From Fragilariopsis cylindrus CCMP1102 (lineage: Eukaryota > Bacillariophyta > Bacillariophyceae > Bacillariales > Bacillariaceae): 64,000 nt of DNA. This document shows, one piece after another, positions 1 to 64,000 of this stretch. The DNA lies in the NCBI GenBank assembly GCA_900095095.1, contig FMBT01000296.1:124001-188000 (forward strand), in the 5' to 3' direction. Position numbers and translations under genes: made by a program. Each line of letters starts with the position of its first letter. The stretch's first letter is position 1. The notes under the pieces are model-generated. The model saw only the letters and a list, made by a program, of their open reading frames with translations. It had not been told where the DNA came from and ran no database searches.

Positions 1-1140
1 AATAATCCTGTAGTACCAGACCCCGTTACTTCTGCTTCTACCACTGGAACTAGAACTGGATCGGGAGACGTTGTTGCTGTCACTGCCACTGTCACCACCA
101 CCACTAACGACGAGCTCCCATCAACAAAGTCCGAAATAATGGAAGTGTTATGCAGTATCATATCTGATCGTTATACTCGTGAAGAGGCGTTGTATACTTT
201 GGTAAGACTATCCAAATGGGCAAAAACAAAAAATGGTAATTTCTTGAGATTATTCCATGCATGTAATGGGGTTTTGATTGTACTGAATTTTATCAAGAAA
301 ACCATGAACGATGGAAATTGTGTCGGACAAGTCCGTATGGAATGCATTGAAAAGGCAGCGCAAGTAATTAGGGGTGTCATCCATCTAGATGAAAACAAGG
401 TTAATTTGGAGATTGCGACAAAGATTGCAGCATCTTTTGTGAAATGCGATGGAATTAACACCCTCATTAATGCAAGTGAAGAATACAACGGTGGGGAGGA
501 CGTTCACGAGCTAAATGCCTTGTACTTTGTCTGGATGGCATTGGTCAATATCACCGCCTTTGAAACTGATGTGATGACGGAAGATGTAATCAATAAAGAT
601 CAGGCTATTGCTTTATTCGATACGGGCATTGATGTCATCTCCCAACTCAAATCTGTTGACGGCGATGTCGCTTCAGAAATACTCGAGTTCGTATTTGAGA
701 CTTTTTTTAATGTTGTGTCAAATGATTATGTGACAAAGAAAAACTTTCAAGATAACGATATTCTTTCAAAATGTTTGGAGGTTGTCGCAAAAAGGATGAT
801 GCGTGGTGAAACGTGGACTTGTAGAAGTGAAAATGTAATTTTTGGTACCATTTTATTGTTCCACACTTGTTGCTGCAAAAAATTATTAGATAGGAGTTCC
901 GATTATGAAATTCTTCTACCTTTGCTTGTTATGGTTCTGAAAGTATATCCATCAAATGATGAGATTCGAAATAAGGCAATGGTTGTAATTCAATATGCGT
1001 GTGAATTTGTTAACGATAGGAAGATTATTGAACGATCGGGGGCGATGGAAGTTCTTGGAGCATTATTAGCATCGGATAATATCAATGAAGCCGGAAAAAG
1101 ACAAGTTCGTTTTATTACCCGCCTGATCACAGCCCCTTAG
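1..1140 (+). CDS. Armadillo-like helical repeat protein, 3' end only
   Basis: The reading frame is open from base 1 and stops at 1138-1140, so at least 379 residues belong to a gene that begins left of the window; the first internal ATG is at 139. The first 40 residues are Thr/Ser/Val rich and disordered. From about residue 47 the protein is alternating amphipathic helices with motifs typical of ARM/HEAT folds, for example 'ALYTLVRLSKWAK' and, near the C-terminus, 'SGAMEVLGALLAS'. Such proteins are common in diatoms and act as protein-binding scaffolds; no catalytic motif is visible. Composition and codon use look like a normal host gene. Family is inferred from the helical pattern only; the exact partner or function cannot be read. 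Confidence 0.7.
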   Translation, partial: NNPVVPDPVTSASTTGTRTGSGDVVAVTATVTTTTNDELPSTKSEIMEVLCSIISDRYTREEALYTLVRLSKWAKTKNGNFLRLFHACNGVLIVLNFIKKTMNDGNCVGQVRMECIEKAAQVIRGVIHLDENKVNLEIATKIAASFVKCDGINTLINASEEYNGGEDVHELNALYFVWMALVNITAFETDVMTEDVINKDQAIALFDTGIDVISQLKSVDGDVASEILEFVFETFFNVVSNDYVTKKNFQDNDILSKCLEVVAKRMMRGETWTCRSENVIFGTILLFHTCCCKKLLDRSSDYEILLPLLVMVLKVYPSNDEIRNKAMVVIQYACEFVNDRKIIERSGAMEVLGALLASDNINEAGKRQVRFITRLITAP

Positions 1141-1464
1141 TTAGTAGTTGTTCTACAGTATCAACAACATACAAATACAGATAATAATGAAAGTAAGAAA
1201 GAGAGATGATAGAAACCGTAACGTTCGGACAGCTATCTATCTATCTAATAAAGATGAGAAAGAAGGATGATAGCAAACGTAACTTTCGGACAGCTATCTA
1301 TTTATCTAGTTACTAGCTAGCTATCTATGCATTACCGACGACAACTATAAGATTTATATAACCGAGGATGGTATATACAATAATATAGTAGGACTGATAG
1401 TAAATCCTACTAGGACTGTACTTTAGAGGTAGTCGCCATAGTAATAATTATCGTGAACTATGTA

Positions 1465-1496
1465 CCATCCATCCATCCATCCATCCATCCATCCAT
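1465..1496. repeat. (CCAT)n microsatellite
   Basis: Eight perfect units of CCAT in the 3' flank of the ARM-like gene. Confidence 0.95.
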
Positions 1497-2004
1497 GTTG
1501 TACTAAAATTCATCGTAGTAAATTATTTATTTTCTTTTATTTCCTATGTCTTACTCTGAAACTTAATTCTAAACTTAAAACACTTTTAATATCGTCCTTT
1601 CGTGATTAAATTTATGTGCGGAATCGTGAAGCCGAGATTTCTCTTCCTTTGCGTTTTTTTTTGAAAGAACTTGCCCTAGCAGAGGCGCGCGCCAAAAAGA
1701 TATCCAATACAAACATCTTTGCTTAACATTACCACGCACAATGCATCGCCATTGACTACCGTACAGTACTGCACAGTAAAAACTTTGCCATAACAGAGTA
1801 CGTCGCTACTGTACTGTACTGTACTGTACCGGTCATCATCTCGACGCACACACTAAAACTGTACACGATTCATTCATTCACTGTAAAAATAACAACGCAC
1901 ACAAGCAACGCGAACATCATTATTTATTTATTTATTTATTCTCTTGTCGAACGAACTCAAAACAACGACGTTGTCGACTCACACCGATATCTAAAGACCA
2001 GCAA

Positions 2005-2041
2005 AAGAAGAAGAAGAAGAAGAAGAAGAAGAAGAAGAAGA
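2005..2041. repeat. (AAG)n microsatellite
   Basis: About twelve perfect AAG units in intergenic DNA. Confidence 0.95.
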
Positions 2042-2232
2042 AACCAAACTCACAACATAGGTTCAAGGTATGTACATTATTACGGTGTGTGAATAGCATA
2101 AGTCTGAAGGAAGGAATCAATGCACCAAACAGCCGAAAGTGTACTATACACTAGTACAATGTTGCCGCCAACAGCCATTCACTAAACTAACTAATTAACT
2201 AACTCACTCACTCGATTGCATCATCATTCTCT

Positions 2233-2340
2233 AACGAACGAACGAACGAACGAACGAACGAACGAACGAACGAACGAACGAACGAACGAACGAACGAACG
2301 AACGAACGAACGAACGAACGAACGAACGAACGAACGAACG
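2233..2340. repeat. (AACG)n tetranucleotide array
   Basis: Twenty-seven uninterrupted AACG units, the longest perfect tetranucleotide array in the window. Its purity suggests recent slippage. The open frames it creates on the minus strand (Ser-Phe-Val-Arg repeats) are artefacts. Confidence 0.95.
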
Positions 2341-2470
2341 ATTCGAACAAAACACGACATCGTTACACTCACACCGATATTAATGTTTGGTCTCGGCACT
2401 TTGCTTGCTTGCTTGCTTTATTCTTTTAATCACAAAACAATGACCGCAGCTATAACTTACAAGACACAAA

Positions 2471-2478
2471 TATAAAAG
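2471..2478 (+). promoter_or_regulatory. Candidate TATA box for the MATH-like gene
   Basis: 'tataaaag' lies 118 bases before the ATG at 2596, a position that would leave a 5' UTR of roughly 90 bases. This rests on position and consensus only. Confidence 0.4.
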
Positions 2479-2595
2479 GGACCGTAGCTGCCTCTATTTA
2501 ACTAGTCTCAACGGAAAGACGACAAGGTACGATAGCAGTAGGCTGTTAGCTTTTAGTAACAAAAAGTTGATTTTAAAATACATAGTATTGTTATT

Positions 2596-4002
2596 ATGGG
2601 TCGAAAACAAAAATTGCGTCAAGAATGCAAGATTAGAAACAAGGCAGCGGCGGCGGTGGTGGTAACGACAACATTAGAAACCACAGTAGAAGCAACATCA
2701 GAAGGTATAATCAGCGGTAGCGAATCTCGGTCAAACGCTGATACTGCTGGCCAAACAGCCGATTCAAGCATTGCGAGCTCCAAGGGATTGAAACAACAAG
2801 AATATAGAGCAATTGTTGAGGATTTGGTGCAACGAGTGGTACCTGAAGAGATTCAAAATGTTGATGAGATGATGTTGCAGTTTCGCGGTCGTGAAGACGA
2901 GCTGGTAGAGACCCTGCGAACCATGCAAGAACGAGCCGTGGCGCAGAAAGCACGTCACAGCTCACAAAGAGCTGCAAAGCAACAAGCAAAATTGAAATCG
3001 GCCACTGCGAAAATAGAATCAGAAATTAATGTTCCTGCGATAAAAAGCAAGAGTATTGGTACAGGTAAATTATCTGCCGTACCGACAGCTAAGAGTTTGG
3101 GAACACCAGCAACAAAGCAAAACAAAACGACACTACAACAAGGAAGAAAAATGTCTGAATCTCATGCAAGTCAAGGAAGAGCCAAGAGGATTAAATTGGT
3201 CGGTAGCGATTCGGTTGGTAGTCCACCGAAAGAAATCTCAGATGATAATGTTATTGCGAAGATCGAATATCCTATAGATAATTTCGCTAATCGTGAAGAA
3301 AAGAGAGGCGAGTGTTTTCACACCGGCGCCATGCATGCTCATGGTCATCCCTGGAAGCTAAAGATTTATCCTCGGGGTCATTCGGAGTTAAGGACAGATG
3401 CCGAGTATGTCACACTTGGTTTGTACTATGCTGGTGAAAATACTAAAACTGATCCAGTAGTAGTCGCGAAGGCGATGATTCATACAAAAACTAAAAGGGA
3501 ACTACTTGATAAAGAGGAATACTACAACGAAGATGGAAGTTGTAATTTATACAACTTCTCTAAACGAGAAGATATTATTAAAAATGATTGCGATGATGCA
3601 GGTGCATTGACAATTACAATAGAATTAAAGGTCGCTACGAACAAAAATCCAACGGTGGCGCCACATCTTCTTCCAGCAGGAAATAACAGTACAACGAAAA
3701 AGAAGTTATCGAATAAAAACGTTAATTCTCTTCTCCCCGAAAGACAGACTATATCATTAATAACCAGACCATCCACACACAAAACGCATCTCGCTGTCCT
3801 TTCTGAACACGACCCATCATCCTCTATATCTACCAATCAGGTTGAACGACAACCATTTATTAGAGAAGAAACAGTTCCCGATATTGAACTACCCGCAGGC
3901 AGAACATGGAAGGAACAACTCAAGTACGATCTGAAGGACGAAGATGATATGGCATTGATCTCTTCTATCGATAGTATTCGACAACATCAGAAGCAACTGT
4001 AG
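2596..4002 (+). CDS. MATH-like (TRAF-homology) domain protein
   Basis: A protein of 468 residues. It starts with a basic stretch (MGRKQKLRQECK), then an Ala/Thr/Ser-rich linker, a predicted helical and charged region at about residues 65-140 (EYRAIVEDLVQRVVPEE onward) that may be a coiled coil, and a Lys/Ser-rich linker. Residues about 237-350 look like a diatom-type MATH domain: 'HGHPWKLKIYPRGHS', a 'YVTLGLYYAGEN' strand pair, 'YNFSKREDIIKN' and a closing 'GALTITIELKV' strand. MATH domains bind peptides, often as adaptors. The tail (about 421-460, starting 'REETVPDIELPAGRTW') recurs in the gene at 6428. There is no intron. A second copy of 'gtagaagcaacatcagaag' (also at about 2685) overlaps the stop codon, so the 3' end may have been shaped by a small duplication. 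Domain call by recall of the family pattern; fairly sure. Confidence 0.75.
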   Translation: MGRKQKLRQECKIRNKAAAAVVVTTTLETTVEATSEGIISGSESRSNADTAGQTADSSIASSKGLKQQEYRAIVEDLVQRVVPEEIQNVDEMMLQFRGREDELVETLRTMQERAVAQKARHSSQRAAKQQAKLKSATAKIESEINVPAIKSKSIGTGKLSAVPTAKSLGTPATKQNKTTLQQGRKMSESHASQGRAKRIKLVGSDSVGSPPKEISDDNVIAKIEYPIDNFANREEKRGECFHTGAMHAHGHPWKLKIYPRGHSELRTDAEYVTLGLYYAGENTKTDPVVVAKAMIHTKTKRELLDKEEYYNEDGSCNLYNFSKREDIIKNDCDDAGALTITIELKVATNKNPTVAPHLLPAGNNSTTKKKLSNKNVNSLLPERQTISLITRPSTHKTHLAVLSEHDPSSSISTNQVERQPFIREETVPDIELPAGRTWKEQLKYDLKDEDDMALISSIDSIRQHQKQL

Positions 4003-4456
4003 AAGCAACATCAGAAGGTATGCTGTCGGAGGAGGCGACGAGATTGGCAAGAATGAAAGAAATAGACAGTGTGTTTATACCAAACTCAACCCGGAATCAA
4101 AACCATTGTGCTAATTCTTTTCATAGTAAAGAATTAATGCCTCCACTTCCTTGGACAGCTTCGACTGCTTCACCACCGTCGTCATCTGTCTTTTTTATTC
4201 ACCCACTACTTCCTCCCTGTAATATATTAGATTATCATATGTATTGTTGTGTTTGTATTGCTCCCCCTTAATATAGATCGATCGGATCAATTCATTGATT
4301 CACCCATACCATGTCCTCCTCATCATCATCATCATCATCATCATCATGAGGTGAATGAAATGAATAGGAACAGTCGACAGCCACAAGAGAGGTGCATTAC
4401 TTATTGCTTCAACTCGTTGTTGTCCTTCCTTCCGATATATTAGTATTGCCTTCCTA
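4003..4456. other. Intergenic between convergent genes
   Basis: It contains an open frame at 4020-4271 with no recognisable product and a (CAT)n run at about 4320-4346. A stretch near 4231 ('agattatcatatgtattg') is similar to one near 31322, suggesting a small dispersed repeat. No supported gene. Confidence 0.5.
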
Positions 4457-5563
4457 TTAGAGTAGTATTAAGCAATTAGATTCATATGGATAGTGATATG
4501 CATCATGAATAGCTTGTTGACATACTGTTTGTTGCTGTTGTTGTTGTTGTTGATGAGCGTGTCGAATTAATATTTGTTGGGCTTGTATTACGTTGTTGGT
4601 GTTGCTGCTGTTGTTGTTGTTGTTGTTGTTGGCCATTGTTCTTCCATCGTCATTATTGTCATCCTCATCGTCGTTGTCATCGAGTTTGCGTTTCTTGGTA
4701 TGATTACCGTCGTCCTCCATCGTCGCTGTATTACGTTTTCGACATGTAGGACCATCACCTTTACTGTTTGCTTCAGCAACTACTTTTACTAACATTTTCA
4801 TTTTCTTCGTGGGAGGAGGAGGAGGTTGCATATCACTATCGCTATCGCTATCGCTATCGTTGTCATCGTCATCGTCACTACTAGACGATGATGGACCAGG
4901 TAAACCAAGATGATCTTCAAGTTCTCTCAATAATCTTGATTTTCTTTTTTTGGTTGGCGGTATCTTGATATTAGCACCATCACCTTTGCTGTTTTCTTTG
5001 TCCTTGTGATCATCGTCATCGTTATTGCTACTGCTATTGATGTTGTTGTTATTACCATTATATAACACCCAAACACTATCACGTGGTGCTGTCTTGATCT
5101 TTTGTACCCCTTCATTTATTCTATCATTATTATTATTATTATTGTCGTTGTTACTTTTGCCTTCATCGTTACCGACATCATCTGCCTTCGTTGCTGTTGT
5201 ATTATCTTGTCCTGTGATATTAGTAGTAGTGACAGCGTCCTCACCGTTGGTGGTGTTGGTGGTGTTGGTGGTGTTGGTGTTGTTGTTGTTGTTGTAGAAA
5301 TCATGGTAGCTTTTAGCCATGACGTCGGCGACAGTAGTAGTAGTAGTAGTAGTCGATAATAAGAAATCGTTATTATTGACGACAGGTAGGGCGACAGTAG
5401 TAGTAGGCGCAGGCGCAGGCGCAGCAGCAGCAGCAGCATCAACATCAACATCAACATCAACATCAACATCAACATCAACATCAACATCAACATACGTATT
5501 TGTACTTGTAATCGGCAACAACACGCTGGTGGTAGTAGAAGAAAAATTATTCATAGTTGCCAT
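4457..5563 (-). CDS. Asn/Asp-rich nuclear-type hypothetical protein
   Basis: The open frame reaches back to 5650, but the first in-frame ATG is at 5563 in good context (GCGATGG), giving 368 residues. The protein is almost entirely low complexity: a (DV)n run of nine to ten units, Ala-Pro and Thr runs, Asn and Asp tracts, a Ser/Asp block, and Gln near the end. Three basic clusters (PPTKKRKSR, PPTKKMKM and HTKKRKL) look like nuclear localisation signals set in acidic surroundings. The last 25 residues (AIHDAYHYPYESNCLILL) are the least repetitive part. No domain is recognised. The long frame may also be helped by microsatellites, but stop-free length and the clustered NLS motifs favour a real gene. 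The true 5' end may include an upstream exon ('gtgagt' at 5650-5645 on the minus strand is a good splice donor). Confidence 0.5.
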   Translation of the reverse strand: MATMNNFSSTTTSVLLPITSTNTYVDVDVDVDVDVDVDVDVDAAAAAAPAPAPTTTVALPVVNNNDFLLSTTTTTTTVADVMAKSYHDFYNNNNNTNTTNTTNTTNGEDAVTTTNITGQDNTTATKADDVGNDEGKSNNDNNNNNNDRINEGVQKIKTAPRDSVWVLYNGNNNNINSSSNNDDDDHKDKENSKGDGANIKIPPTKKRKSRLLRELEDHLGLPGPSSSSSDDDDDNDSDSDSDSDMQPPPPPTKKMKMLVKVVAEANSKGDGPTCRKRNTATMEDDGNHTKKRKLDDNDDEDDNNDDGRTMANNNNNNNSSNTNNVIQAQQILIRHAHQQQQQQQQTVCQQAIHDAYHYPYESNCLILL

Positions 5564-6427
5564 CGCTTCTGCCTTAGTTAGGGCAATATAATCATCATCG
5601 TTAGAACTATTATTATTGATTGTGTCTTCATGGTTACTCAATGGACTCACTCAATCGTATTCGTCATAGGAGCGAGTGAAAGAAATAGAGGTTGGTAATC
5701 GGTAGAAAGAATTTAAGGTGTGGGGGTGTAATGGAATGATGGGAGAGTTCTATGTAAGTTGTCGATTTGTGTTGTGTTGGTGTTGTACGCATTTTTGTGA
5801 GTAGAAGGAAAGTGTTAAAAAAAAAGGGAACAATTAGTTCCTGCTGGCATAATGACTTTTTAATATATAATATATTTAAATTTGGGATTGACTTGAAATG
5901 TCATACAAGTCTTTTTACACGTTTTTATCAGAAGTAAAAATAGGTGTAATTCTAGCTTTTATCTTAAGAGGTCTGATAAAATCGATGTCAACACAAGTGG
6001 GATTGACTTTACGACCTCCAACTAACGATCGACGCCTATTACGGGTCGTGGATTTTGGTGGTTGAAATTGAATCGCGCATCTGTTTTGTACGTGCTTTTT
6101 AGCGCGCTAATGAAAAAAAATCACATAACCTCTCCATTACAAAACTACCTAATCGCGAGTCAACGGTCAATCATCCAGTTGCTTATCATCATGCAAGAAA
6201 AACAACGGTTTGTTCAACTCAAAAACCAGGTTTATTAAAATATTTCACTTGTACCCCGTGTTATTCAATCCATTATAATTACAGCGTTCGGTCTCACAGT
6301 TCAATATCAATATACTAATCTCCAGAAATAAGGAACAGGAGACAATAGCATACATCACTACATTTAAGAATTGAAGAAGACTGTATCCAACTACTAAATT
6401 CATTTTACATAACGTGCCAAGCAAGAG
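5564..6427. other. Intergenic
   Basis: AT-rich DNA between the divergent genes at 4457 and 6428. An A8 run (5819-5826) and a 'taatatataatatattt' stretch near 5860 are the only notable features. The open frame on the minus strand at 6245-6763 overlaps the repeat gene and is taken as a shadow. Confidence 0.5.
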
Positions 6428-7468
6428 ATGATTATTTTTACTAATATTATTAATGGTCGTATCTGGCGGAACATTTCTCATGCTCGTATTTTCCGTTGTT
6501 TTAGAAAGGACAACAGAATGGATAATGGTGACGACATACAGCTTATTGTCGAGGCAAAAGCATTCACTGTTGATACCAGTGGTAGTAGTAACCATAACAA
6601 TGAAAATAACAATACTGATAGTATTGTGGACGAGTCTTCTTCTATAGGTACTGAGATTGTTCGCAACGACGATGGTAGTCGTTTCATTGAGACTGCTGAC
6701 TGGTGTGTGGACGAGTCTTCTTCTATAGGTACTGAGATTGTTCGCAACGACGATGTTCGTCATTTCTTTGAGACTGCTGACTGGTGTGTGGACGAGTCTT
6801 CTTCAGGTACTGAGATTGTTCGCAACGACGATGTTCGTCATTACTTTGAGACTGCTGACTGGTGTGTGGACGAGTCTTCTTCAGGTACTGAGATTGTTCG
6901 CAACGACGATGTTCGTCATTTCTTTGAGACTGCTGACTGGTGTGTGGACGAGTCTTCTTCAGGTACTGAGATTGTTCGCAACGACGATGTTCGTCATTAC
7001 TTTGAGACTGCTGACTGGTGTGTGGACGAGTCTTCTTCAGGTACTGAGTTTGTTCTTAGAGAAGAAACAGTTCCAGATATTGAACTACCCGCAGGAAGAA
7101 CATGGAATCAACAACTCAAGTACGATCTTAAGGACGAAGATGATATGGCATCGATCTCTCCTATTTACAATAACAATAATGGTAGTACGCCTCGTGGTCG
7201 AGGACGTCAATCTAATCGTTCGATTCGATCACCGTCGCCTATGCCCACTCGAGCGAGATCACCAAAACGTGTTCGACATGTTCGACTATCACCTAACGGA
7301 AGAGCTGCACAGGAGATTCGGTATAATAAAAAAGGAAAAGTAACTAATGTTGGCGATCTTCTCGATCATACTGGTGTTGATAACATCGAAAATTATAACT
7401 ACAACGCCATCGAAAATTATAACAATAACAACAACAATAACAATAACAACAACAACAACAACAACAAC

Positions 7469-7500
<32 letters not shown>

Positions 7501-7531
7501 ATTGCATTCACCGCAGCAACTATTTGAATAA
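6428..7531 (+). CDS. Tandem 26-residue repeat protein with shared tail
   Basis: A protein of 367 residues from the ATG at 6428; a second in-frame ATG at 6518 (residue 31) is an alternative because the preceding bases end in a splice-like 'ttttag'. After an Asn-rich linker come six units of 26-27 residues, each 'VDESSSGTEIVRNDD' followed by 'VRHFFETADWC' or 'VRHYFETADWC'; the last unit is cut short and runs into 'REETVPDIELPAGRTW', a module of about 39 residues also found at the C-terminus of the MATH-like gene at 2596. Then a basic, Arg/Ser/Pro-rich region, then Asn and Glu tracts. Function unknown. Acidic repeats with one Trp-Cys per unit suggest a binding scaffold, which is a guess. The shared module is over 90% identical in DNA, so the duplication is recent. 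Confidence 0.6.
6626..7047 (+). repeat. Tandem repeat array, 78-81 bp units
   Basis: Five full units and one partial unit inside the gene at 6428. The first two carry an extra Ile codon (81 bp); the rest are 78 bp. Units alternate HFF and HYF, which suggests expansion in pairs. Confidence 0.9.
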
Positions 7532-7690
7532 AGAAGAAGAATGTTGACGACGACGACGACGACAACGACGACGACGTCAACGACATTAGAAGAAGAAGAA
7601 GAAGAGGAATTGCATTCACCGCAGCAACTATTTAAATATAGAAGAAGATTAAATAAAGAAGAAGAATGTTGTCGACGACGACGACGACAA
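7494..7690. repeat. Imperfect direct duplication at the 3' end of the repeat gene
   Basis: 'aattgcattcaccgcagc' and the following ACG-rich tail occur at about 7501-7570 and again at about 7609-7690, copying the stop-codon region of the gene at 6428 into the 3' flank. Confidence 0.75.
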
Positions 7691-7763
7691 CAACAACAGT
7701 ATTGCAGTTTGATAAAATAATAATAGAAATAATTTTCATCAGCACATGCATTTTTGTATTACG

Positions 7764-7798
<35 letters not shown>

Positions 7799-9224
7799 TT
7801 CATAGACCTTGTATTACTTGTTGTTGTTACTCATTATTATTACTATCATTATCTAATATTATCTGAAAAAATGAATTTCATTTTGCATTTGAACCAACTC
7901 ATTATGTGAGGTGAATGGAAAGAATAAGAAGAGCCGATCTACCAATAAGTACCGCACCTCCATGCCGCTGGGTGGTCCATCATCTCCATCATCATTCCCC
8001 TCACATTATTTTGATGTCATTGATTAATTTTAGGTTCATCCATATCCATCTATCGTCATCGTCCACCGTCTTGTCCATCGTTGTCATCAATTCGTCATCA
8101 TGTCCATCGTCATCTTCAATTCGTCTTCATCTTGTACAAAAGAAGAAAAGGATTTAGAATGACAGTAAAAACAATTACAGCTCGCGGTGAAGAGATACCG
8201 CTCGCATTTCCAGCAATTTCTGGTATCCTGTCATCGTCCACCGTCATCGTTCATCGTCGCTTGAATCATCTTGTAGAAAAGAAGAAAAGCTGTCATCGTC
8301 CACCGTCGTCGTCCATCGTCTTGAATCATCTTGTAAAAAAGAAGAAAAGCATTCAGAATGACAATAAAAAGAATTACAGCTCGCGGTGAAGAGATACAGC
8401 TTGCACTGCCAGCAATTTCTGGATTATCTTTGATTTCAAAGATAGCAAATTGAAAATTATGAGACGATGATGTGTGATGGTTTGAACACATCACAAGCCT
8501 ACGATTTAGGTTGAATTTTGTCTTAAAGAAATGAATACAAATACGCCTTTTTACGATTGAATTCCTATGATGACACGTCGTGATGTCAAGATAAGTCCCC
8601 AATGGAACAGAGAAGCCCAAACCAACATCAAGCTTTTAAAATGTAGGAATTATAAGTGTGATTTGAAAATCCCCAATTATGTTTTTACCTTAAATAAAAT
8701 CGTACTTCTGCAGTAGAACCACAAATACCGACTACTATGGTACTTCTTCACTTGCTCCTCACTGCGTTCGTCGCAAGTGAAGAAGTACCATACGTAGATA
8801 TTTTTTCGTGCCCTTTTTTGAATGTTCGTGACTTGTTAGTGACTTGTAGTGAGCCTAACAAGTCAGCACTAACAAATTCGTCCAAATGTTTATCCACGTA
8901 TGAATGGAGGATGGTCCAGAACCTGTCTGCTCGATTGTTCGCGGAGTCGCACAAATCAAAATCAGTCCGTTACTGCTGTTATTATCATTATTCATTCGAT
9001 CATTGCCAACAACAGCCAAGATAAAGAGAACATTGTCGTCACAACATCTTATCACTTCCCTTTGTATAAGCTGTTAGTTACTACCATTTACCATCTACTG
9101 TCACAACTAGGACTATCACAACTATCGCAACTATCAACTCTATCATAACTATTATACGTTCGTTTAAGTTATCAGAAATCTCGAAAAAAATCGAAGAGGA
9201 AGAAGAAAGAAAAAAAAAACAATC
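7532..9224. other. Intergenic with repeats and hairpins
   Basis: It contains a (TA)n run at about 7769-7795. A repeated block occurs as three partly overlapping copies between 8130 and 8420, marked by 'aattacagctcgcggtgaag' at 8173 and 8370 and by 'cttgaatcatcttgta' at 8261 and 8321. Two hairpins follow (8736-8792 and 8829-8864). The short open frames here have no coding character. The BUB1 start at 9225 is preceded by an A-rich leader. Confidence 0.5.
8736..8792. repeat. Perfect 20-bp-arm hairpin
   Basis: 'tatggtacttcttcacttgc' at 8736-8755 is exactly reverse-complemented at 8773-8792, with a 17-nt loop. A weaker hairpin (arms 'tgacttgttag' and 'ctaacaagtca') follows at 8829-8864. It could be a small-RNA hairpin, a foldback scar or part of a 5' UTR; the sequence does not decide. 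Confidence 0.85.
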
Positions 9225-12200
9225 ATGGCGTCATATATAGAAAAAGGTGAACCTGTTGTGGTAATACAAGGTAAAACAGATCCTATGGCAATTTATTTAG
9301 GTGATATACAGTACGTAATTCTGATGGATTCAGATGATGACGATGAAGAATATGTATCAATTAGATGGTTCACCACAAATAAGATTGAATATGTACCATC
9401 TTCAAGTGTACGCCGATTAGATATGAATGATCATCGACGTCGAATTGCTCCTAATCGTTATGTTCCTGCACCACCACCACCACCACCACCACCACCACCA
9501 CCAACCGAATTGAAGGCAAATATTGAAAAGGAAGAAAGAAGGGCCGATGCCCAAACAAATGCTGGACAAGAGATATGTGATCGCATCCGTATACACGTCG
9601 AAGAGCAGAAAAGAAAATCAAGGGAAGCTGCGACCGAATTGAAGGCAAATATTGAAAAGGAAGAAAGAAGAAAACTTATCGCTGCGAAGGCCGATGCCCA
9701 AACAAATGAGATATTGAATCGCATCCGTATACACGTCGAAGAGCAGAAAAGACAATCAGGGGAAGTTGCGACCGAATTGAAGACAAAAGCCGAGGAGGAA
9801 ATAAGACAGACTAATATCGCAGCGGCGGTGACCATTTTTACTCCACAACAGCAACAGCAACATCATAGCCGCAGTAATGTTGATGACTCGAAGAACCCCA
9901 TTATTGATCCAAGAGAATCAGATGTCTTGTGCGGGAGAGGAGGGCCGACGGATAAAGGAAGAAGTCGTATTAGTGGTGGTAGTGGTGATAATATTAACAA
10001 CAATATAAATCTTCTTCCTGAACAGTCCGTCACAGCCGCTGCAGCTACAACTGCTACTAATGATGCTGCTAGCGCAATTATAAGAACGAACACAACAACA
10101 GCAAGAGCAACATCGACGAAGTTGTTGTCTTCTTCCTTTCCCACAGCATTCGAATTATCCTCTCACACGCTTCGAAAAAGTAATCTGCACGACGATGACG
10201 ATGACGATGAAGAGAAGGAAAATATCAAAAATAACGACGACGATGCTGCTGCTGCAATCAAGATTATCGGTGAAGACGGCGGCGATGACGACGATGATGA
10301 CGACAAGAATAATCATAACCTTGCCCTTCTTGATGTTGGCGACACTTTCACTGATCGAATAATCAAGATCGGATCACGTGTTGTTTTACATTGGAAGGAT
10401 GGTAATCAGTTCTATCCTAGCGACGAGATCAAAATCAAAATGTCTGGTATTACTAATAATAATAGAGGTGGTAATAGTAACAGTAATAGTAATAGTACTC
10501 CTACTCTTCGAACAGTAGCAGCAGCATATATTCCACCTCATAAACGTCATAAGAAGAATAATTGTTGTGGTAGCAGCAGTAATACTAGCAATAGTACGAA
10601 TGACGAGAACAATAGCAACTACTCTCGTCGTGGTATTGGGATTGGGATTGGGATTGGTGGTGGCGGCAATGGCGGCAATGGCGGTAATGGTGGTGGTACT
10701 ACTACATCTCGTCAGCAACAGCAACAGCAACAGCAACAACGACCATCAACAGCGTCTATGCAATTGTTTGAGTTAGAGAAGATAATATTTGAACGCGATG
10801 AAGAAATAGAGAGGTTAGATACAAAGCGCCAGCAAGTTGAGGACAAAGCTTCGAAACAGTTGATTGAAATGGAAAATTTATTGCAAGAGCACGGAGAAGA
10901 AATTGATCGACTCAAGGAAGAGAAATCTAGGGTTCATGATTCCGCACATAAATATGAAGATCAGATCAGAAAGCAAGTCGGGCGGCTTGCGGAAGCTTCT
11001 TCACAACTTTCGGAGCTAGAGGGGGAGTTATTTGCTAAGGACGATGTTATTGAAGATATCGAATTGAAATTAAATACACTGAGAGTGGAAGCGTTGGAAG
11101 ATTTGGAAAGCCAGAAGAGTGATCTGTTGAAGCAGCTTGAGAATGCAAATGCTCAAATCGAAGAAATCAAAGAAAAAAACGAAATCATTCATCCAAGATC
11201 TGATGCTAATGCTAATGCTAATGCTAATGCTAATGCTAATGCTAATGCTAATGCTAATGCAAATGCAAATGCAAATGCAAATGCAAATGCAAATGCAAAT
11301 GCAAATGCAAATGCAAATGCAAATGCAAATGCAAATACAAATGCAGCAAGCTCTAGCAAGCGATTAAAAATATCATCAGATGATATTCGTAAATCGGAAA
11401 TTGACTACAATAATCATCTCAATCATAACATTCAGATGTCTTTAAAGCGTTTGCAAACCAAGTCCGATATCGTCCCTGATGCCCATGCTTCTCTGTTCTC
11501 GCTCCTATTGTCGAAAGGCAAGGCATTCCATTTTCCAAATGCAGTTTTACCCAAACAACTACGTCGCAAACGTATTGCTACCAATACGGAAGTAGCTTTG
11601 GGCAAATACGGAGGACTATGTTTGAAGAAAGAATTAGGTCAGGGTGCTTACGGTCGTGTAATTCTTATGGATGACACCGAAAGTAGCCAGAGAAATAAGA
11701 TTGCAGTCAAAGTACAGACACCGACCGGTTGCCTATCGTGGGAATATACTGTGCTCCAGCGTCTTGAACAGCGACTAATACAAGATGGAAAGGAAGACAC
11801 GAATTATGATTTTCCTCGACCGATAAGCTTCATCTCTGTTGCTGATGGAGGTATACTGAGTATGTCAGCGGCATCTGAGTCTGGCCTCAATCTCGTCGAT
11901 TTGTACAACTTTTACAATTTGATTCTTGGAGAGCCTGCTGTTCCGGAACTGATTGCTTTGCACTACATATCAATCGCACTCGGAATTATCGAGAAACTTC
12001 ATTGGTATGGCAGGATATTGGTAAGTATCTCCTACGTTCTGCTGGTAGTCAGAAAAATTATAAACCTCAAATCTCATCCTTTCTTTTATCTTTTAGCATT
12101 GCGATGTAAAACCAGACAATTTTGTGTTATCCTCCTCCACATATCCCAAAAATAGTTTACATGAGATTGAGTTTTCCAACCTTACGTTGGTTGATTTTGG

Positions 12201-12660
12201 ACGATCAGTCGACCTTGCAGATAATTCCGATTTACCTGCAGAAGATGCTAGGAATATAATGTTCAATGGTAGTACAGCTATTCAAACAATGCAATGCCTC
12301 GCAATGAGAAGTGGTCAGTCTTGGTCCTATGATGCTGACACTTATGGAATTTGTTGCTGTGCCCATGTACTTTTATTTGGGACACATATGGATATAAAAA
12401 AGGGGAGGGACAAAAGATGGCGGCAATCAAAGGAATTGAAAAGATACTGGAACAAAGATATCTGGAACGATATCTTTGATTCCTTGCTCAACCTTGACGA
12501 AGTTTCAGGATCGGCGATAGGTTCCAGGGCATCAAGTTTGGGTTGTTTAAGAAAGAAAATTAATGTCTACTTGGAGACGGACGCCCACGCCCAAAAGCTA
12601 CACAAATTATTGTCTCGACAGTCCAATCTTCTTCCAGATAACAGGGAAAAGATAAAATAA
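9225..12660 (+). CDS. BUB1: BUB1-type spindle checkpoint protein kinase (two exons)
   Basis: Exons 9225-12020 and 12097-12660 with a 76-nt intron (G|GTAAGT ... TTTTAG), phase 0, giving 1119 residues. The C-terminal kinase domain (about 791-1100) has the BUB1 signature: glycine loop 'GQGAYGRV' near 805, 'IAVKV' lysine near 828, 'HCDVKPDNF' across the splice junction (933 on), 'VDFGRSVDL' with Asp at 965, then 'SWSYDADTYGI' and 'LLFGTHM', which match the BUB1 subfamily. BUB1 acts at kinetochores in the spindle checkpoint. Unusual: no Mad3/TPR region is visible. Instead residues about 7-65 look like a Tudor-type barrel, followed by Pro tract, two copies of a 'TELKANIEKEERR' helix block, a 'DVLCGRGGPTD' motif (233 on) common in stramenopile proteins, Asp/Asn/Gln tracts, a coiled coil (511-655) and an Asn-Ala repeat (659-706). 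Kinase identity is firm; N-terminal labels are inference. Confidence 0.85.
11203..11345 (+). repeat. Asn-Ala hexanucleotide repeat inside BUB1
   Basis: About 24 Asn-Ala codon pairs. The 5' part uses 'aatgct' and the 3' part switches once to 'aatgca', a two-block pattern left by separate slippage expansions. Confidence 0.9.
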
Positions 12661-12744
12661 CGAGATCCGTCGTAAATCTTCTAATATCTACCGTATCATT
12701 CCCCCATGTTGCACTAGTTTTTCTTTTTTATAGTTGATTCATCC

Positions 12745-13700
12745 TTGAGTCGTTTTGAAAACCATCCTCCTCCTGCTCCTGCTGTTTTTGCTGGTGATGA
12801 ATACGACGATTCTTCTTTCTTTCATGTGTCGATGTTAATGGGAAGCGAAATGGCGCTCAAACCAATTGAAATGGAGAATAATTCCATTTTTGTATTACCC
12901 GTATGTTTGATTTTGCACCTCTCCTGTTCATCCTTCCTCCTATCATTACAATTGGTGCTGTTTTCATCGTCATTGTCATCATCCTCATCGTCGATACGGT
13001 CTGTAGCAGAAGAAGAAGAAGCGACAGCAGAAGAAGAAGCGACATCAGAAGAAGAAGAAGCAATACTGTGATATCATCACAACAACGACGACGACAACAA
13101 CAGCAACGACGATTCATTTGATCCTACCTTCCTCACCGGTGTTGCTGTCGACTTTGATTTCCTCCTAGAACCTAATCCCCATCACCATCAGGACGGCAAT
13201 ATTAATAATTATTGGATTTCAGAGGGACAAGCAGAAGAGATGACAGCAGATGGTGTTGAATTTCCAAATGCAAATGATTGGAAGGATGATGCACCAGGTG
13301 TTATTTCTAATACAGAAGTATCTATGGATAAAGCTCGTAGGCATACATGGAAATAAGCAAAGACAGAGATTGGAATCCTCCGTGCTGTATGGGAAGAAGA
13401 TCATCCTTAATTTAGTAAGCTTGCTACTAGAATATTTGGACCTAAAAGCAAGTTGTTTCACTTACTTGAAGAAGAATTATCATTATCATATGAAAAATGC
13501 TGCAGATTTCTTGCCATTTTCTTTTGTTGCATCATGTAGAAGTACACCTGTCGTAGCATCTTGTACTTGGCTTGATGGACTACTAGTACGTTCATATTTA
13601 AATCATTACCCACCATTATCATCGCAAGCTTCAGTAGGAAAGATATTGTTAACGCGTTTTGTTTTCCCATTCCTTCCAGTATCATCTTGATTGAGAACTT
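12745..13700 (+). pseudogene. Decayed coding relic, possibly piggyBac-type transposase N-terminal part
   Basis: Protein-like sequence is spread over several plus-strand frames: an ORF at 12745 (MSRFENHPPPAPAVF...), an acidic stretch at 13077-13356 ending 'DKARRHTWK', and, after a stop, a piece with 'FGPKSKLFHLLEEELSL' and 'CCRFLAIFF' at about 13415-13530. The last part resembles, from memory, the N-terminal region of diatom piggyBac-type transposases, and a clear piggyBac fragment lies at 21222. No single frame joins the pieces, so it is called broken. Assignment to piggyBac is weak; the relic character is moderately sure. Confidence 0.35.
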
Positions 13701-14499
13701 GTTGCATAAGGGCAATAGTATTATCATTATCATTCATAACAATATCTTTCGTAATACAATTACGGATGGTATCTTTCGCAATAAAATTATGCATTATCTT
13801 GTACTTAGCATTATTGTCGAAGCCTTGGACTTGGTACATTCCGTTCACTCGATATGCCAATCGGAATAACAGTGATATGATCGTATCCATATCTTTGATC
13901 GTATTCATATCGAAGGATCTTAGCTTGGCTTGTTCCCCAAGTCGTTGAAGTTGCTGATCTCGGTTAGCAATTCGTTTTAAAGCGTTTCCATCCTTCCTGT
14001 ACTGTTGTTGAATCGGTACATTCTGTCTTCTCGATGCGCCGATCGAAATAACAATATCAACTCTCCATCGTTTCTATGCATTGAATCGTCTTCGGTCTTA
14101 TTGGTACTACTATGTTCCTTTGTTATCACTTGATATTTCGATTGACTTGTATCTTTCTCCCCATTAATTGAAGTATAAAAATTACCATTGTCGTAGTTAT
14201 TATCGTGAACGTCTTGTTACGTTGTAATCTGTTACGTCGTAATGAATGTCATGATAGAGAACTACTAATTGCATAAGGGCAATAGTATCATTATCGTCTT
14301 TCGTTACTACATGACGAGGAATACAACGTACACCATCTGTTACATGATCAGTAGTATCAAAATCATTATCAATAGATAGAGGTGATGGTGGTTCTGGTAG
14401 TGGTGGTGGGCGTGAAGGTGTATAATGTATCAAAACTACATAATGAATATTATTACTACCACGAGTAGGATCATCGTCATCCATAGAAACAACCATCAT
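13606..14499 (-). pseudogene. Decayed or multi-exon hypothetical gene
   Basis: On the minus strand, protein-like text continues through three frames: an ATG-started piece at 14499-14200 (Pro-rich 'PSRPPPLPEPPSPLS', then 'DDNDTIALMQ'), a middle piece at about 14212-13975 ('KDTSQSKYQVITKEHSS'), and a final piece at about 14055-13606 with a helical 'KRIANRDQQLQRLGEQAK' and 'DNDNTIALMQQV'. The repeated 'TIALMQ' phrase points to an internal duplication. One junction ends in a splice-like 'gcatag', so introns are possible, but two frame changes without clear donors favour decay. Product not recognised. Confidence 0.35.
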
Positions 14500-16027
14500 G
14501 TTACCCTTCTTTTGATAAGACGTTTCCTCTTCGTCTTATTCTTAATCAAATCCCTATTTGATATCTTCTTCTTCTTCTTCTTCTGCTGCTGTTCATCCAG
14601 TTGGATTATCGGCGTCAGACGCGGTGGCGTGGCCTCGACTTCTTCTGTAGTACAGCTCTCTTGTATTCTTATATACGCGTTCGTCTATATTTTTATTCTA
14701 TCTAGTCGTGACTTACGTACAGTACAGTACGTCAATCTACCAAAATCGAAATTGATGTCGGTTCCTGATGTACAGATCGAATCCCTGAGTAGCAAATAGC
14801 TACAGTTGAATGAATCAAATCAGTTCTATTACAGATCAATTCTTGAATAGCAAGTAGCTATTAAATGAATCGATACATTCGTTTGTCTTTCTCGAGATGA
14901 TGATGACGATGATTCTACTATTGATCCAGACACTTCGGATGACGATGACGACGACGACGATGAAGATGAAGATCAGGTCAGTGAATTGCCTAATGTTGAG
15001 ATTGACAATGAGTAATGAGGAAGACTACCAGCTCTACCAGAAGATGGGATTGATGAGTCTTCGTCGTCGCGACTAAGACCACCATTGCTAGTATTAATAA
15101 TATTAATAATACTCAACCACTTATTTTCAGAAGAACTTCTAATATACTTTTTGATTGAAATTCGATCGAAATGAAGGGCATGGGAAATTATTTGTTTCCA
15201 TCATTCACAATCCATACCATTGCTTCTACTAAAATTAGAAATAGAACACCTACCTTGATTGCTCAAATCATCCCAAAACACTTCGAAATCATCATTTGTG
15301 GACCCCCCCCCCCCCTGGTGTTTTCATCAGTTCGTTGTCGACGATGAACAATATTATGATGTTCCTTATCCTTTCCTTGCTTTTTATGTGTCAAAAATTT
15401 ACATCTTGTTCGTCGTCGAAGACAACAAAAAATGAATCTTTTTGAAACGTGGATAAATCTCAAATAGGAGATTTAAAAATCACCAAGGATATTTTTTGGA
15501 CTATACTTGACCATCTAACAAGTTTAATAAATATATGTATTGATCCTTATTATCAATGTTCGCAAAAACTACAGTAATATCATACCTCTTCATACATTTA
15601 TTTGTAAGCAGCATATATTCATTTGTAAGCCTGTATTTGTATTCAATATAACTTGAGCAGTGAAACACATGCCATCATGTCATGATGCCATGATGTCATT
15701 GTCTTTGTCATGCTGTCTCATACCAATCAGTCCTTTTATTTGAGTCATGCAAGTAGTGGTACAGTACTGTAGTGACAAGTGCACTTAGATTAATTAGGAG
15801 ATGCTACCAACCAGTATAGTATAGTACAGTACAGTAACATTACCTCCCCTTTACTCTGCTGAAAATAAAAGCATAGGAAAATGTATTAATTCCTATTTAT
15901 TCAAGGCATGTATTGACTTGAACAGTACTTATAATATGGTACTACAGTAGTTTTAAATTGAAATTAAAAGAGAGAGGTAGCTAGCTAGCTAACTGTATAC
16001 TTTTTATACACTTCCACTGCCACTTTA

Positions 16028-16180
16028 CTGATGAACGTAAATGTTACACACGTCACGTGTCGTCAAAGTCACATTTGAAGAGACAATTGACATATGTCAT
16101 CTGATTCTGAACATAGGTCAATTGTCTCTTCAAATGTGACTTTGACGACGCGCGACGTGTGTAACATTTACGTTCTTCAG
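16028..16180. repeat. Long foldback: 64-bp inverted arms, 25-nt centre
   Basis: Arms 16028-16091 and 16117-16180 are reverse complements with three mismatches ('ctgatgaacg' against 'ctgaagaacg', and two C-to-T type differences inside 'acgtcacgtgtcg'). The transcript would form a stem of about 64 bp with a 25-nt loop. It carries no ORF of note. It could be a foldback MITE or a small-RNA precursor. It sits about 400 bp upstream of MetAP2. Confidence 0.9.
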
Positions 16181-16446
16181 ACGGATGGATGGACGTACCA
16201 GCAAATAGGTTTTTTTGAGTCACGTCGTGCGGTGCGTAACTGTCTGTACTTACGGGATTGAACGATAGCCCATCATTATTTATATCGATCACGTGTCGTG
16301 ATGAAAGCAATCAATTACTATATTATGAAAAGGTATGATGTTATGGTACTTACGGTAGAAGTAGGCCTCCTACAGTAAATGTCAATCTAAACAAGGCTAT
16401 TTGCCTCAAGAGCAACGCACACCACACCCAGCCATCATAAACACAC

Positions 16447-16503
16447 AACACAACACGACACAACACAACACGACACGACACGACACGACACAACACGACA
16501 CGA
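16447..16503. repeat. Pentameric ACAAC/ACGAC repeat in the MetAP2 promoter
   Basis: An array of CACAA and CACGA pentamers 80-140 bp upstream of the MetAP2 ATG. The complementary (TTGTG)n array sits in the MetAP2 intron at 18008-18042. Confidence 0.85.
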
Positions 16504-16584
16504 CGGATTAAGTTTGTGAGTTGAGTCGAGTTGACTGCAGTAACGGAATTAGCTACCAAATAGCATAGCCATTACAGTGTAATA

Positions 16585-18422
<1,838 letters not shown>

Positions 18423-19554
18423 ACGTTACTAGACTATTGTTAAAAATAACTATTGAAAAAAGAAAAGAAAGAAACAATTGAAAGTAAAAAGGAGACAAAG
18501 AAACGATAAAGAAAAAAAAGAAAATGAAAAGATCATATACGAAACGACGAAGTTGTAAAGAATAAAATTTAAAAAGAAAGTATAGCAGCAAAAGCTAGAA
18601 CATTATGCAGACAATTAATAGAAATTATTACAATATGATCCACACTGTAATGGGCTATGCTATTATTTGCTAATTCCGTTCCGTTACTGCTGCCGTGTTG
18701 TACGTTTAGTTCTAGTTCTGCCTACCGTCGATCAAAATCAACTCGGTTGAATTCATACATCTTACAACTAGGTTTGTTGTAACGTTACAGTTCGACCGTG
18801 ATGGGTGGTGAGTACAGTACCTTATACTGCATATGTGATGGTGATGATGATGTGATGTAACCGTTACCGAGGTTGTGTGTGGGGGGGGGGGGGGGGGATG
18901 ATGATGATGATGTGTCGTTGTATCCTTCTTTACTGTACTGTCAATTACTAGTAGATCCTACTTTGATGCACGCAGCAGCAACCACGATAATTTTATCATT
19001 TGCTTCAATTCTGTATTCTTGAGTTTTAACTAACTCATGACTTAAATACTACATGGGACTTTTAGAATTTTCGTTGAAAAAATCAGAATTATTGTCGTTT
19101 CCCTGCTCTCCCTCGCACTCGTGACCCAAAAAGAATATCTTTCGCATTTCATTATTACATACCGGTATCATATTTGATAAATCAACCCATCTCTACAGTA
19201 CTGCCAACGATGAGAATTGATTGACAGATACCGATATAATTTATGTTTGATCTTGTCTCAAGAGTTGTTATTATCGTTGGACAAATAGAATTATTCAGGG
19301 ACACATCCAGCTACATTCAAATAGACACGAAGCGAATGAAAATTTGTTCAAGATGAAACATCATTTTAAGATTTTGAATTTTCTTCTTCTTCGGTATTTC
19401 CAGTTTCCATTACGTGCCGGTGATGGAGGCTTCGTTTTTATTGGTAGATCCATTTTGATTCCCGCTGTCAATAGTGCATTATCCTAGCTTGACTGTGATA
19501 TAATATCGTGATCTATCGTGGTACATATACATGCATCATCTGCTTCATCTTGCT
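18423..19554. other. Intergenic
   Basis: A-rich 3' flank of MetAP2, then AT-rich DNA with a G17 tract at 18881-18897 followed by a GAT run. No coding sequence seen. Confidence 0.5.
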
Positions 19555-20110
19555 GGTATCAAAGAACGTTCCTCTTCCATTTGACGTTCCCATTGACGCT
19601 CCTTTCGACTAATTTCCCACTGACGTTCCTGTTCCTTTCGAGGTTGATATTCTTGAAGCATCGTTAAATATTGTGATTGTTGTTGATATTGACGTTCCCG
19701 TTGACGGTCCTACTGTTGTTGACGTTCCTGTATAGACGATCCTGTTCTGGTGCTGATGCAAATGCTGACAGAAATGGTATCGATCTCCTTCGTCGTCGTC
19801 ATCCTGTTTCATCTGGATCTGATAATGCTACTCTTTCTTCTGCTTCCCATCTTGCTTCTGCTTCTACCTTTTCTGCTATTTTTCATGTTGCCATTAACGT
19901 TGCTGCTACTAACGTTACTGCTGCTAATGTTAATACTGATGCAGCTGCTTTTAATGCTTCTTTTGTATCTGCTTCATCTGCTTCATCTACTGTTTTGTCT
20001 GCTGTTACTTCTAATCCTTTTAATCTTGCCTTGAATCCTGCTACTGCTTTTTTTAGTCTTGCTGCTGCCGGTGCTGCTGTTGTCGTTTTTTTAACCATCA
20101 TCATTCGTTG
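19555..20110 (-). pseudogene. Decayed coiled-coil hypothetical gene
   Basis: On the minus strand a frame from 20104 to 19883 codes an Ala/Lys-rich helix (start MMMVKKTTTAAPAAARLKKA). Further down, at about 19725-19557, another minus-strand frame reads a Glu/Arg/Gln-rich coiled coil with 'EYQPRKEQERQWEISRKERQ'. They lie in different frames with stops between, so this looks like a broken gene or one with unseen introns. The competing plus-strand frame at 19677-20132 is hydrophobic/Ala rich and is more likely the shadow. Product not recognised. Confidence 0.3.
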
Positions 20111-21221
20111 TCATCATCACCACCATAATTAAGGAACTATTGTACCATCATATCTGGCGTTGCTGTTACGATTTCTGCTGCTGGCGACTGTGCTTATCTT
20201 GTTATACTGCTGTCTCTTTTTTCTTATTGCTGCTGTTTCTGTTCTTTTCGTAATCTTGCTTTTGTTGACATGCTGCCGTGGCCTTTTTCTTTCGTCTTTG
20301 CTTTCGTAGACTTGTGTTTAAGATCTAAGCAAACCTACCGAACGCGCCACCCTTTGGGGGGGGGGGGGGGGGGGGATTATTTGACGTGATGAAAAAATAA
20401 GCTTGTACAGTACTTCATCCATATCATTCTATTCCTCTCCTTTCCGGTTGGCTATAATAGACGACTGTAGTCGAGTCGAGTCTAGATTTATTACAGCTTC
20501 ACCACCAGTGTATAATTAACATCTAATTCTTCTTCTTTCGGTTTTGATTCTATTGTAATTCTATTTAGTTAACGTACTGTAGTTATCGGTCTATATCTAT
20601 TATTTTTACCTCCGTAATATTGACTCTTCACCGACAATCTAAGACTTGTGCATCATCGATACATAGCACGAATGTTAACAACGGGCCAAAGCATTCAAAG
20701 TTTTCCAATGATGGGGCCCAGTTTATGATGTTAGCTAATTCTTGTGAGCATTGAAAAATCCATTCACGTCATGTCATGTCATGTCATGCCATGTATGATT
20801 GGTTCGATTCGATTCGATTCGTAACACATACCGATATGTTATAATAAGAACATTTTACGCAAACAATCCACCAAATAAAGAATAAGAGTATACAAAAATC
20901 AACCAATCTACCAAACAAACAAAGCCATATATATATATATAATCGGGGGTAAGGAATGTTGGATCGAATGAATCGTCCATCGTCCATCGTTGTTGTTGTT
21001 GTCAGATACCTTCCGGGATGGTTGGTTGTTGCTTTATCTTTTGCTATTGTTATTTGCTGCTGCTGACGCCAATAACGATGGTAAGAGTAGGAATAAGCTG
21101 CCGCTGCCGATGGAGATGATATGTCATTTCCGTCGTCGTTGGTGAGAGAGATGACGGGAAGGGACTGCAACTAAACTCAAGATCATGGTTTCCCTTTATA
21201 TTAAAGGTTCATTGTGTTGTC
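20111..21221. other. Intergenic
   Basis: Contains a G20 tract at 20356-20375, a (GATTC)n-like run near 20800-20820 and a 'tatatatata' run at 20930. A minus-strand open frame at 20784-21170 (128 residues, starting MQSLPVISLTNDDGND) has some coding character at its N-terminus but a microsatellite-derived hydrophobic C-terminus; it is not supported as a gene. Confidence 0.4.
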
Positions 21222-21609
21222 ATGGACTCAGCTTACATGGGTGATCCTATGTGTCAAGTTTGGAAGGGAAGAGTGGGGTATTCACATAGTTGGTACGGTT
21301 CAATCATCCCATACTGGTGGTGGACGTTTATTTGGGCAAGCTTGCTATCAAGGAGAAGGAAAATTGAAAAAGGGCACACACAAGTCTCTCCTCTCATCAA
21401 CACAACACCAAGCCTGGGTTGATAATAACTTTGTCAAGACACTTTCTAATTTCCATGCACCTACTATTGTTCTAGGTGGAATGAAGAGACGTGTAAGAGA
21501 TCCAGTCACCAAGAACAGAGCTAGGGAACAAACAGATATGTTGATTGCAATGCTCAACAAGATTGACTACTGTACTGCAGGCGTGTTCCGGCTCAACGTG
21601 AGTTCTTGA
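21222..21609 (+). pseudogene. PiggyBac-type transposase fragment
   Basis: Two plus-strand frames carry transposase-like text. The first begins 'MDSAYMGDPMCQV' at 21222, like the catalytic-Asp segment of piggyBac (DDE_Tnp_1_7) transposases. After about 40 bases the homology continues in the neighbouring frame ('GREEWGIHIVGTVQS', then 'WVDNNFVKTLSNFH' and 'GGMKRRVRDPVTKNR'), which ends at 21609. The frame change and the short length, about a quarter of a full transposase, show a dead fragment of a DNA transposon. No TIRs were found around it. The family call rests on motif memory. Confidence 0.55.
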
Positions 21610-21744
21610 TATGCTTACGGGACTCAATTCTTTGATTCAAATATTAATGCGCGATTCCTAGCGACATAGAAAAATTCTTTTGAAATTATTAAAATTATTT
21701 AGAATTGAAATGGAAAACTACTGTATTCACATCAACATGGAAAT

Positions 21745-22265
21745 GGAAATGTATTGAATCGAAACCTCCATGGATATCGATCTATTTCACATACGCTTAC
21801 AAGTAGAAATACAGATATTGGTACGCCTAACAAGAAAAAAAAAATTGGTTGAATTTGGTCATTTGGGGACAATTCTACAAGGTCGTATATGGGTGGCAAG
21901 CAGATTTTCGTATCGCCACAAGAGGTGCATAAGAGAGGAAGATTAAAAATCAAAGAATGGATTAATAGATAAAGTAGTAGTACAGAAATCTCTATTAGAG
22001 TTTTATTAGTTAATTCGATAATTTTTACTGTTATTGTTATATTGTTATATTAAGAGAGGATCCATTATCAACAGGTATGTTGGACGTGTTTTTTCGAAAA
22101 ATCCGATCATGTGTGTCTTTTTCTAAAAGAGAATTTAAGTAGGTAAAATACCACCAAATCAACCAAAACTTTTTGTCCATGTTGAGAGTACAGATATCTA
22201 TATTTCGTCTATCAAGTTTGTATTAAACTAATAGATATCCATGGAGGTTCGATTCAATACATTCC
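21745..22265. mobile_element. Foldback/MITE element, copy 1
   Basis: Ends carry inverted repeats: 'aatgtattgaatcgaaacct' at the left and its complement 'aggttcgattcaatacatt' at the right, with weaker complementarity continuing for about 100 bp ('cagatat', 'tacgcc'). The interior is AT-rich and non-coding, with the marker 'ccacaagaggtgcataagag' at 21914. The whole unit, about 520 bp, aligns in inverted orientation with 43431-44120. It lies directly after the piggyBac fragment, which may or may not be its source. Target duplications were not resolved. Confidence 0.8.
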
Positions 22266-23434
22266 GATTGTCATGTGTTAATAAGGAATTTTTCGACTAT
22301 TCACTGCATAGGTGAGCGATAGATCAGTAAATTTCGAATCAATCCTTGATTGGTGAAAATTCTCCTTAGGCAGATAAGTACCAGGTGATTGCCGCGCGAC
22401 ACCACCTAAACCTGTCGCAACATAAGTACTGTAAATACATTAAATAGAAAAAGGGTCGCGTGGTCGTATTTATAAAGACAAAGAATATGATATATTCAAG
22501 CGCGATGCGATGCGATTTATCATTCTACTATATATATTTTAATTTATATGAGGAAAAGGTTTTCGTAGTCGGTTAAATAAAAAAACGCGATGCATTGTCA
22601 TGGGATTAAAAACGTACAAAGTAATAGCCTTCTAACGATTATTTTGTTTTTAATGAACAGCTTCAGTAGAAGATTCCTAGAGGAGAACGAGAACTTCACT
22701 TCAATTACATCCCCAACTACTCAATACCATACATACCACAAGAGCTTTAAAGTTCCACACAATTTTACATTGTTACTAATTTATTAAGTAAATTGATTCA
22801 AAACGTACAAAGTTATAGCCTTTTATCGATTAGTTTGTATTTGATGATTAGCTTCAACCTAGACTATAATAAGAAAAGGAAAGGGGTTCTTTATGTGCAA
22901 CTATTTACTGGGGATGGATAGGAACCACATGCGAAAGAAGAACTCTACGAACACTTGAAAATAAATACCATTGGAAGATTCACAAAGAGAACTTACCACA
23001 AGAGCTATAAAGTTCCATACAATTTTACATTGTTACAGTACGTGCTATCAAGTAAGTTTGAGAGAAAAAAAAGGATGGATTGTAATTCCCTTTCATCACC
23101 ATCCCACTAGATAATACTAGAAGAGAGAATAGTTTTTGAGAAAAGCTCACTTTTCTCTCACAATTAATATTAATCAACAATATACAAACCTAAAACATTA
23201 CACTATCTTCTATATCTCGAAGAATCCAGTAAGTACTGTTGTGTTGTTGCTGTAATGCAATCCGTCCTCGTCCGCGTCCTCCCCTTCGTCACCGTCGTAA
23301 TCAAGTTACACTTTACTCACATTTTATTGTTTATTCAATTTTTTTTTTTTTTTTTTTTTTTCCATTACGCGTGTTAAATGTAGAACAAGCCACAACCAAC
23401 AACTCAATTATCAAATCATCATCGATTCATCATT
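22266..23434. other. Intergenic with a tandem duplication
   Basis: Apart from the duplication at 22604-23036, it holds a T22 run at 23339-23361, about 75 bp upstream of the secreted-protein gene. No gene seen. Confidence 0.5.
22604..23036. repeat. Imperfect tandem duplication, about 190-240 bp units
   Basis: Both units start 'aaaacgtacaaagt' (22606 and 22799) and end 'agttccacacaattttac' or 'agttccatacaattttac' plus 'attgttac'. The ends are well conserved and the middles have diverged, as in two copies of a short non-autonomous element. Confidence 0.8.
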
Positions 23435-24901
23435 ATGTATTTCTCTTATGCTTGCGTCATCTCGTTGCTTTTACCCGTCCTCATTACCGCTAGGTTATCG
23501 GTAACAAATGACGACGACAAAAACAGGAAATTAGGAGTTGCGTCTCCACTAATCCAATTCGTAAATCCCGATTATCGTTCCAATTATGGTTATCTTGATA
23601 ATAATGCATTCATTAGGGGAATACAATATATCGGTGGTAATTCTATTGTATATAATTATGAAGATCGCATGGACTATATTCATACTAGTAGTCCAGCAGC
23701 AGCACCAGGAGGAGGAGGAGGAGGAGGAGGATGCCCAGCACCTCCTCCGACTCCTCCGAATGTCGACACATTAAGCATGGTTATTTGCATGCTGTGCCCA
23801 GACCAGTCCATCCCAGCGCTCGCAGCAGGTACCGAAACCAAGCCAAACGCATGCGCAAATGCGCTTGCAGCAGCAACCACAACAGGGACTGAATCAGCGT
23901 GCTCAATAGCAACCAATCCATTAGCGACAGCAACATCAACCACAACAGCTTCCACAGACAAAGCAGCTTCCTCTTCAACAGCAACCAAGGTAGCGACTGC
24001 AACCGCAACAGGAATCGGTTCAGCAATAGCAGCCGCACATGCGACCGAGTCGACCTTACCTACAGCGGATGCAACAGCAACCGCAACCGATATAAATATT
24101 GCGTCCGCACTAGCAACCGCAACTACGCCCAGTACGCCCGGTTTATTTCCCGCAGCGGCAACGGCAACGGCAACGGCTACTGAATTAGCAACTGCCACTG
24201 CAATATCGACCAAAATTGCGGCCTCAACAGCAACCGTAACACATACTGCAAAAGCAACCGCAAAAGCAACCGCAACAGCACCTGATACAGCAGCTGCAAC
24301 AGTGACCGCAACATCGACCACAGTAGCCTATGCTATTGCTGAAGCGATCACAAATCTTGGAGCGAACGCAGCAGCGGCGGCGACTGCAACAGCGACAGAA
24401 GCAGCGACTGCAATTGCAATAGCGACCAAAACATCGGCAGCAACCGCCACCGTAACACATACAGATACAGCGTCTGCATTTGCAGCTGCATTGGCATTGG
24501 AAACTGTGGCATCAGCAGCAACAGTGACCATAACATCCACTTCTACGAACCCTGTTGTAGGAACTGCAGAATCAACAGCAGGTAAAGGTATGAGCGCATT
24601 AGGAGACGCAGCAGAAGACGCAGCAGCGGACGCAACTGCAACAGTGACAGCGCCACACGCAAAAGCAGTAGCAACATCAATCGCAACAACGACATTAGTA
24701 GCGGAGGCAAGAGCAACAGCAACTGCAACAGGGACCTTATCAGCGTGCGCAATAGCGACCGTAACAGTGACGGCATTACCGAGTGGAACAGCATGCGCAT
24801 ATGCGGTGGCAACAGCAAACGGAGTAACAGATACCGTTTCTGAGTGCACAGTATCAGGATCAGCAACAGTAACAGCAATAGCAACAGCAGGAGTATGTTA
24901 A
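23435..24901 (+). CDS. Secreted Ala/Thr-rich (mucin-like) protein
   Basis: A protein of 488 residues. Residues 1-22 form a strong signal peptide (MYFSYACVISLLLPVLITA). Residues about 23-85 are normal sequence with 'LIQFVNPDYRSNYGYLDNN', then a Gly and Pro tract. From about 110 to the end the protein is a long Ala/Thr/Val-rich repeat built on gca/aca codons, with sparse cysteines near 115-150 and a closing 'GSATVTAIATAGVC'. No membrane anchor or GPI-like tail is clear. The likely role is a secreted, heavily O-glycosylated wall or mucilage protein, inferred from composition. No introns. The complementary frames show the same repeat as Val-Ala and are shadows. Confidence 0.65.
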   Translation: MYFSYACVISLLLPVLITARLSVTNDDDKNRKLGVASPLIQFVNPDYRSNYGYLDNNAFIRGIQYIGGNSIVYNYEDRMDYIHTSSPAAAPGGGGGGGGCPAPPPTPPNVDTLSMVICMLCPDQSIPALAAGTETKPNACANALAAATTTGTESACSIATNPLATATSTTTASTDKAASSSTATKVATATATGIGSAIAAAHATESTLPTADATATATDINIASALATATTPSTPGLFPAAATATATATELATATAISTKIAASTATVTHTAKATAKATATAPDTAAATVTATSTTVAYAIAEAITNLGANAAAAATATATEAATAIAIATKTSAATATVTHTDTASAFAAALALETVASAATVTITSTSTNPVVGTAESTAGKGMSALGDAAEDAAADATATVTAPHAKAVATSIATTTLVAEARATATATGTLSACAIATVTVTALPSGTACAYAVATANGVTDTVSECTVSGSATVTAIATAGVC

Positions 24902-26189
24902 GTGCAAGACTGAACCAAAAATATTTGACAAATATTTAATTGACATGATTATAACCCATCCGCTTTGTTATAAGAGGTCAACTGATATTGTGATGTGATG
25001 TGATGTGATGTGATGTGATGTGATATGATGTACAAGTAAATATATATATATATAACTTATTCTATATGTTGGTTAAAAAGATACAATGATTGGGAATAGA
25101 CCTGACTGATCCGTCCAAAAAATACGACGTAAAACAAAACAAAAAGATAAAAATTTATAAGTTATATCAATATGTTCTATATGACTACTTAATTAGTTAG
25201 TTAGCTAGTTAGTTCTTGTATTAATGATATCTTTCAATCAATTTAAAAAATCTACTATTATACTACACTTGTTTATTTTCACGTTCGACCTCGTCGGGTA
25301 TTTTAAATTAAAAGCTCAAACGTGCATCAATCCATCCAATCAAACAATCAACTGACCAGGAGCGACCATGATATAGAGAATATCGGACAGGGACAGACCA
25401 CACATAGACCACACGAATTGATAGCCGATCATAGAGAGCAACTAAGAAGCAAATCTCACACTTCTAATAAACACTATTTACGACGTACTACTGTATGTTG
25501 ATAGCATACACCGGTAGAAGTCTTCAGTCTAGTGAACTTAGGTACAGTAGCTACAGTACTAGTAGACACATTCTCTTCGATTCCCGTGACTGCGTTTCCT
25601 ACTGTACGTTTCTACGTGATCCTGGTACAGACACATTTACAGTTGCCTGTAATTGTACTTATGTACTCTTGTGCATTTTACAAATATCAAACAGCAAACA
25701 CAATCGTCGACAAGGAAGGGGGGGGATAGACAACAAAAATAAGAGAGAGAAAGGAAAATAGAAAGTCGTCGTTGCTATCGCTCTGTTATATGTATGTATG
25801 ACTGTTAGCTTGTCATCGAAAGACATTTTCAGCTGCGCTAAAAAGAGACAAATTTCTTTTCTTTTTTGCTTTCCATTTCCCAAAAAATAAAGGGTGAATG
25901 ACAAAAACAATAACACTAACGTCGGCAATGTTATCAATGGTATTCCTATCCCACGAAAAACACTTCGTCAGGCAAATTCTTTCACGTTGATAGGGTAGGA
26001 GTAATACTGGAAATAGCGGTACTAGTAGCAGTAAAAAGAAACGGAAGACAAGTGCACGTTCTTTCAATCTACTTGCAGCAAAAGAAACACCTAAGGTAGT
26101 GTATACAAAAGAGAATCGGATGGAGAGCGAAAGTTTAGACGATTCAGTATTGAAAGAACAGAACAACATGAAATTCCACTCCCACTAAA
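24902..26189. other. Intergenic
   Basis: Contains a (GATGT)n run at about 24992-25023 and short 'tatatata' runs. At 25495-26169 several short open frames occur without domain character. No supported gene. Confidence 0.5.
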
Positions 26190-26880
26190 ATCCGATCTAT
26201 TGCGTGTCGACATGGCTATACAGAGATTCAATTCAACAAAGGAAAGCCGTGTTGTTGCCTTCAAAAGCATCGATAGTCAAGTACGAATCAATATTTACTT
26301 CACAACAGGAACCGTGGCAAGTTGCTTATTCCATCCTATTAAAGGCAAAAGCCAACTGTTTCGTTGGAATCAATCTATCAAGAATATTGGGACAATCTTT
26401 GCGAATCCTCGAACGCACACCGGTGATGGTTATTATAAACGTTAAGGAACCATTTGGACGACGAATTACGATGGCGGTATGTTGCGACTGTTACAACTGG
26501 TTTTTGCAATCAACAACCAGTCTCTCAGATCGGTGCAATCTGTAAATTATGGAATGAAATTCGGTTCGATATAAAAACGGTCCTAATACAATAGATGTTT
26601 ACAATTCGTTTTCGGAAGAAGAAAAAAAGTCATATCCCTCCACCTTGTACATGCGGAAAAAATTGTAACCGTGGTCGAGAGCGGGCTGGAACATTTTGCG
26701 TCCTCAGTACCATTCTCATTGATATTGTCCGTGATACAGAAGAATCAACCATGGAGATCAAAAAGATGTTGCTCCTCCCAGTAGATCATTTTGATGAAAC
26801 GACTGGTACCGAATTACCACTAATTCCCTCCAAGAAATTTAGTACCTGCAAGTGCATAGAAAGGGGTTGAAGTCGCAAAC
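26190..26880 (+). pseudogene. Decayed copy of a diatom-type conserved gene
   Basis: The frame starting at 26200 reads 'DSQVRINIYFTTGTVASC', then 'GKSQLFRWNQSIKNIG' and 'NPRTHTGDGYYKR' before a stop. From memory this phrase pattern (V-R-I-N ... TGTV ... HP ... GK-QLFRR ... NPR-HTG-GYY-R) recurs in many diatom proteins of unknown function. The following frame at 26595-26867 (MFTIRFRKKKKSHIPPP..., with 'CTCGKNCNRG') may be the same gene continued after several breaks. No single long frame exists, so it is called a relic. Confidence 0.4.
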
Positions 26881-27488
26881 ACGTTATCGAAGTCTTTGGT
26901 ACGTTTTTCCCGACAGCTTATGTCTGTCCCGAAACGGATCCGGCGGGAGTTAATTTATTTCTTCCTGAAGAAACTCATGCATAATTATGATCTTCTTGTA
27001 TGTTCAAAAGATGACCTAGGACCTGCAACTTTACACACATCAGAAGGTTGATTTTGTTCGTTCACTCCGATTCAAAATTACTAGTCTGCTTTCAGTCCGT
27101 GACTGGATTGAAACCTGTCCCGGTATGCACGTTCTGTTTTTCTTCAAATACCGTACTTAAAGTTTCTATTGTAATTACGAAACATAAACAAAGAATAATA
27201 AACATAAACTACAGTACTACTTAAACGTTTAGGTCCTAGATTCGGCACCAAGAATTTCCTCATTATTTTTACTTAGAACAGATTTTTTATCAAATATCCG
27301 TTCAGAATCCTTCTGGAACTGATCTAACTGGGTACTGGACGATAAAACAATACTTAAAACAAAATACATGAAACAAGCAATGAATTATTTCATTATTTTT
27401 GTACATCACACAGTTAGCAGTTGCCTTTTTGACAACCTCGCAAAATTGGCTTGTGAAATACACAATAGTATTGAATATCATAGTAAAC
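26881..27488. other. Intergenic
   Basis: AT-rich, no repeats of note, no supported gene. The last 90 bases are open in frame with the next gene but lack good start context before 27489. Confidence 0.45.
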
Positions 27489-28355
27489 ATGTCGTCGTCG
27501 GAAGGAAAACCTGGAGAAGATTCGACTACAAGCAAAGAAGATCCGACTTCTGGAGGTATTTTGTTGTCGCAGGAAGGAAATGGAGAAAATTTAAGAATGA
27601 ATTGTTATTCTTATTTGAATTCAAGCAAAGACGATGGTCTGAATAGACAAGATGTAGATCTTTACCGAAGGAAACTTCGATCTAAAATGACCAAAACGAA
27701 GTATGTGAACGTCCTAGCACATAAGTATTATGCAAAGAAACATTTGCTCTTTATATTCCTCCCAATACAAATCTTATCTGTTTGGACGACAATTGCGGGT
27801 GCTGTATTTGCTTTTCTGCTGGTAGACGAAACCCAATCGCCAGGAAGATTATTGATCGATGCTCTCGAAACCCAATCGCCAGCAAGAGCATTGGTCGATG
27901 CTCTTGTTGGGGCCAGTCTTTTAATCTTGACAAATTTGAGCAATGTTTTACAGTATGATGCTTTGTCCAAACAGCATATGTTAGTTTCTGCTCAAATGGA
28001 TAATTTAATTGATTTTGTGGACTTTGCAACTGAAAAAGGAGGAACAGATGAATACTACGATTGTATCAAAGAGATAGAGAATAACTTCAAGGTAACTATC
28101 AGCAATGACAAACTCTCCCCTCCAAGTGAAATAAAGTTGGCTTTTGATATTCTACAAAGTAAAATTGAAGTGAAATTAAATGAAAAATCTCGGAGAAATG
28201 TTTCCACCACCTATGATCCAATGATGGAGTATGGTCTTTTAGCAAGTTTCATTGAAAGTAGAATCAATTTATGTACCATGTTACCAAATTCACGAAGATC
28301 AGCCAGAATGATTGATGATATCCTTGATGACAGTAAAATGAATAATACCGCATAA
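27489..28355 (+). CDS. Two-TM membrane protein, SLATT-like
   Basis: Start chosen at 27489 (aaacATGtcg, A at -3); the frame is open back to 27399, which would add 30 hydrophobic residues. Protein of 288 residues. After a Ser/Gly-rich N-terminus and 'YRRKLRSKMTKTKY' comes 'HKYYAKKHLLFIFLPIQILS', a first TM helix, a short loop, and a second TM helix in 'ALVGASLLILTNLSNVLQ'. The C-terminal half is soluble and helical ('SKQHMLVSAQMDNLIDFVDF'). This two-TM plus helical tail arrangement resembles SLATT-type proteins, also found in large DNA viruses and algae; in bacteria these are membrane effectors. The loop holds a 13-residue tandem duplication, 'ETQSPGRLLIDAL' and 'ETQSPARALVDAL'. Function unknown; the family call is tentative. 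Confidence 0.6.
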   Translation: MSSSEGKPGEDSTTSKEDPTSGGILLSQEGNGENLRMNCYSYLNSSKDDGLNRQDVDLYRRKLRSKMTKTKYVNVLAHKYYAKKHLLFIFLPIQILSVWTTIAGAVFAFLLVDETQSPGRLLIDALETQSPARALVDALVGASLLILTNLSNVLQYDALSKQHMLVSAQMDNLIDFVDFATEKGGTDEYYDCIKEIENNFKVTISNDKLSPPSEIKLAFDILQSKIEVKLNEKSRRNVSTTYDPMMEYGLLASFIESRINLCTMLPNSRRSARMIDDILDDSKMNNTA

Positions 28356-30335
28356 AATGAGATCATGAAGACGACGATGATATAATCTCCTAAAGTACGC
28401 GTAATGACGCATAGTAATGTAATGTATTGGTTATTGCTTAGCAATGATTTGAGTATGTACGCTTGTTAAAATTAGAATTTTTTTAGCATATACTGAACCT
28501 GCTCTCATCTAACAAATAATAGAATCCTCGATCATTACGATTACGACGACAACAACGACAGCACCATCATCATCGTTATTATCGAATTCTTATTCGAATT
28601 CGTCTATGCCTACGAGGATCTTTCACGATGAGGATGGTATCATCAGGGACGAGCAAGAGGAGGAGATGGACAAGGCGCTATATGAATACGGTGAACTTAC
28701 CTATGATGACGAAGCTGTTGGAGGAAGATGTAATTGTTATGGCAATGTGTAATCTTGTTGTATACTACTTGATATAAAAGGAAGCTTGAGAAGGATTCTT
28801 TTATGTTAATGTTTTTAATCGTTTGTTCTCTTGCTTATACCCAGATTTTGATCTAAATACTTTAATATTGGAAATGAACGAACGTATTGATGGTAGATGC
28901 AACTATCGCTAGAATCAAATACATCTCTCGTCATGGTTGATTAATTCAATATCTTTTTGTATTACATTCAATTACAAATCGTAGACTCACTAACTAAATA
29001 CACATGGCATACTGACAAACTAAGTCGTGCCACAATCGATGAAGGTTGGCATACAGCATCACAATTGGTGAAGGATAGATACTTTCATCCGTTGACGAGA
29101 TAGGGCGAGTCTTTTTCATGTTTGGGCGAGCGAGTTATGGTGAGTTTGTTTCTGTGAAACTCGACAAAATCGTGGTTCTTCCTGGTATTAACTATACTAG
29201 AGGGATTACCGTGCCTCCGTCTACCTCCACCAGACTTGGGATTTAAGTGCTCGTTTCATTGATTCATAAGCGTTCCTGTCACCATTCGCTGACGTTCTTG
29301 AGAAAATTAACTCATCTTCGAGTTTGTTTGATCTATCAACAGCCACCTTCAAACGAGTTGTAGTCGCTACAGATTTACTCATGCAATCTTAACACCTCTT
29401 TTGAAAGTAATTTAACCTGATTTGGAGCTTCGTCGTCATTGAAAGAGGTTGTTGTTGTTGCTGTTGCTGCTGTTGATGATATTGCCGATAAAATCTAATT
29501 CGATTCAGTTCGATTCGATATGATTTCATTTTCGATTGTTAGATTCCATTTTGAGATTGTTGTTTTGGTTCGGGTTGAAGGGAGAATTTCTCGGAAGAAA
29601 GATAAACAAAACAAAATGCTAGTACACAAAAACAAACACAAACACTTAAGTACGTTGATATTGACAAACAAAACCAACAGTCGCACCATGTAAATCAGCA
29701 GCTAGTCCTCCGGCGGTGCATTTGGAGTGGTGCTATACGTAATTTTTTATTGGGTTCCATATGATAGTATACGATTTTACTCCTTCTGCTACGGTACTTT
29801 CTTGTTTCTTTTCTGCAGGTGGCGGTGGAGCGCTCTGCCCAATTTATTTGCATGTAACCGTAAAATGGATTCATCATAATCCCCGTACGGTACGGAAAAT
29901 ATTCCGAGACAATCGCTGTACTGTACCACTATATCCGCAAATATCATAGAGATCCTGGGTGACGATCCCGGTGTGGTATCATAGTCACGAAATTTATGAG
30001 GGTGGATAATTAATAAATTGATGCAATCTCGTTCGGAACTGATCAATCATACTGCTAAAGAACTCTCTAAGTTAGAATTATATGTGTGTGTGTGTTACAA
30101 TACAGTAGCCTATTTAGTAGATAAAAATATATTTGATATAGCTAGCAGGGTAATCAATACCTTTGATTGAAACATAGAAAAAATCTTGGACGACAACTAT
30201 TCACGACGTCGTATATCGATTCGGATTATTTTTCGTACACTTGGGGTGATTCGATTCGATTCGTTTCGATTCGATTCGATTCGATTTGGAGGGAAGATCT
30301 CTTTGTAAGTAGTATCGTCGTCGCGTGTTGTGTTT
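28356..30335. other. Intergenic with small coding scraps
   Basis: A short ATG frame at 28606-28752 codes an acidic 48-residue peptide with 'EEEMDKALYEYGELTYDD'. A second scrap at about 28981-29101 reads 'VDSLTKYTWHTDKLSR', then 'TIDEGWHTASQLVKDR', and stops at 'YFHPLTR'. Both look like remains of real genes but neither is recognised. The rest (29100-30335) has GATTC-type runs near 29515 and 30245 and no supported gene. Confidence 0.4.
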
Positions 30336-30785
30336 TCAAAGACCCAACTTACCCATCAGGCCATTCGTTACCTCCGTTTGACCTTCGTTTAACTCCGTAC
30401 CATAATTAATTTTATCGGCTGCTGTTTTCCCTCCGCGGAAGGATTCATCACTTCCTGCTTTTGCTCTAGCAGAACCTTCCTCGTCGTTGTTAGTAGCTTT
30501 AGCTTTAGCATTTGCTGCTGCCGCCATATCTTGATTCGCCTTCTTCTCGGCTGCTGCCTTATCTCGTTTCGCCTTCGTCGCGGCTGCCTTCTTCTCGGCA
30601 TTCTGTAAACCGTCCGCAGCGGATGCGTTGTTGGGTGCAACAACAACAATAGTTGTTGTCGTTGTACAAATTATGGCTGCTTGGGAGAGGAAGGCTTTTC
30701 GGGTCGTAGAGACACCGAAGGCATCTGCTGATTGCGGGTAGGTAGCGATTGCTGCCGCGATGATGAGAACGATGATATATTTCAT
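30336..30785 (-). CDS. Probable thylakoid-lumen protein of unknown function
   Basis: A protein of 149 residues, ATG at 30785. Its N-terminus has three targeting steps: an ER-type signal peptide (MKYIIVLIIAAAIATY), a cleavage region 'SADAFGVSTTRKAFL' matching the diatom 'A-F' plastid-import motif, and a second hydrophobic stretch ending 'NNASAADG', which looks like a thylakoid-lumen signal with an A-x-A cut. The mature part of about 90 residues is Ala/Lys-rich and helical ('KKAAATKAKRDKAAAEKK'), with a less repetitive end 'TELNEGQTEVTNGLMGKLGL'. Location inferred from targeting; no domain recognised. It is not one of the PSII extrinsic proteins that I can identify. Confidence 0.7.
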   Translation of the reverse strand: MKYIIVLIIAAAIATYPQSADAFGVSTTRKAFLSQAAIICTTTTTIVVVAPNNASAADGLQNAEKKAAATKAKRDKAAAEKKANQDMAAAANAKAKATNNDEEGSARAKAGSDESFRGGKTAADKINYGTELNEGQTEVTNGLMGKLGL

Positions 30786-31789
30786 GTTGTTTTAGATTCG
30801 AAGTATTGTATGATACTGTATACAATAATATTAATAATATGATAGCTATGATGTCACGGTGATGTAACCTCGAAAACATACATCATCAAAGCATCAACTC
30901 ACCAGCACATACTCGAATACACACACACACATCAAAAAAAAATTAACTTCCCTCCCGAAAAAAATTGAGCGAGAAAAGAAGAAAGAATCATCACCTCCCC
31001 CCCCCCCAAAGTACTTCCTCCAGAACTGCACGCGCACTATCGTTTGAAAAATTAGCTAATGCACGCTAAAACACGCGCTTAACGAGAGGGAAAATGTGAA
31101 GCTAAAACAAAGAATAAGGATGGAATGATACAGTACTCAAAACTGTGCAACAGAATAGATCAAAATAACTACAGTATCATTATGATTGAATCATATAAGC
31201 TATATTTATATCTATAAGTACTACTGTGTGTGTTTATTAATGATGAATAGATATTGTACATACTTTACTTGTTGCTTGTTGTGATTGCAAATACAGTAGT
31301 TGATTCACCCATTTCTCCCCATAGATTATCATGTGTATTGTTATGTTTGTATTCATAGATCTGTTTGTTGATGATGTATAGATCATAGATTTCGGATCAG
31401 ATCCATTATTTGTTGATTCACCCAATCCCCCCATAATACAGATATGCAAGATATTATGTACCACACTTCAAACACCACAATGGAGAGATCTTGATGCTGT
31501 CACAAACTCATCACCACCTTCACAATCAATAATTGCATGAGCAAATTTGAGCATGATGCATGTATGCCTGAGACAGAGTAGATAGTGGATAGTTGTCATA
31601 TACATTGTCATGTTCAATTCCCTTCAAAAGTTCTTCTCCCTGTAGATAATAAGACCCATTGTGCATACCTTGATATGCTGTTGTTAGCATCTTTGCCATG
31701 GAAGGGAACAAGTTACTGTGCACCTATGAGTTGAAGTGATTCTGCATTAGACTTGTATGGTGCTTGCTCCTCCTTAGATAGCATTTCAG
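30786..31789. other. Intergenic next to the rDNA fossil
   Basis: Contains a C11 tract (30997-31007). Around 31300-31440 the phrase 'ttgattcaccca' repeats, and 'agattatcatgtgtattg' echoes a stretch near 4231. A minus-strand frame at 31723-31526 reads like protein ('MAKMLTTAYQGMHNGSYYL') but is short and unrecognised; it may be a scrap of a gene. Confidence 0.4.
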
Positions 31790-33246
31790 ATGCTGCCTAT
31801 ATCTTAGATTTGACTAGCCCATGTCCAATTGCTGTTCAGGTGGGACCTTTCTCCACTTCAGTCTTTCACCAAGATCTGCACTAAAGGAAGTTTCACTCTG
31901 CCTCACGGCACGAGCTGCACAACGATCTTCACGCCCTCCTACTCACCAACACTAAACACTTGCGCTGGTGGTGGATTATAAGTGGCCTGCTTCAGCGCCA
32001 TCCATTTTCAGGGCTAGTTCATTTGGCAGGTGAGTTGTTACCTACTCCTTAGCGGATCCCTACCTCCATGGCCACTGTCCTGCTGTCTATGCTATATGAA
32101 CCAACACCTTTTGTGGAATATAGGTGAGCGAGCACTTTGGCACTTTATCTCCACGTTTGGATCATCCCACATTGCCAAACCAGCTTATCCGGTGTGGCCC
32201 ACTAGCAACCGTTATTCGAATGCAGGGTTCAATTAAGCAACCCCAGTTCTTACCCATTTAAAGTTTGAGAATAGGCCAAATTTATTACGCTCCTGGAACC
32301 TCTAATCATTCTCTTTACCATATAAAATTAAACAACCAGTTGCAGCTATCCTGAGGGAAATTTTGGAGGGAACCAGCTACTAGATGGTTCAATCAGTCTT
32401 TCGCCCCTATATCCAAATTTGACGATCAATTTGCACGTCAGAATCAATACGAGCCTCCACCAGAGTTTCTAATGGCTTCACCCTATTCAGGCATAGTTCA
32501 CCATCTTTTGGGCCCTAACATGTATGCTCACACTCAGACCGTTCTCCCAAAGGATTGAGGCCGGTGGATTGTGCAAAATATCCAACCACTGTCACTTTCA
32601 TTACACACCTGAGTTTGACACCCCTGTACTCGCACATATGTTAGACTCCTTGGTCCGTGTTTCAAGACGGGGTAAAGAAAATCATTTTGCCTGCATCAGT
32701 CAGATCCAGTGCTAGCAACAAACATCAAACCTGTCTGCGCTCTTCCAAAAGATTCAACCAACCCAAACTCACGCAAGCTTACAGCGCCCAAACCACAAGT
32801 GGCTAGGGAAATATGAACCAACAAACACTGGTCTCCTTTGTTTCTGTTTCAGCAATTTTAGGTACTCTTTAACTCTCTTTTCAAACTTCTTTGCATCTTT
32901 CCCTCATGGTACTTGTACGCTACCAGGTCTCCCACCAATATTTGAGTTTAGATGAAATTTACCACCAAGTTAAAGCTGCAAAAGCTGCAATCCCAAACAA
33001 CTCGACTTGTTGACACATGACTCACTCTACTAGGCAGGCGGGAGTCTCCCCCTCTCAGCTGTCCTGTTCCAAGGAACTTGACCCGGCAAATAACTACAGA
33101 CCACAATTCAGCGCCATAAAAGGGCAGATTCACATCCTGAGCTAGTCCTGCTGCACTAGCTGTTACTGAGGGAATCCTAGGTACTTGCTTTTCCTCCGCT
33201 TAATTATATGCTTAAACTTGGCGGGTCCTCTTGCTTGATCTGAGAT
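31790..33246 (-). pseudogene. 28S rRNA pseudogene, 5' half
   Basis: Minus strand. The 5' end of 28S is recognised at 33246-33165 ('cttaaacttggcgggtcctc' and 'gcttttcctccgctt' on the plus strand). Further landmarks are 'ttacccatttaaagtttgag' near 32250, 'caggtgagttgttac' near 32028 and 'gctgttcaggtgg' near 31830. The match fades near 31790, so only about the first 1.45 kb of a roughly 3.4-kb molecule remains. Many conserved sites differ, mostly at CpG. A functional copy is very unlikely. Confidence 0.85.
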
Positions 33247-33599
33247 CCGGAATTGGATAGTGAATAAATCATAAAAACTGAATGCTAGATCCTGAAAGCT
33301 TGTCAAAATCAATTCAAACAGCTAGTGTTAACATCCTTAAATAAACTCCAGAGAAATATAAATCAATACAAGCTACCAGAGATAGACAAGATCTTTCACA
33401 GGACAACAATGTTAAAGTTTCAGAATCTATGCACGTGGTACAATTGTTGAGTTGCTCCCGAATCCGCTACAGTGTTGATGATGTATTCTTCATCTTCTAC
33501 GATTGCTGCTAGTGCTTTATAGGTGTTGCTCGAAGAATAACAGTATGAAATTGGGTTAATAGGTTGTTTATATTTATTTGGTGCTATTTCAATTATACT

Positions 33600-35309
33600 G
33601 TCATTCCTCCAACCCCATCAAGTAGATCGTAGGTGCATGTTACGTGTGGATCCGCCCATGGGATTGGTTGCTGTTGCTTCCTTTTTGTGCGCTGCTGCGT
33701 CCTTGATGTACTTGCAGGTCATACTGTTGTGTTTGATATCAAAGCCACAGGTCCAACAGTACTCATCATTGGACCATCGTCGGCATGTCCTAGTGCCATC
33801 CTTGTTGTTCTTGGGGAAGCCATTGCTTCCTAGCGCGCGAAAGCCTCCGCCACCTCCTCCACCACTTCCACTCTTGTTGAGCTCAAGTTGATTGAGTCGA
33901 TCAGTTAACACTTGGATTTGTTGTGATTTGGCGTCCATGGTCTGTTGTTGTGGTGGTGGTGGTTGTCTTTCCGCCATTAGGGCTGCACAGTGTTGTTCAA
34001 GTAAGTTGATCTTCTGGTTGGCTTCCATTGATGCTTGGGCAAATACCTTCATGTTTTCTTTGTTTTTGTTGATCTCTTCCTTCACAGCATTGGCCATTCC
34101 AAGTGCTTTGAGTGTTCCAGTATCATTTTTGTTGTCATTGATGGCCTTTGTGAAGTGAGATTTGAACTTCTTCCATGTTTTGTTGACTGTATCCTGTTTC
34201 TTCCACTCCTTGATATCCAGTTTCAAATCGATGTGCTCTTTGAACTGATTTAGTCCATGCCGAATGAGCGTTGCTTCATCAATTGATTCATTCAACGATT
34301 CCAGGGTGTTCCTCGCATCTTGAACTAGCTTGTAGTAGACTTGGGGTTCTTCCGTTGGATCATACTGTTGCTCCAGGACCTTGTGTAACGCTGTAACTTG
34401 GTCTGCTACATCCTCTGGTTGGACGTACTGGTCCATGAGGTGTTGGAATAGTTCAATGGCTGTGTAGCCAACGACGTCACCATTGTTATCCTGCAATTCC
34501 AGGAAGTGGTAGTCTTTGAATGCGTGCATGATCATCTTCTTTGTTGCTGCTTGTGCTAACTTGTATCTTTTCCAAGCTAGGAGCTTAGTCTTGTGGATTT
34601 CGTGTGCATTGTGCGTTGCTCCAGTATACTCTCCAGGGTTGGTTGGTGGCACAATGACGTGAGTGATTTCTCTTTTCTTCAACCAATCCACATCATCCCA
34701 CACGATATAGGAGTGACCATGATCATGTGTTCGTGGATCGGCACATACCCGTGTTTGTAACTGTTTGCTGATTTCTCTTCTTGCTCTGGTGATGCTGAGT
34801 AGGGTTGGTGTAATGATATTACAGGTGATGGTGGTCAAGTCGATTTCGTCTTCTGTTTCCTTCATCTTGCTTCCTGTTGTGGTATACGATTTTGTATACT
34901 ACTGTCTGTTATGGTATACGATTTGGTATACTGTCTGTTTACGGAGTGTTTGGCTGTTTGCCTACCGTTTGTCTTTGTCTTGTTTAGTGTCTCTCAGTGT
35001 TGTTGCTTTAAGCGACAATATAACTTTAGACTGTTGAGCTACGATATGGCGTATACTTTGGTTATTAACTAATGTCTAAAGTTATTATGAGCTATCTATC
35101 TTAGCATCCTAACTGGCTTGTTGGATCCTATTGCAACTGTCTAACTCACTCCGTACGCTATTCTAGCTAATGAGTGGTTGATATTCAGTTGGTTTGAATA
35201 GGTCAAGCTCGCCTGGTGGCAACTGGCTGGCTGGGCTGTTGTATTTGAATACTCTCTAGTAACGGGTTTGCGCGCCCCACTCGCTAGTGACTTGAGTATT
35301 TCATCAACA
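33600..35309 (-). mobile_element. Copia-class (CoDi-like) LTR element fragment with gag, inserted in ITS2
   Basis: Minus strand. A gag-type reading frame of 415 residues lies at 34865-33618: a helical Gag core, then Gln/Pro and Gly-rich linkers, then a zinc-knuckle variant 'CWTCGFDIKHNSMTC' near residue 370. This layout fits diatom Ty1/copia elements. Upstream, an LTR-like stretch runs from about 35309 ('tgttgatgaaatactcaag' on the minus strand) to about 35000. The gag frame looks whole. No pol region is seen beside it and no matching second LTR was found by eye, so the copy is partial. It interrupts the ribosomal spacer and is younger than the decay of its host rDNA. Confidence 0.7.
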
Positions 35310-35374
35310 ATGAATGTAGAACTTAGGCAGAGACTACTACTAGAGCAGTCAGAGTCAAAATAACCAGCGATTCA

Positions 35375-35509
35375 CAGACACTCAGACAAGCATGCTACCT
35401 GGAAAATCCCGAAAGCAATGTGCGTTAGGTCTTGCAATTTGCATTACGTATTGCATTTCGCTGCGTTCTTCATCGTTGTGGGAACCTAGACATCCAATGC
35501 TGAAAGTTG
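35375..35509 (-). pseudogene. 5.8S rRNA pseudogene with internal deletion
   Basis: Minus strand. The 5' block (complement of 'cattcgctgaaagttg'-like sequence, here 'catccaatgctgaaagttg') and the strongly conserved 'gaagaacgcagcgaaatgca' segment are clear, as is the 3' 'gcatgcttgtctgagtgtc'. The universally conserved segment around 'tgaatcatcgaat' is missing, shortening the gene to about 135 nt from the usual 155-160. It cannot be functional. Confidence 0.88.
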
Positions 35510-35744
35510 TAAGCCATTAGGTATAATGTACAGGGTGATGTTGGCACAATTGCTTGGCACAACATCAGAACCACTGCATTTTAGCTTTAGGTCATTTGGT
35601 TCTTTCCAGTTACCAATCATAAAGAATGGGGGGGGGGGGGGGGGGGTGACAAAATGAAATGAAACAAATCAAGTTGCCACTTTGATTGAAACCAACAATT
35701 TGCAGTGAAGCAAAAAGTTGGAATCAAGTTGAAAGCATCAGTGT
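35510..35744 (-). other. ITS1 remnant and lost 18S 3' end
   Basis: Between the 5.8S and 18S relics. No 18S 3' end landmark is present, so about 300 nt of 18S is deleted or beyond recognition. A G19 tract lies at 35628-35646. Confidence 0.6.
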
Positions 35745-36021
35745 TGCACGCGTGCGGCCCAGAACATCTCAGAGCATCACAGACCTGTTATTGCCCCTAT
35801 CTTCCTCCGTCTAAGAAGCCCAAATGCAGTGATAAACACTACACGTGCTATTAAGCAGGCAGGGGTCTCGTTTGTTAACGGAATTAACCAGACAAATCAC
35901 TCCACCAACTAAGAAGGGCCATGCATCACCACCCATAGAATCAAGAAAGAGCTCTCAATCTGTCAATCCTCACTATGTCTGGACCTGGTAATTTTTCCCG
36001 TGTTGAGTCAAATTAAGCCGC

Positions 36022-36055
<34 letters not shown>

Positions 36056-36562
36056 TCTTTAAGTTTCAGCCTTGCAACCATACTCCCCCAGGAACCCAAA
36101 GACTTATGATTTCTCACAAGGTGCTGACAGAGACAAAACGAAACTCCACCAACAATCCCTTGTCAGCATAGTTTATGGTTAAGACTACAATGTTCTCGAA
36201 TCATCTTTGATCCCCTAACTTTTGTTCTTGATTAATGATGCTTTTGCAGTAGTTTGTCATCCAAAAATCTAGGAATTTCACCAACTGTCCTCTTAATCAT
36301 TACCTCAGTGCGCAAACCAACAAAATAGTACCAAGGTCCTATATCATTATTCCATGCTAATATATTCAGAGGCATAAGTCTACTTTAAAAACACTCTAAT
36401 TTTTCCAAAGTAAAATATGGGCATCCCCTGCACAACAACTTAATGCCACACAGATTCCACCCAAACATAGCAGACCAGTAAAGCACTATCACTCAAAGAG
36501 CAAAGGCCAACTGGACACACCATAAATCCAACTACGAGCTTTTTAACTGCAGCAACTTTAAT
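35745..36562 (-). pseudogene. 18S rRNA pseudogene, central part
   Basis: Minus strand. Clear landmarks on the plus strand: 'gtgcggcccagaacatct' (35752), 'ggaattaaccagacaaatca' (35879), 'caatttctttaagtttcagc' (36050), 'catagtttatggttaagact' (36166), 'gattaatgatg', and 'ctacgagctttttaactgca' (36531). Both ends of the gene are missing. Compared with conserved 18S, most differences are CpG to TpG or CpA, for example 'ccttgcaaccatactc' for 'ccttgcgaccatactc' and 'aacttttgttcttg' for 'aactttcgttcttg'. Confidence 0.9.
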
Positions 36563-36789
36563 GTCTATTTGTTGTGTCTTCATTTTTCATTGGAAATCAC
36601 ATCAATATTGACTGTGCACCTAGATGTGTTGTGTGACACCTCAAAACAATGTTGTCCAGTAATTTACATACTATTGCATACTGAATGGATGTTAAAAACA
36701 AGAAAAGGGATACTTGGCATATCCTGTTTAATAATAGTTGGCTAGGTAGGTGGAGAGCAAAGAGCAGCAATTGATTTTGAACACAGTCT

Positions 36790-37320
36790 AAATGGTTGTT
36801 CAGTAATATTGGTATATCACTGGTGCATACACCCACATCTAATAATACATGCCCATGTTGGTCCAATTTCTATCAACCAAACAGTATAAACAGCAACAAC
36901 AACTTGTCAAGGATCCATTCCTGGGTCATGCTATACTTTTGTCTATTCCTGTTAACCAAACAATAAACAAGAACAACAAGGTACAACACCAATAGTGTTG
37001 GTGCATCACTGGTGGTATGATTTATCAACTCCTGTTTTAAAGCAGACAGGCTTGTTCTATCTATTTCTGCCAACCAAAAGATATGAAGCAACAACTCAAG
37101 AGCTGATGCTACTGTGTGAGAATTTGTTATGCACTACCTGTAGCCTCCTTCATTTTGCAATATTGCAAAGGGTAAACAGCAGCAGTATTGGTATGTCACT
37201 GTTAGTTGTGGCCAACTCCTGAGGCATTTATGTGGTGTTCATGTATATGTTAGGTTATAATATTTCTGCCAACAACAGAAAGATATAAAACAGCAGCAAC
37301 AACAACAACAATTACGACAA
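36790..37320. repeat. Degenerate tandem repeat, about 100-200 bp units
   Basis: Units share a 'ttggtatatcactggt'-like start (36808, 36998, 37188) and a 'tttctgccaaccaaaagata'-like end followed by CAAC runs (36866, 36943, 37065, 37263). It lies on the upstream side of the 18S relic, where an external or intergenic spacer would be expected, and may be a fossil of spacer repeats. Confidence 0.6.
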
Positions 37321-39777
37321 TTGCTTTGTTGGAGCTGTTGTAGTAACTATTTTGTCTTAGTAGTTACTATACTGGCTTCCAATTTGTTTATCTTTTTCTT
37401 GGTTTAAACTACAGAATATTATAATAATAATAGAAAGGATGAATTATTGATACGGTATGCAACAACTTTTAAGTTCAGTGTATTGAGGTGTTGTGATGTC
37501 ACCTATCAACAACAGTTTTTGGTGCACGTGCTGTACGTAAGTTTGACGCACACTTCTACATTGTATATATAAATTAATGAAAAAAGAACATGCATCATTT
37601 TTTCGAGAACAATACGTAAAACGCAATATGACATGTGGCCCTAAGACTCATTCTTTTTGCGAAAAAAATAATACCACGTATAACGGATTAGGCGAATGAT
37701 CTTCCTTCGTTCCAGCGACTTCGGGAAGTGTATTGGTGTAGGATTAAGTGGGTTGTACTCCTTACTCTCCAAAAAAGAAGAACAGGTTAAACGGAGTATG
37801 AAATATCCATTCGATCCAATCAAATCACAAAACAAGAACCGATTGATAAACACGCACAACAGTCACGAATGAAAAAAGTGTTGTGGGAAAATACTAATAG
37901 ATATAAATAAATTGTCTACTATCTTTTATTTTAGAGTCAACTATGATTGAAATACGTAGTACTAGTAAATTAGTTAGTATGCATAGTTTCTTCGCTGTCC
38001 CCAACATATTTTCCATTCCCGCAAAGAGATTTCCGTTCAAGACATTCGATGGCTGTTCAGTTTATCTTTTACTTGTTGTTGCTTGTCGGTAGGCAATTTT
38101 ACAAGAATGAGAACAGAGGCTGGAATGAATGAAACTTAAATGCCACACTTACACGTGCCAATCACGCACAATCCCGTAAGACACAAGAAAGTTTATATAT
38201 GCCTGTTTCATTTTCTCTCCCCCCCACCACCATTTCCAATTCTTTGCACTCTCTAATTACCATACAGTTGGGTTTTTTGTACGTCATTGCGATTGTGATT
38301 CGATGAATGAAAATGAATGATTCATTCACATTTTGCTAAATAAATCATAAAATTCGCACTAAATTTAAATTCATACTAAAATCTAAATAAATCACTTACT
38401 TAATTACGCTAAACTTCTCGCATTTGCCGATGCCATTTCGACTCCATATTTTTTTTACGGTATTTACAATCGACGCCGTAAAACTTTTTATCATTCCGAC
38501 GCGATTGTTGAAAACTCTATGCAACCTTTACAAGTAGGGACAAGGAGACTGACTCGATACTACTACCGTTACCCGGTAGTATTAATCACAATTAAAACAA
38601 TCAATAAACACAGTGTAACAATACACACAAAATCAAATACAAGAAATCCATTGTCAAATAAGTAATCATACCTTCAAACACACTGCAACACATACCACTT
38701 GTCACAGAGCGACATTTATTAATCTACTCTGATTGGATTTTGATTTGAATGCCATCGATCGATCGGAATGTAAAAGCGAGAAAAACAAGTTTCCAAAAAA
38801 ATATCAACAATCTCATTATTTCCATTCCAACCTCTCTTAAGTACCATAAATACTAGTTTCATTATTTCCTTATTCTAAACGGCACGTGACTTGACTCATT
38901 TATAATATAAATTAAATGTTAGTGAAATAACTTTCTTCATTGATCAACACAACACATAATATAAGAAGTAAGTTATACTTGCACACACTAAAGAATTTTC
39001 TTTGGCATGTGATGCACTCATTTCTCCTCTCTGAAATCGAAATCTTCTCTTAAGTTTGACACTTTGACACAAGAGCGAAAATGGTAACGATGTTTTGCCA
39101 CTTGCTTTCATCATGCAGACTGACTCTGACTCTGACTCTTTTTCATTGCTCTATTAATTATTTTGCTTGCTTTTGCGTCCCCGCAGATAAATAAAATAAT
39201 TATTGTTACAGTAACAATCATTCATCGACTACGATCAACTCCGGTATATCAGGTGTATACGGTTGTTTCATTTGCATCATCCTTGTAAGTAAAATTAAAT
39301 AAATGCCGTACGTCGTAATCTCTGTCTATCTGTTTGTATGTGGGTGTTCGGCTGTGATGCTGTGTGTGTGGCTTCATATTATTGTGGCTTCATTTGCTGT
39401 GGCTGTGGCTGTAGTGAACTATTGTGTTATTGCTATTGTTATTGCTGCTGTGTGCGTGTGTGTTCGATCGGTCGCTATAATATTCAAAATATAAATACAA
39501 ATTAAAATCGAATCCGAATGGAATGGAATCGATTATGAATCTCTCTCTCTCTATATCTATACTCTTTGCCTGTCCTGTCCTGTCCTCGTTTAAAAAAAAA
39601 TCTCTCAAGAATACATGCATGCTTCTCACAACCAAATCACAAAATCTTCCTCTCTATCTCTCCCTCTCTCATCTCTGTCTAAAGAAACTACAGTCCAACA
39701 AGTATAGTAGCATTCCATTCCATTTCGTCATCTCGGTCATCGTCACAGCCACAGTCATAGTAAGCGTCACCTTTATA
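37321..39777. other. Long AT-rich intergenic region
   Basis: About 2.4 kb with no supported gene, only short open frames. The last part, before the cyclin, has CT-rich runs at 39538-39552 and a pyrimidine-rich leader. Confidence 0.5.
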
Positions 39778-42681
39778 ATGAGTAGTCTTTATTATCATCA
39801 ACAACAGCAACAGCAACAGCAGCAGCAGCAGGAACATCAACAACAGTATCAACATCAACAACAAGATCGTCGTGTAGTAATTCAACAACAACAACAACAA
39901 CAACACGCTCGTGCTGCTCAAGCTCATGCTGCTCAAGCTGAAATTGAAGTTGAAACTGCTGCTCGTCGTCGTCAACATCAACATCAACAACAACAACGTC
40001 GATTATACGAACAACAACAGCAACAGCAACAACAGACAGCACAAGCAGCACAATATCATCGAGATCGGGTAGTACAACAACAACATCAAGCACATCATCA
40101 AGCACAAGCACAACAAGACGACGCACAACAAGAGACTCCTACTCACACAACTACCGAAACTAAAAATCGTGAAACTAATATTGAATCATCATCTGAATCA
40201 TCCTCCGAATATTATGCATTTGATGGTTCGTCATTATCGTATCATAATTATCAATCGTATGACGAGATATGTAGGATATTATTAACAATGATCCAACAAG
40301 AAAATTCTAATGGTACCTATGATCTAAATCAATATTTTCCATTAAATTATTCGAATCAACACAATCAAAATCGAAATGATGGTAATCAAAATAATAGTCG
40401 TGATAATAAACAACAACAACGAATACGAAAACGTCATCCACAAAGAAAATTACAGGTACAAAATGTGATACCCAATAATTATATTTGGCGTGAAAAGATC
40501 TGTGTCTGGTTATATAATGTCGTCGATCATTTTAATTTACCACGTGAAATTGTGTGTATCTCGTTAAATTATTTTGATCGATTTATGGCCACATTAAGTA
40601 CTTCGTCAAATAGTTCAAGTAGTTCATCAAGTGATAGTTCATCAGATAGTAGTGATAGTGATAGAGATAAAAAGAAAGGACAATCGTCCCGACCCTCATG
40701 TGCACCTGTGATTGATCCGAATAATATATTACGTGCTTTTAGAAAATCAAATGACAGTACAAATATATCCTGTGATGATTTAGCATTATTAACAGGATTA
40801 ACTGTGATCTATTTATCATCGAAATTACATTTATCCAATAATCAACCGTATGATTCCTTGAATCAACCATTAGTTTGTGGAGTAACAAAACTTCAGAAGA
40901 TTACACAACCAATCTCATTATCCACATTAGCGGGACTATCACGTGGTTTATTTTCTCAATTGGATATAATTACCATGGAAACGATTTTATTAAAATCATT
41001 GCATTGGAAATTGCATCCACCCACATTACATTCCTACATCTCATTAATGTTACGTTTGATACCAACCACTGAAGGTGGTGAATTACAAGAATCAAAGACA
41101 ACAGGTGGTAGTGTACATATATCATTCATTGAAGATTTATATACCACCTCCATATTTGTTGCAGAATTAGGTATCTGTGATTCCTTTTATGTCCAGCAAC
41201 AAATACCACTCTATATAATAGCATTTGCATCGATATATATCTGTATTCAGGATATACTAATATTAAATGATGACGATGGTAATGGCGTATCATTAGAAAA
41301 TACCGGTTGTTTTACAAAATATAAACGTGATATATTTGTAAATGCAATCTGTAATACATTAGGCATCTTTGGTAATGATGATAGTTGCGATTGTGATGGT
41401 AATGGTGATACATTACACCAACGAATGTTTCAAGAAGCATGTATTCGATTACGTCATGTTTACTCAGCACAATCCGAAGATGCACAAGATCAAGCTGATC
41501 CACAAAAAATAGATGCACAAGAGAAAAAAGATGCACCTGTTGCTACTACTGCAACTATTGCTACTGCAGACCAAGGAATCGAAATTGAACCACTCAAGGG
41601 ACCAGCAACAGTTCCAACAACACCACATCGCCATTCACAACTGTCATCCTCTAATTGTAGTCCAACTTCAGCAACAGATATGTCCATGTCAACTATTAAT
41701 TCTGCGATGATGTCACATTCTATTGCGGATACACGGGGTGGTGGTGGTGGTGGTGGAAGTGGTGATGTCGTTGTTGTCAAACGTAGTGATTCAATGGTAT
41801 CATCTATTGGTCTAACACGAGGTCTAACACGAGGTGAAAGTATGGTATCATCTATGAGTGTTGGCGATGGTATTGGTGACAATGACAACGACAATGACAA
41901 TCACAATGGCGACCTTGTACGAGGTGAAAGTATGGTATCCACTATGAGTGGTGGTTATGGTTATGGTTATGGAAATAAAAGAGGTGAAAGTATGGTATCA
42001 TCTATGAGTGTTGGTGATGGGGATGGTGGTTGCTACGAAAGGGGAGGAGGAAGACGTGATACTGCTAGTAGTCCTTTCGATTGTCAGGATCATGATGGTG
42101 ACAATGATGACGTTGATGTATCAAATATGCTTCGATATTCACCATCACCTCCTCATGATTTACATGCTCATGCTGTTCATGCTCATGCCGTTCATGCTCA
42201 TGCTGCTCAGAATCCTCAAGATATGATTGAAGTTGTTGGTATACCACATCATCAAAATCAAAATCAACAACAGCATCATCCAGATGATACAAATGAATAT
42301 ATCCATCATGAATATGCACAACATTATGATCAACATTCTGGTCGCCGTGGTCGCGATCGTGGTAGTACTAGTAGCAGTGGACGTAAGAGCAACAGCAACA
42401 GCAGTAACAGTAATAATAATGAACATCATTATCATTTAGGTGGTGGTGCGAAGATTCAACATCATCATTATTATTCATCAATAGCAACGTCAACATCGTC
42501 AGGTACAGGTGGTACTACAGGCATGAATAATAATACTGCAACAACATCCTCATCATCATCATCATCTCGTCGTCGTCTATCGTCACGTAGTGGTAGTGGT
42601 GGTGGTACCAGTAATATTAAATCAAGAAACAATCAGCAGACAACTACTGCTATGAAATGTTCACCTATTGCATTTCATTAA
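39778..42681 (+). CDS. Diatom-type cyclin with long disordered tails
   Basis: Start chosen at 39778 (ataATGagt); the frame is open to 39523, but that stretch is UTR-like. Protein of 967 residues, no intron. N-terminus: Gln/His/Ala tracts. Cyclin N-terminal box at about 157-360, including 'YIWREKICVWLYNVVDHF' (234 on) and 'LPREIVCISLNYFDRFM', interrupted by a Ser/Asp insert, and 'ALLTGLTVIYLSSKLH' (340). C-terminal lobe at about 380-470 ('METILLKSLHWKLHPPT'). Such proteins match the expanded diatom-specific cyclins, which are cell-cycle or nutrient-responsive partners of CDKs; that role is by family knowledge. The C-terminal half is disordered, with four copies of 'RGESMVSSMSVGDG'-type repeats at about 676-745, a His-Ala repeat, and Ser/Gly tracts. 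Class certain, subgroup not. Confidence 0.85.
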   Translation: MSSLYYHQQQQQQQQQQQEHQQQYQHQQQDRRVVIQQQQQQQHARAAQAHAAQAEIEVETAARRRQHQHQQQQRRLYEQQQQQQQQTAQAAQYHRDRVVQQQHQAHHQAQAQQDDAQQETPTHTTTETKNRETNIESSSESSSEYYAFDGSSLSYHNYQSYDEICRILLTMIQQENSNGTYDLNQYFPLNYSNQHNQNRNDGNQNNSRDNKQQQRIRKRHPQRKLQVQNVIPNNYIWREKICVWLYNVVDHFNLPREIVCISLNYFDRFMATLSTSSNSSSSSSSDSSSDSSDSDRDKKKGQSSRPSCAPVIDPNNILRAFRKSNDSTNISCDDLALLTGLTVIYLSSKLHLSNNQPYDSLNQPLVCGVTKLQKITQPISLSTLAGLSRGLFSQLDIITMETILLKSLHWKLHPPTLHSYISLMLRLIPTTEGGELQESKTTGGSVHISFIEDLYTTSIFVAELGICDSFYVQQQIPLYIIAFASIYICIQDILILNDDDGNGVSLENTGCFTKYKRDIFVNAICNTLGIFGNDDSCDCDGNGDTLHQRMFQEACIRLRHVYSAQSEDAQDQADPQKIDAQEKKDAPVATTATIATADQGIEIEPLKGPATVPTTPHRHSQLSSSNCSPTSATDMSMSTINSAMMSHSIADTRGGGGGGGSGDVVVVKRSDSMVSSIGLTRGLTRGESMVSSMSVGDGIGDNDNDNDNHNGDLVRGESMVSTMSGGYGYGYGNKRGESMVSSMSVGDGDGGCYERGGGRRDTASSPFDCQDHDGDNDDVDVSNMLRYSPSPPHDLHAHAVHAHAVHAHAAQNPQDMIEVVGIPHHQNQNQQQHHPDDTNEYIHHEYAQHYDQHSGRRGRDRGSTSSSGRKSNSNSSNSNNNEHHYHLGGGAKIQHHHYYSSIATSTSSGTGGTTGMNNNTATTSSSSSSSRRRLSSRSGSGGGTSNIKSRNNQQTTTAMKCSPIAFH

Positions 42682-43430
42682 AGGGGAAAATGTAAACGAA
42701 TGACGAATAAAATGAAACGAATTGAATCGAATCTATCATCACGAACAGACTATTATAATTCGTGATGATTCTATTCGCTTCATTCATTCATTCATTCGTC
42801 TGTCTTCACATAACAAATATTCAATCTGATCGGATCGAAGCGAATCGAATCGAATCGAATCGAACATACCTACAAACCGAGAAAGAATATTAATATTTCA
42901 TTTCAAGATATTACACGAACAATTACACACCGAATGACAAACTATTAATAAAGTAAAAAGACTTTGAACATTTATAGTAGTCATAATCCTAATAGTTTAA
43001 TACTGTACAGTGCAGTGCAGTGCAGTGCAGCTAGCTAGCTCGTAGTAGTAGTAGAGTAACTGACAAGCAAACCGTATATCATTTCTCTTTCTCTTGACTA
43101 GTAGTGCTAGAGCGTTACCGTGCCTGCCTCATAATCGGCGCTTGTATAGTACCGTTCTTCTTGGTGGTTACAGGAAACTTTTTACGTAGTATCTACATTG
43201 GACCATCCGTTTCATAGCTGCAAAAATATTCTTCCAAAAATATTAAATAATGATCGCGCAAATTCACCAATGCACACGCTACAACTAAACCTAAATCGCG
43301 CATATGGACCATTTTTTCTGCCTGGCCCTGGAGACAGATTTTCACTTGTGTACAGTATTCGAACTGTAATTATGCGCAGCAGTACAGTAAGAATTGAGAT
43401 AGAAATTAATTTTTCATCGATACATACAAT
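42682..43430. other. 3' flank of the cyclin
   Basis: Holds the hairpin at 42724-42781, (CATT)n and (GAATC)n runs at 42780-42865, and 'gtgcagtgcag' and 'ctagctagct' repeats near 43015. No gene seen. Confidence 0.5.
42724..42781 (+). terminator. 3' UTR hairpin after the cyclin
   Basis: Arms 'tcatcacgaa' and 'ttcgtgatga' are perfect, and pairing extends imperfectly to about 22 bp around a 13-nt loop. It begins 43 bases after the stop codon. A role in 3' end formation or mRNA stability is inferred from position. Confidence 0.5.
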
Positions 43431-44120
43431 CGGAATGTAAGTAATCTAACCTCCATTGGTAGTGATCTGTTTGATGCAAGAGAGGTGCCGAACTACAAAT
43501 ATCTATATGGTTAAGAGGGAGAAAGAGGTTCGGTCTAATTTAGTCCGAGGGGAGATTTGCGGTGGAGGTGCAATGTCAATGGAGTCGAATTTCGAAACGC
43601 CACAAGAGGTGCATAAGAGAGGGAGAAATACGAATCAAAGAGTAGAGTAGGAGCTAAACGAATGGTAAAATATCGTCTATTATAGTGATAATGTAAAACC
43701 GTCCAGTTTCGATTGAATTTGGTTGAAACTTTAACTACTTAAACTCTATCTTTGAAAAAGGCACACTTGATCGGATTTTTCGAAAATATACGTCCTACAT
43801 ACCCGGTGATAATGGGTCCTCTCTTAACATACCAATAACAATAAAAATTATCACATTAACTAAAATAACAATAATAGAGACATCTGTACTAGCATTTTAT
43901 CTATTAATCCATTGTTTGATTTTTAATCCGCCTCTCTTATGCACGTATTCCTGGCAATTCGAAATTTGCCTGTCACCCATTATATCACCTGATAGAATTT
44001 TTTCCAAATGACCAAATTCAACCGAATTTGTTTGTCTCTATTAACGGTACGAATATCTATATTTCGTCTACAAATTTTGTATTAAATGGACCAATATTGA
44101 TGGAGCTTTGATCACATTCC
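43431..44120. mobile_element. Foldback/MITE element, copy 2 (inverted)
   Basis: The reverse complement aligns along almost its full length with 21745-22265; shared words include 'gttgaatttggtcatttgg', 'attaaaaatcaaa', 'ggattaatagata' and 'cgaaaaatccgatca'. This copy has longer inverted ends: the marker 'ccacaagaggtgcataagag' occurs at 43601 and, inverted and diverged, near 43930. About 690 bp, non-coding. Confidence 0.8.
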
Positions 44121-44377
44121 CCGTTGTTTTGTTGATGGAAAATAATTTTCTATTTCAATACTCTCGAATATTATTATTTTGCGTCCGAATTGATGGGGGG
44201 AGACAAAGGAGGGAGACAAAAATCTAATAATTTTATTATTTATTTAAGAGGGGAAAAGTAAGATTCTATTAAGAAATAAAGCTAAAATAGCACCTATTAT
44301 TATATCTTTTTAATTTTATTCTGTGCGTGTTGGATTATTTGAATTCGGGAATCATCCCCATTAGTACAGTAGTAGAG

Positions 44378-44450
44378 TATGGATCCATTATTAATGGGTA
44401 TGTTGGACGTTTTTTTTCAAAAAAAAAAATCATTCGTGACGTCTTTGAAC
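44378..44450 (+). repeat. Third fragment of the same foldback family
   Basis: 'ggatccattattaatgggta' followed by 'tgttggacgttttttttc' matches the interior of copy 1 near 22058-22100 in the same orientation. Only a piece remains. Confidence 0.65.
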
Positions 44451-45571
44451 CCTCATCTCCAGTTCATAAAACTCCCTGTAAAAACAACTATTGTTCTTTA
44501 CGAATACAATTGTGTTCTTTTCCGAACGAATGCAATTGTTCTTCATTATGTGTGATACATGATTCACACTTCTTGATCAGTGTTACACTTCTCATTTCAG
44601 CGTTCTCTCATTTTGTGTTCTCTTCCATATCATTTTAATTATGATGCTTTTACCTCGACTATGATATACGTTATAAAAATTATAACATTTTTCTTCTTTG
44701 TGTGCCACAATAATTTTAATTGTGATGCTTTTTACCTCGAATATGACACATCATGCAATGGGTTATCTACTTTACTCGCGTACAGTATCGTCGTACAGTA
44801 TCCCGAAAATATCATCATAATATTAAGCCTAAGTATCGTAGTACTAGTATACCATCCGGAGGTTTGCAATCGCTGTTACAGTGTAACATAATATACTGAT
44901 ACGTTGTACTGCCTAGGTAGATTAGCTGGCTACAACGACTTCTATTAAAAAAGAACACATTCTATTTTGCTTTTTCTATATTGTTCAAAAACATACTCAC
45001 AGCAGTATTCTTGTACAAACAATACACGTCGTTGTCGAAAACACATATCCATCCATTTATTCATTCATTCATTCATATTTATCACTAACATATATCAGAC
45101 CATACCGTTCCATACCATACCATAATATACTGTACTGTCCTGTACTGTTCTATTCTGTACTGCAGTATCATATCAATCTATCGTTTTTCATCGATCGTCG
45201 TTCGTCGTCAATCATCATTAAAGTCATCATCATAAAGTAGTATCTTAGACGACCTCTGAATCAGTAACAAAATTGATAATAACAAACTTAGAGTGAGCAG
45301 TAGGATATATTGTCATTGTCTTTCTACGCTGTCTCCTTCCATATCTATTGAATATATTATTACTATAATAAAAATAATCAACGACACAACAAAATATTTT
45401 TCTTATAAACAGAATAATAATTAGTTAGAAAGACCGACAGATAAAACAAGGTAAATAGCAATTTTTACGTGTACAACTTGCATCGAATTCAGATCACCGA
45501 TACGTATCTTGTTCTTTAATCGCTCTCACTAAATATCTGCTCGCTCTCTTCCTTCACTCTCTTTCGCAAAC

Positions 45572-45605
<34 letters not shown>

Positions 45606-45657
45606 TCACACGCGTTCGTATCATCAAGATACCACCACCTTTTGTTGGGAACAAGCA
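44451..45657. other. Intergenic upstream of the LRR gene
   Basis: Contains a short duplication ('taattttaattgtgatgc' at about 44709, similar near 44631), CATTC and 'tactgtactg' runs near 45060-45160, and a 'tatatatatata' followed by (CA)n at 45576-45606, within 80 bases of the LRR gene ATG. No supported gene. Confidence 0.5.
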
Positions 45658-48600
45658 ATGAGTCTACCGCAAAATAAAAACGACTACATTGAGTGTGGCA
45701 TTATTGGAATTGATGATGATGAAAACAATAATAGTAAGCATGTAGCACATACCGAAAGCAATAACAGTAGTAGTTTCATTGCAACTGATGATTATAGTAC
45801 ATCCAATAGCGACGAAAATGAAAGAAACAAATCAAGTGATGTTCCTATTGTTTTTGCCTCTGAAGACTTCAGCAGCAAGTCCTCAGCAGTTGGAAAAAAG
45901 AAGAAGGAAAAGAATTCGTCAAGTAAAGCAAATAAAAATAATGAAGAAGTTAATCCTTCCAGCGTTAAACCAAAAGATAAAGAAGAAGAAAAAGAAGAAG
46001 AAGGAGGAGGAGGAGGATGTAACAATAAGGAAGTTGCAGTATTAGTATTACCACCCAGTAACAAAAACACCATAAATTGTAATATCAATACCAATAACGG
46101 TAGCAGCAGCAGTATCATCAGCAAAAGTAACAACGCTATCTTGGTATCAAAATTAAACAATAATGAAGAAATAGTCCATTTTCCTGACTGTATATTAGAA
46201 AAAGAACGAGACGATTATGGAGCGAGCAACAAGAAAGTTGCAGAACAACGAGTATTACCCAGTAACGAAGATGACTTTAGTAATAGTAGCACCTTCACTA
46301 GCAAGCCGTATCCTGCAGACACCTACTCATTTTTATGTCTTTATGGTCCTGTCGAGAATCCTGGTTATTTTTCATATGGTGTTATGGTGTACCTATTCCA
46401 GATGACATTCCTTGTACTGATGGTGCTTAGTGTGACCCATCCGGACTGGTCCAGTAATGGTGACGCGGATAATCCTGATGGAGGAAGAGGATCTATTCTA
46501 GCAAGAATTGCAGTATTTGTTCCATCACATGTTAGTCCACTAGTTAGAGCTACCCAAATTACAGCTACATTGTCATATGTTATTTTTGCAGATTCAACTG
46601 TGCTTGACGTTGTCACAGCTGTTGAATTATTTCCACGTTTTAATCAGGCAACAAGTGACGATAAGCTTGGGTGCATGATATTTGCTTCTATTCTACGTTT
46701 AAGTCAGGGTATTTTTGCAATAACTGTAACACTCTTACTAATTGTAACTTCATCCACTACAATTGAAATTATCTTAAATTTCACAGCAATTAATTTTATT
46801 TCAACTCTTGATAATGTTGGATTTGAAATTATTAAGTGGGGAAAGTATGGAACAAAGTTTGAAGAGGAAGCAAAACGCATTGAGAAGCTACCACTTCCCA
46901 GATGCATCTACAGGAAATACAAGCATGTTCGATATTTATGTACTATCATCCCCGTTGGTGTGATATTGTTTTCAATGATATGCTTTATGATTATTCTTCA
47001 GGAAAGTAATAGTCATTGGGTCACCAAAATATTTAGGGTTCAATTTCGAGACAAGGAACAAGGACTACAGGTATACAATGGCTGCTATCAGAAGAATGAA
47101 GATGCTATCAATAGGTATGAAGGATTTAGAAGAAAGTTATATGAGAGTTTTGGGTATAACTCTGAGAGTGCTAAATTTGGATATTGTATTGATGATCGTC
47201 GCTGGATCCTCTTCAATGGTAACAGTACTAATGCTTGTGAGGCACGTGGCAATGATAATGAATTAGCCCGTTCTTCAAAAACAGATACCTTTGATGTTTC
47301 AACAATGTTTGAAGAACAATGGTATACTTCAAGTACACCTCTTGAAGTTTACTTTGTTGAAGAAAATGGTGATATTGAATTAAATAATAATACGTGTTTA
47401 TCATTTATTGGTGATAGTAATTGTGATTCAGTTCTTAATGAGTTTGATTTTCAATATGATGGTGGAGATTGTTGTGCTGCTACTTGCTCTGGATTCAATT
47501 GCGGTATTGGATCCCTCAAGAATGCATTTGGTGCAACAGATAATATTAGATCTGGAGATGGTTTCCCCAATTGTGTAAATCCTGATATGGTCCCTATAAC
47601 TATTCGTCTTGATAATATCTTACGCAGTTTTGATCCTTTTACTATTTCTATTCCAGATGGGTCTAATAAAAGTTCAACTATTAATGATATTCCTACGAAT
47701 AGCGTTGATGATGACTCCTATTTAAAAGAGAAGTTAATAAAGGGACCAATAAAGCCATTACTACTTATTGACTGTGATGGAAGTAATGTTTTGAGCATTT
47801 ATGTTGAAGAGTCCATGGAAAATCAAACAGAAACAATTATGGTTAGTGATGGTGCTGATTGTACCATGACTATTAGAAATGATGGTAGTGCTATTAGAAA
47901 TAATGGTAGTCCTTCTGATCCAATTTGGAATGCAGACTATACAATTTTACATGGAGACAAAAAATCTATTGAAAGTAATTTGATTGTGGTTGCTCAGTCT
48001 TCTAGTGCTAAAGAAAGTACTTACGACTTTAAAAGGATACCAGAATGTTATCTTGATAAGCTTTCTGATTATATTGATAGATCAATTGTTTATAATGGTA
48101 TTGATTTTGACCCAACAGCAAAAGCAGTTAATTGGTTAATGAATGATGAATCAGAAACCTCAATGTGTGAGGATCCTTTTCTCCTTGAAAGATATGCATT
48201 AGCTGTAATTTACTTTGCTGCTCCCTCAAACTTTCCTGATTACGCATTGATTAGTACAACAAGACAATGTGTTTGGCCCAGCATCATATGTGATGAAGGA
48301 ACTGTAATAAGTTTGAATATGAACAATAAAAGTCTTATCGGTACCATTCCAAGTGAGATAGGATTGTTGACCTCACTTGGAAGTCTTTCTATGTTTTCCA
48401 ATGCTCTTACTGGTACCATTCCCAGTGAGATAGGATGGTTGACCTCCCTTGAAAATCTTAGTTTGGATTCCAATGCTCTTACTGGTACTATTCCCAGTGT
48501 GATGGGATTGTTGACCTCACTTCATTTTCTTTCTCTGGATACAAATAAGCTAACTGGTACCATTCCCAGTGAGATAGGATTGTTGACCTCACTTAACATT

Positions 48601-49299
48601 CTTTCTCTGTCTTATAATGCTCTTACTGGTACCATTCCCAGTGAGATTGGACTGATGACCTCACTTGGAACTCTTAATTTGCAGAGCAATGAGCTAACTG
48701 GTTCCATTCCCAGTGAGATAGGATTGTTGACCTCACTTGATTTTCTTCTTCTGGGTTTCAATGCTCTTACTGGTACTATTCCCAGTGTGATAGGATTGTT
48801 GACCTCACTTAACATTCTTTCTATGTTTTCAAATGCTCTTACTGGTAACATTCCCAGTGAGATAGGATTGTTGACCTCCCTTGATCTTCTTTATTTGGCT
48901 TACAATGCTCTTAACGGTACTATTCCAATTGAGACTAAACTGTTGACTTCACTTGAAGAACTTTATTTGTCTTCCAATGAGCTTACTGGTTTCATTCCCA
49001 GTGAGATAGGATTGTTGACCTCCCTTGAAATGCTTTCTTTGCATTCAAATGTGCTTAATGGTTCCATTCCAAGTGAGATTGGTCTGTTGACCTCACTCAA
49101 TAGTCTTAATTTTGCTATCAATGAGCTTATTGGTTCTATTCCCAGTGAGATAGGATTGTTGACCTCCCTTGAAGAACTCTATTTGTGTTACAATGCTCTT
49201 ACTGGAACCATTCCAAGTGAGATAGGATTGTTGACCTCACTTTATGATATTAATTTTGAAGATTCCAATGTGTCAAATCATACATTATGTCCGTTCTGA
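45658..49299 (+). CDS. Multi-TM, LNR and leucine-rich-repeat protein
   Basis: Protein of 1213 residues, single exon. Residues 1-230 are disordered (Asn, Ser, Lys and Glu tracts). Residues about 239-450 hold four to five predicted TM helices, including 'VMVYLFQMTFLVLMVLSV' and 'IIPVGVILFSMICFMIIL'. Then an extracellular-type region with a Notch/LNR-like Ca-binding motif 'FDFQYDGGDCC' inside a Cys cluster (about 580-610). Residues about 890-1205 are 13 LRRs of exactly 24 residues, consensus 'TGTIPSEIGLLTSL', the plant-type spacing common in diatoms. It ends soon after the last repeat, with no C-terminal TM or kinase. The likely role is recognition or adhesion at the cell surface, inferred from architecture. 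The LRR block is very uniform in DNA, so repeats have been homogenised or recently expanded. Confidence 0.85.
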   Translation: MSLPQNKNDYIECGIIGIDDDENNNSKHVAHTESNNSSSFIATDDYSTSNSDENERNKSSDVPIVFASEDFSSKSSAVGKKKKEKNSSSKANKNNEEVNPSSVKPKDKEEEKEEEGGGGGCNNKEVAVLVLPPSNKNTINCNINTNNGSSSSIISKSNNAILVSKLNNNEEIVHFPDCILEKERDDYGASNKKVAEQRVLPSNEDDFSNSSTFTSKPYPADTYSFLCLYGPVENPGYFSYGVMVYLFQMTFLVLMVLSVTHPDWSSNGDADNPDGGRGSILARIAVFVPSHVSPLVRATQITATLSYVIFADSTVLDVVTAVELFPRFNQATSDDKLGCMIFASILRLSQGIFAITVTLLLIVTSSTTIEIILNFTAINFISTLDNVGFEIIKWGKYGTKFEEEAKRIEKLPLPRCIYRKYKHVRYLCTIIPVGVILFSMICFMIILQESNSHWVTKIFRVQFRDKEQGLQVYNGCYQKNEDAINRYEGFRRKLYESFGYNSESAKFGYCIDDRRWILFNGNSTNACEARGNDNELARSSKTDTFDVSTMFEEQWYTSSTPLEVYFVEENGDIELNNNTCLSFIGDSNCDSVLNEFDFQYDGGDCCAATCSGFNCGIGSLKNAFGATDNIRSGDGFPNCVNPDMVPITIRLDNILRSFDPFTISIPDGSNKSSTINDIPTNSVDDDSYLKEKLIKGPIKPLLLIDCDGSNVLSIYVEESMENQTETIMVSDGADCTMTIRNDGSAIRNNGSPSDPIWNADYTILHGDKKSIESNLIVVAQSSSAKESTYDFKRIPECYLDKLSDYIDRSIVYNGIDFDPTAKAVNWLMNDESETSMCEDPFLLERYALAVIYFAAPSNFPDYALISTTRQCVWPSIICDEGTVISLNMNNKSLIGTIPSEIGLLTSLGSLSMFSNALTGTIPSEIGWLTSLENLSLDSNALTGTIPSVMGLLTSLHFLSLDTNKLTGTIPSEIGLLTSLNILSLSYNALTGTIPSEIGLMTSLGTLNLQSNELTGSIPSEIGLLTSLDFLLLGFNALTGTIPSVIGLLTSLNILSMFSNALTGNIPSEIGLLTSLDLLYLAYNALNGTIPIETKLLTSLEELYLSSNELTGFIPSEIGLLTSLEMLSLHSNVLNGSIPSEIGLLTSLNSLNFAINELIGSIPSEIGLLTSLEELYLCYNALTGTIPSEIGLLTSLYDINFEDSNVSNHTLCPF

Positions 49300-51300
49300 A
49301 CCTGCTTGTTGCTGATCGCATTTTAGAACCAGCGGTCGGCCCTTTGGCTCGACAAATGGAAAGTGCTGTAACGACCTCAACCGAAGCACATCTACGAACG
49401 GAGGCGGAGGAAGCCAATGAGAGACGATGACTGGAGAAAGAAAAACTGAAGAATGTCGAAGATCAATTTGCACTCCCAACGATTGAGCGATGCAATTTTT
49501 CAAAACTCTACAATTCCAAGGAATTGACGAACAAGATTATGCTACCTATGTCTTTGACTCCACTGGGAGCAGTCGCTTCCATACCTTAAATGCTCTTCCA
49601 TACGTATTTATGATGTCTACTGATGGATGCAAATTGTTATCTGAAACACAAGGTTTTGTGCCTACTGAATGGTATGAAGCAAAAACCGAAGTGAAGCGTA
49701 TCAGCCAGTATTGACCTGACTCCTTGGGTAATTGCATCATACTTCGCAACAGGACTATATTCGAGCTATAAAACATACAGGGACTATTTTCTTAAGTTTA
49801 GGATGGGATCTGATAGGAAAAGTAGGCAAGCGCAGGCACCTCCCTGTATGCATATATCTTGCACGGTAGTACTCATGGATAATCTTGTGAAAAGTATCAC
49901 GTCAAACGTACTGTTCAACCACCGAAATTAGTTAGTGATGATTGCCAAACTTCCATGAAGAAGAATCTTGAATGGCTACCTTTTGTATCTACGACAAGTT
50001 GAGCAACTACCACCGCACCCCGTAGTCCTAGAAAAAAAGGCAGCCTCTACTAGGAGCTAGGCGGGAACAAGATTTAATAATCCGTTCCGGGATGGCAGAT
50101 TCAAGCTTGATAATAAATTCTATGCTACCGTAAAGGAAAAGGCAGAAAGGAAGACTACTGGCGAAGCAAAGGCAGCTGGAAAGACTCCTCCCATGACGGC
50201 CGAAGGAAAGGATCGCTACACCACATGGTATTCAAAAGGATAATACGGAGATACTTTCTAGTTGGTTGGTGATCACATCGATTAAGCAACTCCGTAACTG
50301 AAAGACGAGCTTTATGAATTTGTAAGATCAGGCTGCGCCTGAGTCTTTGGCGAGCTGTAATTAAGACACTTAATTTTTTGTCTATTAAATTTGATCTAGG
50401 TAAGAGTCTACTGTCATTTTCTGAAATATGAAGTAAATCAAAATAGAACCTTGTGTTGCGCCCGTCTCTGTACTGTCCCATCCCATGCAATGTGTTGCAC
50501 CAGTCTACGTACTATCCCAATGCCAAATGAAGTAGTCCGCCACTGCCTCCAAATTTGTGCCTATCAAGAAGTTGCCTGCCATAAAGAAGGTGTCACTGCT
50601 TGCTACTTGCGATCCAAGTGATTGTCCAGAACAAAAACGATATCCTCCTTATCCACACGTCCCCGATCGCATGGATGCCCTGGTGGAACAACTTACACAA
50701 CGATATGAATTATCTGATTCATATGGCAACTTTATTTGTGAACCCTGATATTGCTAGTATCAACTACCCGGCTTCACATCTTCTACGTCGTTTTCAAAAG
50801 GCTGGCACGCCTGCAATACTATCTTGATTACAGTGGAAATCCAATCAAATTGTAAAGACTGTTGCTGATCTGGCCAATATGCTGGTCGTAATGATAATGC
50901 CGCTATGCTATGCCCAAGGCCCGTTTGACGCCGCATCGATCGGATGAAGTTTTGGAGTCAACATCAAATGAAAATGAGGAGGTTCCTACTCCTCCTAACG
51001 TACATACTATTTCCCAGGCCTCTCAAATATTAGAATATCTACTACCTGGACAATTTTTGTGGTCTAGTATAGGGAAATGAATGGGAACGGAGCACCGTGT
51101 AGATCTTTCTTTTCCAAGCTCTCGACCAAGTGTTTCGCCCTCTAGACAACGACGATACCGAGTACCGGCAAGAACCTGCTTCTACTTAGAAATTAAAGAA
51201 ATGAGACGCATGCTGCCCTATCAGATGATGAAGAAGTTGTCGACTGGAGCGGTGGCAATGTTATCATTATTATCACAATCAAATGCAGATCTTCTTTGAG
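49300..51300 (+). other. Region of broken coding relics
   Basis: Protein-like text appears in several short plus-strand stretches, such as 'KNVEDQFALPTIERCNF' at about 49453 and 'SYGNFICEP' or 'NPDIASINYPASHLLRRF' at about 50700-50800. None is long, and the product is not recognised. The pattern suggests an old mobile element, perhaps a retroelement, with many breaks. Family, borders and age cannot be given. Confidence 0.35.
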
Positions 51301-51360
51301 TGCTAGTGCTAGTGCTAGTGCTAGTGCTAGGGCTAGAGCTAGAGCTATGGCTATGGATAG
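51301..51360. repeat. (GCTAGT)n hexamer repeat
   Basis: Four to five GCTAGT units that fade into GCTAGA and GCTATG, followed by a short GATGTT run. Confidence 0.85.
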
Positions 51361-52793
51361 TGCTTCTAATGCTGATGTTGATGTTGATACTGAGGCGGAT
51401 GAATCATAATCTTCCCGATACTATTAGTTGAATTGTATTACTTAGTACGAAAATGTCAGATTTCGTAACGACTTTACCTAGTTAAATTATAACTCCTTCA
51501 AGGGCAACATGTTCTATCCTCTGTGGGGAACTAACTATATTACTGAGTGTGCTGCATGCTGCAAAACCGAAAACGTCCATTTGCATGATGCAATTGGTTA
51601 AGTTGAATACAGAATTATAATTACTTAAGGTGCGCCGCTGCTTGTTCTATGGTGATTCCTTCGTATGTCGGCTAGAACGGATATGCGAAAAATATAGTTA
51701 ATCATTAGAGGTACCGTAGAGAAAGGTAAGGGAGACCGAGCAAGAATACGAAGTACAGTACCTCAACAAAGTTTATTCGTCACACAAAATCCACCAGCCG
51801 CGCACTGTCGCGGAATAAATTTAAAATCTAAAAGAAATCATCTAAAAGAAATCTGTGTTCTCCGTTTCTGAACGTAATTGTTGCCTTGCTGTAGATGTCG
51901 AAGTTAGTTGCCTTTGGTGTAGTTTGTCGTGTTGTTATCTACAGTGTGTGTATCAGTATTTGTTTCTTGGTGTGTTTTCTTTTCAAAAAGTGTATCCCTT
52001 CCTTACTAAAACTAGCGAGTAGTACAGTACGACGTAGTTAAGACTGTTTCAGTACCAGTACTCCTTCGTAGCTACACAAATCTGGAAGATATCGAACAGA
52101 GACGTTTTCTACCTCGTATAAGTCGTTGTCTTCATACAACAATTCGATGACAATTGAGTCGAAGATAGAGCGAAGAACGCACGAAGCGAAAATAAAAATA
52201 AGTTGAAAAATAAATGTATAAGTAGGTTTTGTCTTATAATCTTATTAGCGTATATGTCTTCTTTGTGCTTAGCCAGCAATTGTGGGACGACTTCCGTCAA
52301 GTTCCTCTTCTCCAGAAAAAAACCAAAAAAAAAACTAAAACGGAATCGAAAATGAATCACAAGGCAAGCTGGTGTTCTCGACGCAGCCCTTGTAGTAGCC
52401 TACGGTCGTTCGTTCCGGTTGCCATCATCCTGTGTAAAAAAATGTGGACTACAAATATATATATAATACAATTCTATTCTATTTATTATTTTTTCTAGTC
52501 CATCTCCTAATTAGGACCATAGGAATAGAATAGGACCATAGAAAGTACCTATAGTACGTTACAGTGCAGTGCGGTGCGGTACGGTACGGCACAGTGCGGT
52601 ACAGCTCAGCTCAGTTCAGTTCAGTTCAGTTCAGTTCAGTGCATCCATGTGTTATGAAATGGAATAAGAGTGAGTCAAGTCAAGTCAAAATCAAATCTAA
52701 ATGCAAGTCCAAAGTCAGGTCTTCAAAGTGGCATCATGCGTGGAACGATGTCATGAACAAATTCAGATCAGATCAGCTCTCTCTGCATACATT

Positions 52794-52831
<38 letters not shown>

Positions 52832-53129
52832 GATTATAGGAATTGTTTTTTTAAACGTATCTGATTCATTACATTAGCTACTCTCATCTATTATTACAGT
52901 AGGTCTGGATTAATCATCAACACACACATGCAGTAGGGAGGGAATGCATTCTGGAAGGAAGATGTAAAAAAATAAACTAGTCCGAAATAAATAAAATGTA
53001 GGAAAGTAATCTAATTTCCAGTCACGGACGGCATAGATAAATGAGTCAAATCACTCGTGACTCGAGAAAGGAGTCGACTTTGACCTCACACGGCTCGAGT
53101 CACGTGCTTCGACGCGCACACAAGAATTC

Positions 53130-53162
<33 letters not shown>

Positions 53163-54058
53163 GACAAAAAAAAAATGCTGCCTTTTATAATCAGAAAAAT
53201 ACCATCGTCAATACCACTCTCCCTTCCTCCTTTCTTGTCCATTTTCCACCAAACCAACGCTAAATCTATAGATTATGACTTTCCAGTGCGTTCTCTATCA
53301 ATTTTCCTAAACTTCTACGATTCAATCATCTTTGAAAAGCACCCCAAATATTACGAAGAAAAGAGGAGATAGTAGGTGTAATAGAAAATTTGTCTTGACA
53401 GCGTATCAACGATAGGGTGTTAATGCGGTTGTTGGAAAAAGGAAAAAAACACCTAAATGAACGATTTTGATTGGCTAAAATACTAGCATTTCAAAGTGCG
53501 CATCATGATGTATGTGTGTGTCATTGTTGAGAAATTGTTTTACTGTGCTGCTGTACAGTACTTAGTATTTCGCGTCCTGCCTGCATTTGTGAGTGCATTT
53601 ATGATGCAATACTGTACTGTATATATCGTATACTAGTATCACAATAAAGACACAATAAAGACAAGAAACAAACAGAGACACAACAAGACAAGACAGCATC
53701 ATCATCATCATCATCCTCATCGCTATCCTCCAATCCCAAAAACAGCGAACCTTGTCGTACTGTACTTAAAACTTGTACCTTACTTTTCTACTTTCCTTGA
53801 TTCGATTCGGTTGGATTCGATTCAGATTATTCACTGTACTGTACTTTGCATTTACTAACTAGCTAGCTAGCTATTACTCTTGTACCGACGCAACGCAACG
53901 TAACGCAACGCCTTGCGACCGTACTTGTACTTGTACAACCGATATATCAACTCTGCTCAGCTCAGCTCTGCCTTCTCTGATCGACAATCAAGAATAAAAG
54001 AAACAAGACCAAGAACAAAACAAAAACAAAACAAAACAAAAACAAAAGAAACAATAGA
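51361..54058. other. Intergenic, repeat rich
   Basis: No supported gene in 2.7 kb. Repeats: (CAGTT)n at about 52610-52640, (TCG)n at 52797-52830, an A run of about 27 at 53130-53156, (CAT)n at about 53696-53715, 'ctagctagctagct' at 53860, and AAAAC runs just before the TMEM220-like gene at 54010-54050. 'gtacagtac' palindromes occur around 53560 and 53610. Confidence 0.5.
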
Positions 54059-54784
54059 ATGGGAATATTAAATGATATTACTACTACAAAATTAGATTCC
54101 TATGCAATCAATATATATTGTATCGTGTCGGCATTATTTTTTTCAGCCTGTGGATATGCACAATTAAATGATCCATTACCCTATTCAGTATTCTGGTTTT
54201 TGGCATATATAGTGGGTGGTACTGTTCCTAATTTATATTGGATCACAAGAAGTAATTGTACAAATAATGGTAATAGTAATGGTGGTAGTAATGGCGGTAG
54301 TAGTACATCAACATATAATAGCAAACAAAGATATGTACTACAATTACTTTTGTTCTATGGATTTACATCTATAATGATTCTTTGTATACTCTATAAGATG
54401 ATAACTGTTGCACCAAAATTATTTGCAGATGATGTAACACAACATCATTATGGTATAGTATGGGCTTTCATGGAACATGAAGAAGGACGTGACTCATGTG
54501 GTCTATTGTTGTTAATATTACATGTTTTATATATGAATACAGTGTTATCACGTACTACGGATCCTACTCAAAGTAGTAGAAGAAATAGTGAAACTAGTAC
54601 AACAACTTATAAACGTTTTATTAGTATTGTCTGTTCACCAACAATAGTATCAATATTTTTATTGATGGTATTAGGTATATCCATCTATACCTGGATTGTC
54701 CATCATCCAGAGATGGTAGCAAAGTATGGAGTACCACATTGTCAAGGTACGATGTTTGGTCGTGAGGATAATAATGAATTATAA
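54059..54784 (+). CDS. TMEM220-family membrane protein
   Basis: Protein of 241 residues with five predicted TM helices (about 15-33, 43-61, 93-113, 146-162 and 194-213). The first ends in 'YAQLNDP', and the fourth is preceded by 'EHEEGRDSCGL'; both are the hallmark motifs of the TMEM220 family, whose biochemical role is unknown. It is longer than usual family members (about 160 residues) because of a Ser/Gly/Asn insert after helix 2 and a Ser/Thr insert before helix 5. Single exon. Family call is fairly sure. Confidence 0.8.
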   Translation: MGILNDITTTKLDSYAINIYCIVSALFFSACGYAQLNDPLPYSVFWFLAYIVGGTVPNLYWITRSNCTNNGNSNGGSNGGSSTSTYNSKQRYVLQLLLFYGFTSIMILCILYKMITVAPKLFADDVTQHHYGIVWAFMEHEEGRDSCGLLLLILHVLYMNTVLSRTTDPTQSSRRNSETSTTTYKRFISIVCSPTIVSIFLLMVLGISIYTWIVHHPEMVAKYGVPHCQGTMFGREDNNEL

Positions 54785-55193
54785 ATTATAATATATAAAT
54801 CGTGAAGTAACTTGTTTGAAGTAAGAAGAATAAAAATAAAATGATGGTATGGTAATATTTAGGAAAAAGGAAAACAATGAATGTAAAATGCAAGATTGGT
54901 CTATATACTGTATAATATATTGAGAAAACGAAACGACGTAAAGTTAAGTAGCTCGATCACGATTATTAAAAATATATATGAATTGAATCGAAATAGAAAT
55001 CAAAATCGAAAATGGAAATCGTCGTTTCTTTTAAGTTTTCAATAGATGGGTCAGCAACCTCCGTACGTGTGAATTAAGTTTAGATACGAATGAATATTAT
55101 TAATATGAATGCTTACAATTTCTTCCTACCAATGCTAATAGTAATTGCTGTTATATAAATGGTATAGATTTTGTTCCTCTGTCTATATGTTTT
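54785..55193. other. Intergenic between convergent genes
   Basis: AT-rich 3' flanks with short TA and GAAAT runs. No gene. Confidence 0.5.
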
Positions 55194-55933
55194 TCACCGC
55201 ATTGAGTTTCTGCTGCATGGTGTCGTTGGTGATGGTGGACGATTGATGTTGTCGTCGATGTCGCCGCCGAGGATGGTGACGTTGTTATTGTTGTAACTGT
55301 TGCCGGATTTGTTGCTGGTCTGTGTTATTTGTGATGGCGGCGTTGGTGGAGTGTAGTGTAGTGATGCTGTCTGCATCACTGCTGCGAAGATCACGTCTTT
55401 ATTCCTTTTCAATTTATAGGAGGCGTCTGTTTCACTGCTGCCAAGACCACTTCTTTATTATGTCTCAAATTAAGAGAGGCTTTTTCCAACGCCCAACCAT
55501 CCTGCTTCACTGCTGCCAAAAGCAATTCTTTATTGTCTAACAATCTGTTAGAGGTGTAGTACAACAACCTACTATTCTGCTTCACTGCTGCCAAAACCAC
55601 TTCTTTATCATCTTTCATCTCGTCAGAGGCGTGTTGCAACCCGTAACCATCCTCCATTACTGCTGCCAAGACCACTTCTTTATCATGTCTCAAATTACGA
55701 GAGACGAATTGCAACGCCTCACCATGCTGATTCACTGCTGCCAGAAACACTTTTTTATCGTCTTTCAACTCGGAAGAGGCGTAGTACAATGCCCTACCAT
55801 ATACATCCTGCATCACTACTGCTAAAACCACTTCTTTGTCATCTTTCAATTTATAAGAGGTGCATTTCAACGCCAGATCTTTCTCCTTCACTGCTGCCAA
55901 GACTGTTGTTTTAGAGCTGTACTCGTCGATCAT
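55194..55933 (-). CDS. DUF4116 repeat protein with a frame break near its end
   Basis: ATG at 55933. The first frame runs to 55409 (174 residues) and holds six to seven DUF4116 units of about 24 residues, such as 'LKDDKEVVLAVVMQD', 'MKDDKEVVLAAVKQN' and 'LRHNKEVVLAAVKQ'. The repeat continues in the neighbouring frame from about 55417 ('ASYKLKRNKDVIFAAVMQ'), then a Thr/Pro/Asn-rich tail that stops at 55194. The junction looks like a small deletion within a repeat unit, so the gene may be newly broken, polymorphic, or misassembled. DUF4116 repeats occur in large families in algae and large DNA viruses; function unknown. No intron signal fits the junction. Confidence 0.7.
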
Positions 55934-55942
55934 AACTTTCTT

Positions 55943-55985
55943 TCTTTCTTTCTTCCTTCCTTCCTTCCTTCCTTCCTTTCTTCTA
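55943..55985. repeat. (TTTC)n/(TTCC)n array before the DUF4116 start
   Basis: Compound tetranucleotide array that on the minus strand is a GGAA/GAAA run ending about 10 bases before the ATG at 55933. Confidence 0.9.
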
Positions 55986-56986
55986 CAATATACGTGTATT
56001 GTTTTGTTGATATTTATTTAATTACTTTGGACAGTAACTATACGAAATCGTTCATTTTCATCTCAACACCGTACTTCATCGCCATGTGCGTACTCGTGAT
56101 GCTGTCTACTTCACTGCTGCCAACAACTACTGTATTCTAGCTCGAAGCAGTGACAACCACTACTCTAAATTCTTTTTTCTATTGCTTGAAGTTGGATCCA
56201 TTTTTTTGCAACGATGTTGTGCCGTGTGTGTTCCACAAGCCAAACAATAATACTGAAACAACAAGAAGAACAGGAAGAACTACTGTGAAGTGACTGTGAA
56301 ATTTGACTGGTATCTTTTTTGTGATACAGAAGTAATTGTTCGACGACTTTACATACATGGTCGATAGATCAAAAAAGTATCCAAAGAGAACAATAGAAGT
56401 GATATTAATTTACTTTGCGATGACATCATGATGTGTCAGTTCATTTGTTGGGACGATCACGTACATTCTCTTGTCACAATTATACTTCTAAAGAAAGTTC
56501 TTCATAAATGCTATCAATATTGTAATATTCATAAAGTTGATGTCGCACATTAGTGCCTTCAACGATTGAAAACATAAAATTACGAGATTTCCATTCATTC
56601 TTCTACTACGACGTATAAAAGCTCTTATTTTAGGGTTATAGTTTTTCCACTTTCCATTATATTTTTTACAGTAACTTACCACTTACTTATTGACTAAAAA
56701 TTCGAAAATAAAAACAGCAATATTATCGTAGAAATTATATTTCAACGCAGAGATCAATAACTCATCTTAAACCATATATCGTCATTATTAATCTTCCTCT
56801 TATTACCCGAATTGTTCCTTATCGTAATCGCTTTGACTTAGTTTACAACATCGCCGGCTGAACTTGTCCATTTTATGTCTTGCACCTTGTTCAATAATAG
56901 TGTTCGGGCAGCGTAAACTTTAAATAGTTTGCGTTGAGTGTCTGTCTGCTAAGGGAATAACGGCACTGAACGCATCGGTCACCACC
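55986..56986. other. Intergenic
   Basis: Upstream of two divergent genes. A weak echo of the DUF4116 repeat ('ttcactgctgccaac') is seen at about 56109, suggesting that the family was once longer here. Nothing else supported. Confidence 0.45.
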
Positions 56987-58987
56987 ATGAATTGTTACAA
57001 ACCCAAAAAGCTTTGTTTGCTCTGCTCATATCGAAGTATTGAAAAGAAACAATGGGGTATGATAAGAAATGGTATACCCAACACAAAAACATTTCAACAA
57101 ACTGATATCGGTCTAACCTGTATGAAATGCAACTCGTTTACTTGCATTGATTGCATAAACCATGTTCTTCCTGTAATGCGTCATGACAAGCACAAGTTTG
57201 AATCTACTTTTTTTTTCCGATTATCTAGAGCAAGCGTCCAGTGCCCGACAATCAACTTTTCTTGATAGTCATTCTGAATTCATTGGTCACTGCTGCCTCA
57301 TCGATAAATCATTCAGGTTGGAAACGGATCCTGTTCATCCCAACCAGCACAGGTGTGATCGATCAAGAGAACATTCCATCGATAGCCGATTAAGTGGCTG
57401 TATCTTTTTTCCTGAGTTCCTGTTATTCATTGACAGTCCAATTGACTGTATGGATATTCATACTGTTGGTGGAGAATACGAAATGAAAGAATCAAACAAA
57501 CGCGACACTTGTAGATCGTCATCCTCATCCTCAAAGCATCAAAATAAACATGAATATCTTCCACCAAGATGGCATGGCGTAGTTCCTCATGACTTTGCTG
57601 TTGAGAATGCAATGTTGGCTCCTGATCGGAATGGAGAATTTCCTGATGATTGGAAATCAATGTATATCAACAATCATAAAATTGCCCTTCCACATGATGA
57701 AAATATATTTAAAATGGTACGTTATTTATGTATGCTTTATGTTTGTTCATCTATATTTGCATGCAAAGCTCATCCCTAATTTTTATACAGTACAATTTAA
57801 AAATAATTATCATCAAAGCAACGCGCAAGTTTGATACAAGTAGAAAAGGATGCAACAATCCCACATCGGAGGAGCTGTCAAACAGCTATCTTTTTTGTGG
57901 TAAGGGCCCCCAGTTCCACAATAGTACTTCAAAACTGGACATTACTCTGATTCTGGGTATGGACAAAGGCAGCTCCTATGCATCAATTCTCTTGTGCAGG
58001 TTTCATAAGTTGCATGCAAAACTGTCAACAAAAGCAAAGAGTAACTTGATGTCGTGCTTGTGGGAAAAATTGAAATTAAGGAAGTATGAGTGCAGGAGAA
58101 CCGGTGGATCTTCAGGTGTGCTGAGTTCATCCCCACCAAACCTGATTCGAGAATTAATGCGTTTCCCAGGGGCTTGTCCAAGAAATGGAGTTGGGTCTAT
58201 CTGGATTAGAGGCATCGATGCATGGTTCCTGTATTACATCGGAACCACCGATGGAATAGCGAAGCGGTGCTGCTACATGAACCCTGTTCCAGGTGGTTCA
58301 TTACTCTTGGATCATGCTGCTATCAAAAAGTACAAATTCCTTTCCCATTTTATCAGCACAAAACCAATCACCGCGGTACTGATAAAATCTTTAGCAAAGA
58401 AATTCAAGAACAGCAAAGATTTTTGTGTTAATATCTGTCCACAGGCAATCAATGCAGAGCTTAAAAATATCGAGGAGACTCGATTGATTGTCATCCACAG
58501 AGACAGGTCCCGGAACAGCAAGTTACCCATCGATTTGAAACTAGCAGCTGAGCTGAATATTCCCAAATGTTCTAAGTTCCAGTACTTTTATACTGTGTAT
58601 AATCTGAACTTTGTTAAGGCTACCTTTGTCCTGCATGCGGTTGGATTTCACAGAGATACATTTGCTGACGGTGATCCATCTTTGGAAAACAAGGTAGTGA
58701 TCGATATCCCAAAAAGTGAGGTTCCTTTTTTCAAGTTTGTGAAGTATTTTCCAAACGGGAGAGGAGGAGGTTCTGGCAAAAATGACTACGCGTTTGGAAT
58801 TCTGGATTGGAGTAGTGGTCATAGGGTCCGTAGACGAACATGGACCGACCCTGCTAATGCGCATCTACCACATGCTCCTACAACTTACGCTGCAGAGCAA
58901 GCCCTTACTCAACAGATATGGAATAATTTTTTCCAGTGTAATGTTCACATTCCAAATGGAGTGACGGTGGCACAACTGAACAGTTAA
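56987..58987 (+). CDS. Cys-finger protein of unknown function (two exons, one frame break)
   Basis: ATG at 56987 in perfect context (caccaccATGa). Residues 1-75 contain a Cys finger: 'CLLC', then 'CMKCNSFTCIDCINHV', probably zinc-binding. At a T9 run (about 57205-57213) the frame must shift by one base to continue into 'SDYLEQASSARQSTFL' and on to 'DENIFKM' at 57716; this could be a sequencing or assembly slip or a true break. An intron of 74 nt (57717-57790, donor GTACGT, acceptor TACAG) joins to 'YNLKIIIIKATRKF', and the last exon runs to 58987 (about 400 residues, 'PGGSLLLDHAAIKK', 'NYVHIPNG'-like end). No domain is recognised in the large C-terminal part, which has balanced composition and looks like a folded protein. 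Confidence 0.6.
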
Positions 58988-59159
58988 GTTTCTTCTGTCA
59001 TAACTTTGCGTAACGATCGAAACATAAAGAACTATAAATGTTCCAAGTTCTGTTCCCAGCACTGCACCCAGTCCGAGTACAACCACTGTAGTAACCATGG
59101 CAAGTTCAGAGCCTTTCAGACATTCTAGCTAGAATAATAGGAACGTTCAGAACAAGCTA

Positions 59160-60371
59160 GTTAGTACACGGTACTGTACATCCAGTGGAGGTGACGTTGA
59201 AGATAATATTATTGAAGAAAGATTTGAAATAGAAAATATTGAAGCAATAACAGATCAAGAAGCAGTAGATCGTAGCGAAGATTCGTCACGTACTACGGTA
59301 ACTAAAGACAAGCAAGCGCCCGATATCGGTGGTGCTGCAATCCAAGATTAAGAAACGAACGTCGTAAATCTATTTGAAATAGATATTGCCGGTGGATTAT
59401 CACGGATACGATCAAGATCACGAAGAGACGATTCAAGCGATTCATCAAATGAAGATTCAAGTACAAGCTCAAGTTCTACTGGAGGTAGTGACGAGAGTGA
59501 TATCAGCAGCTCGGATAGTAGCACTGATTCTACAAGAAGTATCTATTCGGAAGATTCCGACGGTACTGCGAAATATAATAATAATATGATGGAAAGCACG
59601 ATGGCTTTGAAGAGTGGCATGCCAACTGGGAGGTCTTTGGACAAGACGCTGGTTTCGATGAGTACCAGACGGTGGATCCACATCCTAATCTACCCATCAA
59701 CGGACAACTAACGGATACAGATGTGATCACGAAGGCCGAGAAGAAAGCACTTAAGAAGAATAAGAAAGCGATCTCGTCTCTCCGTATTTCATTTGCTACT
59801 ACATACACTGTAGATGCAATAGATGATGCAGGTGAATGGCCATATGGCCGCATACACCTAGTAATGATTGAGCTGTACGATACCTACCGCCCGAAGAGCA
59901 GGTTGGATCGGACTCAAATGGATCGCGATAAACTGACAATCAAGATGGCTGTAGGAGAACACCCTGATGTGTTATTTGAAAAAGCCATGATGGTACGGAA
60001 GAAGTACCGTAGCAGACGGACCAAACCGACCTGGGATGAATTGATATCTTGTGTTGTAACAGGTGCAACAAGCATTTATCAAAGTGCATTTACAGTAAAG
60101 ATGCTGGATATAGATAATGAACCAAATGGACAGATCGTATTGACTGCACTGAAACATCTAGGTAGTGAGTTGTATACAGGAATTTCTTTGAGTAGAATCC
60201 GCGAATCTGATCATGAAACAAGTTTGATTCAATTTAATAATAATAAGAATAATAATGAAAATGAAAATGAAAATAATAGTCAAGTGCAATGGCAACTGGG
60301 TCATAAGGTGACCAATTGCCCTCGTAAAGCGGCAGGAGACTCGAAGCTACCCAATCCAGGTGGTGGAGATG

Positions 60372-60410
<39 letters not shown>

Positions 60411-60971
60411 CATCCGGTGGTGGTGGAAACGATGATAATAATAATAATGATGATGGAAATAATAATAATGGTGGTGGTGGTAAATGTGGTAGATGCAATG
60501 GTCTGCATGCTACAAAGAACTGCTACCATGATCCAGCTAATGCTTTGAAGCGCCCAGATGGGTGGATCGTCATTGAAGCGCCCAGATGGGTGGATCGTCA
60601 AGGAGGAATTTAGTGAGAAGGAATTAGGATTGAGTTCATTTTCTAATTATAAGCCTGATTTTTCGATTATTGCTATTGATATAGCAGTTGATTTAAGTAA
60701 TAATAATAACAATAATAATAATAATGTTGTATCTCCTGATTGGAAGCAACATGCATCCACGAAGCAAACTATACCATTCTCTGTTCCAAATGGGGAGAAT
60801 AGTAGTGCTGAATCTCGTGAGCAACATGGTTCATTTAAAACCGAAAATGATATTGATATTGATTTTGAAGATGATTATATTGATTTAGATAATAATAGTA
60901 ATAACGTTGATCCAGACGCGGATGCGAATGGCAACGATACAAGCAGTGATGGATCCTCCTCCATCAAATAA
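59160..60971 (+). mobile_element. Copia-class gag relic
   Basis: A Gag-like stretch with a helical core, one zinc-knuckle remnant ('LGHKVTNCPRKA') and a second knuckle 'CGRCNGLHATKNC' followed by 'KRPDGW', the usual order in diatom copia (CoDi) Gag proteins. Asn and Gly runs separate the two. Upstream is a Ser/Asp/Glu-rich leader, and downstream an acidic Asn/Asp-rich region. It is broken, with a few breaks; no LTRs or pol were found. Older than the gag insertion at 33.6 kb, judged by its state. Confidence 0.55.
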
Positions 60972-61027
60972 TAGACACGCTACCACCGTCAAGCGAGAAG
61001 AAGAAGAAGAAGAAAGTGTATGTTACA

Positions 61028-61525
61028 ATGATAAAGTTAACTACCGGTAGTACTAATAGTAGTACTCACACGGTTGCCAACACCAAATGCACAAAGAAGC
61101 AAAATAAAAACTGGAATGATATGTTCCGCCGACTTATTTCCTACAAAAAACAGCACAATTCTACTGTTGTTCCCTGCAATTATATAGCTGATCTGGAACT
61201 TGATAACTGGGTACACAATCAGCGATATAGAAATAATCACAAATCAGATCATCGTGTGAATCTTTTAAATTCTATCGGATTTGTTTGGAATGCAAGGTAT
61301 CCACTTGTATGGATCGAGAAGTATAACCAACTTGTGGCGTACAAGAAACAACACAAGACAACTCAGGTGCCACGAACTTACTCTGATGAAAATAATGATA
61401 TTCATCTTGGCGGATGGATTAATACACAACGAAATCTATACAAGAAGGGAAAGTTACTGGAAAAGCGAAAGGACCTTCTAAACTCCATTGATTTTGAATG
61501 GAAAGGTAAAAGTGGACCACGATAA
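61028..61525 (+). CDS. Helicase-associated (HA) domain protein
   Basis: First ATG in the open frame is at 61028; 165 residues. Two helicase-associated repeats of about 65-70 residues: 'WNDMFRRLISYKKQHNST' with 'LDNWVHNQRYR' and 'LLNSIGFVWN', and then 'WIEKYNQLVAYKKQHKTT' with 'LGGWINTQRNLY' and 'LLNSIDFEWKG'. This W...L..YK..H ... L..W...QR pattern is the HA domain, widespread in diatoms as stand-alone arrays, with presumed nucleic-acid binding. No helicase motor is present. The gag relic upstream ends 56 bases earlier, but the HA gene is a normal host family. Confidence 0.85.
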   Translation: MIKLTTGSTNSSTHTVANTKCTKKQNKNWNDMFRRLISYKKQHNSTVVPCNYIADLELDNWVHNQRYRNNHKSDHRVNLLNSIGFVWNARYPLVWIEKYNQLVAYKKQHKTTQVPRTYSDENNDIHLGGWINTQRNLYKKGKLLEKRKDLLNSIDFEWKGKSGPR

Positions 61526-62035
61526 CAAATAATATTTACTACAGTTGCTAATGCATCATCAATCACTCACGACGAATGAACAAAACGAAGAAGTCTTTAA
61601 ACCGAGAATAGAATAATGATGAAAACCTTTCATAGATCGCGAATTCGAAGAAAGAAAATATAATCATGTGTCTAATAATTCCTAGCGCCAAGCACAAAAA
61701 GTAGAGTACTTCGTAGTGTTCATTTGCGTAGAGCATGCTGTTCCGCTAGTCTTAAGTTAGTATATATTGCTCCATCTACACCAAGGGATCTGTAAACTAC
61801 ATTACCATCGTATTCTCCAATCTAGATAATCATGTCTAAGTCGACACGAGCGTAATTTAGAGACTTCCTTGGTCCGGCTGTAAGTGGCGATAAGGAAACG
61901 TGTACTGTAGTAATTTTTATATAATATGCATATTTATTTTTTTATATTTTCCTTTTCATTGTGTTATTATAGTATCATCCAGCAGTCATTTTGGGCAGTT
62001 TGGATATTTATTTATTTGTTTATGTTTCTGTTCTT
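61526..62035. other. Intergenic between convergent genes
   Basis: AT-rich 3' flanks, nothing notable. Confidence 0.5.
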
Positions 62036-64000
62036 TCATAGATTTAGGGTCTGTCCCAACATAACCTTGAACGATTCCTTTTCTTCCTCTGTCATAGTCA
62101 TCATAGCACGATTGATACCTTCAACAATTCCTCTCGTTCCGATCTTTGCGGTATTGCCACCGGCTGTCATTACCTGCATCACCTCTTGACTAACACATTC
62201 TTGAGTGTAATCAATGACCTTGGATTCTAATAATTGATGATTATTTCCCATCCAACCTAACATCATTTTATCATCTTCCCATTTCATTTCATCCATACCG
62301 GGGGACTGTACAAACCATTGTTTGATCATATCGGTTGCCTCCAACGGTGTTGGATTTGTTACTCCACGTCCCACTGTCGATGCATCACAGATCTTCTTTC
62401 GTAAATCAAACTCGGCAAGTTTTCTTCGTAAACGCCAGTAAAAGAATGATCTTGCTGTTTTCCATTCCACCTGTTGTCTAATAACACCAACTGCCTCCAT
62501 ACGACCGGGCGTGTCATGTAGTTCACAAAATTGGACAGAAATCTGTTCGTAAACTGGAAGTAGTGCACACTCTCTGCTCTTGATCAATTCTTGAATGGTA
62601 CCAACTTCTTTCTCTGTAAGACTATCTTTGCCATCAATCAATTGCGTATCAAGGTCGATTAATGTTTTATCGAGTCGATGCATCGTCTTGATCAAATCCT
62701 TCGTACGGTACTTTACACTAGCAGCACCGTTCGCTTCGAGGACTCCACCTCTTGCACTATTTGAAGATGCGTACATTTCCATAACAGACGAATTAATTGA
62801 TGCGTCTAGTACCACCCACGCTCCTCCACGGATTTCTGCAAATGGAGGAATAAAAACGAAGACTGGTTGCTCGTACGCAACGAATGCATCTACAATTAAC
62901 GACCCGTACTTCAAAACTTCGTCGAACATATCACGTTGACCACCACTAAATCCACGCCAGTTTGCAAAGACGATTAAAGGTAAATCCTCGGTACGGAAAT
63001 CATTAATGGCTTGAGCAGTCTTGTATGCACTATTCGGGAACCAAACACAACCGGCCTCTTGAATGATAGCCTCAGAAGCCTTGACATCAGCAGGATCGGC
63101 TGGTTTTATATTTTCGGCCGTTCGATTCTCCGTAATGACTACACCCATTGGAATTCCACCAAGACGTGCTCTACCTACAACAACTGTTTTGGCCCAACCG
63201 GCAAGAGTTTCCTTAAAACTATCCTTGTCAAAAAATCCACTCTGCCACATACCACTGTCGTCTTCTGCTCCAGCAAGAAGTGCACGAGGGTCGTAGGGAG
63301 TTCCTTTGACCGGACTGAACCCAATCGGACGTTCAATCTCGTCTATACCTCGAATGTCCGTGATAGGGAGTAAACCACGTCGATAGGAAGGAACGTACGA
63401 TAGCCAGTTAATAGCGGCCTTCACAGCACGCAAATGATCCGTCTCAGCAAGATGAGACACACCGTTCGAATACATAATACCCGGACCTCCTAATTGGTCG
63501 TTCGTGGAGTAAACATCAACACCCATCAATTTGTTTAAGGCTTGATATCCAGTCAAGATAATAGGAGAACTTGTAGTCTTCTGAATTGTTCGTTGTCCAA
63601 GACGGACAAGGTATGCACCGATACCTACCGTCCTTCCGAGGACGATTGTCAGCGTGAAAATATCTTTGTATGCAGCACTGGTCTCTCCTGCGATTAGACC
63701 GGATCCCTTTAGGTTTTCAACTCCAAGATCTGGTTCAGATCCAATAATGTCTGTTACACGATGGACCGTTTCGCCATGATAGGTTGCAGGTTCGGTTTTG
63801 ATCGTGGGTGTGTCGGCCGTCAAGGCGGCGAAATCTTCATTGGTGACGTAGATGAAATCGAAACCGTTCTCTGGCTTCGATGGATCCTTAAATGCAACCT
63901 TAAAGGTTTTCCTCACCGAGTCAGACAGTCCGATACGTGCACCTGAGTTGGCAGCAACATATAGACGAGGGATTCTCATATGTCTAGCAAACTCGGATGC
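62036..64000 (-). CDS. ACC: Acetyl-CoA carboxylase, C-terminal carboxyltransferase part (partial)
   Basis: The frame is open to the right edge, so 654 residues of the C-terminus are seen and the gene starts outside the window. The carboxyltransferase domain moves a carboxyl group from biotin to acetyl-CoA to make malonyl-CoA, the first step of fatty-acid synthesis. Landmarks: 'RIPRLYVAANSGARIGLSD', 'GSGLIAGETSAAY', 'GIGAYLVRLGQRTIQ', 'YSTNDQLGGPGIMYSNGV', 'FANWRGFSGGQRDMFDEVLK' and 'EPVFVFIPPFAEIRGGAWV'-like text ending in 'SARGGVLEANG', all typical of the eukaryotic multidomain enzyme. No intron is seen in this part. Diatoms have plastid and cytosolic forms; without the N-terminus the form cannot be told. 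Confidence 0.95.
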   Translation of the reverse strand, partial: ASEFARHMRIPRLYVAANSGARIGLSDSVRKTFKVAFKDPSKPENGFDFIYVTNEDFAALTADTPTIKTEPATYHGETVHRVTDIIGSEPDLGVENLKGSGLIAGETSAAYKDIFTLTIVLGRTVGIGAYLVRLGQRTIQKTTSSPIILTGYQALNKLMGVDVYSTNDQLGGPGIMYSNGVSHLAETDHLRAVKAAINWLSYVPSYRRGLLPITDIRGIDEIERPIGFSPVKGTPYDPRALLAGAEDDSGMWQSGFFDKDSFKETLAGWAKTVVVGRARLGGIPMGVVITENRTAENIKPADPADVKASEAIIQEAGCVWFPNSAYKTAQAINDFRTEDLPLIVFANWRGFSGGQRDMFDEVLKYGSLIVDAFVAYEQPVFVFIPPFAEIRGGAWVVLDASINSSVMEMYASSNSARGGVLEANGAASVKYRTKDLIKTMHRLDKTLIDLDTQLIDGKDSLTEKEVGTIQELIKSRECALLPVYEQISVQFCELHDTPGRMEAVGVIRQQVEWKTARSFFYWRLRRKLAEFDLRKKICDASTVGRGVTNPTPLEATDMIKQWFVQSPGMDEMKWEDDKMMLGWMGNNHQLLESKVIDYTQECVSQEVMQVMTAGGNTAKIGTRGIVEGINRAMMTMTEEEKESFKVMLGQTLNL

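Follow-up and report, generated by a model that had tools for sequence, protein, structure and literature searches.

This locus raises the question whether a decayed rDNA copy has merely drifted, or whether it carries the trace of DNA methylation, and whether such a trace would belong to the rDNA or to the region around it. CpG loss is the scar expected after long-term DNA methylation. Ribosomal RNA is a good probe here: unrelated species give the probable ancestral base for many of its positions, and the mutational spectrum of dead rRNA is readable without close relatives. By the window we mean the whole stretch of DNA analysed, 64 kb in length.

Organisation of the rDNA fragment

The minus strand carries SSU, 5.8S and LSU pieces in the usual order of an rDNA unit, and this fragment is the sole Rfam match within the window:

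31795..33248, minus strand: 28S rRNA gene, 5' part, degraded (Rfam to 31868, by eye to about 31795)
33249..33411, minus strand: probable 3' part of ITS2, from its position between insert and 28S
33412..35311, minus strand: insert splitting ITS2 and probably the 5' end of an LTR retroelement, read from the sequence
33618..34865, minus strand: gag-like ORF of 415 aa, uninterrupted, with a CX2CX4HX4C motif seen by eye
35313..35375, minus strand: probable 5' part of ITS2, from its position between 5.8S and insert
35376..35508, minus strand: 5.8S rRNA gene, degraded, core gapped (Rfam)
35509..35655, minus strand: probable ITS1 remnant without CpG, which may include the decayed 3' end of 18S
35656..36566, minus strand: 18S rRNA gene, second half, degraded, with internal deletions (Rfam and panel alignment)

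The Rfam matches agree with the original prediction of degraded 28S, 5.8S and 18S pieces in normal order on this strand. The SSU (36559-35656) is covered by two matches (model 606-1116 and 1173-1614 of 1831), as is the LSU (33225-31868, model 24-1455 of 3401), which starts at 33248 in a permissive search; the 5.8S lies at 35508-35376. Losses that bear on function are an 18S match beginning only at model position 606, a 28S match ending at 1455, and gaps within the core of the 5.8S alignment. The window SSU reaches 532 bits (model 477-1831) compared with 977 for L005, a functional SSU that is partial and covers less of the model (774-1831). The window 5.8S, at 84.9, scores below all four functional units (94.1, 97.9, 117.9 and 175.4), though the gap to the weakest of them is small. 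Judged by its sequence, the stretch is a dead, truncated fragment of one rDNA unit.

The insert measures 1.9 kb, with a CpG observed/expected ratio (o/e) of 0.59 counted over 33428-35312. On the minus strand CATTGTTG flanks it at both junctions, a pair that is possibly a target-site duplication. It retains a possible LTR start, the open gag-like ORF and the beginning of a protease-like frame, within which it stops; the PR-IN-RT-RH order and two LTRs were not found, and an LTR pair is absent among the repeats listed for 33100-35700. The gag-like ORF gave five weak Pfam matches, all below the cut-off (best E 0.012), and none in NCBIfam. Taken together, the insert is probably the 5' part of a retroelement.

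Transitions at conserved rRNA sites

The window copy was compared with a panel of eight eukaryotic rDNA stretches from bacterial assemblies (L001-L008), none of which looks diatom by reading; the 18S stretch is represented by eight units, the 28S by seven and the 5.8S by five. For the main count the alignments were trimmed, 18S outside 36556-35735 and 28S outside 33248-31800 being dropped as doubtfully aligned. Columns were removed if fewer than four panel units were present or if agreement was less than 80%, as were sites in locally poor alignment (less than 70% of the neighbouring conserved sites matching), and C/G sites with an unknown neighbour were kept out of the CpG and non-CpG classes alike. 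Two further records (L009, L010), obtained from pattern scans of viral contigs and sought as a diatom reference, look like mixed-origin contigs with terminal rRNA; they entered one count and were left out of the main and untrimmed ones.

In the panel alignment, 108 of 1165 conserved rDNA sites are altered in the window copy, although some of what is scored as decay may reflect ordinary divergence between lineages, the panel units being distant eukaryotes of other species. At panel-conserved sites in the trimmed alignments, transitions are found at 15 of 71 CpG sites and at 12 of 304 other C/G sites (odds ratio 6.5, P = 1e-5), a per-site rate about 5.4 times higher at CpG, whereas the eight control units, pooled and tested alike, gave 9/359 and 68/1556 (odds ratio 0.56). 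The excess of CpG transitions in the window rDNA is real, and to this extent the CpG-directed decay of the original prediction holds and has withstood the first of its own refuting conditions, an equal or lower rate of change at CpG. Its share had been overstated: CpG transitions were said to make up most of the listed 18S differences, but they are a minority, with 15 of all 108 changes and five of the 34 in 18S.

The contrast was similar across three alignment settings (15-16 of 70-71 CpG sites against 12-13 of 303-305 others), in the untrimmed alignments (22/84 against 21/326), with L009 and L010 added to the panel (17/76 against 15/276), and where full panel agreement was required (6/44 against 5/142-145). 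Among the control units, L003 shows some tilt towards CpG as well (2/20 against 1/104, P = 0.07; at a looser setting 3/24 against 1/109, P = 0.02). CpG o/e is 0.38 in the window SSU and 0.45 in the LSU, compared with 0.81-1.16 in the eight SSU and 0.79-1.21 in the seven LSU stretches of the panel.

Four 18S changes had been quoted as examples, and all are present in the window, yet they differ in weight. At GCGAAAG and ACGAAAG the CG is kept in all seven covering panel units. Those at GATCGAAG and GCCGAC are weak, because the CG is kept in only five and three of seven units, respectively; functional L003 has the identical change at GATCGAAG.

Could AT-biased mutation have produced this pattern without methylation, the dead rDNA losing G and C in general and its CpG along with them? 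A mutation bias from GC to AT has been reported for a diatom (PMC6604790), and G/C-to-A/T transitions do occur outside CpG here, both in known context (the 12/304 above) and, fairly frequently, at C/G sites with an unknown neighbour (15/146). Such drift, however, does not account for the higher per-site rate at CpG, and the window background has a CpG o/e of 1.02 with sharp edges around the depleted block described below, so that the rest of the window is not eroding CpG. On the contrast between CpG and non-CpG sites and the background ratio we reject plain AT drift as the sole cause, and consider this explanation improbable.

Extent of the CpG loss

A likelihood scan delimited the depleted region:

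31084..37526, no strand: CpG-poor block, CpG o/e 0.40 (110 seen, 275.6 expected)
31084..31794, no strand: left rDNA flank within the block, without a recognised gene (CpG o/e 0.05)
36567..37526, no strand: right rDNA flank within the block, without a recognised gene (CpG o/e 0.07)

The scan score of the block was 60.5, compared with a maximum of 14.9 in 300 simulations. Of 20000 permutations, one produced a run of low 500-bp blocks as long as the observed 13, although the background itself holds a run of 10 blocks below 0.8, so that low blocks cluster elsewhere too. The original prediction had placed the decay at 31790..36562; the rDNA there is indeed CpG-poor, but the depletion spans 6.4 kb and overshoots the rDNA by 0.7-1 kb on either side, where six-frame translations read by eye revealed no recognisable gene. 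The CpG deficit belongs to the region, not to the rDNA alone. CpA+TpG is elevated in the block, and this regional deficit with its TpG/CpA excess, which is measured independently of any reference sequence, also backs the result at conserved sites.

The loss is layered, with CpG o/e rising from 0.06 in the flanks to 0.41 in the rDNA and 0.59 in the insert. Within the rDNA, the spacers hold one CpG against 14.0 expected and the rRNA parts 52 against 116.8 (one-sided P = 0.014 for a comparison picked post hoc); the probable 3' part of ITS2, counted over 33249-33427, has none. A second CpG-poor stretch of the window lies at 46467-49291.

The edges are abrupt: over the 2 kb beyond them CpG o/e stands at 1.26 and 1.16, and it falls to the flank values just inside, as might be expected if the block were foreign, having come by chimeric assembly or contamination from a species with a CpG-poor genome. 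The window contains other CpG-poor stretches, for example 46467-49291, and the pattern is therefore not unique to 31084-37526; we regard a foreign origin as highly improbable. Repeats might also have been mutated from C to T by RIP or a comparable enzymatic process, in place of passive loss of methylated cytosine. For filamentous fungi, RIP has been suggested to be one cause of 5S rDNA pseudogenes (PMC10462631), and such a process would suit the three of 108 changes that are G-to-A after T (that is, other-strand C-to-T at CpA). It is scarcely credible here and was rejected, the changes at CpG being 15 against these three and TpA/ApT, unlike CpA+TpG, lying near background (rDNA 0.83, flanks 0.79, background 0.79).

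Proposed history

We consider it likely that an rDNA fragment was stranded in CpG-methylated chromatin and decayed there by deamination of 5-methylcytosine together with ordinary mutation and deletion, and that a retroelement was inserted later. The second half of 18S, ITS1, 5.8S, ITS2 and the first part of 28S would have been stranded outside the rDNA array, escaping repair by gene conversion. The fragment may have lain within a small region of CpG-methylated chromatin, or become part of one, and been silenced there, where deamination would have turned CpG into TpG/CpA at about five times the per-site rate of other C/G transitions; ordinary substitutions and deletions would account for the remaining decay. 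The retroelement probably entered ITS2 afterwards, its pol end and 3' LTR now missing.

A finer chronology might be read from the layered CpG loss, the flanks having been methylated longest, the rDNA having come in or died after them, and the insert being the last arrival. As the spacers are emptier than the rRNA parts, the unit could also have sat in methylated chromatin with its rRNA under selection, methylated yet working for a while. Both together we think unlikely.

Relation to known systems

In diatoms, methylation is reported to fall mostly on CpG and to form sharply limited blocks over repeats (PMC5124317, PMC9998398). According to these accounts, CpG methylation in Cyclotella cryptica (PMC5124317) and Phaeodactylum tricornutum (PMC9998398) is concentrated on repeats or transposable elements, and the methylated repeats of C. 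cryptica are sharply separated from gene-rich DNA, which resembles the sharp edges seen here. Methylation was measured in these two species, whereas here it would be known from its mutational scar alone; the words 'rDNA' and 'rRNA' are absent from the main text of the C. cryptica paper. A review of rDNA pseudogenes and of methylated rDNA in plants and grasshoppers (PMC10462631) likewise describes dead or variant units whose C-to-T changes are put down to methylated cytosine being deaminated. It deals mainly with variation inside rDNA arrays, whereas the present case is a lone truncated fragment, split by an insert, in a larger CpG-poor block. CpG decay of dead rDNA is known in other organisms, and the locus is therefore a clear example of it rather than a new phenomenon; what it adds is the CpG-poor block and its layered CpG loss. 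Sharp-edged and set amid normal CpG, such a block would amount to a fossil record of protist genome methylation over evolutionary time.

The insert may be compared with the Ty1/Copia-like CoDi elements of diatoms, which are of LTR type and in which some CoDi6 families are described with tandem CCHC zinc fingers in gag (PMC2806351). Its ORF has a single CX2CX4HX4C motif, read by eye; of such an element the insert would retain only the possible LTR start, the gag-like ORF and the first protease-like residues, Pfam at cut-off and NCBIfam giving no match. Both the insert in ITS2 and the block beyond the rDNA coordinates had been missed by the original prediction.

The rDNA fragment and its state of degradation

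Covariance-model searches bear out what the original prediction had claimed, namely that pieces of 18S, 5.8S and 28S lie on the minus strand in the order of the unit, and they confirm that these are degraded. The parts of the fragment, together with an insert absent from that prediction, are:

36559-35656, minus strand: second half of 18S, two covariance-model matches (Rfam)
35508-35376, minus strand: 5.8S, covariance-model match (Rfam)
33225-31868, minus strand: first part of 28S, two covariance-model matches (start at 33248 in a permissive search)
about 33412-35311, minus strand: insert of ~1.9 kb splitting ITS2
34865-33618, minus strand: uninterrupted ORF of 415 aa in the insert, with a CX2CX4HX4C motif

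By eye, the 28S piece extends beyond its covariance-model match to about 31795. Since no other Rfam family reached the gathering score in the 64 kb, the rDNA is a lone fragment in the window. Its 18S scores 532 bits over model positions 477-1831, compared with 977 bits for a functional partial 18S (L005 of our reference panel) over the smaller span 774-1831; the 5.8S, at 84.9 bits, falls just below the range of 94.1 to 175.4 seen in four functional units, and its core is gapped in the covariance-model alignment. Against the panel, 108 of 1165 conserved sites are changed (9%, lineage differences included). The ITS1 remnant contains 19 identical bases in a row (35628-35646; G on the plus strand), either real or a sequencing artefact.

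A sharply bounded CpG-poor block

Without recourse to references, a likelihood scan delimits a block at 31084-37526, comprising the rDNA fragment, the insert and two flanks, with 110 CpG against 275.6 expected and a score of 60.5 (maximum across 300 simulated windows, 14.9). Background CpG observed/expected (o/e) is 1.02 with this block and 46467-49291 excluded, and 0.92 for the whole window. The edges are sharp: o/e is 1.26 and 1.16 in the outer 2 kb, and 0.05 and 0.07 in the first 0.7-1 kb inside. Within the block, CpA+TpG is raised but TpA/ApT is not. Flanks (3 CpG, 52.7 expected, o/e 0.06) and spacers (1 and 14.0, 0.07) are most depleted, followed by all rDNA (54 and 132.3, 0.41) and the insert (53 and 89.7, 0.59; counted over 33428-35312); the spacers of four functional units have a pooled o/e of 1.18, with 0.59 in one of them.

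CpG-poor stretches are not unique to rDNA, because the same scan yields at least seven segments besides the block, the largest of them (46467-49291, o/e 0.24) in an LRR-type ORF of 1213 aa. There, the LRR repeats hold 2 of 35.3 expected CpG and the part before them 20 of 53.2; this loss could reflect methylation or the expansion of a CpG-free repeat unit. Shorter segments lie at 15449-16035, 21156-21581, 57518-58147, 13150-13551, 27897-28292 and 53983-54487.

CpG changes against reference rDNA

The panel (L001-L008) consists of eukaryotic rDNA stretches, from species other than the host, in bacterial assemblies; eight cover 18S, seven 28S and five 5.8S, and a site entered the count if four or more units covered it, with 80% or better agreement among them. 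That such stretches sit within contigs of public bacterial assemblies is probably due to contamination.

Against this distant panel a CpG excess was found, with transitions at 15 of 71 CpG versus 12 of 304 non-CpG C/G positions (trimmed alignments; odds ratio 6.5, P = 1e-5). Three alignment settings were concordant (15-16/70-71 versus 12-13/303-305), and requiring full panel agreement left 6/44 versus 5/145 (P = 0.02). CpG positions might simply be labile sites of rRNA, and one unit, L003, does lean the same way as the window (2/20 versus 1/104 trimmed; 3/24 versus 1/109, P = 0.02, in a looser setting). On the whole this is not so, since the panel units, each compared with the rest, pool to 9/359 CpG versus 68/1556 non-CpG (odds ratio 0.56) and none of them is individually significant at P = 0.05 in the trimmed test.

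The statement that most differences are CpG transitions does not hold: these make up a clear minority of the 108 changes at conserved sites, numbering 15 (5 of 34 in 18S). Two of the four 18S examples put forward for it are weak evidence, lying at positions variable among functional units (CG kept in 5/7 and 3/7). Changes in CpA context number three, on the other strand. At an 18S primer site specific to diatoms (PMC6389951) the window differs at 4 of 20 bases, by one CpG transition and three transversions.

The insert in ITS2

We take the 415-aa ORF to be a putative retroelement gag, an identity based on motif reading because its five Pfam matches are weak and all below cut-off (best E 0.012) and NCBIfam gives none for it. 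A frame 3' of the ORF looks like the beginning of an aspartic protease (VADSGA) before it breaks off. By eye, CATTGTTG (minus strand) occurs at both junctions (35312-35305 and 33411-33404), possibly a target-site duplication. Upstream of the gag-like ORF, 34874-34932 holds two near-identical 27-base copies, 32 bases apart start to start.

In a random-substitution simulation, 1% divergence leaves the ORF stop-free with a probability of 0.55, whereas 8% lowers this to 0.012; as it is open although the rDNA differs from the panel at 9% of conserved sites, much of the rDNA decay probably predates the insert. The CpG content of the insert differs from background (P = 9e-6), but its difference from the rRNA parts falls short of significance (P = 0.17), and its placing as the youngest layer therefore leans on the open ORF, which weighs more than CpG.

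Probable course of decay

Most likely, a stranded rDNA fragment has been decaying in chromatin presumed to be CpG-methylated. The host itself is presumably a diatom, judging by its proteins and the style of its 18S. The fragment would have left the array, escaping homogenisation, and lodged in such chromatin, where methylated CpG would turn to TpG/CpA by deamination; other substitutions and deletions would account for most of the remaining damage, and the insert would have arrived later. Methylation in diatoms is reported to be mainly at CpG, in Cyclotella cryptica setting repeat blocks sharply apart from gene-rich DNA (PMC5124317), and in Phaeodactylum CG methylation on transposable elements is reportedly lost on removal of DNMT5a (PMC9998398).

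The kind of decay is already known, since rDNA pseudogenes have been described and C-to-T changes in plant and grasshopper rDNA attributed to methylated cytosine (review, PMC10462631); the CpG-poor block and its layers are the part worth following. A limited look at titles and abstract beginnings among the open-access matches listed gave no comparable diatom case, and in a study on 18S variation in the diatom Chaetoceros 'pseudogene' was found only in the reference list, 'CpG' and 'methylat' not at all (PMC7804092).

Other features of the window

The ORF at 59672-60613 carries two C/H-rich motifs, zinc-knuckle-like by eye, with one Pfam match below cut-off and none in NCBIfam, and is perhaps another gag remnant. 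An ORF with a carboxyl transferase domain (62036-63979; Pfam E 1e-133) is presumably acetyl-CoA carboxylase-like.
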